From Pholiota molesta (Eukaryota > Basidiomycota > Agaricomycetes > Agaricales > Strophariaceae): a stretch of DNA of 64,000 nt. The notes beneath the pieces are model-generated. The model searched no databases and was not told the DNA's origin. It was given only the letters and a program-made list of their open reading frames with translations. Below are positions 1 to 64,000 of this stretch, one piece after another (position 1 is the stretch's first letter; the number at the start of each line of letters is the position of its first letter). Where the stretch lies: contig JACGCK010000211.1 of NCBI GenBank assembly GCA_014925825.1, positions 1-64,000 of the forward strand, in the 5' to 3' direction. The translations under genes were made by a program, and so were the position numbers.

Positions 1-160
1 AACCCTTCGAATGTGTCCCAGCGCCTCCTGCCCTACGACAGAGCAGTCTCCAGCCAGTGTTTAGCTGGTTTACTTATGTGCAGTCGGGTGATGCTCTATC
101 AATAGACAAGGGGTTCACTATTTCTCTGGGTCTGGATCCCATTTTATCTCTCTGGATCCA

Positions 161-1320
161 ATGTCAAAAGATTTGAACTCAGCCCTTTTAGTCGATGCCC
201 TTCCTTCACCGAGTCAACGGGATGAATTCGACGCACTGTCGCTTCCGAATCCTTCCAACAAGCAATCGAAGGCTCTTCAAAGCTTCAAGTTGGTAATGGC
301 TCGTTTCTCACCATCATCCAGTGCTCGAGGACCTACCGACCGAGCTTCTCGTGAAAATATTTCATTCAACGCTTGGACTGGAGAGACGTCCTTGCTACTC
401 GCCAGGTGAGCTCGGTACCAATTGCATTTCGTATACTTATTCTGTGAAAGGTCTGCAAGCACTTGGTCGATATATCGACCGCGCAGCCTCTTTGTGTTCA
501 AGAAAGCCAATTGAAACTTACATGGGCGGAGAACTCAAACATGTAGTGGCTAGACGCAACTACCTGGCTAGATATCTGGGATTTGATGACTCTGAACGCC
601 ACTGCATCGAAGTTTGTAATCGGTTCCTTGAGTATTCTTCATCCCACCCGAAGTCCTATATATTTTTCTACTGTCCGTCAACCGGAGGCTTCCAGGTGGC
701 AAGCTTAGAATATCTATGAGGACCACATTTCTCTGTACGATATCAACAAATCTACTGATCCATGGCTGCCAGCCGATAAATTTGATGAGCCATTTATCCG
801 AATATTTTCGATAATGGACGGACATGGCTTTGTTATAGATTTTGCATCGGAAATTGCATCGCACGTTCCCTGTGGTAGACTCTTCAAGGTAAATTCAAGT
901 TGGGCAGCGTCCCGATACCGGAGTCTTAATTCTGAAATACCCTACTTTTATTAATCTCGAAAGTGAAATTCCTGTAAGTTTTCCGTCTTATCCACTGTTC
1001 TATTTCTCACAGCATACAATCATGCAGCAAGATATATCTCTTCTTCCAGATGACAATCTTGCTACCGTCTTAGCAAACGGCATTTCTCTCTACGTATCAC
1101 CAACCTTCAGTCGGTCCTTCCTGTAAACTTGCTGATGATTCCGGGATTCAGGAATCAGCCTTACTCAGGTTACTGGAAGGTGCGGTGCATCTATCTCAGC
1201 CATATCTACACCGAGACACTACGCGAGTAGCCTTTGCCGTCAAGGGTTCAACATATCGTTTGGTTATTCCACGTCGTAGCAACGACGATCTAGGGTACTT
1301 AATTATGAAAGACTTAGATA
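161..1320 (+). pseudogene. F-box family pseudogene, internally deleted
   Basis: Relic of the F-box family that recurs at 1501-3256, 23375-29622 and 53304-55097. A recognisable F-box (LEDLPTELLVKIFHSTLG, near 328-380) ends at a donor-like site at about 408. The next family segment, ending in the motif IEVCNRFL, follows almost at once, so most of the roughly 200-residue segment beginning CKRL(H/F)E in intact copies is missing. Further family pieces continue in different frames to the IPRRSNDD motif near 1270. The deletion and frame changes make a functional product unlikely. It sits tandem to the intact gene at 1501-3256. Confidence 0.75.
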
Positions 1321-1500
1321 TTACTTAATGCTAATGTTATTAATAATTTTAACTTATGGTACTAATTTATTAATTTGTCACCTATAGCTACTAAGCCACT
1401 TGTCACTGTTATCACATGACTTGGTTGGTTCAAGCGGCCACTGCCAGCTGCCAAATTGCTTTCATTTCACTTTCGACCCCGCCAATGCTCCAAAACCCAA

Positions 1501-3256
1501 TGTCTGAAGGTCCGGGACCTCTTGTAGAAACGCTGGTGCCTCATTTACGCACTCAACTTCAATATGCTGGCCGCAATTGGGCTGAATTTGACATATTGTC
1601 CCTCCTTACACCTCTCAGGACCTTGCACGACCAATGGAACTCCGTTCGACTATTAGCATATGTATCTAAAGGTCAGTCAAAATCTTTCACTGTTTAAGTG
1701 TATAGACTCATAACAATGCACTATTATATGAAGTGTTCGGGTGGTTCTGTCCACGCCGTAACTCTGCGTTCGAAGATCTGCCGACAGAGATTCTCGTAGA
1801 AATTTTCAAGCACATGGGTTGGAGAGATATTCTTGCTGGTCGGCAGGTAAGCTTTGTGCTTATTGGTCGCGTTTCATAAGCTCATGTTGTTACAGACTTG
1901 TAAACGCCTTCATGAGATATCGACCGCACGGCCACTATGGGCGTTCTTATTCAAACGACTCTCCGTTGAGCTAATGGCGCCACCAATTCTGGAAAGCCCA
2001 ATCGATACTTATACGGGCGCAGAATTAGAACGCACTGTTCTAAGATATATATCATCTGATATTCGATGGACCAGCTCACATCCACGAGTACGAAGTATTC
2101 CAATAACCCTTCATGGTTCTGGAGAATTCACCGTTCTTGTGGAGGGAGGGAGATGGCTCCTGTTGACATCATCACAAATGGTTGCTGGCTGCGTTTATGC
2201 GTATGATCTGGACAAACCTGACCCAGAGCCCTTGTGCATTATCGATATCGGGGAAGCGGACCCTGAGCAGCGTTGGTTTATGGCGGCAGACGTGGATCAT
2301 AATGAGGTCCAGTTGACCTTCAACCTTTGTCTTTTTCCCTACTCTACCGCGTGCGATTCGAGTCTTGAGTATCCTCCTGGCGGCATCCATGTCTATCGTG
2401 TATCATTGCAAGGCCACGGACGCGACGCAACACTCATGGCCCGAAAACTCAAATCGCTTCAGAACGGCTTCCGAGCTTACACCCTGGCATTTACTTTGCG
2501 TGGACATTATCTGGCCAGGTCTCTCGGTTTTTACGACGGGCGCTACCAGTGCATCGAAGTTTGTAACTGGTTTCTGTCGGATTCTTCTATGCATTGGAAG
2601 TCATATATTGATTTGAATAAATACATCCCCGTAAGCCTTTTGTCTCGTATAACGCGTTCTCTTTTCTCACAGTATATGCTCAGAAAAATATAAGTTTACT
2701 TCCAGATGAAAAGCTTATCGTCGTCTCGCACGATGCCATTTTTCTTTACAATATTGCAAATCTTCATCCGATCCTTGCCGGTGAACTTGTAACGGATGCG
2801 ACTCAAACAATTGAATCGTACTGGAAACACTCGGACGCCACACCAGTTGTACGTATACATATATCCAAACCATATCTTCATCCATGCGGAACCCGACTTG
2901 CTATTGCTATGGGAGGTGCCATATATGGTCTGACCATTGCCGATCGCGACGAGGAACCCAAGTATCAGTTACTCTCTAGTGTCAATGCTTGTGGCACACT
3001 ATGGACCTCTGTTGGTATTGACAAGGTCTATATCCATCATCCTACTGGGCACGTTGAGACTGCTAGTTATATTTGGCCGGACGACGAGTACCATACGAAC
3101 GCTGCTCCTTCACTTCTGGTCCCGACCGTTCGTTATCAGGAATGGGAGTCTCCGAATCACTGGTCATCTGTTCCCTTATTCGATGAAAGGTCCTGTCGCG
3201 TCTTTTCAACCGTAGACAAAGGGCCTTGTGTTGTTATTGATTACGCATGTAAATGA
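1501..3256 (+). CDS. F-box domain protein (expanded fungal family)
   Basis: Probable substrate-recognition subunit of an SCF ubiquitin ligase, judged only from the F-box; the long C-terminal region is not recognised. Exons fit 1501-1671, 1734-1846, 1896-2630 and 2684-3256, all with GT..AG introns. The F-box (EDLPTEILVEIFKHMGWRDI) lies in exon 2 and is cut by an intron just after GRQ. The C-terminal part carries family motifs (LSVELMAPPILESPIDTYTG, GGRWLLLTSS, IEVCNWFLSDSS, GGAIYGLTIA) shared with the other copies. The start was chosen by alignment with the copy at 27375; an upstream in-frame ATG at 1416 is possible. The reading frame is intact and the gene ends 76 bp from a convergent gene. 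Confidence 0.85.
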
Positions 3257-3332
3257 CATTGAAGTCGCAGTATTTCATACAGATCATATTTATTTTGAAA
3301 ACACTCTTCGCAGATATCAATTCATAATTTCT

Positions 3333-5013
3333 TCATACCCTCTGTGGACCAAGCACGTCGATGATGGCTTGCACAAGCTCAGAAGGGGTGAGTTTGGACT
3401 GTCCATCAAATCAATATAAGTATGTATATCACGAAGCTGATTCATATCTTGTAATGAAATCAACTCACCCAGGCCAGCAACATCTTCACGAGCATATCAT
3501 TCGTAATGTCAAGTGGGGGGAAGATGAAGGATTCGTAGAGAGGCCTCGCATCTGATGACGGTGATGAGGATGGCACAAGAGTCCTGACGAGTCCGAAGAT
3601 CCAAATCTTGCCATTCGTGAGGTAAAAAGGCACCGCCTTCCGACTACGAATACGTAGTATAGTATCAGCGACATGTTCCTTGGTTGAAATAATAACAGAT
3701 ACTCACGCCGAATCAAGTTGGTCACTGGCACTACTCATTCTAATATATATATGCCATGCATTAGTAATTGGAAACTTCACAAAATTTGCAAAAATGAAAA
3801 GTAACTGACAAGGCGATGCACTGCCCCACAACCTGGGGAAGGTGAGCTTCCAGCTTGACCGCCAGGTCCTTAGCCTCAATCACAATAATGTTGATGCCAA
3901 TTAACAATCCTGCTAGATGGTTATAACTGGGAGCTAGTGGATGTACAAATGACTTCAATGTGTTAAATTTAGATTCAGAATCATACAAACACACCCTTCA
4001 TTGCATCTGACTTGAATGTTTTGAACGCTTCTTCACTCCAGCCCTGGTCGAATCTAGCTATGATAGCATAGTCTGCCACACCAGTTAATGTAGTGTTGAA
4101 GTTGCCATACTTGATACTGGAAAGTCTTGACGGTGTCACCTTGCCGTCGCTTGCAGTCTGAATTGTAAATTCAGGGATAATCAGTACCCAATGTCCTTCG
4201 CTTCGTAGATATCTTCCCAGCTCCAACACCCATTTATCGATGTCGAACCTTGCACTAGCCTCTTTCTAAAATAGACGAGGAATTCCATGATGAGTGGTGT
4301 GAATAAATGTGATGAATGAACTAGTTGCACGCACGCGCGGAAGCACCAGGCTTTCAATAAGTTTGACACCGTCAAACACACCACTATGGTCCCAAGCTTC
4401 GGAGTTGTATAAATCCTTCTTGTACGTTTGTCGATGGATCTTTTGAGTGCACTCCACAATCAACCTCGTTTTTTTTTCATCGATTTGTTGTAAGAGAGGC
4501 GGCTTAACTCCAAGCATATTCTGCAACTTCTCCCATGTTAGGCTGGAGAACGGAAGAAGCTGTGCCAAAATATCATCGGATCAGCTTGAGCTTTCAATGA
4601 ATTGATCAGGGAACAACGGAAACTCGTACAATTGCATTTGCATCCCCTTTGGCCTGTCGATGTCGTTCGAGCTCCTCTAATTCGGTTTGAATATTCTGGA
4701 GATATCCTTTCATATCGACAAATGCTTCGACATTTGGAAAGGCGCCGAACTCTGCGTTGAGCATTTGAGACACTCGACTGAAAGTCGTCGTTAGACTATT
4801 GGCCTGTTTTTTTGGGATCTCTCCAATGCAAGACACAGATTCGAATTTCGAACTAGATTGAGAAGACCCTGACCAAGGCGCATATTCAATCTCCCAATCG
4901 CCTGGGGGGGATCGAATATTATCGTCGGTCGAGTCGTCCCTGATTCTATTTCTTTCGAGGGCAATTGAGATAGATTCGGGAGAAGGAGGAGGAGGAGGGA
5001 CTTTCTTAGGCAT
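3333..5013 (-). CDS. Putative PD-(D/E)XK nuclease-like fungal protein, copy 1
   Basis: Member of a family present three times in this window (also 51156-52993 and a relic near 10150-10570). Exon 1 starts at the ATG ending at 5013 (MPKKVPPPPPSPES) and runs to 4630; exon 2 begins at 4559 (LLPFSSLTWEKL). Later exons carry LTGVADYAIIARF, then INIIVIEAKDL and HLPQVVGQCIAL, and a last part with VPFYLTNGKIWIFG. The order Asp, then E-A-K on a hydrophobic strand, then a Q-containing helix resembles the restriction-endonuclease-like core; this is inference from motif order. The N-terminus is proline- and Ser/Asp-rich and looks disordered. The stop is at 3333-3335. Exact exon borders after exon 2 are approximate. 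Function unknown. Confidence 0.7.
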
Positions 5014-5139
5014 TTGAGAAAGCGACCGGATTGTGAATTCTGAGGGACAGATAAGAGGTGCTCTGTTGCGCCGGTTTATATAGAGAAATTTCAGCCATTT
5101 TCTCGGAGTTTTACAATAATCAGAGGAATCACAGATCAT

Positions 5140-6580
5140 CGATAGCGTACGTCTCCAACAAAGCCATGCCCAAGAATGAATTTGAAGGATATATTATCGC
5201 CGAATCGCGTCCACATTCTTGCATCAGGTCTACCCCTTGAATCAAGCACCAGAAACCATGTCAATGGGAATCAGAAGACCATTTCTGCGCTTGGGCGACT
5301 TGGAGTTTTGAGCCTCGTTTCCACCAGAAGATTGCTTTCCAAAAGATTATCACCACCGGTGATATGATCGAACGTAGCCTGAAAAAGTTCTCAAAAGATA
5401 CAAAGGAATATCCATCAAATTACCAGATTTTCTACATACTTCCCGATTGCGCAGTGCTTAATGATACTACAATCCTGAAAAGGACTACCACGTTGTGCTA
5501 TGGCTCAAGTAGAATTGATTACTTCCGCCCAACGTCAGTTTTCCTTCCTATTTTCAGAATACATCATCCAATCTACTGGTTTCCATTGTCTCTGTGGTGT
5601 GCATTGTTCCAAGTTTCCAACCCTCTGACTCGATTGAACTTGTATTTCACACCTGCGAATCAGTTCCTAATTAGAAGTGTTGACGCTTGTAGGACAAGTC
5701 AAGGGTACCTGCTACTATAAGGAGAACATATTACGCGCTCTATTGTCCCAGCTGCCGCCGGAGCGCAACCCGAAACCATTCCAAGACGTCTACGGAATAC
5801 AGCTGCGTTTAAACGGTTACGGTGCTTCAGCAGCTTCACTGGACTTCCTGATTATCACTGGGATTCTTCCATCAATCAAGTATGGGTTCAAATTGAGGAG
5901 TTGGTAAATGGCAACATGAATACATACCTGATATGGCTAGATGTCACTATTCATTAGCACGGTGAATTCCTGCTCATTTTACTTATCCGAGCCGATTCTG
6001 CATGAGGCACACTGTCGTCTTAATTTTTTTTCTCGCGCGGAGAGTACCTTGAAAGCGGCAGCTTTGCGGCTGCACGAGATCATTGCCCGAATCCGATGCC
6101 TTTTTTCTTTTAAAAAATAATCTACATGTCACATTGAAGCCTTCCCACTCTTACTGGTGCGACAAAGACATTAACGGGTTCGATGCAGTGGGCTCAGGGA
6201 ATGACTCGGAGGGGCACGTTGTTTCGTTATCATTCTTACCGGGTGACTCAATGAGAGAACGGCTACTCGGTTTTAATTTACGGAGATTTTCATTCGTTGT
6301 TCTTGTGAAATCTGCGACTTCGTCGCTATCTTTTCCGGATTTGTGCGTTGTTGGCTGTTGTACTTGGGTGCAAGCAAAACATCTTTTTCTTATGCCATTT
6401 GGCTAGTCTCTTTGGCATATTGATGGATGTATAGCCGATGCCAACAAGTCCAAGAAAGGTGAAGGGTAACATGAACACGTCGAATCCGCCCACATTACTT
6501 TTACGCGTCGTCTACCATACGATACACGTCTGTTTCCGATATGTGTGTGTGATTTTTCGACAAAAAAAATGGTGTGGAAG
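5140..6580. other. Intergenic stretch without a recognisable gene
   Basis: Between the nuclease-like gene and the eL20 relic. Several ORFs of 60-120 codons occur (for example 5364-5720 and 6083-6406), but none shows a familiar motif, paralogue in the window or convincing exon structure. Confidence 0.5.
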
Positions 6581-6599
6581 ATGATGGGCGGACAAATAC

Positions 6600-7191
6600 T
6601 TCGTGGGGCTGAGTGCCGATCCCTAAGGCTCCTTGCGCATCTTTGTTGCCGCCAACTTGTACCGTTTCTGGTATCTCTTGAGGCACGCGCTGTATTTACA
6701 GCGTCTTGTATGAACGGCTCCTCAGCAGCGGCCAGCCTCAAAGGCAATGGCAACTCAAAAAGGTTGCAAAAAGGTCACGAAGGCCAATGGCGAAACTGTC
6801 CCTTCCAGCCCTCAAAAAGCTAAGGCGGAATGGGATTGCTAATTATAGGGCTCTGCGCGTTTCGATTTTGCTTGTTCGCCGTTCCCGTGATATGTAAAGA
6901 TCCACATTTACGAAAAAGGAGCCCTTGAACGTCATTTGCTACGACTCCCTCTCCGGTACCCACAACATATACAAGGAGTTGAATCCGTGATCTCAGCCGC
7001 GCTGATGCTGTCAAGAGCTTGTATCAGGACATGGCTGCCAGACATCGTGCCCGCTTCAAGTCGATCCACGTACATGCCTGGCGAGATTTGATTTTAGATT
7101 GGCGCGCTCATACATCTCCCTCCTTAGATTCCTGCACCGTGTCACGAATTTCCACTTGGCCTGCGTTGCCAACCGTTCCGTCACCTTCTGA
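6600..7191 (+). pseudogene. Ribosomal protein eL20 (L18a/L20) pseudogene, copy 1
   Basis: Plus-strand decayed copy of the intact eL20 gene at 30477-31203. Matching pieces are the segment for RFWYFLR near 6659-6680, QLKK near 6749, the third exon ([20 protein letters not shown]) at about 6900-7075, and the 3' end including VANR.VTF with a stop at 7189-7191. The first exon is rearranged, an 8-base insertion interrupts the QLKK segment, and the frame is broken several times. Intron remnants are retained, so this arose by DNA-level duplication and not by retrotransposition. It lies directly upstream of the LARP pseudogene. Confidence 0.82.
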
Positions 7192-7292
7192 GCGGGTTCG
7201 TTGTGTTTTATTGTGGTTGTGGGCTGGGGTTCGGACGAGGGTTGTAAATCGCAAGAAATATACTTATATAAGTTAGTTGACGCACTGTTACC

Positions 7293-10014
7293 CGGGCGCC
7301 TAAAATTACCGAGTTCATGTATCACGACGCATCACCGCACTTTGTGGGAAGCAAATAGCTTGATAAATTAGGTCATGCCGCTCGCTGTGGGACTAAACTG
7401 GAGATGGATAGTGGTAATACTGTGTCCAGCGTGTGGTTAGCATATTTTTGGAAATACAGTTTTTTCGTGTTCAACTCGGGGATATAATTGGCGTCGGTTC
7501 GCTAATTAAATGAGTGAAACATTACCTTCAACGATACAGGAACATGGACAGGAAATGAAAGAAATCACCATTATTGGCGGGCGTCTAAGTCGAGTGTGCC
7601 AAAAAAAATTGATCGGGTGTGGCACAGAGTGAGCGTGGGAACGGGTGTGTGTCATCTGCGCTCGTTTCATCGACGGGCATCTGAGGCTGCAGAGAACCGC
7701 GATCCATGGTCGCCCCCGCTCCGCCCAGCGCACCGCTCTCCTACGCAGAACGCGCAAAGAGGGCTCAGAACATCAGGTCCAACATCGCAGCACCCCGCCC
7801 CTGCAAAATATCTTTGCCCAGCCCCCACCGCCAGCGTCGTCGGTTCATGTTGCTGTAGTCGGTACCACATCCGCCTCGTCGGCGGCGTCCGCAGCGAGCA
7901 CTGCGAGCACTGCGCCGTCATCGGCCGCCGTATCCTCGTCCTTGTCTGACGACACACCCAACTCTTCCATCCTTTTTGGCACCCGCGCTTCCTCGCCCAT
8001 ACCCTCCACCTCTTTTTCATCCCCCAGCAGCAACCCGAATTCCTCACTGCGGTCTGCAAGCAAGACTGCAGAACAGACTGGAGCAGGCGCGACATCGACA
8101 TCTGGGCAGCTGGCTGCGAAGGCGCTGTCCATCGTGGCGGCCCACACTGGTGTCGGCAAGCCACCCGCGACGAATGTCTGGAGCCAGCGCATCGAGCGCA
8201 TGTCTGCCGCCCGTGCCGCAGCAGCGGCCCCGCCTTCGAGTCAGGCCCTCAATCCAAGTCAAAACACCCCCGTTACGACAGCAGCAACAGGCGTCTCTGA
8301 TACTGCCAGTGCCGCTGCGAGTGCCACGCCAGCGTCAGTGCGAAGCGTGTCGGCCTCCACCCAGGGTTCGTCCACAGCCACCCCAAATACGCCCCCCGCG
8401 GCATCCCAAGGCATCCCTTCCCACCGACGCTCAGGGTCTAAAAGTAGCCAACGCAAAGCCGAAAACGAATCAGATAGCGGCATCCACATCCACATCCCTC
8501 GGAAAAGAAGATGACCCTTTTGTCGTCAAAGTCCCTGCGCAGCGCCTGCCGCCCACATGGGCCGCTGCAGCGTCCCCATCACTACCCGCTCCTCCGCCTT
8601 CTTCCTCTGCCTCCGCGTCCGTCGCAATGACACCAGCAGCATCAACGTCATCCTTAGGCCTGCCGTGCCAGGAATTTCTGCCGAAGCCTGGCCAGAAGTG
8701 GGCAACTCGGCTCTCGCGGCCTCGACATCTACTGTCGGAGATTCCCCGCGGCCGAGCGAGTCCCTAACCGCTGGAGAGGAGCACGGGGCGGGCAGAGAGG
8801 AAGCAGAAAGTTTTTCTGAAGGCAAAGGTGAGCATTGTTAAATTCAAATTTTTCTCTTCGGCTTCTTGGTTTTCGGCTCGGATTTTTGAAGAGCTCTTAC
8901 AACCATTTCACCATTTTTTTTTCACCTGATCTCCATTTGTTCTAATTGTCAGCGCCTAGTTCGTATTCATGGCGTTCTGGCTCTGATTTGTCGCTGGTCT
9001 TGCGAAGAATTAGCCACGTGCCCGTCGCGCCGTCCCCCGCGCCCGCGCCCGCGCTCCAGGCCTCCGCGCCGCCGTTCTACCCCCAGAGCCACCATGTCCC
9101 GCAGGCGGGCGATTCCGCGTTCAACCGGGCACCTGTGTACCCGCCGCCGCCTGGCCCGCCGCCGCCGCCGATGTACCCTGTGTATGCGCCGCCGACGTTT
9201 GGGTATGGGGCATGGCAGGCGCCGCCGGCGGGGTATGGGCCGCTGCCGCCGCACCAGCAGCAGCAGGGCTATGTGCCGCTGCAGTATGTGGAAGGGCCGC
9301 CGCCGCCGGAGGCTGTTAGCGATGGCGAGGCTGCACAAGCACGTGTAGAGGCGGAGGGGGAGGTAGGATTGGAAGGAAGAGAGCACGGTGCGGGTAGTGC
9401 GCGTAGTCTGAGTCGCGAGAAGATGATGTTTGGGAGCATCGGCTTGGCGGCTGTGGCGAGGGAGAGCGGAGTCGGGAATGCGAGTGCGGTGGTGCGGGGG
9501 GATGGGCGTGAGGGTGTGGTGGTGGTGGTCAATGGGGAGAGCGGGTCGCCGGAGGTGTCGCGGGCGAAGGAGGAGCACATTGCGGGTGACCAGGAAACAG
9601 GCCACGCTAGAGGACAAGGGAGAGACGCGAAGGACAGAGCGGACAGGAAGGCGAGAGCGGAACGGACCCTCCGCGGAACGGGAGAAGGAGGGCGCTAGGC
9701 CGAGCGCGGGGAAGCCATTTGACGGCACCATCCCAGCCGTGAGCCGTCCAGGCGTCGCAAAGCGTACAGGCCGAGATCAAATGGAAGTTCGGCACTGCGA
9801 AACTGCCAACAACACGCCGCCCGTCCAGCGCCAGCAAGCGCTCCCTCCCGTTGAAGACGCCGCACCACCACCACCACAGCAGCAGCAGTCAGAGGAGCCG
9901 CAGCCATGCTATAAGCGTCGAGCACGATGCCCGCCATCTTTACCGCAAACTCCGCACACTCAGGCGACGCGCTGTCGCCCTACCCCGCGACGCTCGACTT
10001 CCATGTCGAATTAA
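7293..10014 (+). pseudogene. LARP1-like pseudogene (inverted, truncated duplicate of the 18014-22763 gene)
   Basis: Near-copy of the 5' two thirds of the La-motif gene on the opposite strand, including about 400 bp of its upstream region. The matching ATG is at 7706 and opens the same N-terminus (MVAPAPPSAPLSYAERAKRA), but the frame is lost within about 40 codons. At about 9010 the sequence jumps from the segment SDLSLV.RRI directly to one encoding APSPAPA, skipping roughly 0.8 kb that is present at about 20640-21450 in the full gene. The copy stops near 10012 in the segment LSPYPA.LD, before the La motif. It cannot make the RNA-binding domain. Confidence 0.88.
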
Positions 10015-10149
10015 TGTATATACATGTTAATATGATACCATGCATGAGTAGTCAATATGAATGTCATAAAATAAACCTCAAATTTGCTCGAAAAAAACAG
10101 TGCCAGGAACGGCTGCTTGCAGCTTGATTTCAAGCTGAGTCTACAGTTT

Positions 10150-10570
10150 ACGCCATGTCGAGCTAGGAAACGAAAGAAGCTGTACCAATATATCAGAGCA
10201 GCTGGAGCTTTCCATTGATGAATTCATAATTCATCAGGAAACTCGGAAACTCATACCGTTTGCACTTGGATCCCGGTTCAAGTTGGCCAATCCAAGGCCT
10301 TTTCGATATTACTTACTTGAGCTCCTCCAATTCGATAATTTGGACTTCTAATGAACAAAGGCTTCGACATTTCGATAATCGTCGAGCACTTCCTCGAGCA
10401 TTTCAGAAACCCGATCGAAAGTGTTTGCCAGACTCTTGGCGCCTCTTTCTGGGATCTCTCCAATGCGAGACACAGATTCCAAACCAGAAGGGCCCTAACT
10501 AGGCATGCGGAGGCAGATCGTCAAACTCATCTTCAATTGGAAGGAAGAGAATATTGGCATCGGTCAGGTC
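10150..10570 (-). pseudogene. Fragment of the nuclease-like family
   Basis: The minus strand resembles the junction of exons 1 and 2 of the gene at 3333-5013. Shared landmarks are the run near 10170-10240 (AAGAAGCTGT, then AGCTTTC and ATTGATGAATT, equivalent to about 4550-4610) and the GGGATCTCTCCAATG stretch at about 10450 (equivalent to about 4815). No long open frame remains and the catalytic-type segment is absent. Confidence 0.7.
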
Positions 10571-10800
10571 TTTGATAAAAGACTCATATGATGTATTTGA
10601 TCGATCCTGATTCGATGATTGACTCCCTGCAGGCTATGTGCCCGTCGCCCGAGTGTGGCTGTTCTATAAATTGATGAAGTTGTGAGTCACTTGCGCGCAA
10701 CAGATAATATAAGAAGAATGCTTGCGACCTACAGTTCCGGAAGACATCCCACCATATCTCGAACTTGTTGGAAGCAACTTTACCACCTTTGCAAGAAACA

Positions 10801-11429
10801 ATGCCACACGACAGAGACGATTATATTTTCTTCTGGAAAACGAACGAGGTGCAGTAAGTATAAATCGAAGCAAACAAGGCTGAAGTATGAGCTGATTGAA
10901 CATGTACAGCGGATGGGGATCGCAATGGTATACTTCGCCGTTCAATGCTGTCGTTACGATTGCACCTTCGGACAGCGATGAGCAGGACCCAGCTGGACCA
11001 GAGGAGGTCGTCTTCCCCACCGCCGAGCACTGGATGATGTTGCAGAAGGCACTCCTATTCAAAGACTCGGTCATCGCACGAGAGATATTGGAGGTGCCTG
11101 GGACCAGCGCAACCGATATGGCGCATATCAAGGCACTCGGACGAAAAGTGAAAGACTTCGATGACGAAACATGGGTCGCGAATCGAGAGCGAATCGTTTT
11201 GGAGGGAAATTTGCTGAAGTTCAGGCAGAATGAGGTATTGCATAAGAAGTTGCTAGATACAGGGGATAAAGTCATCGTGGAGGCGAGCCCAAGAGATAGG
11301 ATCTGGGGTGTTGGATTCGGGGAGCGTAATGCGCTGAATCAGAAGGAAAGATGGGGTTTGAATTTGTTGGGAAAGGCTTTGGAAGAGACGAGACGAATTC
11401 TCCGCGCCGACGAGGAAATAAAGTTATGA
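10801..11429 (+). CDS. NADAR domain protein (YbiA-like, DUF1768)
   Basis: NADAR proteins are N-glycosidase-like proteins linked to ADP-ribose/NAD metabolism; bacterial YbiA acts on riboflavin-pathway intermediates. Two exons are supported: 10801-10853 (MPHDRDDYIFFWKTNEV) and 10910-11429, joined by a 56-nt GT..AG intron that restores the motif order F.FW ... W.SPF ... PTAEHWMM.QKALLF. The C-terminal half contains DD.TW...RE.IV..G...KF and the ASPRDRIWG(V)GFG signature, both typical of the family. The product is about 190 residues, a normal length for this fold, and the frame is intact. The specific substrate in fungi is unknown. Confidence 0.9.
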
Positions 11430-12040
11430 AGGATCCGCTTCTAAGTTATGACGAGCATGAATCCGATGATTTTTTAAATCGAGTTTTATTCTTTAGGCTA
11501 GCATGGGAAATAAATTTATGTAGTATTGCAATATGGTATAAAATGCTGTCCAATGCGTATCTGGAGTCCAGGTCGCCACTTGATCAGGAAAATGCACAAC
11601 GAGCTTCACTTCACCATACACGGCTGATTTTGTGAGATTCCATTGAACGAACGCACATTCGGCAATGCGTCAGCAATTGCATCGCGTTGAAGGATTTGAG
11701 CTGCTGCAGGCCCTGTTGGATTGGTCCTGGATCCCATTCGTCCTTTGAGGCGCCAAACCGTCTCTGCCAGAAATCCCCCCCAGGTTCACCCTGTGATCAA
11801 AGTGCTGCATCAACGTTCAACGTTCAACGTTCAACGTTGAGATATCACAAAGACTCATATGCCAGGTTGCTCGAATTTCTCACAATCCCTATGCAGGTAT
11901 TGAACATTTTAGAATGCTCACCAGCGCCCACAGCGCTGTTCAACTCATCAATAAATCAGAAGTACACATGAATATGTTTTGATTGATCGCAGAATAGTAT
12001 AAAATTTGCAAGGTGATAGTGATGAGGAGGATTCCTTTTC
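11430..12040. other. Intergenic region with a short 7-bp tandem repeat
   Basis: No gene recognised. At 11811-11839 the unit AACGTTC (caacgttcaacgttcaacg) is repeated about four times head to tail. The region holds the 3' flanks of the NADAR gene and of the convergent AA9 gene. Confidence 0.6.
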
Positions 12041-13541
12041 TCAGTTCAAGCACTGAGAGTAGTATTCTGTAGTATGTTTCAGTCAGTGACTGAAGGATGT
12101 ACAACCCAAAAACTCATGTACGCACGGTTTGAGACCTGGCAAGTACCCTGAGCGCATGTAGTAGCACCTCTGTAAATTTAGATAATCAGCGGCAATGATA
12201 CCAAAAAAAGAGAACCAGACATACGTCCAGCCAATCCCTCCACATTGTCCATACAAAGCAGCACCTCCCGTCACGGGTGTTGTTGTAGGTGTTGTTGTGG
12301 TTTTTACGGTTGTAGTGGGCGTAGTGGGTGTGGGGGTTATCGTTGTTGGGGTAGTAGTCGTGGGCTTGACCGTCGTGGTTACTCCAGTACCGGTCGGGGC
12401 TCCAGGAACGACAGTAGGGACTGTCGATGGCTGTTGAGCCGTGTTCCAGGTCGCAGTAGTGGGGTATGCGGCGTTGGCAATGGTTGGGACGGTGGTTCCG
12501 TATGGAGTGGGTCCAGGAACTAACGGAGGTTAATAATAAATAATATCAGTTTATTCGTAAGATACTTACTAGCATAGGTGGTAAGGGTCTGGTAGATGTT
12601 GATAAGGATGCCAGGGTCGCTTGCACTGTAGACGCCTGGAATCTGGACTGTAGGAGGCTTGGCAGTGCCTGTGCCAGCGACGTTCAATTGGAAGCAGCCA
12701 GGGTAGAATTGGGCACCTCCGACGGTGCTTGCAACATGCAGAGCTGAAAACATAGAATACATGGCTCAAAACGGTATATCAATATGGAAGATCAACGGAT
12801 CAGACATACCAATGACTTCGGCGCGGAGGAGATAGTTTCCGGGAGCAATGTCTGATGGAATTGTGAAGGTCCAGTGGCCACAGTTGTTCTGCCATGTCAA
12901 TACAAGTGAGTGATATGTACCTCCATTTCCTAAGAAGAACGGCTCACATTCAAAACTTCAGTAGCCCAGTAGTCCGGATTGTTCGAAGGCATTCCACTTT
13001 CTGCGATTTTGAACCAAGCAGCGCTTGACCCGACTGCGGTAGTTGCATCGCTAACGGCAGCCATATAAATCTATAACAATTGCTTAGAATACAACTAACA
13101 AATCAAGAAACGAGAAGAAAAAGGCGTACATTAATGGGGCCGTAGTGGTCTCCGCCAATGGCTTCATCTGCGCATGAGCGGTCGCCGGGTTGCTGATGCA
13201 TCTCGATGGTAATGGTCTCGCCAGCTAAAGTACATTCTCAGCTTAAAATTGAATATCGTAGCTATCATATACGTTACCATTGACTGGGCAGACCCCGGAA
13301 CTGGTACCAGCAATATTACATGCCAAATTCTAGAACATTGCGGTTATTCCCTTTCTCGAACATTAAAGATTCGGACACTCACAGTAGACGTAATGTCAGT
13401 TATAGGACTGTTGCTAGCTGGCTGTCGAACACAAGAGCTTCCAGCGTCCACGGAACCGATCCAAAGCTCTTGCCAAGTTGCATGAGCAGATGCAGATGCA
13501 ACGAAAGAAGCGGCTATGCCAAGAAAGACCTGAGGACGCAT
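12041..13541 (-). CDS. Lytic polysaccharide monooxygenase AA9 with C-terminal CBM1
   Basis: Secreted copper enzyme that oxidatively cleaves cellulose or related glucans. Nine exons splice cleanly: 13541-13383, 13329-13278, 13224-13130, 13070-12948, 12888-12810, 12743-12570, 12519-12225, 12169-12126 and 12066-12041, giving about 348 residues. Residues 1-19 are a signal peptide; the mature protein starts with His (HATWQELW), the first copper ligand. The second is His97 in GGDHYGPI, and the axial Tyr lies in AQFYPGC. A Thr/Pro-rich linker precedes CBM1 (YGQCGGIGW ... TTCAQGTCQ ... YYSQCLN). All splice sites are GT..AG. The enzyme appears functional; substrate preference cannot be read from sequence alone. 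Confidence 0.95.
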
Positions 13542-14458
13542 TCTGTAAAATTCTGCGATAGAGGATAGATCGAAGGTTGAGTATCTGAACGAATGCCAAG
13601 CAGTCTTTATAACCCATTCAAAGGATCATATGGGAATAAGGGAGAAATAAGCCCCTCTGCTTGGTTGCGAGATATCCCCTGCATTTGATCCATTGAAGTA
13701 ACTGCGATAATTTTAGCTCAACGGAAAAACCAAGAAACTCACGTTAAGGCTGAAGTATGCATGAGCGTTTGAGTAATTATAATTTGTTGGCTCTACTTTC
13801 CCCGCAGCCGAGTTTCGGGATGCAGGAAGAATTTTGAAAGAAGACCACATGGTTGAATGTTCCGGAAAAATAAGCGTCTTTCAAACCTCGTATGTATATG
13901 AGGTCACATCGTCCTTTCGAGGAGCCGCACATTTTCCGTTTGCAATGTTTGTGGCCGGATAGTCCTAAGAATACCAAAGAAGCATCACCACGATAGCGTT
14001 GAGCATGTCAACAACTCATATCACGTTGACTCGACCTTGTAGAATTGTGTAGAACCCAGGTTTTCCTTGGTATTGTAGAGCTCATCTCTTCACTGACGGT
14101 CAGCTCGCCTTCAGCAGAGATAAGCAAACCGGCAAATCGAGCAGAACGTGGGCCGTTGACACAATATATACGCTCGCCGAAGTGACAATGGAAAGTTATG
14201 ATCTTTCAACCGGTTTTGACCCGTCACAGCCTCTCCATTGACAAGATATGGTTCATCTGCCGTAGATGTTTCAGCGTTCGAGAGCGTTCGTCCAAGAATA
14301 ATGTGTGGGTGCATATATGCAGCTGCCTTCCGGGGCATGGGCTCAGTTCATAAACGACAGTAGGTGGTGCCTTGGTATGAGCCAAACTCCATTGTTTGTC
14401 CTTTGTTGTGGGTTTCAAACATCATTCACGGCGGACTTTTCATCTTAACATCTCGCTC
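13542..14458. other. Divergent intergenic region
   Basis: 917 bp between the starts of the AA9 gene (minus) and the kinase-like gene (plus). It must hold both 5' regions. I see no further gene and no regulator site I can name with confidence. Confidence 0.5.
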
Positions 14459-16705
14459 ATGGTTAGCTCATTGCGCGATCGTCCCAATCGCAACACTGGG
14501 TCAAAAGGATCGACTTCTCGAGGCAACAAATCGTCTGTGCCTCCGCCACCCGAGGCTGCAGCGTTTACGCAACCACCTGCGGTTGAGGATGTTGGCGATT
14601 TAGTCACAGTAAACTGGAGCTTCTTGGCAACGGGTCTGAAGCTGCATAACGTATACCCCCTCGAGTTGAAGCAGTCCCAGATGAAGAAGGCACTGTTCTA
14701 CATCCGTGACGTATTTTACAACGAAATTGTCGAAGAGTATGACGAAGAAGCACCTCTGAAAGCTTCGAAGCTTCAATTTTGGGTGGTCAGATCATTCCAT
14801 TTTCTTCGCGCCTATGATTATTCACATTCTCTTTATAGCCTAAAGAAAAGGTTTCCGCTCAGGAGGCATTGACACGACAATGGGGCGCAAATCATCTGCA
14901 TGACTTCGACGAACATCTGAATACTGCTCCTTTGGCCAGTATGTTGGAAAAATCGATACCCCGGGCGCTCCTCGATGATGACCAATGCCTTCACCTGGTT
15001 ATCACTGATGGCCTCCCTGGAAAGCGCAAACCAACCCCTGTGCAAGAAACAGATACTTTGGGAGCACTTCCCCCACAGAAACGTGCGTGACGCGTGCTAG
15101 CAAGTGTTCTGGTTGCCCCAGTACTGACTCGCCTCCAGGATTCAAAGCTACTCTTGCGGATAAAGGGCCTTCGCCATCCATCGGATCGAAACCAAGGAAT
15201 TACTTGGACATTCAGTCCACTCCTACTCAAACTGTTTTTGATGGACGACGTGTCGAACATATGGGCACTAGCGCTCCGCCACTCGAAATATTTCACCCTA
15301 TATTTGGGGACTTCCGTGCTCGTTGTCACTCTGCCACGCCAACAAGGGAGGATCTCATCGAGGTCCAAGAATTCATGAGAAGCGCATCCCTTATCTATAG
15401 TGAACCCGAAGACGCAGTGGAATTGCGCAACGCATTAGCGAAAATTTTACGATGCCTGGATTCCAACACTGATACGTCAGCTGCCGATGGTGTTTATTCG
15501 TTTGATTTGGGCTTATTCCGCCTTTCTATTTTTTTAATCGAGTTCAAGACAGAATGGGGCGAAGGTGGTTCCGATGCTTCGACACAGGCTGGCCTTTCGA
15601 TGAAGCGATTATGGTCGGAGGATGACATGGTGCGTGTTTTCCGTATGCAATACAAATCTCATCTCAAATTTCTGTTCAGTCTGGAGTTATGTATGTTCGT
15701 GACCGATGCTCTTGTCCTACCTTAATGCTCGTGGGAGGTGGCCCGTGGTTGGGTGTTCTTGGGGGCGTCTTCACTGACAAGGTGATCGTTCAACGGCTGA
15801 CTGATATGATGTGGATCGCACAGTCATCTACATATGAGGATTCTCGAGCCTATCGTTTCGCCCAAACCATGGTAGCGCTTCGCGAAAGCCTCCTGGTCCT
15901 CAAGGAATACTACAAGCAGCTTATTGAAGATGATGTCCCGAAGTTTACGATGCATGAACCTCATCCACGATTCTACCCATACCCAACTTCATGTGAAGTG
16001 GACGGCCTCACTGTTCGCTGGACATATGTGGAGGCATTGGACTCGTACTCTACATGCGTGACTTACCTTGCTGAGGTAGACTCGGAAAACCACCCTTCGC
16101 TGGGAAAGGGCTCAAAGCTTGTCATCAAATTCGTCGACAGATACGGAGATGAGGCGCATCGACTTCTCGCGGAAGATGGACATGCTCCGAACCTTTGGTA
16201 CTGTGGTCCTCTTATGTCTTCTGTGCCGTCTACGTCTCCACTTGTTTCCCCTTCTCCACTCCCAGGAATCGCTTTAGGTTCTCTGCGGATGGTGGTTATG
16301 GACCACGTCTCCGAGGCCGCTTCTCCTAAAATTTCCATTCCTATGAGAGTCCAGCTTACCAAGATCTTGACAAAACTGCACCAAGAGGGCTATGTTTTCG
16401 GGGATTTACGAAGGCCTAATGTCTTCCTTGACAAAAAAGGACTTGTCAAACTAATCGACTTCGATTGGGCTGGCCCATATGATAGGTCCTTACCGGACAC
16501 ACTCCAGAAAGACGATCCCGCGGATCTTATTCCTTGCATAATCCCCGTAATTACCGAGAAATCAGGAAACACCAGCTTTGCCACTTATCCTATGGATCTT
16601 TCAAAGCAGGCCTTTGAGAAGACCGGTGCAGAAGACCTCAAAGCCATACGTCCTGTGCATGACTGGCGGATGCTTCGCATGATTGAGCTACAAGATGGGT
16701 CTTGA
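14459..16705 (+). CDS. Nuclease-like/kinase-like fusion protein of agaricomycetes
   Basis: Four exons (14459-14782, 14839-15082, 15139-15629, 15680-16705) join in frame to about 694 residues. The middle part carries LSIFLIEFKTEWGEGGSDAS followed by TQAGLS; an E-x-K strand then G-G-x-D and Q resembles a PD-(D/E)XK-type core. The C-terminal part looks like a divergent protein kinase: KLVIKF (candidate ATP-binding Lys), catalytic loop GDLRRPNVF (D-L-R-x-x-N in place of H-R-D-x-x-x-x-N) and IDFDWAG in place of DFG. Related architectures are known in agaricomycetes and among Crinkler-like effector proteins; the role here is inference. It is divergent from the AA9 gene, with all introns 50-60 nt and the frame open. 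Confidence 0.8.
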
Positions 16706-18013
16706 TTCTTGAATGGATGACAGTGTCTTGTTCGAGCTCTGGAACAGGAATTAGACGGCCAGACGCTCGTAAAAGGGTATCGGAGGAGCGAATACATCTA
16801 GCTACTTTCTGAGAGGTCCATAGACGAGACCAGATTTGCAGGTGGCGTACGAAATTTAGACTTTTAGTAATTGATCACTCATGATATATGCTACATGATG
16901 CATGATTTGCCATGCACGGTTTACACAGCAAAATGTGGTTATCAGGCTGCAGGTGTATTAAACTGTGTTGACCGAAAATCACACCTATTTGCATTAGCAA
17001 TGGGGATGCATTTGATATGGCTAGAAGACTCTTCGCCGGTCGGACTACGTTTTATGACCTACGAGGATATAAACGGAACGTACTACTGCATATATATCAT
17101 ACTGCATAGCTTGTGTGGAAGAGAAGAGGGTCAATGAAGCAGCGTCAGAAATCAAAGTTTAAAGAGTACAATAGAGTAAACACCATAACATGGGAAAATT
17201 TATATCAACATCGTGGAGGATATGCATAGGTGGGTTGCAGAAAAGTTCTGTGGCATGACGAGTTCTCGAAGAAGACTGGGCGCGGTCCCATGGTACTTCC
17301 GGCAAAGAAATGAGTTATGAGGATGCAAGATTTGATAAAGCCGACAGTCGTGCCCTATATATATGTCGAAAACGGGATGTGCAAAAGGAAGAAGAAAAGA
17401 CCAAGGGTGTTCGAGGTTTGAAAGAACAATGTATATATAAAGACACAAGGTAGGGAGGGAAATGGTGAACAGTGACTCTGAGGACGTGTATTGTATGGCG
17501 ATGGGCTAGTGTATAATGCAAAGAGAGCAAAAAGGAAATATGCGGAATCAGAGACCAAAAGGGACAGAAATCAGAGAGAATCGAAAAAGAGACAACAAAT
17601 TATGAACAGGATGAGCTATAATGACAATGATAATAATGACAGACAATGACGGATGATAGGCGATGGGTCAAGATAGCGAAAATGTTTGTCCTGATCAACA
17701 ATAAATAGTGTGTAGACGAAGAAGCCAGACGATTAGGTAGGTACAGGTCTAGCCCGCGTAGAGATTGGAACAGGCAGTGACGCGATGAATGAGTGCGATG
17801 GGTGAAAACGTGTCCCATCGCGAAATATCATCACCGATTGGGGATCGGGGACGAGAAGAATATGCCAGCTACCAAGAATCACAACTAAAGATTCCGGGCA
17901 ACTTTAGAGCATATCGAACACAAGAAAAAACGACGCAGGAAACTCGGCCATGATCAATAGATGTGAGCAGCGCCAGACCAAGACAAGCAGGTCACGATAG
18001 ATAAGCTGCAGTA
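16706..18013. other. Intergenic, 3' flanks of two convergent genes
   Basis: A/T- and purine-rich DNA between the kinase-like gene and the 3' end of the LARP gene. No ORF here shows a recognisable motif or splice structure. Confidence 0.5.
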
Positions 18014-21000
18014 TCATGATCCTCGTTCAGGAGACCAGGACCCTACTTCATGGCCCATGACAAAAACAACGTCTTCCTCCTCGTCTTCGTCGTCGTCCTC
18101 TTCGTCCATGTGAGAGGCACCAGCCGATTTGCTCGAATGTCCGTTGACTAGAAGGCTTGTGCCATTCGTCCCATCCGCGCGCCGATGTCTGGAAGCATCA
18201 GGCCCGGCTTCCTGCTGGTAATCCTGCTGCCCGTTCTGCTCTATAGGCTGGTTTTGATTTTGGTAACTTTGCTGGTTTGCTTGTTGTTGCTGCTGATGTG
18301 AGTGTTCATCAGGATACGTGCCCAGGTTCTGGTACGCGTGCGGCAGGGGCTGGTCTTCGACAGAGCTCGGCGCCGCATCTGGGAGGACAAAGCGCTCCCA
18401 CCCGCCCATCCGCACCATGCTGCCCCGCACTTGCACGAGGCTCGATAGCGTGAGCACGTCCTTGACGAATTGGACGTCCATCGTCAGCTGCTTCACGCGG
18501 TTGAACGATGCTATCAGGGATATCGGTATCCACCCGCGGGCATCCATCTAATAAACCATAGAGGTAAGAATCAAATTAGTTATGCAAGAGAAAAGGAGTA
18601 AACGCACCCGCTGCCGGAGGAAAAAGTCCTGCGCCATATTCTGCGGACTGAGGTAATACTCCAATTGGCCAAGTAGGTAATATCTCGTTGCGTCCAGAGG
18701 GAACGAGATAGGCGAGAGCGGCACCGGGACAGGAGGCGCGATCTGGGGCACCGGCGGCGCCCCATTCACAGCTGGGAGCGTTGGCGGAGGCCCATACGCA
18801 TCGAAGCCATTCGGACCAAGCGGAGGCGGGGGAAAATAAGGCGCACCCATCTGGCGCGGCGGCGGGTAATACGGAGCCCCGACACCCGGCGGGTGCAGCT
18901 CGTTCATCGGCGCCAGAGCGTGCAAGTGCTGCGGCGGCGTCACCGTAAACGGCGGTGGCCGGGTGCCCCCTGCGCCGCCAGAACCACCACCGCGCGAATA
19001 CCCGCCTCGCCCAAACCCTCTCGAATAGCCATTCGCGCCCCGTCCTCTGCGCCCCCCATATCCGCCCCCGCGTTCCGCGCCTCCATATCCCCGCCCGCCC
19101 GGCCCTGATCCGAATCCGCCTCCCCGGCGCCCGCCCCGCGCCCCATTGATTTGCGCCCCATCCCCGCCGCCGGGCGGACCGCCGCGCCACGGCCCGTGCT
19201 CCCTCATCGGCGCGTACCCAGGATGGCTCGGGCCCGCGTCGGGCCCCACAGCGCCCTCCTCCCCGGCGCGCGCGTCCTCCATCGCCGGCAGCGCGCCCAC
19301 GAAGGCGGGCGGCGGGCCCGGCTGGCCCTCTTCGCGCCAGAGCATGTCCCGCTCACGCTCGCGCGCCGCCTCGAAATCGCGCTCGCGCGCCATCCGCTCC
19401 TCGCGCAGGAGCGCCGGTGCGTAGCCGGACCCGCTCGCGTCGCCGAAGCCGTACCCATAGTCCTTCACGTCGAGGTCCGAATCCGTGCCCGCGGACGGGA
19501 GCGACGGCACGAGGCCGTCGCCGAAGGCCAGCGCGTGCTGCTCCCCTGGAGAGATGGACGTCAGCGCCGACAAGGGCAGGGACGGCGGCAGGTGCGCGAA
19601 GGACGCGCTCCCCCGCGGGTCGAGCGCCGCGGGGTAGGGCGACAGCGCGCCGCCGGAGCGGGCGGAGTTTGCAGCAGAGATGGCGGGCATCGTGCTCGAC
19701 GCTTGCAGCATGGCCGCGGGCGCCTCTGGCTGCTGCTGCTGTTGTGGGTGCGGCGTAGGTGCGGCATCTTCAACAGGAGGAAGCGCCTGTTGGCGCTGGA
19801 CGGGCGGCGTATTGTTCGCAGTGCCGAACTTCCATTTGATCTCCGCCTGCACGCTCTGCGACGCCTGGACGGCTGGGATGGTGCCGTCAAAGGGCTTCCC
19901 CGCACTCGCCCTCGCACCCTCCTTCTCCCTTTCCGACGACGGTCCGTTCATCGCTCTCGCCTTCCTATCCGCTCGGTCCTTCGCGTCCTTCCCTTGTCCT
20001 CTAGCCTGACCTGCTTCCTGGTCACCCGCACTGCGTTCCTCCTTCGCCCGCGACACCTCCGGCGGCGACCCGCTCTCCCCATTGACCACCACCGCGCCCT
20101 CGTGCCCATTCCCCCGCACCACCGCACTCGCATCCCCGCCTACACTCCTCTCCCTCGCCACAGCCGCCAAGCCGATGCTTCCAAACATCATCTTCTCGCG
20201 ACTCGGACTGCGCGCACCACCCGGGCCGTGCTCTCGTCCTTCCACTCCGACCTCCCCCTCTACATGTGCTTGTGCACCTTCGCCATCGCCAACAACAGGC
20301 TCCGGCGGCGGCGGCGGCGGCCCCTCCACATACTGTAGCGGCTCATAGCCCTGCTGCTGCTGGTGCTGCTGCGGGTGGTGCGGCGGCAACAGCGAATACC
20401 CAGCCGGCGGCGCCTGCCACGCGCCATACCCAAACGCCGGCGGCGCATACACAGGGTACATTGGCGGCCCCGGCGGCGGCCCAGGCGGGGGCGCGTACGC
20501 TCCGTGCGGCGGCGGGTACACAGCGCCAGCCGGCGGGAGCGGGTGGTGGTGGCTCTGGGGGTAGAACGGCGGCGCGGAGGCCTGGAACGCAGGCGCGGGC
20601 GACGGCGCGGCGGGGGGCACGACGGGCACGACGGGCTGCCGCGGGTGGCTGCGGTGCCGCCGGCTGTACGCCTGGTCCGGTGGTGTGGGCGCGCTGGGCG
20701 CCGGGCTGCCCTGCCCGCCGACGGGCGTGTGTGTCCCGGGGGGCGGCGGCGCGCCGCTATAGCGCTGCTGCTGTGGGTGTGGGTACGGCGCCTGGGGCTG
20801 CGGCTGGTACGTAGACGTGGCTGGTGGCTGCGGCTGCGGCTGTTGTTGGTGCACAGCCGGCTGGGAAGGCGCAGGCGACGCGCCGCCTGGTGCGGGCGAG
20901 GGCGGACCGGTCGCATCTACAAGAAGGGAGAGAAGTCAGCTAACCAAGAAAACACCAACATCACATCCATGCCCGCACATACCTGCAACACCGCCCTCCT

Positions 21001-22763
21001 CCGCGGGCAAGCGTCTCCCGCGCTGCGTCCGCGGACTGTTCTGCGCGCTGTGCACCCGCGACTGCGCCGCCGACGTCCGCCCGGAATGCGAGCGCGGCGT
21101 GTTGTGCGCGCTCGTGTTCGTCCCGTTCGTGGTGTTGGCGTTGTTGCTATTCGAAGTCGAGCCTTTGTTGCCTTTGCGCAAGCCCTGCGGGTGGGTGTGA
21201 CCCCCCGTGCTGGCCTTGCGCGCGGCGGCGGCCGCTGCATCAGCGGCGGCCTGGAGCTCCGCAGGTGGAATGGCCACCCATTTTGATTTTGCCTTGCCTT
21301 TCTTGCTTTTAGCGCCTGGAGATGGGAACATGAGCATATATGCGGGCAAAACAGGGCAAGGACGAAGAACGGTGGTCAACAAGAAAATGAGGGAAACCAG
21401 ACGCAGAAAGATGAGGAGAAAAAGTAAAAATGATTGTCTGATTCTTCGAAAGACCAACGATAAATCAGAGCCAGAACGCCATGAATACGAACTAGGCGCT
21501 GACAATTAGAATAAATGGAGATCAGGTGGAAAAAAAATGGTGAAATGGTTGTAAGAACTCTTCAAAATCTGAACCGAAAACCAAAAAGCCGAAGAGAAAA
21601 ATTTAAATTAAACAATGCTCACCTTTGCCTTCAGATAAACTTTCTGCTTCCTCTCTGCCTGCCCCATGCTCCTCTCCAGCGGTTAGGGACTCGCTCGGCC
21701 GCGGGGAATCTCCGACAGTAGATGTCGAGGCCGCGAGAGCCGACTTGCCCACTTCTGGCCAGGCTTCGGCAGAAATTCCTGGGACGGCAGCCGAAATGGA
21801 TCTCGTAGAAAACGCCGGGCCTAAGGATGACGTTGATGCTGCTGGTGTCATTGCGACGGACGCGGAGTCAGAGGAAGAAGGCGGAGGAGCGGGTAGTGAT
21901 GGGGACGCTGCAGCGGCCCATGTGGGCGGCAGGCGCTGCGCAGGGGCTTTGACGACAAAAGGGTCATCCTCTTTTCCGAGCGATGTGGGTGTGGATGCCG
22001 CTATCTGATTCGTTTTCGGCTTTGCATTGGCTACTTTTAGACCCTGGGCGTCGTTGGAGAGTGATGCCGTGGGGGGCGTATTTGCGGTGGTTTTGGACGA
22101 ACCCTGGGTGGAGGCAGACGCCGTTCGCACTGGCGCTGGCGTGGCGCTTGCAGCGGCACTGGCAGCATCAGAGACGCCTGTTCCTGCTGCCGTAACGGGG
22201 GTGTTCTGACTTGGATTGAGGGCCTGACTCGAAGACGGGGCCGCTGCTGCGGCACGGGCGGCAGACATGCGCTCGATGCGCTGGCTCCAGACATTCGTCG
22301 GGGGTGGCTTGCTGACACCAGTGTGGGCCGCCACAATGGACAGCGCTTTCGCAGCCAGCTGCCCAGATGTCGATGTCGCGCCTGCGCCAGCCGGTTCTGC
22401 AGTCTTGTTCGCAGGCCGCAGTGAGGAGTTCGGGTTGCTGCTGGGGGATGAAAAAGAGTTGGAGGGTATGGGCGAGGAAGCGCGGGTGCCAAGAAGGATG
22501 GAAGAGTTGGGTGTGTCGTCAGACAAGGACGAGGATACGGCGGCCGATGACGGCGCAGTGCTCGCAGTGCTCGCTGCGGACGCCGCGGACGATGCGGATG
22601 TGGTACCGACTAGAGCAACATGGACCGACGACGCTGGGGGTGGGGGCTGGGCCAGGATATTTTGCGGGGGCGGGGGTGCTGCGATGTTGGACCTGATGTT
22701 CTGGGCCCTCTTTGCGCGTTCTGCGTAGGAGAGCGGTGCGCTGGGCGGAGCGGGGGCGACCAT
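18014..22763 (-). CDS. La-motif RNA-binding protein, LARP1-like
   Basis: Large, low-complexity RNA-binding protein likely acting in cytoplasmic mRNA stability or translation, as LARP1 and yeast Sro9/Slf1 do. The start ATG at 22763 opens a Ser/Ala/Pro-rich N-terminus. Later exons hold a Lys-rich stretch (KSKKGKAKSKW, about 21290), Gln/Pro/Tyr-rich segments and RGG/GG-rich repeats (about 18940-19190). The La motif is split by a 60-nt intron (18548-18607): YYLLGQLEYYLSPQN ... FFLRQR on one side, then MDARGWIPISLIASFNRV and W.RFVLP on the other. The C-terminus is acidic (about 18060-18110). GC is very high, so long antisense ORFs across 19150-20340 are shadows. A truncated inverted duplicate lies at 7293-10014. 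Confidence 0.88.
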
Positions 22764-23374
22764 GGATCGCGGTTCTCTGCAGCCTCAGATGCCCGTCGAT
22801 GAAACGAGCGCAGATGACACACCCCCGTTCCCACGCTCACTCTGTGCCACACCCGATCAAAATTTTTGACGCACTGCGACTTAGACGCCCACTGATTTCT
22901 TTCATTTCCGCTCCATGTTCCTGTATCGTCCAAGGCAATGTTTCACTCATTCAATTGGCGGTACCGACGCCAATTATATCCCCAAGTTGAACAAGAAAAA
23001 AAACTTAATATCCGAAAAATGTACATCACGCACCACTATCCATCTCCAGTTTGGTCCTACGGCGAACGGCGTAACCTTAGTCAAGTTATTTTCGCCTCAC
23101 AAAGTGCGGTTGATGAACTCGGTAATTTTAAGCGCCCATGGACCGATTTTTTTTCTATCCCATCCCTTAGCTTAAATTCCTGCCATATTCCAGCTCCGGG
23201 ATGAGCGGTAATTGCTATAATTTTTCGACATGGACGGACAGGACAAGCTCCACCCTCCTGAGAAATCGTAGAGGACGTTGATTCACATAGGGCATGAAGA
23301 GATTATGGATTACAATATCTGGGAAGAGTGTGTTCGGAATGAACACGGTCTGTAGAAATAGTGCGACCTCAACG
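22764..23374. other. LARP upstream region and F-box 3' flank
   Basis: 22764-23130 matches 7293-7705 in inverted orientation (for example the CTCGGTAATTTTA stretch near 23120 and its partner near 7300), so the duplicated segment includes the LARP promoter area. 23215-23374 is weakly similar to sequence 3' of other F-box copies. No additional gene. Confidence 0.6.
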
Positions 23375-25191
23375 CTATTTACATGCGTAATCAATAACAA
23401 CACAAGACCCATCGCCTACGGTTGACAAGACCCGATAGGATCTTTCATCGAAGAAGGGTACAGATGACCAGTCATTAGGAGAATTCCATTCCTGATGACG
23501 AACGGTCGAGACCAGAAGTGGAGAAGTAGCATTCGTGCGGTACTCGTCGTCCGGCCAAATATAACTAGCAGTCTCAATGCACCCACTATCATCATGGATA
23601 TAGACCTTGTCAATACCAACCGAGGCCCATAGTGTGTCACAAGCATTGACATTAGAGAGTAACTGATATTCGGGTTCCTTGTCAGAGCGAGCGGCGATGG
23701 TCAGACCATATATGGCACCTCCCATAGCAATAGCAAGTCGGGTTCCGCGTCGATAAAGGTATGGCTTGGATATATGTATACAATGAACTGGTGTGGCGTC
23801 CGAGTGTTTCCAGTACGAGTCAATTGTTCGAGTCGCATCATTTACAAGTTCACCAGCAGGGATCGAATGCAAATTTGCAATATTGTAGAGAAAAATGGCA
23901 TTGTGCAAGACCACGATAAGCTTGTCATCTGGTAGTAAACTTATATCTTTCTGAGCGAACATTGTGAGAAAAGAAAACGCGAAACATGAGACAAGAGGCT
24001 TACGGGAATGTGGCCATCCAACTCAATATATGACTTCCAATGCGTAGAAGAATCCGACAGGAACCAGTTACAAACTTCGACGCACTGGTATACCCGGTCG
24101 TAAAAACCGACAGACCTGGCCAGATAATGTCCACGCAAAGTAAATGTCAGGGTGTAAGCTCGGAAGCCGTTCTGAAGTGATTTGAGCTTTCGGGCCATGA
24201 GTGTTGCGTCAGCTCCGTGGCCTTGCAATGATATACGATAGACATGGATGCTGCCAGGAGGATACTGCAAACTTGACTTACGCGCGGTAGAGTAGGGAAC
24301 AAGACAAAGGTTGAAGGTCAACTGCGCCTCGTTATGATCCACGTCTGCCGCCATAAACCAATGCTGCTCAGGATCGGCTTCCCCGATATCGATGATGCAC
24401 ACGGGCTCTGGGAAAGGTTTGTCCAAATCATACGCATAAACGCGGCCAGCAACCATTCGTGATGATGTCAAAAGGAGCCATCTCCCTCCCTCCACAAGAA
24501 CAGTGAATTCTTTAAGATCATCAATGGTTATTGGAATACTTCGTACTCGTGGATGTGAGCTGGTCCATCGAATATCGGAAGAGATACATCTTAGGACGGC
24601 GCGTTCGAGTTCTGCGCCCGTATAAGCATCAATTGGGCTTTCTAGAATTGGAGGCGCCATCAACTCAACGGAGAGTCGGTTGAATAAGAACACCCATAGT
24701 GGCCGTGCAGTCGATATTTCCGACAAGCGCTTGCAAGTCTGAGGGCACGAGTATATCAGTTACATTCAACGGTTATCATGACGTGCAATAAATTTGACCG
24801 ACCTGCCGGCAGACAAGAATATCTCTCCAGCCCACATACTGAAGTTGTACTGAAGTATGTCCACGAGAATTTCGGTTGGCAAATCCTCCAGTTTGCGCCG
24901 AGGAAAGAACCACTGTGAAGCTGCGGGTAGGGATGTTAGATGTCGGAAACCTCTATGAAGGGAAAAATTAGCCAAACCTTTAGCCATATGTATGAGCGAT
25001 CGATTTCTAGCTAGAGCTATATATCTGGGCAACTGGTCTGTGCTCCATTGTTTGATAGATCTTATAGGTGACAGCACATCCAACTCGGTCCATACAGGTG
25101 GCACTACCAGAGCGTACAGGTTTTGACCAAGCAATGGTGGGGTGTCAATTACAGGAGTTTCGCGAACATCGCAGGTTGGAGTCGAAGGCAT
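23375..25191 (-). CDS. F-box domain protein, tandem copy A
   Basis: Same family and exon plan as 1501-3256. Start at 25191 (MPSTPTCDVRETPV); the N-terminus differs from the other copies. The F-box reads LEDLPTEILVDILQYNFSMW and lies near 24800-24900, followed by an intron and then CKRLSEISTARPLWVFLFNR. Family motifs LSVELMAPPILESPIDAYTG, VEGGRWLLLTSSRM and GGAIYGLTIAAR are all present, and the stop is at 23375-23377. Introns equivalent to those of the 1501-3256 gene can be placed with GT..AG borders. The F-box is more diverged than in copies B and C, suggesting a different partner or relaxed constraint. Confidence 0.82.
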
Positions 25192-25603
25192 ATAGAACGG
25201 CGATCGTATTGTAATAACAGAGCGTCAGTGAAGTACGTCGGGGTCATGGAAGGTCGAAGTCAAATTTGATAGAGTAGTTAAGAATAAACTAGGCGGTATT
25301 TCAGAATTCAGACTCCGGCATCCCGATGACGCCCAATCCACCTGGAATCTACTTACCACAGCAAACAATCGCAACAATTTTAGTTGGCTCCAAAAATCTA
25401 CAACAAAGCTGATCGGTAGGCCTCTCAGTACATCAACTAACCTAGGTATATAATTATATATCTATTTATCTATTTCTTGCAGAATCACTCATGTCAAATG
25501 CCAATACTACTGAACGACTAAACTTAAATGTATACTGATTGGATTATGTTTAAAATAATCATGATCTAAGTATATGAAATTTTGAAATACAGCCACCTCA
25601 ATT
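25192..25603. other. Spacer between tandem F-box genes
   Basis: AT-rich. About 25270-25370 on the minus strand resembles 890-960 (a stretch containing CCGGAGTCT.AATTCTGAAATACC), so the spacer contains sequence duplicated with the F-box units. No gene. Confidence 0.5.
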
Positions 25604-27375
25604 TCAGTTACATGCGTAATCAATAACAACACAAGACCAATCGTCTACAGTTGACAAGACCCGACAGGATCTTTCGTCGAACAAGGGAACAGATGACCAA
25701 TCATTAGGAGAATTCCATTCTTGATAACGAGTGGCCGAGACTAGAAGTGAAGGGGCAGCCTTCGTGTGATACTCGTCATCCTGCCAAATATAGCTAGCAG
25801 TCTCAACATACCCACCAGGCCGCTGGATATAGGCCTTTTCAATACCAATCGAGGTCCATAGGGTGCGACAAGCATCGACATTGGAGAGTAACTGGTATTT
25901 GGGTGCCTTGTCAGAGCGAGCGGCGATGGTCAGACCATATATGGCACCTCCCATAGCAATAGCAAGTCGGGTTCCGTGTGGATGAAGATATGGCTTGGAT
26001 ATATGTATATGGCGGCCTGGTGTGGCGTCCGAGTGTTTCCAATATGATTCAATTGTTCGAGTCGCATCGTATACAAGTTCGCCGGCAGGAATCGAATGAA
26101 GATTTGCAATATTGTAGAGAACAATGGCTCTGTGCAAGACAACGATAAGTTTGTTATCCGGAAGTAGACTTATATCTTTCTGAGCACACACTGTGAGAAA
26201 AGAAAATGCAATATGAGACAAGAGGCTTACAGGAATGCGGCCAACAATATATGACTTCCAATGCGTAGAAGAATCCGACAAGAACCAGTTACAAACTTCG
26301 ATGCACCGGTAATCCCGGTCGTAGAAACCGAGAGACCTTGCCAGATAATGTCCACGCAAAGTAGATGCCGAAGTGTAAGCTCGGAAGCCATTCTGAAGGG
26401 TTTTGAGTTTTCGGGCCATGAGTGTGGCGTCACATCCTTGGCCTTGCAATGATACACGATATATGTGGATGCCGCCAGGAGGATACTGAAGACTTGACTC
26501 ACGCGCGGTAGAGTAGGGAACAAGACAAAGGTTGAAGGTCAACTGCGCCTCGTTATGATCCACGTCTGCCGCCATAAGCCAAAGCTGCTCAGGATCGGCT
26601 TCCTCGATATCGATGATGCACAAGGGCTCTGGAAGAGATTTTTCCAGATCATACGCACAAACGCGGCCAGCAACCATTCGTGATGATGTCAACAGGAGCC
26701 ATCTCCCTCCCTCCACAAGAACAGAGAATTCTTTAGAATCGTTAATGGTTATTGGAATACTTTGTACTCGTGGATGTGAGCTGGCCCATCGTAGATCAGA
26801 TGAGATATATGCTAGAACAGTGCGTTCGAGTTCTGCGCCCGTATAAGTATCGATTGGGCTTTCTAGAATCGGGGGCGCCATCAACTCAACAGACAGTCGA
26901 TTGAATAAGGACGCCCATAGTGGCCGTGCGGTCGATATCTCATGAAGGCGCTTACAAGTCTGTAACAACATGAGCTTATGAAACGCAACCAAGAAGCACA
27001 AAGCTTACCTGCCGACCCGCAAGAACATCTCTCCAACCCATATGTTTGAATATTTCTACGAGAATCTCTGTCGGCAGATTTTCGAGCGCAGAGCTACGGC
27101 GTGGACAGAACCACCTGAACACTTCATATAGTTGTGGATTCGGTATGAGTCTATACACTCAAGTAATGGAAGAATTTTGACTGACCTTTAGATGCGAATG
27201 CTAATGCATATGCTACTAGTAATAGTCGAATGGAGTTACATTGCTCGTGTAAGGTCCTGAGAGGTTTAAGAAGGGACAATATGTCAAATTCGGCCCAACT
27301 GGGGCCAGTGAATTGGAGTTGACTGCGTGATTGAGGCACCTGGGTTTCTATACGAGTTCCCAAACCATCAGACAT
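25604..27375 (-). CDS. F-box domain protein, tandem copy B
   Basis: Closest in the window to the gene at 1501-3256, including the sequence just upstream of the start (GACTTGGTT.GTTCAAGCGG). Starts at 27375 (MSDGLGTRIETQVP). The F-box ALENLPTEILVEIFKHMGWR lies at about 27030-27090 and is followed by an intron (about 26960-27008) before TCKRLHEISTARPLW. The C-terminal exon contains QKDISLLPDNKLIVVL, GGAIYGLTIAARSD and LFDERSCRVLSTVDD. The stop is at 25604-25606 and the frame is open throughout after removing short introns. Confidence 0.85.
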
Positions 27376-27836
27376 TAGGCTTGGACTCCTGAAGGAATCG
27401 GCAGGGTTGTGGCAGGGGTTGAAATGAAAGAGACAAGTTTAGCCACCAATACTACCCGGACCGCTTGAACGAACCAAGTCGCGTGGGACATTCGGGTCCC
27501 GGAATCGTCACAGAGTCAGAGTCCTGACCCCAACCTCACCCAGTGCTCACCACCCAAGTCACCAAATGGCGTTCACCTCTTTGACTCTTTTGTAATTAAA
27601 ACTCTCATGTGTGCACTAGAGACATATCCAAGCCAGATGACTCGGACAGAGTAGACACGCCTACAATAATTACGAAGTCATTTGAGGACTTAGACAACAC
27701 TTAGATGTCCATTTGCATGTACTTAAAAGTCAACGACAACACAAGACCCTCGTTGTACGGGCGAAAAAAGATGGTTGGTTCGTTCGTCAAATAAGAGATG
27801 CACACCACTCGTAATACAGTACTCACTACAACTACT
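27376..27836 (-). pseudogene. Spacer with F-box 3'-end remnants
   Basis: 27701-27836 (minus) repeats, in broken form, the last exon end of the F-box family: the stretch giving ACAACACAAGACCCTC then GGTTGGTTCGTTCGTC is closest to the 3' end of the gene at 53304. It sits directly beyond the stop of the next F-box gene, suggesting unequal exchange inside the tandem array. The rest of the spacer has no recognisable gene. Confidence 0.55.
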
Positions 27837-29604
27837 TCATTTGGATGTAAAATCGACAACAATACAAGACCCTCCATATACTGGCGAGAAAACACGGTTG
27901 GAGCTTTCATCAAATAATGGAAAGGTAACACGCGATTCATGAGCGTCCCACTTCCTATAATGAGCGACTGGCATTAAAAGGGGAGGTACATCGTCCGTTT
28001 GGCACTTGTCGGCTGGCCATAGGTAACTAGCAATCTCAACCGTCCCATCACGCCCTTGAACATAGGCCTTGTCAATGCCGAGAGAGGCGCACCGTGTGTG
28101 AGACATGTCCATGTTAGAGAGTTTTTCATACCATGGATCGTCGTTGCTACGACGTGGAATAACCAAACCATATATTGCACCGTTGAAGGCAACGGATACT
28201 CGCGTAGCGTCTCGGTGTGGATATGGTTTAGATAGATGGGCACGTTTATATAAGTCGGGGCCCGAGTGCTGCCAGTAAGGTTGAATCCCGGGCTCATCAG
28301 GAAGTTTACCAGGAGGGACCGGCCGAAGGTTTGCGATGTCATAGAGAAAAATGCCGTCTGTTAAGACGCAAGCAAGCTTGCCATCTGGAAGAAGAGATAT
28401 ATGTTGCTGCGTGATATACTGTGAGAAAGAGAAAGTGTGTAAGACGGAGGACTTACAGGAATCCCGATAGTGATATACAACTTGAAATGCGTAGACTCAT
28501 CTGACAGAACCCAGTCACAGACCTCGATGGAAGAAGAAATAGGTTCAAGAATAGTCAGAGATCTAGCTAGATATCGTCCACGAAGAGCGATCCTACTGCT
28601 GCCGGCGCGAAATCCATTGCGAATCGTTTTGATATTGTCGGCCATGAATACTGCTTCCATTCTATGGCCATTCAAGGTTACGCGATAGATGTGGATATCC
28701 GCAGGAGGTGACTCAACAGTCGGGGTGGGATGTGGCCCAAACGTGGTTAAGGGAACAAGACAAAGGTTGAATGTTAACTGCGATTCGTCTGGATCCACAT
28801 CGGCGGCCATATGCCAAACCTGCTCAGGATCATCGGAAGCATCCCTGAGATCGATAATGCACTGGGGCTCTTGAGATAGAGAACTGTCCAAGTCATACGC
28901 ATAGACGCGACAATAACCATGTAGTGATGATGTCAACAGAAGCCATCTCCCACCCTTCAAAAGCAGGGGAAATTCGCAGCCTTCGTGGAGTGTTATTGGA
29001 ACATTTCTCGCTTTTGGTGGGACCTCGCTTGTCCAGTTTATCTCAGACGAGATTCGCCGCAGCACAATCTGTTCAAGTTCTCCGCCATTATAAGTATCGA
29101 TTGGTCTTTCTAAGATGGGAGGAGCCATCAATTCAGCGGACAGGCGATGCAACAAGCGCGTCCAAAGTGGCCTCGCAGTCGATACTTCGAATAAACGCTT
29201 GCAGACCTGTAATATTATCAGGATATACAATTCAGAACATGGGCAGGTTAAGATTCACCTGGCGACTAGCAAGAACATCCTTCCAACCCATGTGCTTGAT
29301 TATTTCCACGAGAACCTCTGTAGGAAGTTCTTCGAGCGCAGAGGTACGGCGTGGATTGAGCCATCTTGAAACTTTTAGCATCATACGTTTCCGTAAGCCT
29401 ACACAAAGACGCAATAAAACAATTTGACGGACTTTTATACGCGTATCTCAGCAGTGGTACACTGACAGAGTACCAGTGCTTGGGAAAGACTTCAAGGGGT
29501 TTCAGAAGAAGCGAAAATATGTCGAACTCAGTCCAACTGCCTCCTGAATACTGAAAATGAGCCGTAAGTTGAGGGATCTCGACAGCTTCTGAGTCTTTAG
29601 GCAT
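27837..29604 (-). CDS. F-box domain protein, tandem copy C
   Basis: Second subtype of the family, closest to 53304-55097. Probable start is MPKDSEAVE (29604); an in-frame ATG 18 bases upstream (29622) is possible. The F-box ALEELPTEVLVEIIKHMGWK precedes an intron, then CKRLFEVSTARPLWTRLLHR. Subtype motifs are LSAELMAPPILERPIDTYNG, PPADIHIYRVTLNG, IEVCDWVLSDEST and the last-exon motif VIPRRSNDDPW. The stop is at 27837-27839. Introns are short and GT..AG. The IPRRSNDD motif is shared with the pseudogene at 161-1320, which therefore belongs to this subtype at its 3' end. Confidence 0.82.
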
Positions 29605-29622
29605 TGGATTCGAAGGAATCAA

Positions 29623-30198
29623 GAATGGTGGAAGGAAGAGGTTGACACTGAATTGAGTCGAACTTCTGAGCTAATGTTTGGCCAACGTGGATGTCTAAGC
29701 GAGTCAGCGTGGGTAGAGCAGACGGCTTGCGCGGTGAACGCAGGAGAGCGGGTGGTTGGGCGATGGGGTCGTCTCTGGGACGTGGCAGGGATTCACGGAG
29801 AAGTGCTTGTAGAAAAGGACGGGCGTTATAGGACAATACATGGACAGCGGCTGTCGCGTACGCGGCGGATCTCCCGCTACTCGGGCCTTCCCTGATTGCC
29901 CAGCTCCATTGTTCCTTTCATCATCGCGAGTGCAGTAGATAATGCGACGAGCCCCAAGTATCGATTTGTGCGACGGTCGGGGGACGCAGGTCTTGCCCTT
30001 GTGATGGCGTTGAGTGAGTGGCAATCCACTCAAGTTGGCCATATAAACAGAACCGTGGACGCATCGCCGGGGCCCTCAGGTTCCGGCAATCTGACTTGGC
30101 TCGTCAGTTCGGAAGTTAGTTGCAAGATTCAACATTTTCAGTCAAAGTTCGAAAACAACTACATATCTATGCGAGGGTTGATAGACTTGTGAACTGTT
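29623..30198. other. Intergenic region
   Basis: Holds the 5' flank of the F-box gene and the far 3' flank of eL20. No gene, RNA or repeat recognised. Confidence 0.4.
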
Positions 30199-31556
30199 AC
30201 CGCCAAGTCGACTGAAGATGCGATCTCCAATTATAATTACAAAACCCTTGCAGTTCGAGATCGATGAACTCACAAGGCGAGTTGACGAGCGTCAGAATGA
30301 CAAATTGTTGGATGCATGGCATCGGAGCCGGTACTTCAAGCGCAAGCATAGGCATATGTTTGAGGAATGCAACATGGCTATATTCATATACAATCGTAGC
30401 AGAGCATACCATGGAACCCCCGTTATCGTGACGTCCCAACCCCAGTACACAACCACATAAAATACAACGAACCCGCTTAGAAGGTGACGGGGCGGTTGGC
30501 AACGAAGGTCGAGCGGAACTTCGTAACACGGTGCGGGAGGGGGAACCTGAGCTTGGGGGTCAAGAGCTGCTTGATGTATGGGCGGCGGATGTCCTCGTTC
30601 TTCTCAATCTCGACCACACGGAGAATCTAAGATGTATGAGCGCCCCAATCTATTTAAAAAAATGTCGCCAGACACGTACGTGGATCGACCTGAAGCGGGC
30701 GCGATGCCTGGCAGCCATGTCCTGGTACAAGCTCTTGACGGCATCAGCGCGGCTGAGGTCACGGAACTCCTTGTACATGTTGTGGGTACCAGAGCGGGAG
30801 TCGTAACGGAGCCAGATGCCGAAGTTCTTGACCTTCAAGGGCTTCTTTTCGTGGATCTATAAAACGGGAACGGCGAACAAGCAAAATTGAATCGCGCAGA
30901 GCCCTGTGGTTAGCAATCCCATTCCGCCTGCCTCTTGAGGGCTGCAAGGGACATCAAGATACATACAACATTGACACCAATGATTTCGCCATTGGCCTTC
31001 TTGACCTTTTTGAGTTGCCTAGGATGCTTCTGAGCGCTGTTTATACAAGACGTGTAATGCAGCGCGTACCTTAGGAAATACCAGAAACGGGACTTGGCGA
31101 CGACCTCGTTGGGCGCAAAGATGCGCATGCGGTAGATCTTGGGGGTAGGCTCAGCCTCGGTGGGCAGATGCCGTCCAACGACTTGGTATTCCGTGAAGGC
31201 CATTCTGCGCAAAGGAGGGAAAACCAAGATCAGCACCCGATCCCTCAAAGTTTTTGTCCGCCTGTCATCCGAAATGTCCATCTCCCATCCATCCGTTCTG
31301 CACCGTTTTTTCTCCCAAAAAGCCAGAGATCGGTCGGAAATGGACTTCTATGGCGTATCGTGCGGGCATAGAGACTCACGTTGGCGATGTGGTGTTTCTT
31401 GAGGGTAGACGGGGGATGATGTGGGCGGATTCGACGCACAACGACAACGATGTTTGTCCGTGTTACCCATCACCTTCCCTGGACCGGACTCGCCGGTCCA
31501 ACTCCTGAAATACAACCCGTAGGAGACTACTTTCGACAATTCTATCAGTGGGCGCT
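30199..31556. repeat. Tandem duplication unit 1 (carries intact eL20)
   Basis: The sequence starting at about 30199 (CCAAGTCGACTGAAGAT...) recurs at about 31557 and continues in parallel through the 3' flank, the eL20 gene and its promoter, giving two head-to-tail units of roughly 1.3 kb. The first unit keeps the functional gene; the second (31557 to about 32860) is decayed and enlarged by a small TIR element. Confidence 0.75.
30477..31203 (-). CDS. RPL20: 60S ribosomal protein eL20 (L18a / yeast L20)
   Basis: Large-subunit ribosomal protein. Four exons, 31203-31070, 31018-30967, 30856-30680 and 30626-30477, join in frame to 170 residues; yeast L20 is of similar size. Diagnostic segments are [85 protein letters not shown] and, at the end, FVANRPVTF. 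All introns are GT..AG and 48-110 nt. No lesions seen, so this is the functional copy beside two decayed ones (6600-7191 and 31813-32330). Confidence 0.96.
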
Positions 31557-31812
31557 TACGGCCAAGTCGACTGAAGATACAATCCTCAGAGCTCAACATC
31601 GATGAACTCACATGGCGGATTTACGGGCGTCAAATAACGAGTTGTTGTGTGCATTATGTTGGGGCTAGTACTTCAGGCGCAAGCATAGGCAAACGTTTGA
31701 GGAACATAACATGGCTATACTCATATGCAATCGCAGCAGAGCATACCATGGAACCCCGATATCGTGATGTCCCAACTGCAGTCCCTAACCACATAAAATA
31801 CAACGAACCTGT

Positions 31813-32330
31813 TCAGAAGGTGACGGGGCGTTTGTCAACCAAGGTCGAGCGGAACTTCGTGACATGATGCGGGAGGGGAAACTTGAGCTTGGGCAATGGG
31901 GTTCACGAGCTGCTTGATGTATGGGCCAAGTATGGGCAGCAGATATCCTCGCTCTTTTCAATCTCGACCACACGGAGAATTTGAGGAAAGAAATGTATGA
32001 GCGCGTCAATCTAAAAACAAATCTCGCCAGGTACGTATGTAAATCGACCTGAAGCGGGCACGATGCCTGGCAGCCATGTCCTAGTAAAAGTCAGGTCACG
32101 GAACTCCTTGTACATGTTGTGAGTACCAGAGCGGGAGTCGTAACGGAGCCAGACGCCAAAGTTCTTGGGAACGGCGAACATTGAATTGCGCAGAGCCCTA
32201 TGGTAACTGGTTAGAAGTCCCATTCCGCTTGCCAGAAACGGGGCTTAGCGACGACCTCGGAGGGCGCAAAGATGCGCATGCGGTAGATCTTGTGCGTAGG
32301 CTCAGCGACTTGGTATTCCGTGAAGGCTCT
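31813..32330 (-). pseudogene. Ribosomal protein eL20 pseudogene, copy 2 (tandem)
   Basis: Tandem decayed copy immediately 5' of the functional gene. The start codon is lost (AAGAGCCTTCACGG where the functional gene has AGAATGGCCTTCACGG). The segment for GRHLPTE is deleted, the exon for [12 protein letters not shown] is missing, and part of exon 3 after KEFRDL is deleted. Exon 4 is recognisable down to a stop at 31813-31815. Intron remnants persist, indicating a DNA-level duplication. Confidence 0.9.
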
Positions 32331-32445
32331 TTCGCGCAAAGGAGGGAAAACCAGTATCAGGACTCAGTTCCACGAAATTTTGTCCGCCGTCAACCGTCCA
32401 TCTCCCATCCGCCGTTTTTCTCTCGCAAAGCCAAAGACCGGTGTA

Positions 32446-32719
32446 CTGTACCATTTCGACCGATCGTTCACGCCCTGTGATGCGTGACGCTGAAAGTTCA
32501 CGGGATGTGGTGTTCACGGCCGGAAATGACGTGTGACGCCTTGGAAAATTGTTCATTGGGTGTGCGGCTCCGGCCGGAATTTTTTTTGGCCTTTTCGGGC
32601 CGGTAAAATCTTGTTTCGGAAGTGTTCACTGACCTCTGTGATGCGTGACGAATTGCGTATTTGTTCAGTTCACAAGCCTCTGTGATGCGTGATTTGAACG
32701 ATCGGTCGAAATGGTACGG
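32446..32719. mobile_element. Small TIR element (MITE-like), TA target site
   Basis: A 274-bp insertion in the promoter area of the decayed eL20 copy. Ends are inverted repeats of about 25 bp: C(T/C)GTACCATTTCGACCGATCG... at 32446-32470 and its complement at 32695-32719, flanked by TA on both sides (32444-32445, 32720-32721). The interior contains repeated TGATGCGTGA words. No coding capacity. The TA duplication suggests a Tc1/mariner-type source, by inference. Confidence 0.75.
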
Positions 32720-32866
32720 TATTTGCAGACGGCGGATAATGTGGGCGGGTTCAAGTTCGAGACACAACGACAACGATGTTACGATGTTTGTCCGGGCTAC
32801 CCATCACCGTCCCGAACCTGCCGGCATCGGCTATCAATCCATCAATTTAACATGGGCTTAATGAGC

Positions 32867-33803
32867 CAAGGGGGCACCGGCATTGAAATGCCGGACCCGG
32901 GGTCGGTTAGTTAGTCCAGGCCGGAGGCCAGAAAAAAAAAATCTGACCCCCCCCTATAATTAACACTTGAGATGGGCTTTTCGTAGTCTTTTAAGCAATC
33001 TAGATGCTCAGACATCAAATAAAAGACTTTGATGCACAATGAGAGGTACAAAACTAGTCATTAGAGGCTGAGCCACACCTGGCATGACGCGTCTCCATGC
33101 CGCACAGTGCTGCATATGCAGCACTGATTGTACGTGTAGACGGTGAGTGCAGGTGGGTTGGAGTGGACGGCACGAGCAGAATGCGCCGTGCAAGGGTGAG
33201 GTGTCATCACCGTGTCCGTGGGGCGCTGGCGGCCTCCGCGCTGCCATCTGCCTTGTCTGTCCGGTGTCCGCACCTCCGGCATTCTGTCACATTTATAGTC
33301 CAACTGTCCACCCACATTGTGTCCTGCGCGGGATGACATCGCGCAGGGTGCAGGGCTGTCGTCGTAGTGTTTGTGCACCGTGGGACGATGTGGTGGGCGG
33401 TGGGTAGCCCGTCGTCGTGGTATGCGGGCATTGCAGCACGATGTGGCGGGTGGTGGGGGCAACATGGCACATGCGTGGGCGACGTGGCAGGCGTTGGCGG
33501 TCCATTGTCCTTGGCGGTGGTGCGGGTGACGTGGTGGGCATCCGTCGGCGTGGTGGGCGTCCGTTGGCGTGGTGGGCGTCCATCGACGTGGTGGGTGTCG
33601 TGGGCATCGTTGGCGGGCATCGTCATCAGAGCGAGGACTGAGCAAGATGGGAGTGAAAGATTCAACCTGTCATATTACCATGTGATGTCATATTACCATA
33701 TGGGGACGCCATCAATGCTTACGTAGTTAGTTAGTCCAGCCTAACTCAGCCCACCAAAGAAAACTGACCCTAGGTCGGAATTTTTATGCCCTGTGCCCCC
33801 TTG
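32867..33803 (+). mobile_element. Element S, solo copy S1 (937 bp, non-autonomous)
   Basis: Left end CAAGGGGGCACCGGCATTG; right end (complement) CAAGGGGGCACAGGGCATAA: similar but not identical TIRs. The interior is GC-rich and includes imperfect tandem repeats of GTGGTGGGCGTCC type (about 33526-33625). Same length as the core of S2 (36925-43157) after its insertions are removed. No transposase. Unlike S2, the flanking 8-mers differ (TAATGAGC versus GCCAGGAT), so one flank has been replaced by a rearrangement. Confidence 0.85.
33526..33625. repeat. Imperfect tandem repeat inside S1
   Basis: About five imperfect copies of an 18-bp unit near GGCGTGGTGGGCGTCCGTT. The matching inverted stretch in S2 is at about 40796-40896. 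Confidence 0.75.
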
Positions 33804-36015
33804 GCCAGGATATTGCTTTGCTGGCTGGCAGATGCTATTTTTAGCATTGCCGAGCACAGCCTCACCCAATCCGGGCATGAAATGGTGGCACTCTCCCCCT
33901 ACCCCTCGTATTGGAAATTCTGTTCCTCCCTCAATTCTTATCCAATTGCTTCGTTCTTTTTTTGAATATTTAATATAAATAGGGTACTATATGTCTATAC
34001 CATTTATGTATTACTATAATGCATGTATCATTTGTTATTTCGATATTTCTATATTTGGGACACTGCATTTGGGGTTTTCACTGTATTTATGATGGTTATT
34101 GGAACATATAAAGCGGTGAAAAGCTAGAGGTAAATACCCACTACCATTCCTGGTAGTTGAAAAGCTGGCTGGATACTGCCCTATAGCTCTACACTCATAA
34201 AGAGGGGATTTCTGCACATCCTCCTTGATAAATCCATATCTCAACCAATACTATAGCTATATCCAAGTTTAAGAATCCATTAGAATAATAAACATGTCTT
34301 CTTTAGTTCTGTTACTCAACAATTGTGTTCTTATTGCATTTTATTAGCCATATTACCAGAATGGTTAAATATAGCAGAAATAGAGGTATTCTGCCTATAG
34401 AAATTCACAGAAGCACTCTAAAATTCTGTAAAGCTAGGATATTATAGCTCTCATCAATACCTTCAATTACAGATAGGCCCCAAGAAAATGGAGTAAGTGA
34501 GTGAAAAGATAGTGTGGAAGTACTAGTCAAAACATCGGACTAGATCAAGAGTATCTATATAACTATGATAGACCTCTGTTTAACTCATGTTCTTTTGAAT
34601 GTTTCCACCATATCTTTCCACTCAATCACTCTAATTCTTTCCGGCCTATCTTGAATTGTAGGTATAAATGAGAGCTATAATATCCTAGCTCTACAAAATT
34701 TTAGAGTGCTTGTGTCAATTGCTATAGGCCAAATACCTCTATTTCTGCTATATTTAACCATTCTTGTCATATGGCCAATGAAATGCACTGAGAAGAGAAT
34801 TGTTGAGTGGCAGAACGAAAGAAGACATGTCTAATACTCTAATGGATGCTTGAACTTGGTTATAGCTACAGTATTGGCTGAGATATGGATTTATCAAAGA
34901 GGATATCCAGTAATGTCTCTCTTTATGGGTGTGGAGCTATAGGACAGTATTCAGGTAACTTTTAAACTACCAGGAATTGTACTAGGTACTTACCTCTAGC
35001 TTTCCACCGCTTTATATGTGCCAATAAGCATCATAAATACAGTGAAAACCCCAAATGCAATGTCCAAAGTACAGAGATATCGAAATAACAAATGCTGCAT
35101 GTATTATAGTGGCGTATAAGTGCTATAGGCGCATAGTACCATATTTATATTGAATATTAAAAAAAAGAACGAAGCAATTGGATAGGAATTGAGGGAGGAA
35201 ATGAATTTCCAATATGAGGGGGAGGGGGAGAGTGCCACCAATCCATGCCCGGATTGGGTGAGGCCGCGCTCGGCAGCGCTAAAAATAGCATCTTCCAGCC
35301 AGCAAAGCAATATCCTGGCCATCCCCATGTCCAGTTCAGTGCCTTCCCGGCATCTGATCCCTATAATCAAGGGCTCATTAAATCCGGTAAATTCAGGAGA
35401 ATCCAACGCACCTACGCGCGTTCCGGCTCAATTAGCGGTTAATATTCTATTTACAAACAACCATTTCCTTTATAGGGCCTCAGAAAGTTGCTCAATCAGC
35501 ACGAGTAGGGTACCGTTAGAAAGGTGTTTTATTAACCTATTTTATGAGATAATATGCGCGCGAATTATGGAACCGTAGCCGGCGCTAATGCGGTGCGAGC
35601 GCAAATATATCCGGAGCGAGGAACGGAGCGAGGAACGGACGGAAAATTATGTTCAAGAACGCGTTAGAAGCGCGCGTTTGATACCTATAGAAAGCTGCTT
35701 TGATTATGGAAAACGACCCAGTGGTTGCGGAGGAAAGCAGCCATCAATGTGTGCGCTTATTTCTCCCAAATAGTAATTCGCTTCTAGGGCCTGAACCAAT
35801 AAAGCTATCCATATGATTCTTTCACAGGTGGATTTAGAATTTAATTCCGCATCTTTCGGTATAATATGGTCCCAGTGGGTCCTATATAGGGTGCACCAGC
35901 TACCCAGGTGCATTTCCAATAATAGTGGGAAAATGCTATTTTAGGCATTTCCCACCCCTAGGAGGGTCCCTGCCTCATTTGCAGTCATGTGTGGTCATGT
36001 GGTTAGGTAGTAGGT
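33804..36015 (+). mobile_element. Element H, copy H1, left portion (5'-truncated)
   Basis: Large inverted-repeat element interrupted by the Ngaro-like retrotransposon; it resumes at 47904 and ends at 48285. The palindrome centre is near 34565: 33804-34560 is the inverse of about 34570-35330. Compared with the complete copy H2 (37026-40711), the outer roughly 1.1 kb of the left arm is missing where S1 abuts. The short ORFs in the arms are conserved only because the DNA is repeated. No transposase. Confidence 0.85.
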
Positions 36016-36216
36016 CTGCAGTTCTAGTTATTCCTCGAGATTTATCGAGTCGAATTAACACAGAACTAGTGCTTTGTAAGCTAGATTAGAACAGAGAAAA
36101 ATCAAGTCACACAAGGGCTCAGTCACAGAGTCATATCTGGGACTGAGCACGTGAGGAGATCTTGAGTTTTTCTCTTCTGCTCTGCCACCTCAAAGCATCT
36201 AGAGAAAATTTTCTGC
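36016..36216 (+). repeat. Split direct repeat A1
   Basis: 201 bp beginning CTGCAGTTCTAG; near-identical to A2 at 47399-47599. Left boundary of the retrotransposon, next to the H1 sequence ending AGGT. Confidence 0.9.
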
Positions 36217-37025
36217 GTGCCTTTTCGTTGTTCTCCCACTTCGTCTCTGCTCAATATCATTCGTACTTCATATCAACATGACACAGCAAGACTCTCCTCC
36301 TGCCGCCGTCACCGGCAACCCCGTTCCTCCCACTTTAACCGAGCTTGATCCCATCAACCCCGAGGGATCCGGGCAAGGTCAGGCACCCCCCATTGGCCAG
36401 GAAGATCCCGAGGATGTCATCGTTCCCGCAGACGTCGGTGCCACAGGGGTCCAAGGCGTCAACTCAGGCGTCGATTCTCCCGCTGGCGACGCCCCCTCGT
36501 CTCGCCCTCCATCGCCCACACCCGACGACGACCATGTTACCCAAGTTCTTGCCGGCTTCTCCTTGCTTTCGTCAGGCCAACGCGAGGATGTTTTACGAAT
36601 TGTCGACCCGCGTGCCGACATTCCTGCTGTCGCCACTGCCGTCGTGAGGCCCGAAACATCGACTACGCTTTTTACTGAGGAGGCAGAGCGTCCCGCTCCT
36701 TCGACGGTCGGCGACCACAAGTTCGGCATACATCCGGAGGTGGTCAAGTTGGCTCAGTATCGTCAGCATCTGCCACTTTCCCTTTTCCTCTACAAATCTC
36801 AGAAGGATCTCTTCATGAAACCTTCCCTCGCTCGTGAACAACACATCGTGAATGGTTCAAAAGTCTACCTCATCAAGATGGATCAATTTCCCGACGAGAC
36901 GCATATGGACTACATGGACTGGACCAAGGGAGCACAGGGCATAAAAATTCCGACCTAGGGTCGGTTTTCTTTGGTGGGCTGAGTTAGGCTGGACTAACTA
37001 ACTACGTAAGCATTGATGGCATCCC

Positions 37026-40000
37026 AGCCTTGTCTGTTAATATTCTACATGAAGATGTGGCAATTCCCCGGATAAAAATATTGCATCCAGAGTGCTAACT
37101 GCCCACCTCACCTAGCTGACTTTGAAAAATTTCCGCCCTAAGCCAGTGGTCTATGATGGTCAGTAGACGTGCTACTGCTGCTCACTGTGCTCCGGTGCTT
37201 GACACCATGATCAATGGTGTCGAGCAGTGCTCGGCACTGTTTTCAGGGTCGTCCCAAAAAGGAATCCATCAAACTTTTTCCAAAAGAAGAATGACAAATT
37301 TGTAAGCTTTTCCCCCATCATTTGTCAGCACCTCAGCATCTATCATTAGATTTGACCCATTTTGGGACTTTCTGCTCATTGGCCCATCAAATATGCCATC
37401 AAGGACCAAACACATGACCTGGTACCTAACCACATGACCACACATGACTGCAAATGAGGCAGGGACCCTCCCAGGGGTGGGAAATACCTAAAATAGCATT
37501 TTCCCAATATTATTGGAAATGCACCTGGGTAGCTGGTGCACCCTATATGGGACCCACTGGGACCATATTATACCGAAAGATGCGGAATTAAATTCTAAAA
37601 CCACCTGTGAAAGATTCATATGGATAGCTTTATTAGTTCAGGCCCTAGAAGCGAATTATTATTTGGGTGAAATAAGCGCACACATTGATGGCTGCTTTCC
37701 TCCGCAACCGCTGGGTCGTTTTCTATAATCAAAACAGCTGTCTATAGGTATTTAAAGCGCGCTTCTAACGCGTTCTTGATCATAATTTTCCTTCCCTTCC
37801 TGGCTCCGTAAAACGCTCCGGATATATTTACGCTCGCACCACATTAGCGCCGGCTACGCTTCCACTAGGCGCGCGCATACTATATCATAAAATAGGTTAA
37901 TAAAACACCTTTCTAACGGTACCATACTCGTGCCGATTGAACAAATCTCCGAGGCCCTATAATGGAAATGGTCGTTTGTAGATAGAATATTAACCGCGCA
38001 TCGCGCCGGAACGCGCGCAGTTGCTTTGGATTCTCCTCAATTTACCGGATTTAATGATACCCTGATTATAGGGATCAGAGGCCGGGAAGGCACTGAACTG
38101 GACATGGGGATGGGCTGGATATTGCTTTGCTGGCCGGAAGATGCTATTTTTAGCGCTGCCGAGCGCGGCCTCACCCAATCCGGGCATGGATTGGTGGCAC
38201 TCTCCCCCTCCCCCTCATATTGGAAATTCATTTCCTCCCTCAATTCCTATCCAATTGCTTCGTTCTTTTTTTTAATATTTAATATAAATATGTTACTATG
38301 TGCCTATAGCATTTATACACCACTATAATACATGCAGCATTTGTTATTTCGATATCTCTGTATTTTGGACACTGCATTTGGGATTTTCACTGTATTTATG
38401 ATGCTTATTGGCACATATAGAGGGGTAGAAAGCTAGAGGTAAGTCGCTACTACAATTCCTGGTAGTTTAGAATCTACCTGGATACTGTCCTATAGCTCCA
38501 TACCCATAAATAGAGACATTACTGTATATCCTCTTTGATAAATCCATATCTCAACCAATACTGTAGCTATGAACAAGTTAAAGCGTGCATTAGAATATTA
38601 GACATGTCTTCTTTATTTCTGTTACTCAAGAATACTCTTCTCAGAGCATTTCATTGGTCATATGACATGAATGGTTAAATATAGCAGAAATAGAGGTATT
38701 TGGCCTATAGCAATTCACGTAAACACTCTAAAATTCAATGGAGGTAGGATGTTATAGCTCTCATTGATACCTTCAATTCAAGATAGGCCGGAAGAAAATA
38801 GAGTAAGTGTGTGGAAATATATGGTGGAATTAGTACTCAAAACATCGGACTAGGTCAAGGCTATCTATGTTACTTATCATAGACATGTTTAAATCATGTT
38901 TCAGTAGAATGTTTCCACCATATCTTTCCACTCACTCACTCTAATTCTTTCCGGCCTATCTCTAATCGTAGATATTGATGAGAGCTATAATATCCCAGCT
39001 CTACAGAATTTTAGAATGTTATGTGAATTGCTATAGGCAGAATACCTCTATTTCTGCTATATTTAACCATTCTTGTCATATGGCCAATGAAATGCATTGA
39101 GAAGAGAATTGTTGAGTGGCATAACGAAAGAAGACATGTCTAATACTCTAATGGATGCTTGAACTTGGTTATAGCTACAGTATTGGCTGAGATATGGATT
39201 TATCAAGAGGATATACAGTGATGTCTCTCTTCATGGGTGTGGAGCTATAGGACAGTATCAGGTAGATTCTAAACTACCAGGAATTGTAGTAGCGACTTAC
39301 CTCTAGCTTTCACCCTCTATATGTGCCAATAAGCATCATAAATACAGTGAAAATCCCAAATGCAGTGTCCAAAATACAGAGATATCGAAATAACAAATGC
39401 TGCATGTATTATAGTGGTGTATAAATGCTATAGGCACATAGTAACATATTTATATTAAATATTAAAAAAAAGAACGAAGCAATTGGATAGGAATTGAGGG
39501 AGGAAATGAATTTCCAATATGAGGGGGAGGGGGAGAGTGCCACCAATCCATGCCCGGATTGGGTGAGGCCGCGCTCGGCAGCGCTAAAAATAGCATCTTC
39601 CGGCCAGCAAAGCAATATCCAGCCCATCCCCATGTCCAGTTCAGTGCCTTCCCGGCCTCTGATCCCTATAATCAGGGTATCATTAAATCCGGTAAATTGA
39701 GGAGAATCCAAAGCAACTGCGCGCGTTCCGGCGCGATGCGCGGTTAATATTCTATCTACAAACGACCATTTCCATTATAGGGCCTCGGAGATTTGTTCAA
39801 TCGGCACGAGTATGGTACCGTTAGAAAGGTGTTTTATTAACCTATTTTATGATATAGTATGCGCGCGCTAGTGGAAGCGTAGCCGGCGCTAATGTGGTGC
39901 GAGCGTAAATATATCCGGAGCGTTTTACGGAGCCAGGAAGGGAAGGAAAATTATGATCAAGAACGCGTTAGAAGCGCGCTTTAAATACCTATAGACAGCT

Positions 40001-40711
40001 GTTTTGATTATAGAAAACGACCCAGCGGTTGCGGAGGAAAGCAGCCATCAATGTGTGCGCTTATTTCACCCAAATAATAATTCGCTTCTAGGGCCTGAAC
40101 AATAAAGCTATCCATATGAATCTTTCACAGGTGGTTTTAGAATTTAATTCCGCATCTTTCGGTATAATATGGTCCCAGTGGGTCCCATATAGGGTGCACC
40201 AGCTACCCAGGTGCATTTCCAATAATATTGGGAAAATGCTATTTTAGGTATTTCCCACCCCTGGGAGGGTCCCTGCCTCATTTGCAGTCATGTGTGGTCA
40301 TGTGGTTAGGTACCAGGTCATGTGTTTGGTCCTTGATGGCATATTTGATGGGCCAATGAGCAGAAAGTCCCAAAATGGGTCAAATCTAATGATAGATGCT
40401 GAGGTGCTGACAAATGATGGGGGAAAAGCTTACAAATTTGTCATTCTTCTTTTGGAAAAAGTTTGATGGATTCCTTTTTGGGACGACCCTGAAAACAGTG
40501 CCGAGCACTGCTCGACACCATTGATCACGGTGTCAAGCACCGGAGCACAGTGAGCAGCAGTAGCACGTCTACTGACCATCATAGACCACTGGCTTAGGGC
40601 AGAAATTTTTCAAAGTCAGCTAGGTGAGGTGGGCAGTTAGCACTCTGGATGCAATATTTTTATCCGGGGAATTGCCATATGTTTCATGCATGAGACTAGC
40701 AGACACTGGTG
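37026..40711. mobile_element. Element H, complete copy H2 (palindromic, about 3.7 kb)
   Basis: Two arms of about 1.84 kb in inverted orientation meeting near 38869. Ends read AGCCTTGTCTG... (37026) and ...CAGACACTGGTG (40711), flanked by the 8-bp duplication GGCATCCC (37018-37025 and 40712-40719). S1, which lacks H, reads through this site with one copy near 33707-33715. The outer arms look nearly identical (the ORFs 38026-38328 and 39409-39711 translate identically), whereas the central 0.5 kb is clearly diverged. No transposase is recognised; it is probably a non-autonomous foldback-like element. Confidence 0.88.
40317..40320. other. Unoccupied counterpart of the Ngaro integration site
   Basis: GGTACCAGGTCATGTG in the right arm of H2 is the intact form of the site that, in H1, is split by the retrotransposon between AGGT (36012-36015) and CATGTG (47904-47909). 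It shows integration without loss or duplication of bases. Confidence 0.85.
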
Positions 40712-41134
40712 GGCATCCCCATATGGTAATATGACATCACATGGTAATATGACAGGTTGAATCTTTCACTCCCATCTTGCTCAGTCCTCGCTCTGATGAC
40801 GATGCCCGCCAACGATGCCCACGACACCCACCACGTCGATGGACGCCCACCACGCCGACGGACGCCCACCACGCCGACGGATGCACACCACGTCACCCGC
40901 ACCACCGCCAAGGACAATGGACCGCCAACGCCTGCCACGTCGCCCACGCATGTGCCATGTTGCCCCCACCACCCGCCACATCGTGCTGCAATGCCCGCAT
41001 ACCACGACGACGGGCTACCCACCGCCCACCACATCGTCCCACGGTGCACAAACACTACGACGACAGCCCTGCACCCTGCGCGATGTCATCCCGCGCAGGA
41101 CACAATGTGGGTGGACAGTTGGACTATAAATGTG

Positions 41135-42728
41135 TAAGGCTGGACACGAGTCATGGCTACTCATGAGTACCCGTGGGTTTACTCGTGGGAATACTCACGG
41201 GTAGGCCGACTCGCGGGTCCGGGTCACCCGTTCCCACGGGTGCGTCCGGATCCGAGTTTCACTTTCTAGAATGGCGGGTACTCGCGCGAGTACTCGTCAA
41301 CACTGGTATTTTTCACTCATTTATATGGCTTAAATTTATCATCCCAAAACTTGTAAATAAGACATTGGTGGCACTGCCAATAATGTGGAAACACTGTTCG
41401 ACAAGCAAGTCGACAGCGCCGGAGGAGTTTCAAACTCCGCTTGAATGCCACCTCCCTTGCCCCGATCGCTTGTTGTGGATGACCATGCATCCCTCCCCTC
41501 CAAGACGACACGCGTGCACCACGTCGCTCACCACTCGCCATGTGGTGCCGCGATGATGCCCACAACCCGCCACGACGCCCGCAACCACTGCCAACGCACC
41601 GCATCGCCCCCACCGTCCGCCACATCGCGCCGCGACGACGGGCGCTTGCTCATGCGCCACAACGATCGACGAAGGGGTATAGGAAATGGATTATGGGAGA
41701 CCCGGGGGGTGCTGGATAGCGAAGAGAAGACCCGAGGAGCGGGAGATCTGCTAGGTGCGTCGCAGCCGCCTCCCTTCTTCCTCCACTGACCCCTCCCCAC
41801 TTACAGTTCCACCTTGCGGCAGCGTAATCCCTGACGACGTGCCAAGTTCTGCCAACACACGGTCGACGCCGCCGGGCGCACGCACTCACAGGTCCGCCTT
41901 GGGCACCGTGGCGCGACTCCCGGCAGACAGACGACACGCGAACGCATGGTCGATGGTGCACAACAACGAACGGACGACTTCGCACGAGCGCACGGTGAAG
42001 GACGGTCGATGGCGCACGGTTGACAGCGCAGCAACAATGGTGCACGAATGAAGGACGGACAACGGCACGCGGGAGCAGGAGATCCGCCAGGAGCGTCGTC
42101 GCAGCCATGTCGTTGCCACGTTGTCGCAGCCATCGCCCTTTGTCACTTGACACTGACCCTCTCCACTCACAGATTCACCTTGGGGCAGCGCGCCCCCGGG
42201 CCCCCTCCCTTCCTGTCCTGCCACCACACGCCTCCCGCCAACACCACATATCACTCCACAAATGCCGCGGGGTGACATCACGGACACCATTTGGCCCCCT
42301 GAGCCCATGCGAACACGCGCTCACGACCTCGGGGGCCGTCGCGTCCACCCCCTGTTTACCGTCTACATATGCAACGATGACTGCAATCGCAGTCATCTGC
42401 GGTGTGGAGACGCAAGACAGCTGGGGCAGCAATATTCTATATACACATATGTTTAGAATAATAAAATATATTATATTCAATCGTGTTATATTTTGAATAC
42501 TCGCGAGTATACCTGTGGGTACTTGTAAAAACTCGTGCCCTGGCAAGTACTCGCAAACTCGTGCCCTGGCAAGTACTTGCAAACTCGTGAATACTTGCGA
42601 GTTTTGACTCGCGGATCCGGGTGATCCGTGGGAACAAACTCGCACGGATCCGAGTCTGAGATTTGAGCTTGGAAATACTCGCGAGTTCGGATCCGGGTCA
42701 CCCGTGAGTAGACTCGTGTCCAGCCTTA
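41135..42728. mobile_element. Element T, hAT-like non-autonomous transposon
   Basis: 1,594 bp with TIRs TAAGGCTGGACACGAGT (41135) and its complement ending at 42728, flanked by TAAATGTG on both sides (41127-41134 and 42729-42736). Subterminal regions are packed with short words such as ACTCGCGAGT, CGGGTCACCCG and GTACCCGTGGG, as is typical of hAT ends. S1 has the empty site (about 33287-33295 on the complement). The interior is GC-rich with no recognisable transposase. Confidence 0.88.
42530..42581. repeat. 26-bp direct repeat in the right subterminal region of T
   Basis: AACTCGTGCCCTGGCAAGTA followed by CTCGCA or CTTGCA, two full copies, then a partial third (AACTCGTGA). Probably duplicated transposase-binding words. 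Confidence 0.65.
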
Positions 42729-43323
42729 TAAATGTGACAGAATGCCGGAGGTGCGGACACCGGACAGACAAGGCAGATGGCAGCGCGGAGGCCGCCAGCG
42801 CCCCACGGACACGGTGATGACACCTCACCCTTGCACGGCGCGTTCTGCTCGTGCCGTCCACTCCAACCCACCTGCACTCACTGTCTACACGTACAATCAG
42901 TGCTGCATATGCAGCACTGTGCGGCATGGAGACGCGTCATGCCAGGTGTGGCTCAGCCTCTAATGACTAGTTTTGTACCTCTCATTGTGCATCAAAGTCT
43001 TTTATTTGATGTCTGAGCATCTAGATTGCTTAAAAGACTACGAAAAGCCCATCTCAAGTGTTAATTATAGGGGGGGGTCAGATTTTTTTTTTCTGGCCTC
43101 CGGCCTGGACTAACTAACCGACCCCGGGTCCGGCATTTCAATGCCGGTGCCCCCTTGGACTGGACAGAAGCTTGGGGCAATTACATCGACTTCCTCAAAG
43201 ACAGGGCCAGTGCAGGTGTCTTCGACCGTTGGTTGAGGCACTACAGGTTCCTTTCGGGTCATCAGGACCTCCGCCTCAACTTCGCCGCCATTCTCCGCTT
43301 CGACATCGAGCAGCGTCGAGAAT

Positions 43324-45768
43324 ATGCTGCTCTCCCTACCATCTTCAACGAGACGAGTTACCTTCGTAGGTTCCAGGAGATCAAGGACCTCATCCTTCGC
43401 GAGGAGCTTCTTGCCTGGCGTCGTTCCGTCGAGTCGAATTCTCGGAGCACATCCGGTTCTCGATTCGAACCTTACCCTTCTTCTGCAGAGGGCGGTGGTT
43501 CGTCCTTTCCGAAGGGCAGTGGGAGCAAGTCCGGCGGTCTCATCTGCTTACGCTGCGGTCGGGCGGGTCACAGGTTCCCTAGCTGTGAGGAAACGAAGAA
43601 CGAACGTGGCGAAGACGTCGCGTGCAAGTTCGCCGACAAGAAGCTCGTTTCTGTCTCTTCGAACACCCCGGTCTGCGTCGCTTGGAATATTGGAGGATCC
43701 AAGCGTTGTCACCACAAACCTTGCGCTTTCCAGCACGTCTGTTCCCTCTGTGGGATCCGTTCTCACTTCGCCTGCTCCCGCACTTGTCTCTGAAGCGGCA
43801 GCAGAGGAGTTTCTCACCACTATTTTTCCTTCTTCTGCGTCTCTCCTCCCTGATCTCGACACTTCGCTGCGCGATCGTGTTGTCACTCCTTATGTTCCAT
43901 CTGCCTTTCAAGCTTTTATCGACAGGTTCGATTCTCTACGTGACAAATATCCTTTCCTCGTCCGCAAACTCACATTCGGTTTCCGTCTTGGGAATTTACT
44001 TCCTCTGACGGAGACCTTTACTCCTCCCAACCATCCTTCGGCCTCGCTTTACTCTTCCGCCGTTCTTGATTACCTTAAATCCGAAGTCGATAAGGGACAC
44101 ATGTCTGGGCCCTTCTCTAGGTCCCAGCTCGAGCACATCCTGGGTGGTCCTTTCCGTTCGTCACCCATTCAAGTCGTCGCAAAATTCAATGCGGACGGAG
44201 AGCTCGTCAAGACTCGCGTGGCCATCAATCTTTCCTTCCGCAATCGCCATGGCGTTTCGGTCAATGATATGATTGATTCAGATGACTTCCCAACTGAATG
44301 GGGTACAGCCGCGGAAGTGGAAGCCATCGTGAGTTGGTTTTTCGTTGCTTCTCATCGCTTTTCATATTTCTGGCGAGTTCACGTTTGTGCTCACCTGCCC
44401 CCCCCCTCGCCTGTGCGTGGGTGGTCTGCCTATCCCCCTCGCCTTTGCGTGGTTGTTCCCCTCGCCTGTGCGTGGTTGTTGTGTCCTCTCCTTTGAGAGT
44501 TGTTTTGCCTGCGTGCTTCATTTGCTTTTGTTGGGCAGCGTCGCTCATGTTTTGTTTCGTTGTTCCCCTAGGTTGCTTCTGCGCCGCCGGGTGCCCAGGC
44601 TGCAACTCTAGATGTCGAGGCAGCTTTCCGAACCGTTCCCGTCCATCCCGACCACAAGGCTTACACTGTGGTGAGTGTCGGGGATGAGTTTTGGCTTGAT
44701 CATGTACATCCTTTTGGATGTACTTCTTCTTCCGGGAATCACGGTGAAGTCGGTGATTTCACGAAAGATTCCTGGGAGGTGATGGAGGTTGGGCCTGTCC
44801 GTAAATGGGTGGATGATTTCGTGGTCTTCCGATTTCCCATTTTGGGTGATGGGTCTTTAGGTGCCCCATACGCTTATCTTTATGATCGGAAGTCGATGCT
44901 TGAGAAGATCGAGTCTTTGGGAATTCCGTGGCATGATTCGAAGGGCCAGGATTTCGATTTTACCTTTGTCTATCTTGGTTTTTTCTGGGATATCGCTTCC
45001 AAGACGGTTTCTCTAACTGACGAGAAGCGTTTGAAGTTTCTTCACAGAGTTGACGAGTTTATTGTTCGCTACGAGAACGCTCAAGCTCCTTTGGATGCTG
45101 TGATGTCATTAAACGGTTCTTTGTCTCACATCGCATTTGTGTATCCTCGTGGACGGTCCTTTCTCCCCAACCTTTCCACATTCATCGCCTCCTATCCATC
45201 GAATTTTCACCACCGTTACCCTCCTAAATCAGTGATCTCCGACCTCAAGTGGTGGTCGCGTACACTCTCCATCATCGACTGGTGTCGATCTCTCCGTCCT
45301 CGTCTCCCGGTTGAAGACATAGGATTGTTTGTTGATGCTTCGACGTCTTGGGGCATAGGCCTTATTTGGGGTTCCGGGGATAGTTGGGCAGCTTGGCGCC
45401 TTTCCGATAAACCTCGCAACATCTTTCAGCACATCGGTTGGATGGAAGCAGTGGCCGTTGAGTTAGCGGTCCATGTTCTCATTGCACGTGGATTCCATTC
45501 ATCCCATATTCTCATTCACAGTGATAATCAAGGTGTCATCGGTGCTTGGAATCGAGGACGTGGTCGAAATCCCAAAATAAATCTCTCTATTCGACGCGCG
45601 GAACTTTTGGCGCACGAACACGCCATCTCCCTTTCTTTCGCTTTTGTCGACTCCGAAGACAACCTGGCAGACCCAATTTCCTGCGGTATTTTGGGACCAG
45701 TGGATCGTCGTTTGTCCTGCTCGTTTTCGCTCCCTTTGGAGCTGCGGCCTTTCCTTCTCCATGTCTAG
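43324..45768 (+). CDS. Reverse transcriptase-RNase H polyprotein of the Ngaro-type element
   Basis: Overlaps the gag ORF in another frame; the conserved part begins near 43790, and how translation starts (frameshift or re-initiation) is not visible. RT motifs seen are TRVAINLSFRN, LDVEAAFRTVPV, HPFGCTSSS and the active site WVDDFVVF (about 44806). RNase H residues are Asp in FVDASTSWGIG, Glu in AVAVELAVHVL and Asp in HSDNQGVIGAWN. A 243-nt GT..AG segment (44329-44571) between VEAI and VASAPPG contains an in-frame stop and looks like a spliceosomal intron; its length is a multiple of three. The 3' end overlaps the recombinase start by 8 nt (ATGTCTAG). Confidence 0.87.
44329..44571 (+). other. 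Probable spliceosomal intron in the retrotransposon RT gene
   Basis: Donor GTGAGT, acceptor CCCCTAG, phase 0. Removing it joins VEAI to VASAPPGAQ..LDVEAAF, which is continuous RT sequence. It is unusually long for this window and contains a minisatellite of CCTCGCCTGTGCGTGGTTGTT-type units (about 44405-44480). Confidence 0.75.
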
Positions 45769-47059
45769 TGACCCTCTTTCTATTGCGTTGGCAGGTGTCG
45801 ACGTGGCAGCTGAGGCTGCTCGTTTGAGTTCTCGTGTGGCGTCGAATTCTCAGGCGGGTGCACCGCAAGCTTTAGTTCGCCGAATCAAAAAGCCCCGAAG
45901 GCCCAAGGAGGGCAACTCTTATTCTCCTTCCTTCTTTCGTCCCCACGTCCTCGCGTCCGAAAGACTTATCGCTTGGACGACTCCCATCACCACTCCTTTC
46001 CGTCGCTCTCTTTCTTCCATTCTGCCGGCTGCGGATGCACTGGCTCTTCTTCATGTCATGCTGTTTTCGCTGGACGAGAAGACGCGCGAACTTTATGGGG
46101 CCGGTCCCTTATGTTTCACCCAATATTGCGATTCTCGTGGAATTCCGGAGGATGCTCATATGCCGGCGTCGGAAGTTCTCCTTGCCGGATTCGCGACAGC
46201 TATGGCTGCAGGCAAAGTGGCTCGTACGACCCTCGATAACTGGTTGGCTGGTTTGCATTTCTGGCATACCATCAACGGTTGTCCTTGGCATGGTGAAGAC
46301 ATGCTTCGGGCGGTCAAGGGAGGTGTTTCCAAACTCGTTCCGGATACTTCTCGGAGAGCTAAGCGTCCTCCGGTGTCGATTCAGCACATGTACGCTCTTC
46401 GCCGCAGTCTCGACCTTTCGTCATCATTTGATGCGGCGGTCTGGGTGCTGGCATGTGTGGCTTTCTGGTCGTGCTGTCGCCTCGGTGAATTGCTCATCCC
46501 CAGCCGTTATGCTTTTCAACCTTTAAAGCATGTTGCCCGTGGTTGCCCCATATCCTTTCGTGAAGATGCCGGGCGCATACATTCGGTTATGTTTCACGTT
46601 CCGTGGACGAAAACAACTTTCAATCTCAGCGCCGACATTGTTGTTACCAAGCTGGAAGATCCATCAGATCCTTATGAGGCTTTCAAGCATCATTTGACAA
46701 CAAATTCTTCTGTTCCGGACGACGCGCCTTTATTCTCATTTGCGACAGCCGATGGTTCATATGCTCCTATGACGCGATCCTGGTTTCTCGGGCGTTGTGA
46801 GGATGTATGGGTGGCATCTGGGATGCCTCGTATGGCTGGCCATGGGTTCCGCATTGGTGGGGCAACGGAATTATTGTTGCATGGCACTCCACCGGACGTT
46901 GTGGCTGTCCAAGGGCGGTGGAAATCTCGGTCTTTCTTGGAATATTGGCGTCGTATTGAGGGTATTCTTCCTCTGTTTGTAACTAATTCCTTTGCTTCTT
47001 CGCGGGCGGCTTTGGTAGCAGACACAATGGCCATTTACAGTAGATCTCACGGGCGCTAG
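45761..47059 (+). CDS. Tyrosine recombinase of the Ngaro-type element
   Basis: Integrates the circular DNA intermediate by site-specific recombination. The ATG at 45761 overlaps the RNase H stop; the product is about 432 residues and the frame is open. The catalytic set is visible: first Arg in FWSCCRLGELLIPS, H-x-x-R in HGFRIGGATELL, Trp in the next conserved position (VQGRWKS) and the nucleophile Tyr in RSFLEYWRR. The N-terminal part is basic (RRIKKPRRPK). The chain is followed directly by the B1 repeat region. Family membership (DIRS order, Ngaro-like) rests on the YR plus the split direct repeats. Confidence 0.93.
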   Translation: MSSDPLSIALAGVDVAAEAARLSSRVASNSQAGAPQALVRRIKKPRRPKEGNSYSPSFFRPHVLASERLIAWTTPITTPFRRSLSSILPAADALALLHVMLFSLDEKTRELYGAGPLCFTQYCDSRGIPEDAHMPASEVLLAGFATAMAAGKVARTTLDNWLAGLHFWHTINGCPWHGEDMLRAVKGGVSKLVPDTSRRAKRPPVSIQHMYALRRSLDLSSSFDAAVWVLACVAFWSCCRLGELLIPSRYAFQPLKHVARGCPISFREDAGRIHSVMFHVPWTKTTFNLSADIVVTKLEDPSDPYEAFKHHLTTNSSVPDDAPLFSFATADGSYAPMTRSWFLGRCEDVWVASGMPRMAGHGFRIGGATELLLHGTPPDVVAVQGRWKSRSFLEYWRRIEGILPLFVTNSFASSRAALVADTMAIYSRSHGR

Positions 47060-47173
47060 TTTTTATGTTTTATATCGTGATATCTATTGTTATCTTAACG
47101 TTATTCCTTTCTCGCTCGGTTTGGGTGAGCTGGCTTGATTCGAAGTCAGCTGTTGTGAGCTCGGCTCCATCGA

Positions 47174-47398
47174 GGGTTAGCTGATCTTCGAGACTCAATT
47201 TTCTGAGATTAGTCTATACAAGCTGACCCCAGAACGCGCTCAAAGTGTGCGCATATTTCTGAACATTCTCTTAGTTGTAGTTCAGACATCGTTTTCGCAC
47301 GCTTTCCCCCAAACTCGAGAAATGAGATTTTTCTACCAAAAGTCATTTCTTGCTTCTTGTCTGATTGCTGAGTTCTAAATTCTAGCTATTTACAAAGC
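47174..47398 (+). repeat. Split direct repeat B1
   Basis: 225 bp beginning GGGTTAGCTGATC and ending ATTTACAAAGC, near-identical to B2. Immediately followed by A2, recreating the circle-junction sequence AAAGC|CTGCAG. Confidence 0.9.
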
Positions 47399-47599
47399 CT
47401 GCAGTTCTAGTTATTCCTCGAGATTTATCGAGTCAAATTAACACAGAACTAGTGCTTTGTAAGCTAGATTAGAACAGAGAAAAATCAAGTCACACAAGGG
47501 CTCAGTCACAGAGTCATATCTGGGACTGAGCACGTGAGGAGATCTTGAGTTTTTCTCTTCTGCTCTGCCACCTCAAAGCGTCTAGAGAAAATTTTCTGC
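47399..47599 (+). repeat. Split direct repeat A2
   Basis: 201 bp, near-identical to A1 at the left end (36016-36216); visible differences include TCGAATTAACA versus TCAAATTAACA and AAGCATCT versus AAGCGTCT. Confidence 0.9.
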
Positions 47600-47678
47600 C
47601 CCACCCACCTCTTCCCTCTTTATTTGACATTTCTGTTCTTTGATTTTTGTCATTTTTCCTCATTTTAGTGCATTCTGG

Positions 47679-47903
47679 GGGTTAGCTGATCTTCGAGACT
47701 CAATTTTCTGAGATTAGTCTATACAAGCTGACCCCAGAACGCGCTCAAAGCGTGCGCATATTTCTGAACATTCTCTTAGTTGTAGTTCAGACATCGTTTT
47801 CGCACGCTTTCCCCCAAACTCGAGAAATGAGATTTTTCTACCAAAAGTCATTTCTCGCTTCTTGTCTGATTGCTGAGTTCTAAATTCTAGCTATTTACAA
47901 AGC
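47679..47903 (+). repeat. Split direct repeat B2
   Basis: 225 bp copy of B1, separated from A2 by a 79-bp pyrimidine-rich spacer. Forms the right end of the retrotransposon; H1 sequence CATGTGTTTGG resumes at 47904. Confidence 0.9.
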
Positions 47904-48285
47904 CATGTGTTTGGCCCTTGATGGCATATTTGATGGGCCAATGAGCAGAAAGTACCAAAATGGGCCAAATCTAATCATAGATAAACAAGTGCTGACAAAT
48001 GATGCAGAAAAAAAGCGAATCTAATCAGGTTTTCTTCTTTTGGAAAAAATTGATTGCTTCCTTTTTGGGACGACCCTGACAACGGTGTCGAGCACTGTTC
48101 GACACCGTTGAGCACAGTGAGCAGCAATGAACACATGGTGAGCAGCAATATTGCCACTGGCTTAGGGCAGAGATATTCAAAGTCAGTTAGGTGGGGTGGC
48201 TGCGCACCTGAGTTACCATCCTGGATGCACTTTCTTTCCTGGGCAACTTGCCATGTCCCATGCATGATATCAACAGACACTGGTG
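47904..48285 (+). mobile_element. Element H, copy H1, right terminal portion
   Basis: Colinear with 40319-40711 of H2 (CATGTGTTTGG... to CAGACACTGGTG). The 8 bases that follow are GGGTGCGG; the matching left TSD is lost with the truncated left arm. Confidence 0.85.
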
Positions 48286-50670
48286 GGGTGCGGTCCTTGC
48301 CCTCCACCGCCCTCCTTCGCCCTCCTTGCCTTCCACGGCCTTCCCTCTTCTGCAGCGCTCGCTAGCCCGCTCGCACTGCAGGCGGTGTCTCATGGTGCGC
48401 AGTTGGGCGCCGGGCCTTGTGGTGTTTCGCTGTCGCGGGTGCTCCATTAGTTGCTGGGTGGGGTGGTCTGCGCATTCGCGCTCGTCGTCGGTCGGTGGTG
48501 ACGTGGCCCGCATGGTTTGGCGGCTGGCGGCGGTGCACGTCCTAGGCGGTTCTCGGCGGGTGCTGGTTGGTGTGCCCAACGGCCACCGTGGTTGGTGGAT
48601 GCAGATGGCACGTACTGATTCAGAAATGACGGAGGGCAATGTGTTTGATGCCAAGATGGCATCATTAGAATTTAGCGCCAAGGTTTGAGATAAGTTTGAG
48701 ATTGTTAGTTTATTGCGGCAGAACTACATTGGTGTCCACTTAGAGAATCACATATTCTGAAACTAGAAGATTATCTCTATTTAATAAGATACATTCATTT
48801 TTTTGTTCAGGACAAGTTCCAGGATCCTCAATAGGGTTTCTATATGATACCTCAATGATATGCATCGAATACTGGCACATTCACTCTTCCCTTATATTAA
48901 CTAATTTCCATGAATCAGATCTGTATCATGTACTGAGCATGTATATCTTTTTTTGGCCCCAATAGCACAAGTATTACAGTGTAGAACGGCAGAGTATCGC
49001 AAACATATCGCAAACATGTGCCATCATTGATGTTTGCGATAGGTTTGTGATCAAGGTATAATATAGTGTTGTGAGTACAACACTTTATGCTCGGAGAATT
49101 TGAGCCTAAATAGTAGACATGAATTGGGTCTATACCAGTCTATTTTCTCAATATAAGACCTTTTTTACTGGCGACTGCCATGGGCTGCTGCTTCATATGC
49201 CAGAATGGGCCCTCTTTTCTTTTTGAAATGCTTTTGCTGAAGAATTTATGGACTAACATTTGAATCAAGCATTTATATTCAAATATCGTATCTACACTAG
49301 ATACAAAATTACAAATAATCTATCTAATCTGTATAGGCGCGCATGCTGAAATGGGATAATGAGCGCGGCTCGCTCCTCACTGATTCTTGGGGGCACTCGG
49401 GTTGGTGAACCCGTGCCACCTGACGCCCGGGCTATTCATGCGTGCTCCGAAAAATTGCGGCGCTGCCTGCCTGCCTACCCATACCCTGCAGCAGCGGGCG
49501 AAGAGGTGACAATGAGGGATGGTGACCTTCGCGTCGCAATCGCTTGTGGTCTCCCCGTGCAGCCTTCGCGTCACCGTTGCTTGTGGTCTCCCCATGCAGC
49601 CCCTGCGCTAACCCAGCACCACCGCATGTGGTGATGCAGCAATAGCCAGCCCCGCCATCAACCGGCGGACTGCGCCCGTTGTACGTACGAGGGCCGTCGC
49701 CAGCTGGGCGAGCCTCAGAGGCATGGGCATGGGCACGGACAAGCGTCCGGTGGGCTCGGAAAACGGCAGGGTAGGGAGACGGTCGTGGGTGGGAGGCGAG
49801 TGGCGGCACTGGGGTGGCTGGGTTCGTGCAGGCCCCGCGTCGTCGTGATGACGTAGCGAGCACGGACCAGGCGGGCTGCAGGGAGGCAGGCTGCGGGTGC
49901 GGTGGGAGTGGCCACGCGATGGCATAAAGAAGAGAGGACGGGGGCGGTCGCCGCATCCCTCGTCGCCGCGAGCGAATACTGTGGGGAGGTGGATGTGTGT
50001 GAGCGGGTGGACAACGTGGGCGGCACAACAGGCGCACCTACTGGGTCTCCCGCTCTCGGGTCTCCCCTGTGTTCCTTCTCCCTTTTGTCCATCGGCGTTT
50101 CCCAAAGCGAGAGCCCACATCCCTGTCGCAGCGGAGGGGCTCGAGCGGGGGTGTTGTGGTGGTACGAGGAAGAAGTCAACCGTGGTTCAACACCGTTGAT
50201 GGGCATTTCGGCAAACACCGAAACGCGAGCGCGTCGTCGAACACGACGCGCTCAGCACTTTTGGCTCATTCTTTAGCGCCCTTGATTCTTCAAGGTCGAC
50301 GAAACAGTACGGGATAGGGCACAATGGCGCATGGGATTAGAAGAGGCGCGGCAAGGCGCGATTCATCGTACGATCGGGAGGGGTACATTTTATCGATTGA
50401 AATCAATTTTTTTTGCTACAAAACGCTCGAATAAAATCAATTCGCATGCAATACATGGGGTACACTACAAGGACTATTGGTAATGTGAACGGGAGGGACA
50501 GGAGAGGCGCGTAGCCATGAGGGCGCACGGAGGGCGGGACAAGGGCGCACACGCAGCTGCTGCCAGCCGCTAGCGCAGGCATTTGCCCGATTGCGATCGC
50601 GTGCGGGGAGCGTGCCTGAATTATTGCGCCCAGGCGCGCCGCCAAGCGATAGGGCCGCTGTCTTTCAAAT
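48286..50670. other. Gene-poor, compositionally mixed region
   Basis: GC-rich low-complexity DNA (about 48290-48680 and 49350-50300) separated by AT-rich DNA (48690-49350). ORFs of up to about 200 codons on both strands of the GC-rich parts show no motif or splice pattern. Two palindromic signals are visible: ATCGCAAACAT...ATGTTTGCGAT near 48996-49041, and a perfect 11-bp hairpin GAGCGCGTCGT-CG-ACGACGCGCTC-like stem near 50227-50253. Probably transposon debris. Confidence 0.5.
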
Positions 50671-50674
50671 CGGA

Positions 50675-50965
50675 TTGGGCGGAGGGCGTGCTGCCAGGCA
50701 AAGGCGGCGCCCAGATCAGACGAGAATGATATATCAGTGGGTACCCTCCTCTATATACAAGCTTAGAGGAGGGTGATATATTGGAGGGCATGCTGCCAGG
50801 CAAAGGCGGTGCCCAGACCAGAAGAGAATGATATATCAGACTACCCAGAGGGTACCCTCCTCTATATAAAAGGTCAGAGGAGGGTGATATATCAACAATC
50901 ACCCTCCTCTAGTACAGGTTCTGATATATCAACCCGCTCTTGCTATAGCAAGGGTTGATATATCA
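50675..50965. repeat. Cluster of direct and inverted repeats with TGATATATCA cores
   Basis: A unit of about 110-120 bp (GGAGGGC.TGCTGCCAGGCAAAGGCGG.GCCCAGA..AGA.GAGAATGATATATCA) occurs twice (about 50680 and 50785). Each is followed by a hairpin GGTACCCTCCTCTATATA...AGAGGAGGGTGATATAT. Further TGATATATCA words are at about 50886, 50929 and 50953, and a GCTCTTGCTATAGCAAGGGT hairpin is at 50936. No ORF. It lies about 200 bp upstream of the nuclease-like gene. Confidence 0.7.
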
Positions 50966-51155
50966 AGATGTCCGGTACAGGTGCAATAATCGACATTATC
51001 GATTATCTGCGAAAGCTCTTGTTTTCCAAAGTTGGTCATCTGCTAGCTGTGGGCACCAAAAAATCTCACCAGTACCGATCCGGTTCAAATGTTTCTAATA
51101 TATATAAGTATCTCTATTTTATGACTGTTCGATATCCTTCACCTTCTCCTCCCAC

Positions 51156-52993
51156 ATGCCAGCGGCTACTAGGCGCAGCAAACGCGGCGACGCTGCTGCA
51201 GAAAACGCCGAGACTGTTCCCGACACCGAGACTGTTCCCAACGTTGAGTCGACCGCGCGCGACGGCTCAAATGTCGACGAGAATCCGGGCTCCATTTCAG
51301 TATTCATGTTGAAAACCCGCGTTGAAAAGGAAAAGAAAGCGGAAAAGAAAGCGGGAAAATCCTCTCGTGGCGTTGAAGGGCTTCCAGCACTGGTTCATGC
51401 TAAAACTCTGGTGAAAGAATCTGCGAGGGCCCAGGAACTACTCGACTCTGATAACCGTGTTCTCGAATCCGCCTCTTGCCTCGGAGAGATTCCAGCAGAT
51501 TTTGCTAAAGTTCTGGCGGAAGACTTTGCGAAGGCCCGGGTAGCACTCGACCTTGACACCTTGCTTGATATCCAGATGTCGAGATGCTCAGCCAGGCGAA
51601 GGAGATCCTCACGTCTGTTCAAGAGGAACTAGAGGAACTCAACCAGTTTCGAGATCATACCAAGGATCCTACTGCAACAGTACGTGTTTTCCTTAGCAGC
51701 TGGTAACCTAGCATTAATCAACAATCCATTATTCACCAAACAGATTATACCATTTTCGAGTTTAACATGGCCCAAACTTGAAACTCGATTCGGGGTGATA
51801 GCACCCCTCCCCGGGGAAATCAACCTTGAAATGTGCACGTCAATCCTGGAAAGCGCTGAGAAGATCTATTCTCAATCGGCAACGAAAGCTATCTACGACC
51901 CTAAAGCATGGAACCATCGCAGTGTCCGCAATCATCTCGAATTGATCAACGATCTCGTCCTCAAACGGGTATGTAGCATTATCTGATAGACGGTCTACTC
52001 GTATTTATAATTATCATGCAACTATTCCCCTGTTTAGAAGGAGGCAAGTGCATGGATAAGCATAAACGAGTGGATTTTGGGACTTGGAAAATACTTGAAA
52101 ACCGACCGTTTCTGGGTGCTGATTATCCCGGAACTCACTATTCAGGACGCAAGGAATAGGAAAAATACGACATCAAATCTTGCTAGGGTCGACTACAATG
52201 ATATGAAGACTATATTGACAGGCGCTGCGGACTACGCTCTGATAGCTCAATCAGAGAGTGGCTGGGACAAAGAGCAGTTTCAAGGCTTCAAGAATGCAGC
52301 GAATACAGGTGAGTCCATCTTTAAACTTTAAAATTTAAAGTCTTAATGAGCTAAATTGCCATTTGCACTTCTACTAGCTCCGAGTTTGGTGGAGTTGGTG
52401 AATGACCTAAAAAACATCAATATCATCATAGTCGAGGCGAAAGACATACTAATGAAGAATCTGGAAATGCATATCCCGCAAGTTGTCGGGCAATGTGTCG
52501 CAGTGTCAGTCGGCGTTGTTCTCTCTTTTTTTGATCATATTCGATTGTGGCTAATCGCGGCTTTACTTGATAGAATGCGCGTGGATCCTGAGTATGTATT
52601 ATCTCTTTCATACGGGTAACGGATGTCTTACTGATTTGTACTTCTAGCCGTCAAGCAGTGCCTTTCTATCTAACGAACGGGAAACTGTGGGTATTTGGGG
52701 TGGTAGCATGCAAGGCCGCATGCTCGTCAGGTGACGGAGATCATCTCTATGAATCATTTGTACTTCCAAGCTTCAATATGGACACTGGAGATATCTCTGA
52801 ACTGGGCCCCAAAGCAGAGACGGATTTTCATAAATACAACACATTTATGAGGACACTCATTGCCTGGGTGTGTCTATTCTTGATTAGAATATGAAGGGCA
52901 ATACTTACATCTTCTTCCCTTCATTAGGCCAAGCTCCACCCACTTGATATTGTAAATGTGATTGTCAAGGAACTTGGTTCGAGTAGAAATTGA
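51156..52993 (+). CDS. Putative PD-(D/E)XK nuclease-like fungal protein, copy 2
   Basis: Paralogue of the gene at 3333-5013 with the same exon plan. Recognisable segments are the N-terminus MPAATRRSKRGDAAAENAE, IPFSSLTWPKLETRFGV, LGLGKYLKTDRFWVLIIPEL, LTGAADYALIAQ, INIIIVEAKDIL, HIPQVVGQCVAV and VPFYLTNGKLWVFGVVAC; the stop is at 52991-52993. The putative core is Asp in AADY, then E-A-K, then Gln. Near 51570 the frame of the first exon (LDTLLDIQ) no longer matches the frame that encodes the family segment PDVEMLSQAKEIL, implying a small indel, so this copy may be inactive or carry a sequence error. Lys/Glu-rich N-terminus. Function unknown. Confidence 0.68.
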
Positions 52994-53303
52994 CAGGCCC
53001 ATAAGTTGTACAACTGCTGCTGGCATTATCTTTTCTATCTTAATAATTCTTGTGCTTGTACCCCAATTTTTATATGTACTTTTCAAATGAGCAAGGTATC
53101 GAATATTATAGATGCCACAAAAAATCAATGAGAGATAAAATAAACTGTAAACTAGAATTTGGGGATCATATAACTTGTTCATTAACCCAACCTTATACAT
53201 ATCAAGTATCCATGCATACCGTGTTCAGATATTTTGTCGGAGTGAGTAGCAAAGGCAACGGTTCCATTTCAAATAGGTAAAGTTTACACCACAGCATCAT
53301 CAT
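52994..53303. other. Short intergenic region between convergent genes
   Basis: AT-rich spacer between the 3' ends of the nuclease-like and F-box genes. No gene. Confidence 0.5.
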
Positions 53304-55097
53304 CTAGTAGGCAAAATCAACAACAACATGAGACCCTCCTTCTATAAAAGAAAAGATATGGTTGGTCCGTTCGTCGAATAATGGACGTGCACACCATTCA
53401 TAAGGAAAGTCCCACGTCCGAAAACGAGCAGCTGGGACTAGAGGTGAAGGCACATCGTTCATTTTGGACTCGTCACCTGGCCAAAGGTAACTAGCAATTT
53501 CAACCGTCCCATTACGCCATTGGACACAGGCCTTGTTAATGCCAACAGAGACTGCATGTGTGTGAGATAGGGTAATGTCAGACAGTGGCTCAAACCATGG
53601 GTCATCATTGCTTTGCCGTGGAATGACCAAACCATACACAATGCCCTGCACGATAACAGCCATTCGAGTTGTGTGTTGGTGCAGATACACTTTAGATAGA
53701 TGTGTGTGTTCATACATTGGGGAGCCTAAATGCTTCCAGTAGGGTTGAATCATAGGTTGAATCATAGACTCATTGGCAAGTTCACCAGAAGGGACCGACC
53801 GAAGGTTTGCGATGTCGTAGAGCAAGATGTCATTTCCTAAGACAACAACTAGCTTGCTATCTGGAAGAAGAGCTATATGTTTCTAGGTTGTCTGCTGTGA
53901 GAAAGAGAACAGTAAATAAGACGAGGGTCTTACAGGAATGCCTGATTTCAGAGCGATGTGTAACTTCAAATGCGTAGAATCATCTGACCGAACCCAGTCA
54001 CAGACTTCGATGGAAGAGGAGGCAGTTTCATAAACATTCAAATGTCTAGCCAGATAGCATCCACGTAAATTGCTCCTAGCGCTAATGGCGCGAAATTCAT
54101 TGCGGAGAGTCTTGATTTTATTTGCCATGAGCATCGCCTCACCTCTATTGCCATTCAAGGTTAGGCGGTAGATATGGATATCAGCGGGGGGTACATAAAC
54201 ACTTGGGGCAGGGTATTGTTCCAAAGTGTACCGGGGAATGAGACAAAGGTTGAAGGTCAATTGTGATTCGTTTGGATCAACATCAGCTTCCATAAGCCAA
54301 CTTTGCTGAGGATTACCGGAACCTTCCCCGAGATCGATGATGCATTGAGGCTCTTGAGACGAAGGTTTGTCTAAATCATATGCATAAACGCGCCTACAAT
54401 CCCGTGGTGGCGAGATTAATAAGAGCCATCTCCCACCCTCCAAAAGTAGGGTGCAGTCTTCGCCTGGGTTGATTCTTATTGGAACATTTCGTGCCCTCGG
54501 TGGTAGTTGGCTTGTCCATCGCACCTCAGATGAGATGCGTCGCAATACAATGTGTTCGAGTTCTCCGCCCTCATAAGTATCGATTGGTCTTTCTAGGATG
54601 GGAGGAGCCATCAATTCAGCGGACAGGCGATACAACAAGCACATCCAAAGTGGCCGCGCGGTCGATATTTCAAATAAACGCTTGCAGACCTGCAATATTA
54701 TCATCAGAATATACAATTCAAAGCATGGGCAGGTTAAAACTCGCCTGGCGACTAGCAAGAATATCCTTCCAACCCATGTGCTTGAATATTTCCACGAGAA
54801 CCTCTGTAGGAAGATCTTCGAGCGCAGAGGTACGGCGTGGACTGAGCCATCTTGAAACTTTACAGAATCATATGTTTCTGTCAGCATACATACAGGCGCA
54901 ATAGAGAAGTTTGACAGACTTTCATACGCGTATCTCAGCAGTTGCACACAGGCAGAATTCCAGTTCTTGTGAAAGGCTTTGGGAGGCCTAAGAAGTGAAA
55001 ATATATCGAACTCGGCCCAACTGCCCCCTGAATACTGAAATTGCGCCGCAATTTGATGGACTTCGGGTTGGAGGACAGACTTCGAATCTTTATGCAT
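53304..55097 (-). CDS. F-box domain protein, subtype C
   Basis: Closest relative of the gene at 27837-29604. The start MHKDSKSVLQPEV (55097) aligns with MPKDSEAVE there; an upstream in-frame ATG at 55190 exists. The F-box exon (ALEDLPTEVLVEIFKHMGWKDI, about 54770-54830) is flanked by short introns; then CKRLFEISTARPLWMCLLYR, LSAELMAPPILERPIDTYEG, PPADIHIYRLTLNG and IEVCDWVRSDDST. The last exon has VIPRQSNDDPW and ends at 53304. No lesions seen after removing introns. The F-box suggests an SCF role; the target is unknown. Confidence 0.82.
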
Positions 55098-55679
55098 TGA
55101 CCTGGAAGGAATTGACAATGGTGGAAGTGAAAGCGTTTCGTCGAGTTGAATTGAACTTCGCAGTACTACTACGCGAGCTGGCCAAGTCACGTGAAAAATT
55201 TCGCGCTAAGCGCGCGCCGCTTTAAATGGGACGCTACGCTAGACCCACTCTCATGATATTCTTACTAATAGAATTCGGCCTGTGCATTTACACACTTGGA
55301 GTTCTTGGTGATTTCCAAAATTCTTATTATTGATATGGATAGATCAGGTTGTTGGAATTTACGAGCTTAGCGGTTTGCTACCGCGTGCCGTACTAGGGTG
55401 TGGCAATCCCTAGTAGTATACAATGTACAACTTGTTGAACAACGAAGCCTCGCGGATTGGCCTCGGAAGAAGAGGGCGGCAAGAAAGTATTTCGGAGGAA
55501 GCTGCAGATTAAGGCTTCGAATCATTGGATATCTAGCCAGTGGTCTCCGGCTCTGTACTCGATGTGTATTCAAATATTCAACGGTCAGCGTCCCATCTAT
55601 TACATGTCCGTTGTGGTTCCACTTATACCGAGTTAAATAATATTCCCTTGGTAAAAATTATATGATACACACTACAGCT

Positions 55680-56010
55680 TTATTTAGCAAAATCGGCAAT
55701 GACCCAGTGGTCTTCCATAAATGAAAGCAGCCGGTTGGACTTGTCATCGAACAGCGGAGCTGCTACCGACATATCGGGGAAATCCAATCCCCTTGAACGA
55801 GCGACCGTGGCCAGAAGGGAATAAACACCACTCGACTCCTTGTTGAGGAAACGATATGATACACACTACAACTTTATTTAGCAAAATCTGCAATGACCCA
55901 GTGGTCTTTCTTGGCCCATGTATTTGAATTTCCCCACAAGAACCTCGTTCCGTAGATTTTCCATTGCAGAGCTACGACGTGGAATTAGCCATCTTGAAGC
56001 TAGTACAAAA
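55680..56010 (-). pseudogene. F-box family relic
   Basis: The minus strand at about 55925-56000 encodes a broken F-box (SRWLIPRRSSAMENLRNEVLVG) without the following family sequence. 55680-55860 holds two degenerate copies of the last-exon end: the stretch TTTATTTAGCAAAATC.GCAATGACCCAGTGGTCTT appears twice, near 55680 and 55872. The repeat and missing middle indicate a rearranged pseudogene. Confidence 0.65.
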
Positions 56011-56419
56011 AATTGACATTAGCATTCTCGTCAACGGACAGAAGCGGTTTGACAGACCTCCTACTACTAGTAAGTATTGTGAATCCAAGGAGTTGGAATG
56101 AGACATGGCGTTCGAAGGCAATATATCACGAAAAGAGAAAGGGAAAGCCTTAAAGCACAATGTTAGTAATAAACCACATCGCTCGTGGGTTGTATGATCG
56201 TACCTTAGCCTAAGCTTAGGGATGCAGTAGCTATAGAGGTGACTGTCAGTTCTAGAGTTCGTAGACTTGCAAATCATTTCCATAAGTCGACTGATTGATT
56301 GAGGAAGATATGATCTCCAATTATAATTACAAAGGCTTCTCATGGCAAGCATCCAACAATCTAGCGAAAGCAATATTATACAGATATCAAAGCGTGGAAT
56401 CAGTATCAAAAAGATGCAG

Positions 56420-57909
56420 TCAACCAATGGCCATATCGGTCACTTCTGCCACTTGGGCTGCGGCAGAAGAATCGCCGCCGTTCTTCGGACGCATCGAAAA
56501 TATCACATCTTTAATCACCTGCGTGATAAGACCGTGCTGCGCCTCTACGGCGATCTTTGTGCTAAAGAGAATGCCGTTCAGTCGATGATCTGCGCTCTTG
56601 AGAGAAGAAATGGCACAAACCTGTCTTTTACGCTCTTTGTTAGTTGATTGTCCTCTTTCTTCTTCTCTTCCTTCTCCTTTTGCTATTGAAGTTGCATTAC
56701 ACATCAAAATACGTTTGAAAAATACGATGAGCAATTACCTTCTGAGCCGACGCGGATGTGTCCTTCTCCTTCAAAGTTGGTGCGGAGGCTCTTGTCGACG
56801 CCACTGAATTTTGAGCCTTCGCCAGTTTCTGATGCAAATCAGATAGCTGCGAAACCGCATACGCTCGATTCTAGCGTAAACGGTAAATAACAGCGTGTTG
56901 AAGTGTGCCAGAATGACGTACCGAAATCAGAGGACTTTGACTGAGAGTGTTCACCCAGTATTTGTTCCACAACATCGACAACAGGTCATTGTCTAGGCTT
57001 GACTTGAACACTTCCACCTCCAATTGATAGTACTGATTCGCATGAACACCAAAATCTTCGATTTTGTTGAGAGGGATTGATTGGTATTCTGACTGGGAGG
57101 CATTGGGGGGTGTATAATTTTCGGGGAAGGTGCGAAAAGCTCCGATATCGACTTTGCCAGCCGAAATGGTGCGGTTAGGGTCAATCTAGATCCATCGATG
57201 TGAAAGGAAACCTTGTTAAGCATGGAATTCTAATTACCACAACAGCAACGAAAGGATCCTGGTACTTCTGGTTATTGATTTGGGTGTTGACATCAATGCC
57301 AGAAAGCCAGCATCCGTAGCCTGGATGTGAATGGTACCACCCAATGGCGTTTTCCAGTCTGCCGGCCTTCGAAGAATGAGGTCAATCTGATAGCAGCTGA
57401 GAGAAATCTGTCCGACGTACCTTTTCACTCTGATTGACATATTCCACCATGTACTCGTTCGCCTCATTCGCAGCATTCACTCGAGTCTCCGTGCCCTGTA
57501 CAGGCAGTGCAAAGGAATCCATGATGATCAGGGAGTTGTCAACGACTTTGCCCTGCATAAGACCCATAATCTCATATGGTACACCAGAGCGCGCATGGAT
57601 CACCTGCAAACAGACAGGATTATCGATTAGATCCATTGCCATGGGCCGAGTTGACTCAGACGACCCACCATCTTGATCAAAGCAATAGCAGATATCCTGC
57701 ATGTTTTGAAGAAGTGCGGGCTATTAAACGGATATCAACGAAATTGAGCTCCCTCAGAGACAAAAAACGCGTTACTCTTTCTTCCATGGCTGTTCGTTGT
57801 TGATTCGTTTATCGGCTGCTGCGTCAAAGCGGTATATCTCATCTTGTGGTGATATTTCTATGATATCGTTTGTCAGAGAGAACGTCTTCAGAGCTGTACT
57901 GCTCGACAT
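56420..57909 (-). CDS. CSN5: COP9 signalosome subunit 5 (JAMM deneddylase)
   Basis: Metalloprotease subunit that removes NEDD8/Rub1 from cullins and so controls SCF ligases. Start at 57909 ([19 protein letters not shown]); exon 1 ends in PWKK, and exon 2 gives [18 protein letters not shown]. The catalytic exons carry the upstream Glu in [10 protein letters not shown] and the JAMM motif [15 protein letters not shown] (H-x-H-x7-S-x2-D complete), then DPFVAVVIDP. Later exons give NYWVNTLS-type helix sequence ([16 protein letters not shown]) and the C-terminal segment [20 protein letters not shown], with the stop at 56420. Introns are short and GT..AG. No lesions seen. Confidence 0.95.
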
Positions 57910-58689
57910 TTCAGAATGTCAGCGTCTAAGCTGCTGCAAGAAATCAGTTGGCTGGTAACGTTGTGGAGGAAGCGAACGAGTGGCTGCTGTTCCTAATCAC
58001 AAGTTGTTTGGTACCCACGCTCGAACCAAACAATACTGGACTTGTCGCCGCCGTCGTTGGCTTCCCACTGACTCAATCTCAACGTTGTCTCAACGTTCTC
58101 AACTTTCATCTTCTTGCTTACTGGAGAATGTTTCTGGTTGTCATTTCTCGGCTACGCATTGACGGGGAATGAATTGCGCTGTATGCTGTATTCAAAGCAA
58201 ATTGCTTGAAATCAGATTCGTATACTTACTGCCAGCTTGCTGCCGGACTCCTTTTCCGTCGGAAAAGACTGCTTTGCTTCGAATTTTATCTTGCAAAATA
58301 TTCGGATTTGGGCGCTCAAATACCTTCGGATATTCCGGCTGTAATAACATCCATCTTGCAAACGCCCACGTCTTTGGGGCTTCGTGCTTCTTTTCTGCGG
58401 CCACATTACTGCCGACTAATTTATATGAACAGCGCGTGTGTTTGAACCTCGTGTATCGCGAATATCTACGCTGGATTAAAGCTTGTGGCAATCGATGCTC
58501 CTATTTTCGATCAGCCCCATGGCTATGCCATTAAACTTTTAACCTATCAACTTTCGAGAAACAGGTCTGGGATCCGCTTTTCAATTGCAGCTGTCATTGA
58601 TAGATGTCAGGAGTCGCCGCACTGGGCTAGTGCAGCGCTATAAAGCCCCTCATATTTATGGGCCCGATGCTGCTATCGCATCCTTGATC
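57910..58689. other. Divergent promoter region between CSN5 and the P450
   Basis: 780 bp. The start codons of CSN5 (minus) and P450 (plus) face away from each other. Short ORFs (for example 58169-58534) have no recognisable motif. Confidence 0.5.
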
Positions 58690-60857
58690 ATGAGTGTTAA
58701 CGCGTTCTCACAAGATGCCGCAATCTACCTCTCTGGCTTTGTGCTGCTAATAAGTTTTTTCTGTTATCGGCATTTCAATAACAGTTCCAGACTTCCTCTT
58801 CCTCCTGGCCCACCAAAACTACCATTCATCGGAAACCTGTTAGATTTCCCGTCTAGTTTAGAATGGGAAACATATCAAGCTTGGGGAAAGCGATACGGTT
58901 CGTCCACTGATTTATAAAGCCATTGATTTCTAGTTCCTTACACTGTGGATCCTAGATTCTGACGTCGTTCATGTCAATGTTTTTGGGACCTCTATCGTTA
59001 TTCTTAACTCAGTCAAAGCTTGTTCTGATCTCATGGAGAAGCGCTCATCCACTTATTCCGGTCGGTAAGGCCTTTTTCGAAACCGTATTTCCTTCAGATA
59101 CTAAAACACGCATCAGGCCAAAATTCACTCTCCTCAATAAATAGTGAGTGCCATTCATACTGCTCAATGATCGCAGGAACCGATGATTATAGTATGGGCT
59201 TTGCTTGGATGCTTGTTTTTATGCCATATGGACCAGAGTGGAAAGAGCGCCGGCGGCTCTTCCAGCAGTACTTCGCATCGAAGGCGGCTAATACGAAGGG
59301 AAGGGTCGAAGAAACTCTCTACACACGCCGATTACTTCTTCGACTCCTGGAGACACCCGAGAATTATTTAGATCATATCAGCCAGTGAGTAGGCCGACGT
59401 TATCAATAGAATTCGCTGACGCTGCCCACTTCAGTTTTATAGGTGGTACTCTCCATATGGCGACATATGGCACTAAAACGAAACAGAGCAATGACCCTTA
59501 CATCAGTCTCGCAGAAGAAGTCATGGTCGCATTGTCCTCCACTGCGGTTCCAATTTCGGGTATTCTTGATTCGATTCCCTGGCTGCTGCCCGTTGTGTCG
59601 CGGTTCATATCGGGATCTCCCTTCAATAAATCGTCGGCGCAATGGAGAGAAATGGTTTACAAACTCCGTGATGAACCTGTTCATAAAATCCAAAAATCAA
59701 TGGCGAGTTTGTTCACATCGTAAATGTACGAGTGCTTGTTGACATACATTTCTTTTTTAGGCGGAGGGCAATGCATTGGATGGTTTTGTTCCGAGCTCTT
59801 TGGAAACATCAAGCTCTCAGAGGATGTTGGCGCACAAGAGAATCTGATCAAGGATGTTGCGGGTGTAGTATTTATTGGTTCGTGCCTGGACGCTTTGCCC
59901 ATACTGCAAAATGATTCATGAAATTCGAATTAGGTGGCACAAGTACGACGAAAGCCGTGATGCTCACCTTCTTCCTAGCCATGCTGTCTTTTCCAGAGGC
60001 TCAATTAAAGGCGCAGGAAGAGCTTGACAGAGTAATTGGACGGGAACGACTTCCTGAACTGAACGATGAGCCATCCCTGCCTTACGTTTCGGCCTTGATC
60101 AAAGAAGTCCAGAGGTTGGCGTCTCCCGATATTCGTAGTTGCCCAAGCTAATATAGAACCTAAGATGGAATACCCCAGGGCCTATTGGTCAGTAGATCTC
60201 ATGAAGGAGACACCTTATTTCTTTTACTTATACCAGACAGGCATTCCGCATTTTCTTGAACAGGATGACGAGTACCAGGGATACCTCATCCCGGGACAAT
60301 CCCTCATAATAGGCAACATCTGGTAAATGATTTCTTCGCGTTCTATATGTCGACACTTACATACGACTTGGACAGGGCTATACTCAACGACGAGAAAATG
60401 TACCCTAATCCAAGGGCCTTCATGCCCGAACGATTCCTAAAAAATGGCGAGCTCAATCCTTCGATTCTTGATCCTGCTGATGTTGAATTTGGCTTCGGAC
60501 GTCGGTGAGCATGTCTTCATTTGATTGGATGACTGCCGGTAATTTCATACTTATGCTGAACTATATTCTAGAATTTGTCCCGGATCACATATTGCGCTAT
60601 CTAATATATGGATTAGCCTAGCTTCCATCCTGGCCACGTTCACCATCTCAAAAGCACGCGACGAAGACGGAGTAGTCATCGAGCCCAGCATGAAGTATCG
60701 ATCGGGAGTTACTTTGTAAGTCTTTCTAAATGAAATCGAACCGGTGTGTATATCTGACGCCCTGATAAGTCAACCAGAACCCTTCAAGTGCACCATCACA
60801 CCACGATATAGCAAAGCCGGAGAACTCATTCATAGCTACGTCTCGAATTTCGAGTAG
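58690..60857 (+). CDS. Cytochrome P450 monooxygenase
   Basis: Membrane-anchored heme monooxygenase. Start at 58690; N-terminal hydrophobic anchor (IYLSGFVLLISFFCYRHF) and proline hinge LPLPPGPPKLPFIGN. Motifs in order are FMPYGPEWKERRRLFQQYF (C-helix), the I-helix GGTSTTKA in place of AG.DTT, ExxR in IKEVQRW (split by an intron), PERF in FMPERFL and the heme-binding FGFGRRICPG (split by an intron near 60507-60571). Around ten introns. One doubtful spot: near 59715-59850 the family-typical EGNALDGFVPSSLE and KLSEDVGAQENLIKDVAG lie in different frames, so either an unusual splice or a 1-nt lesion is present. The last exon ends SYVSNFE. Substrate unknown. Confidence 0.85.
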
Positions 60858-61361
60858 ATCTACCTGTCATGTTTCTTATCGTGTTCGTGCGCAAGAACTC
60901 CGGATATGCTTCGATTACTAGCATAAGTAGTAGGTTAAGTACGCGTGAATGATAGTCTATTTAATTCAGCATGACTTTGAATTTTGGCACATACCATCCA
61001 TTATACTAAATCGCCACGCGATATTTGAATTCGAACACGAGATGATTTTTTTTTTTTGCTTTGGATCCGAGCTTGCTCTCAGCAAAAATCAATAAATGAC
61101 AACTTGAAGCACAAGGACTCAAGGACTCGGAGAGGAGAAGATGTTCATGTCACATGTGTTACATGTGATGACGTTTGCTGATAGTGATTTGGCAATGGCG
61201 GTCCCGTAAGCAAACGTTGCTTTTCAACTGAACCACCACTTCGCTGAGGTTGCGATTCAAATACCCATTCTCAAGGCCTCAGGCCTCACTGGCACCCCCT
61301 GAAATTTGTGAACGTGAACAACCGACGTCGACATAGCTATCATACGCCACGCAATGTTTCC
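60858..61361. other. Intergenic region
   Basis: About 500 bp between the P450 3' end and the OXLD1-like gene. Contains a poly-T run near 61050 and the palindromic ATGTCACATGTG/TTACATGTGATGACG words near 61146-61173. No gene. Confidence 0.4.
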
Positions 61362-62218
61362 ATGCTCCGTTCCTACAAAGTCCCATATCTCGCCACTCTC
61401 GGGCGTCGCTCGATGACCTCTACCAATCTCCAACACCCTGGGAGTATATCTGAAGGCACCAAGCACACGAATCCGCTGCGCAGACCCTCTCGGGGTGGCC
61501 AGGACCTGTCGAACAGATGGAAACGCCTCGAAAACTCACTTCGACAGAAGATGGCTCGGTCAAGCGAGCTCGAGGCGTTTGAGGAGTATGATGCGTCGAA
61601 CCCTGAGACTTCTCAGCATGCACCTCTGAAGAGAGCTCGCGCGAAGCCTGTGCCACTGTTCCATGGGTTCCAGGTCCCTGAAGAGCCTAAACCTCCGGCC
61701 GATGATGGTGCGCACAAATTCCTTGCTTGGGGACGCATGATCGGACGACTGACACAGAATATTAGAGTGCTGTATGTCAGGATGTGCTGTTTGCGTCTAC
61801 GATCTTTACGAGGAATCGCTCGAGGCGTACAAGGAGGCTGTAGCAGCACTACGCACCTCCCTTGCTGGGCTTCATATCCCCGAAGAAGAATGGCCTGCCC
61901 AAATCCGACCGAAAGACGCTGCGTCAGATACAGGACGGGGACCGCGGAAGGACGCCATTTTGAATGCGTTCGAGGAGATGGAACGGCAGCTAGCGCTGAA
62001 ACACAAGAATAATGCAGAAGTAGACGGATCGCGTTAGTCGGTACACCCGTAATATCTTTATAATATAGAATTAATTTAACACTACAGATTCTGTCGACCC
62101 AGAGCATTGGAAGAAACGACACCAGTTGGCTGCAACTAAGAAGGCGGAGCTTTCGCGGTCAACCTTTCTGAACGATATTTACGAAGGCATACGATGGGCG
62201 CTCTTCAGTGGTCGATAA
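61362..62218 (+). CDS. Oxidoreductase-like domain protein (OXLD1-like), probably mitochondrial
   Basis: Three exons, 61362-61707, 61766-62032 and 62088-62218, join in frame. The first junction creates DDECCMSGCAVCVYDLYEES, the Cys-rich signature (C-C-x-S-G-C-x-x-C) of the oxidoreductase-like family. The N-terminus is Arg/Ser-rich with few acidic residues (MLRSYKVPYLATLGRRSM), as in mitochondrial targeting peptides. The last exon gives DPEHWKKRHQLAATKKAEL and ends LFSGR. An upstream ATG at 61308 in the same frame is possible, but the 61362 start fits a presequence better. The biochemical role of the family is not established. Confidence 0.85.
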
Positions 62219-62664
62219 GACGGATTGCCAAAACCTCAGCCGGACATCGAAGTCGACATGGACAGCTACGCATGATTCCGTCTCCTCAGCCAGGTGGGCC
62301 ATTGAACAGAAAGTTTGTTGCACAAACCTAATCTGCTTCATTGCAGGCACATTGCGATTCCAATGACCATAACTAGTATTCTCGGCACATATCAATTGCA
62401 CATTCAGCGTTTGAGTCCCAGAAGTAATCCTACACTTTACAGCGTACACCAAACTGTCAGTTTCTGTCCATCAAGCAATCCTTCGTCCAAGCCACAATCT
62501 CGATTTCCTTGTTCCCATCCATCGTCACCTCATCCCCATCTTTACAAACAGCACCACAGCTCTCAAGTCCCAACATATTCCACACCCCCGCACACGCCCG
62601 TCTGCGCTACTAGGATGATAACGACATTGCAAACTCTGATGAGGACCTCGCTCTCAACGAAAAA
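62219..62664. other. Intergenic region between convergent genes
   Basis: 3' flanks of the OXLD1-like gene and the minus-strand gene beyond. ORFs here are Ser/Pro-rich shadows with no recognised motif. Confidence 0.4.
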
Positions 62665-63999
62665 TCACGAATAAAGCAAAACCTTGTGTATGAGAGCTTT
62701 CGTGGACCGATAATCCTTCCTAATCCTCTCGACGTCGACCTCGACGTGCACGTCTTTCCCGTCGGCGTCGTCATCAGCAGGTACCGGAAGGTCAGACGTT
62801 GGAGGAGAGGGCGGCCGGTAGGCGGTGGTTTTGGCGGGACTCTCCAGTTCGGAGGCGCCGTGTGCATCAGGCTCAGCGGCATGACGTTTGTGGCTTTGCG
62901 ATATGACGGGGCGAGGAAGGTGTATCTTCCTCGGAGACGGATACGCCTCTGCGCCGAACGCGAAAGTCGTTTCTTCCTCGTCTTTCAGGACCTTGTCCAA
63001 AGGCATGCTATCGCTGAATTGCTCGATTTCTTCTACCAGATCCTGTTGGCGATATTCTTGTCGATTCGATTCCGGTTCGGGTATCGGTTCAGTTCTATGC
63101 AATGTATTCTTAGGGAGTAGTGCTGGCGGTGGCGGCGGCGGAAGATAGGTATGGACGCGTCTGTAAGTAATGTCACCTTGCGTTTTCACCGATTTCTGTA
63201 TCGGTACTAGGCCCGGTAAACGAAATGGCTTCGTAAACTTCGGCGCAGCTGATCGAGTAGGCGTACTGCCAAAGAACACGAAAAGCATCAGCTCGAGGCA
63301 CAACGGGCAGATGCGACTCAAAGAGGACTTGGGCTTTTTCTTTTTCCGAGAAGGCAGGGTGGTCCATTCTTCATCGGGATCTTCAACAGAAAAGAGATAG
63401 GCGTCTTGTCTGGGTCGCGTCTTAGTTCTGGCTTCGTTAGGGAATACCGAGACGCTTGAAACAGGAGGAAGCGTTGGAACAATCTCATTCTTGACAGGCG
63501 TGTGTTGGTGCTGGGCAACGGGATGACGATGTACAGGCTCATCGCGATACAAGCTAAAATCGATTTCATCAGTAGTTTCAAATTTGTTCACTCCATCTTG
63601 GAGGCCAACGAAGGAAGTGGAATCGTCCAGGCTATCTTCATATTTGACACTTCTTTCCGTGGATCCACGAAGGACAGGTAATTCTCTTCCTAGATAAAGG
63701 TCAGGCCGCATATACACAGACTCTAGAAAGGTTTGGATGGCAAACTCATGTTAAGCGGCTCATGGCCTGTGCGTCCAGACCCAGAAGGACCGTTGCGGAC
63801 CTGGAAGGCATGCGGCAGAGGATTTACCCTGGCAGGTGCCTTTGGATGACGGTTATGGGGGTCATTGAACGGCCGAGGTGGCACAAACCGGCGATTGTAA
63901 CTCGATTGCGGTTTGATTGGAGAGGAAAAGTAGGCAGGAAAGGTGTCAGCGTCCTCGACGGTTAGAACAGAGCGACTTGGCTGAGGGACAGGAGATGAG
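62665..63999 (-). CDS. Unidentified protein, 5' part beyond the right edge
   Basis: A long open stretch (63717-62665, stop at the left) contains low-complexity acidic and Lys/Pro-rich sequence: WTTLPSRKKKKPKSSL, then KPFRLPGLVP, TYRRVHTYLPPPPPPALLPK, an acidic part near 63000, and LPRPVISQSHKRHAAEP. The segment reading SRICPLCLELMLFVFFG (about 63270-63320) breaks the hydrophilic pattern and is probably an intron flanked by GT..AG. Upstream frames to 63999 are also Pro/Arg-rich (RPLNDPHNRHPKAPARV), so further exons lie off the window. The character suggests a nuclear, mostly disordered protein; I do not recognise the family. Confidence 0.55.
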
Positions 64000-64000
64000 A

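Follow-up and report, generated by a model that had tools for sequence, protein, structure and literature searches.

The window analysed here is a 64,000-nucleotide stretch of Pholiota molesta contig JACGCK010000211.1, and it contains a stack of mobile elements nested one inside another. Self-BLAST and reading of the junctions fixed the element boundaries to within 1–2 bases and gave the following features:

32867..33803, + strand: S1, a 937-bp non-coding element with terminal inverted repeat (TIR) CAAGGGGGCAC, without target duplication, adjoining H1 at an internal H position.
33804..36015, + strand: H1, a palindromic (foldback) transposon of the 3.7-kb type and of subfamily B, present as its inner left arm, its centre and the greater part of its right arm; the outer left arm is missing.
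36016..47904, + strand: Ngaro-type tyrosine-recombinase retrotransposon, 5,648 bp once S2 and its duplication are subtracted, without target duplication.
36016..36216, + strand: split direct repeat A1 (2 mismatches in 200 against A2).
36925..43157, − strand: S2, a second S element of 6,233 bp, opposite in orientation to S1, inside the Ngaro-type element, with duplication GACTGGAC; it holds H2 and T.
37025..40711, + strand: H2, a complete 3,687-bp palindromic transposon of subfamily A, left end alpha, right end beta, with duplication GGCATCC.
41135..42728, + strand: T, a 1,594-bp non-coding element whose 18-bp TIR (TAAGGCTGGACACGAGTC) is perfect and whose duplication is TAAATGTG; it resembles hAT elements in form only.
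45794..47059, + strand: tyrosine-recombinase frame of the Ngaro-type element.
47174..47399, + strand: split direct repeat B1 (2 mismatches in 226 against B2).
47399..47599, + strand: split direct repeat A2.
47679..47904, + strand: split direct repeat B2.
47905..48285, + strand: outer end of the H1 right arm past the Ngaro insertion, with a beta-type end.

This nesting, in which H1 contains the Ngaro-type element, which contains S2, which contains H2 and T, had been proposed in an earlier note on this DNA and is borne out by self-BLAST and by the junctions. Subtracting H2 (plus 7 bp) and T (plus 8 bp) from S2 leaves 937 bp, which is also the length of S1, as the note's bookkeeping had it; the claimed colinearity likewise holds, with S1 and the emptied S2 aligning without a gap and differing at 7 of 937 positions (99.25% identity). 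Because the match is gap-free over this length and the duplications are exact, chance is no explanation. Junction reading showed the duplications of S2 and T to be perfect, as stated earlier. For H2, the 8 bp previously given must be corrected to 7 bp: the flanking repeat reads GGCATCCC, and its extra base appears only because H2 itself begins with C. The sum is unaffected (3,687 + 7 = 3,686 + 8). The Ngaro target in uninterrupted form, also anticipated, lies in H2 near position 40318.

S1, which the note took as the empty site for H2 and T, is no outside reference. Its right end adjoins H1 at a point inside the H sequence; S1 was therefore probably inserted into H1 as well. It is flanked by ...TTAATGAGC on the left and by GCCAGGAT... 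on the right, without a target duplication, and H1 is incomplete, with about 1.09 kb of the outer left arm gone where S1 adjoins the break. The left flank of S1 and this part of H1 were probably lost or replaced after S1 inserted. Elsewhere in the genome, S-type ends gave 11 matches at two or fewer mismatches (control, 1) and T ends gave 23 (control, 0). T has the form of an 8-bp duplication with an 18-bp TIR; the genome holds 51 hAT matches, none of them tied to T ends.

The element inside H1 has the split direct repeats in the order A1 ... B1-A2-B2 required of Ngaro-type retrotransposons, which a passage of PMC9210276 defines by A1 on the 5′ side and B1-A2-B2 on the 3′ side. It resembles them in this repeat order, in its recombinase frame and in the absence of a target duplication, and we found no difference. 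Joined together, the H1 flanks at its junctions reproduce the H2 sequence and have no more than a single C in common. The recombinase frame contains HGFR and a C-terminal Y, spotted by eye, which we take to be a tyrosine-recombinase motif. A protein search found 174 matches at E ≤ 0.001 among 7,996 proteins scored, many of them named DNA breaking-rejoining enzyme, and showed recombinase relatives in agaric fungi; the nearest named protein is from Pholiota molesta itself (81% over 92%). The Pfam Phage_integrase profile (PF00589) matched the frame at E 0.017, short of its cut-off, and a PDB search gave no match at E ≤ 10. As to a reverse transcriptase and an RNase H, the stretches 43324–44496 and 44668–45768 had no Pfam match up to E 10, and WVDDF and CCHC-like strings were seen by eye only. 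Four related Ngaro loci lie elsewhere in the genome at 74–76%.

We propose that four kinds of mobile element, inserted one after another, built the stack. A Ngaro-type retrotransposon would have entered the palindromic H1 by recombinase-mediated integration without target duplication; the cut-and-paste type element S would then have inserted in its gag-like frame; and the second palindromic transposon, H2, and the TIR element T would have entered the S sequence. S1, in the left arm of H1 and 99.25% identical to S2, is probably its parent or sibling through a local hop. The order H1, then Ngaro, then S2 is forced by the nesting, in agreement with the earlier note, and the divergences agree with it, in small counts (Ngaro repeats, 4 mismatches in 426; S1 and S2, 7 in 937; H1 and its nearest relatives, 98–99% identity). 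The note's placing of H2 and T after the landing of S2 is not forced: one or both may have entered the S lineage after its split from S1 and before S2 reached the Ngaro element, and insertion directly into the landed S2 is no more than the simpler reading.

Had H2, T or both joined S elsewhere, the 6.2-kb S2 would have moved into the Ngaro element as a unit. Around the entire 6.2 kb, S2 has intact ends and an intact 8-bp duplication, as such a move would leave them, and the sequence gives no date for H2 or T relative to the landing of S2. The element would, however, have had to transpose when 6.6 times as long as usual. Among 40 scored of 77 candidates, no other S copy turned up that carries H2 or T, and the one further full-length S (C618, 86%, 922 bp) carries no inserts of such size. 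We regard this composite origin as unlikely.

H1 and H2 had been recognized as kin, and they do belong to one family, H; they are not ordinary terminal-repeat elements but are near-palindromic over their whole length, and they come from two different subfamilies (B and A). H is a near-palindrome 3.7 kb long, and a count by eye found at least 49 two-armed loci in the genome. Its end motif occurs 77 times (reversed-pattern control, 0); the alpha and beta ends are alike at about 20 of 29 positions, compared by eye, and the inner arms are inverted repeats. H2 is self-inverse over 3.7 kb, and 12 of 20 fetched copies gave a single self-inverse match of at least 3.3 kb. The arm statistics rest on 16 of these 20 loci, without L050 and L059 (each lacking one end), L051 (short and fused) and L054 (alpha/alpha). 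In the 16 fetched copies that pair one alpha end with one beta end, the 7-bp target duplication is perfect in 12 and absent in 4; alpha/alpha and beta/beta copies have none. The family would appear to move as a unit, through a 7-bp-duplicating transposase supplied in trans.

No such transposase and no autonomous partner of H was found. By eye, none of 128 KDZ and 51 hAT matches lay inside an H-ended element when compared with the 77 H ends, and this absence of KDZ transposase holds for the exact end pattern, which would miss diverged ends. The nearest KDZ match is 3.9 kb outside an H copy, on C115. A hAT match on C564, 4.1 kb from a beta end, was rejected, as four other copies of it, of which C50 has three and C378 one, are not near any such end. 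On C7, the similarity of an alpha-end locus (L069) to H ends after only about 140 bp, and the gag-like frame of a retroelement follows. Identity between two stretches beside KDZ domains, L070 and L071, stays at 99.9% across the full 2 kb, and their comparison therefore did not reach the end of an element. P-type transposase (PF12017), the kind that belongs to Galileo's P superfamily, gave 0 matches in this genome and 0 in the control genomes.

In one zone of the element, the two arms of a single H copy often match almost perfectly, while separate copies differ from one another. For 13 of 16 copies, the arms group there, in the mid zone, as each other's sisters (support 100 in 10; C568 at support 65 only; not in C500). 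Their mismatch does not exceed 1.1% in 12 of the 16, compared with between-copy medians of 5.9–7.5%. This zone was picked after inspecting the divergence profile; the first windows, 60–900 and 900–1800, gave sister arms in 6 and 4 of 16. Four copies (C224, C615, C78 and H2) have zero mismatches over about 1,200 columns with sharp borders, H2 with 0 in 1,196. The mid zones are diverged in C500 (56/1199) and C223 (53/1196) and intermediate in C333 (1.6%) and C64bb (2.7%), and the ends and centre stay diverged between arms in most copies. The ratio of private alleles found on both arms to those found on a single arm is 122:94 for the mid zone, 15:85 for the centre and 1:36 for the ends (15 copies, C5a excluded), with 64 of the 94 coming from C223, C64bb and C500. 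The centre has flipped at least five times on 14 tips (C55 and C64bb excluded; C55 was also left out of the centre tree).

Subfamily B, to which H1 belongs, behaves differently: of 13 loci whose match to the H1 left inner arm is at least 97%, 12 have a partner arm at 85–87%, leaving arms about 14% apart; the exception, C529, has arms at 97% and 95%. Because subfamily B keeps its arms this far apart, transposition does not homogenise H arms. A great age for H1, suggested by arms some 15% apart, was dropped, since its relatives are 97–99% identical to it side for side.

These patterns are best fitted by arm-to-arm gene conversion with a divergence limit. Apart from transposition, the two arms of one copy would recombine with each other: conversion would hold the arm middles nearly identical, crossovers would turn the centre round with respect to the two distinct ends, and recombination would end once divergence is too high, as in subfamily B. 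As one explanation of the whole locus, successive insertion plus such recombination in H is one that we hold with good confidence.

Equalisation of the arms at each transposition, through a hairpin or fold-back copying intermediate, would make many copies with nearly identical arms, like LTRs at birth, and H2 would be a case in point. It is nonetheless improbable: C5a and C5b, 99.92% identical in unrelated flanks, retain 102 of 103 arm-mismatch columns in common after a jump, the arm divergence of subfamily B persists through its spread, and centre and ends differ in most copies. Homogenisation at every jump, taken strictly, is contradicted by C5a/C5b and subfamily B; occasional events may occur. 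Nor do we give much credence to the arm identity of subfamily A being mostly an assembly artefact, in which multi-mapping reads used in polishing overwrote one arm with the sequence of its partner. The exact zeros and sharp borders could be its product, but differences of 5–7% are too large for polishing to remove, the 122 both-arm private alleles require arms already alike within a copy, and C5a/C5b and several others keep a few arm mismatches. Polishing may have drawn near-identical arms together over the last percent of identity.

H has the hallmarks of foldback-type transposons (FB, FARE, Tetris, Galileo): most of its length consists of inverted repeats, its copies are predominantly non-autonomous and it moves with target duplication. 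A passage of PMC3573991 puts the repeats within one Galileo copy at 98–100% identity, and one in PMC4079207 suggests repeat homogenisation as possible in Tetris. H differs in being a near-palindrome with a spacer of about 11–12 bp, two distinct ends, a fungal host and a transposase that was not found, and in the coexistence of a subfamily with diverged arms. The Kyakuja (KDZ) DNA transposons of agaricomycete fungi, according to an excerpt of PMC12730594, have 7-bp target duplications and 5′-CA..TG-3′ ends. H shares both, and KDZ transposase matches abound in this genome. H itself has no KDZ coding; Kyakuja elements lack terminal inverted repeats, and the ends of H are alike at about 20 of 29 positions by eye. 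The titles and abstract openings of one open literature collection yielded no report of palindromic transposons of mushrooms. H is a new member of a kind already known, the foldback elements, and the nesting is ordinary.

The stack itself adds nothing new to the picture of nested transposons, which are common. The H family would matter more: palindromes of such length with hardly any spacer are generally held to be unstable, yet here they occur at 49 loci or more, and the two subfamilies seem to be separated by a recombination limit. Tentatively, and with slightly more doubt than conviction, we suggest that H arms convert and flip in place while they are alike, with the centre kept imperfect, possibly since a perfect hairpin would be cut; past about 10–15% divergence, conversion would stop and the element would spread as the non-converting subfamily B, providing a natural assay of palindrome-arm recombination. 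If the limit is real, it would be measurable in a natural genome from raw reads or a second strain.

Stack boundaries were set by self-BLAST and by reading of the junctions, and relatives were sought in a genome of 65.6 Mb in 625 contigs, of which the window is C126:1-64000.

Features of the stack, bounded by self-BLAST and junctions
33804-36015 and 47905-48285: H1, a copy of the near-palindromic transposon family H
36016-47904: Ngaro-type retroelement
36925-43157: S2, a copy of element S enlarged by H2 and T
37025-40711: H2, a second H copy
41135-42728: T, an element with terminal inverted repeats
32867-33803: S1, the other copy of S

If H2 and T are cut out of S2, each together with a single copy of its duplication (7 bp and 8 bp, respectively), 937 bp remain, and this core aligns to S1 with 7 mismatches and no gap, confirming the bookkeeping of the earlier note. 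The terminal inverted repeat of T (18 bp) is perfect. The nesting itself is ordinary. In outline the note's interpretation also stands: the order H1, retroelement, S2 is forced, but its placing of H2 and T after the landing of S2 is not. The divergences fit this order, on small counts: H1 is 98-99% identical to its nearest relatives, the retroelement repeats are 0.9% apart (2/200 and 2/226 mismatches between the split repeats), and S1 and S2 0.75%.

The retroelement carries repeat A1 on its 5′ side and B1-A2-B2 on its 3′ side, and its target in H1 is not duplicated; it has both this arrangement, which defines Ngaro-type elements in the accessible text of PMC9210276, and the unduplicated target in common with them. 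Four related loci in the genome show 74-76% identity. Among named hits, a Pholiota molesta protein is nearest to the recombinase frame (81% identity over 92%) and proteins of other mushroom-forming fungi come next; with the many KDZ transposase matches of the genome, this makes an agaric the most likely host. Pfam backing of the recombinase was weak (E 0.017, under the cut-off), and Pfam detected no reverse transcriptase in the element. A likely intron lies at about 44330-44572 (GTGAGT...CCTAG, by eye), within the putative reverse-transcriptase region.

H1 is incomplete, lacking the counterpart of the initial 1,086 bases or so of H2. Because its break adjoins the right end of S1 without a duplication, and the 800 bases left of S1 are another repeat of the window, it is probable that S1 landed inside H1 and that the left side of S1 was afterwards lost or replaced; either deletion from the end of S1 or ectopic exchange would suffice. 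Diverged local repeats (30260-32416, 80%) extend to the left side of S1. With 40 of 77 candidates scored, S1 and S2, which lie 3.1 kb apart, were the sole pair of full-length S copies found to be nearly identical (a third, on C618, is at 86%), and we infer that a local hop is likely to relate them.

The window is repeat-rich well beyond the stack. An inverted pair of about 1.7 kb (7330-9016 and 21435-23115, 90% identity) has further repeats nearby (1489-3352, 23278-24741 and 25583-27385), and a direct repeat of about 1.75 kb (27849-29576 and 53313-55060, 77%) distantly flanks the stack, both by self-BLAST.

H2 matches its own reverse complement along its full length, and at least 49 H loci have two opposed arms joined at the centre (counted by eye among the 40 scored of 166 candidates and the 40 scored of 132). 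The arms mostly lie about 12 bases apart there, although some centres are altered (by eye). Two end types occur, alpha (CAGCCTTGTCTG) and beta (CACCAGTGTCTG); a pattern spanning both matched 77 times in the genome and its reversed control not once. Sixteen of 20 fetched copies have one of each, one is alpha/alpha, one beta/beta and two are without an end. The target duplication is 7 bp rather than the 8 bp noted earlier: it is exact in 12 of the 16 alpha/beta copies and absent in four, and none is clear in the alpha/alpha or beta/beta copies. L054 (C90) is the copy with two alpha ends, L061 (C64) that with two beta ends. Three copies of odd length (L055, L065 and L068; 3,483, 3,825 and 3,802 bp) differ in arm identity between outer and inner parts, as in C78 (99.4% outer, 89% inner).

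On account of its two long inverted arms, H belongs among foldback-type elements. Its 7-bp duplication and CA..TG ends are both as in Kyakuja, in the available portion of PMC12730594, and our best guess for the mobilising transposase is Kyakuja. The genome holds 128 KDZ transposase matches, yet comparison of KDZ and hAT matches with the H end motifs by eye found no transposase with H ends, and PF12017 had no match in this genome or in the control genomes, so we do not claim membership of H in Kyakuja. Two KDZ loci (L070 and L071, on C259 and C612) are 99.9% identical across 2 kb beside the domain, and six score nearly equally (C332, two on C226, C259, C612 and C62).

In most H copies the arms diverge strongly over the outer 200 bp and over the inner 400 bp, with hardly any divergence in between. 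Across columns 201-1400 the arms differ by at most 1.1% in 12 of 16 copies, with no difference in C224, C615, C78 and H2, and by 1.6% in C333, 2.7% in C64bb, 4.4% in C223 and 4.7% in C500, against medians of 5.9-7.5% to other copies. The partner arm is nearest in 13/16; arms of other copies are closer in C500 (9/60), C5a (3/60) and C5b (2/60), the last two each from the other. A maximum-likelihood tree of columns 241-1380 joins sister arms in 13/16 copies (10 with support 100), groups the C5 pair's four arms and fails for C500; this zone was picked after the arm profile was known, and earlier windows (60-900 and 900-1800) gave sister arms in 6/16 and 4/16. The centre tree (C55 left out) has them in no copy, and the centre side relative to the alpha end flips at least five times over 14 tips (states by eye from the tree). 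Assembly polishing could yield the last percent of arm identity but not the rest.

C5a and C5b are 99.92% identical, their similarity ending at the element ends, and have 102 of 103 arm-mismatch columns in common (3/3 in the mid zone); a jump therefore does not erase arm differences. In the H1 subfamily, 13 loci match the left inner arm of H1 at 97-99%; the other arm stands at 85-87% in 12 and at 95% in the exception, C529, and in ten of these loci the other side matches the H1 right arm at 97-98%. In what remains of its mid zone, H1 itself has 35 arm mismatches in 312 columns. Thus unlike arms are passed on as they are and like arms remain similar, as gene conversion subject to a divergence limit would predict. 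Such behaviour is not unprecedented, since repeats within a Galileo copy are 98-100% identical and homogenisation was considered for Tetris, in the accessible parts of PMC3573991 and PMC4079207, respectively. The H family is informative in having a subfamily whose arms appear to convert alongside one whose arms do not.
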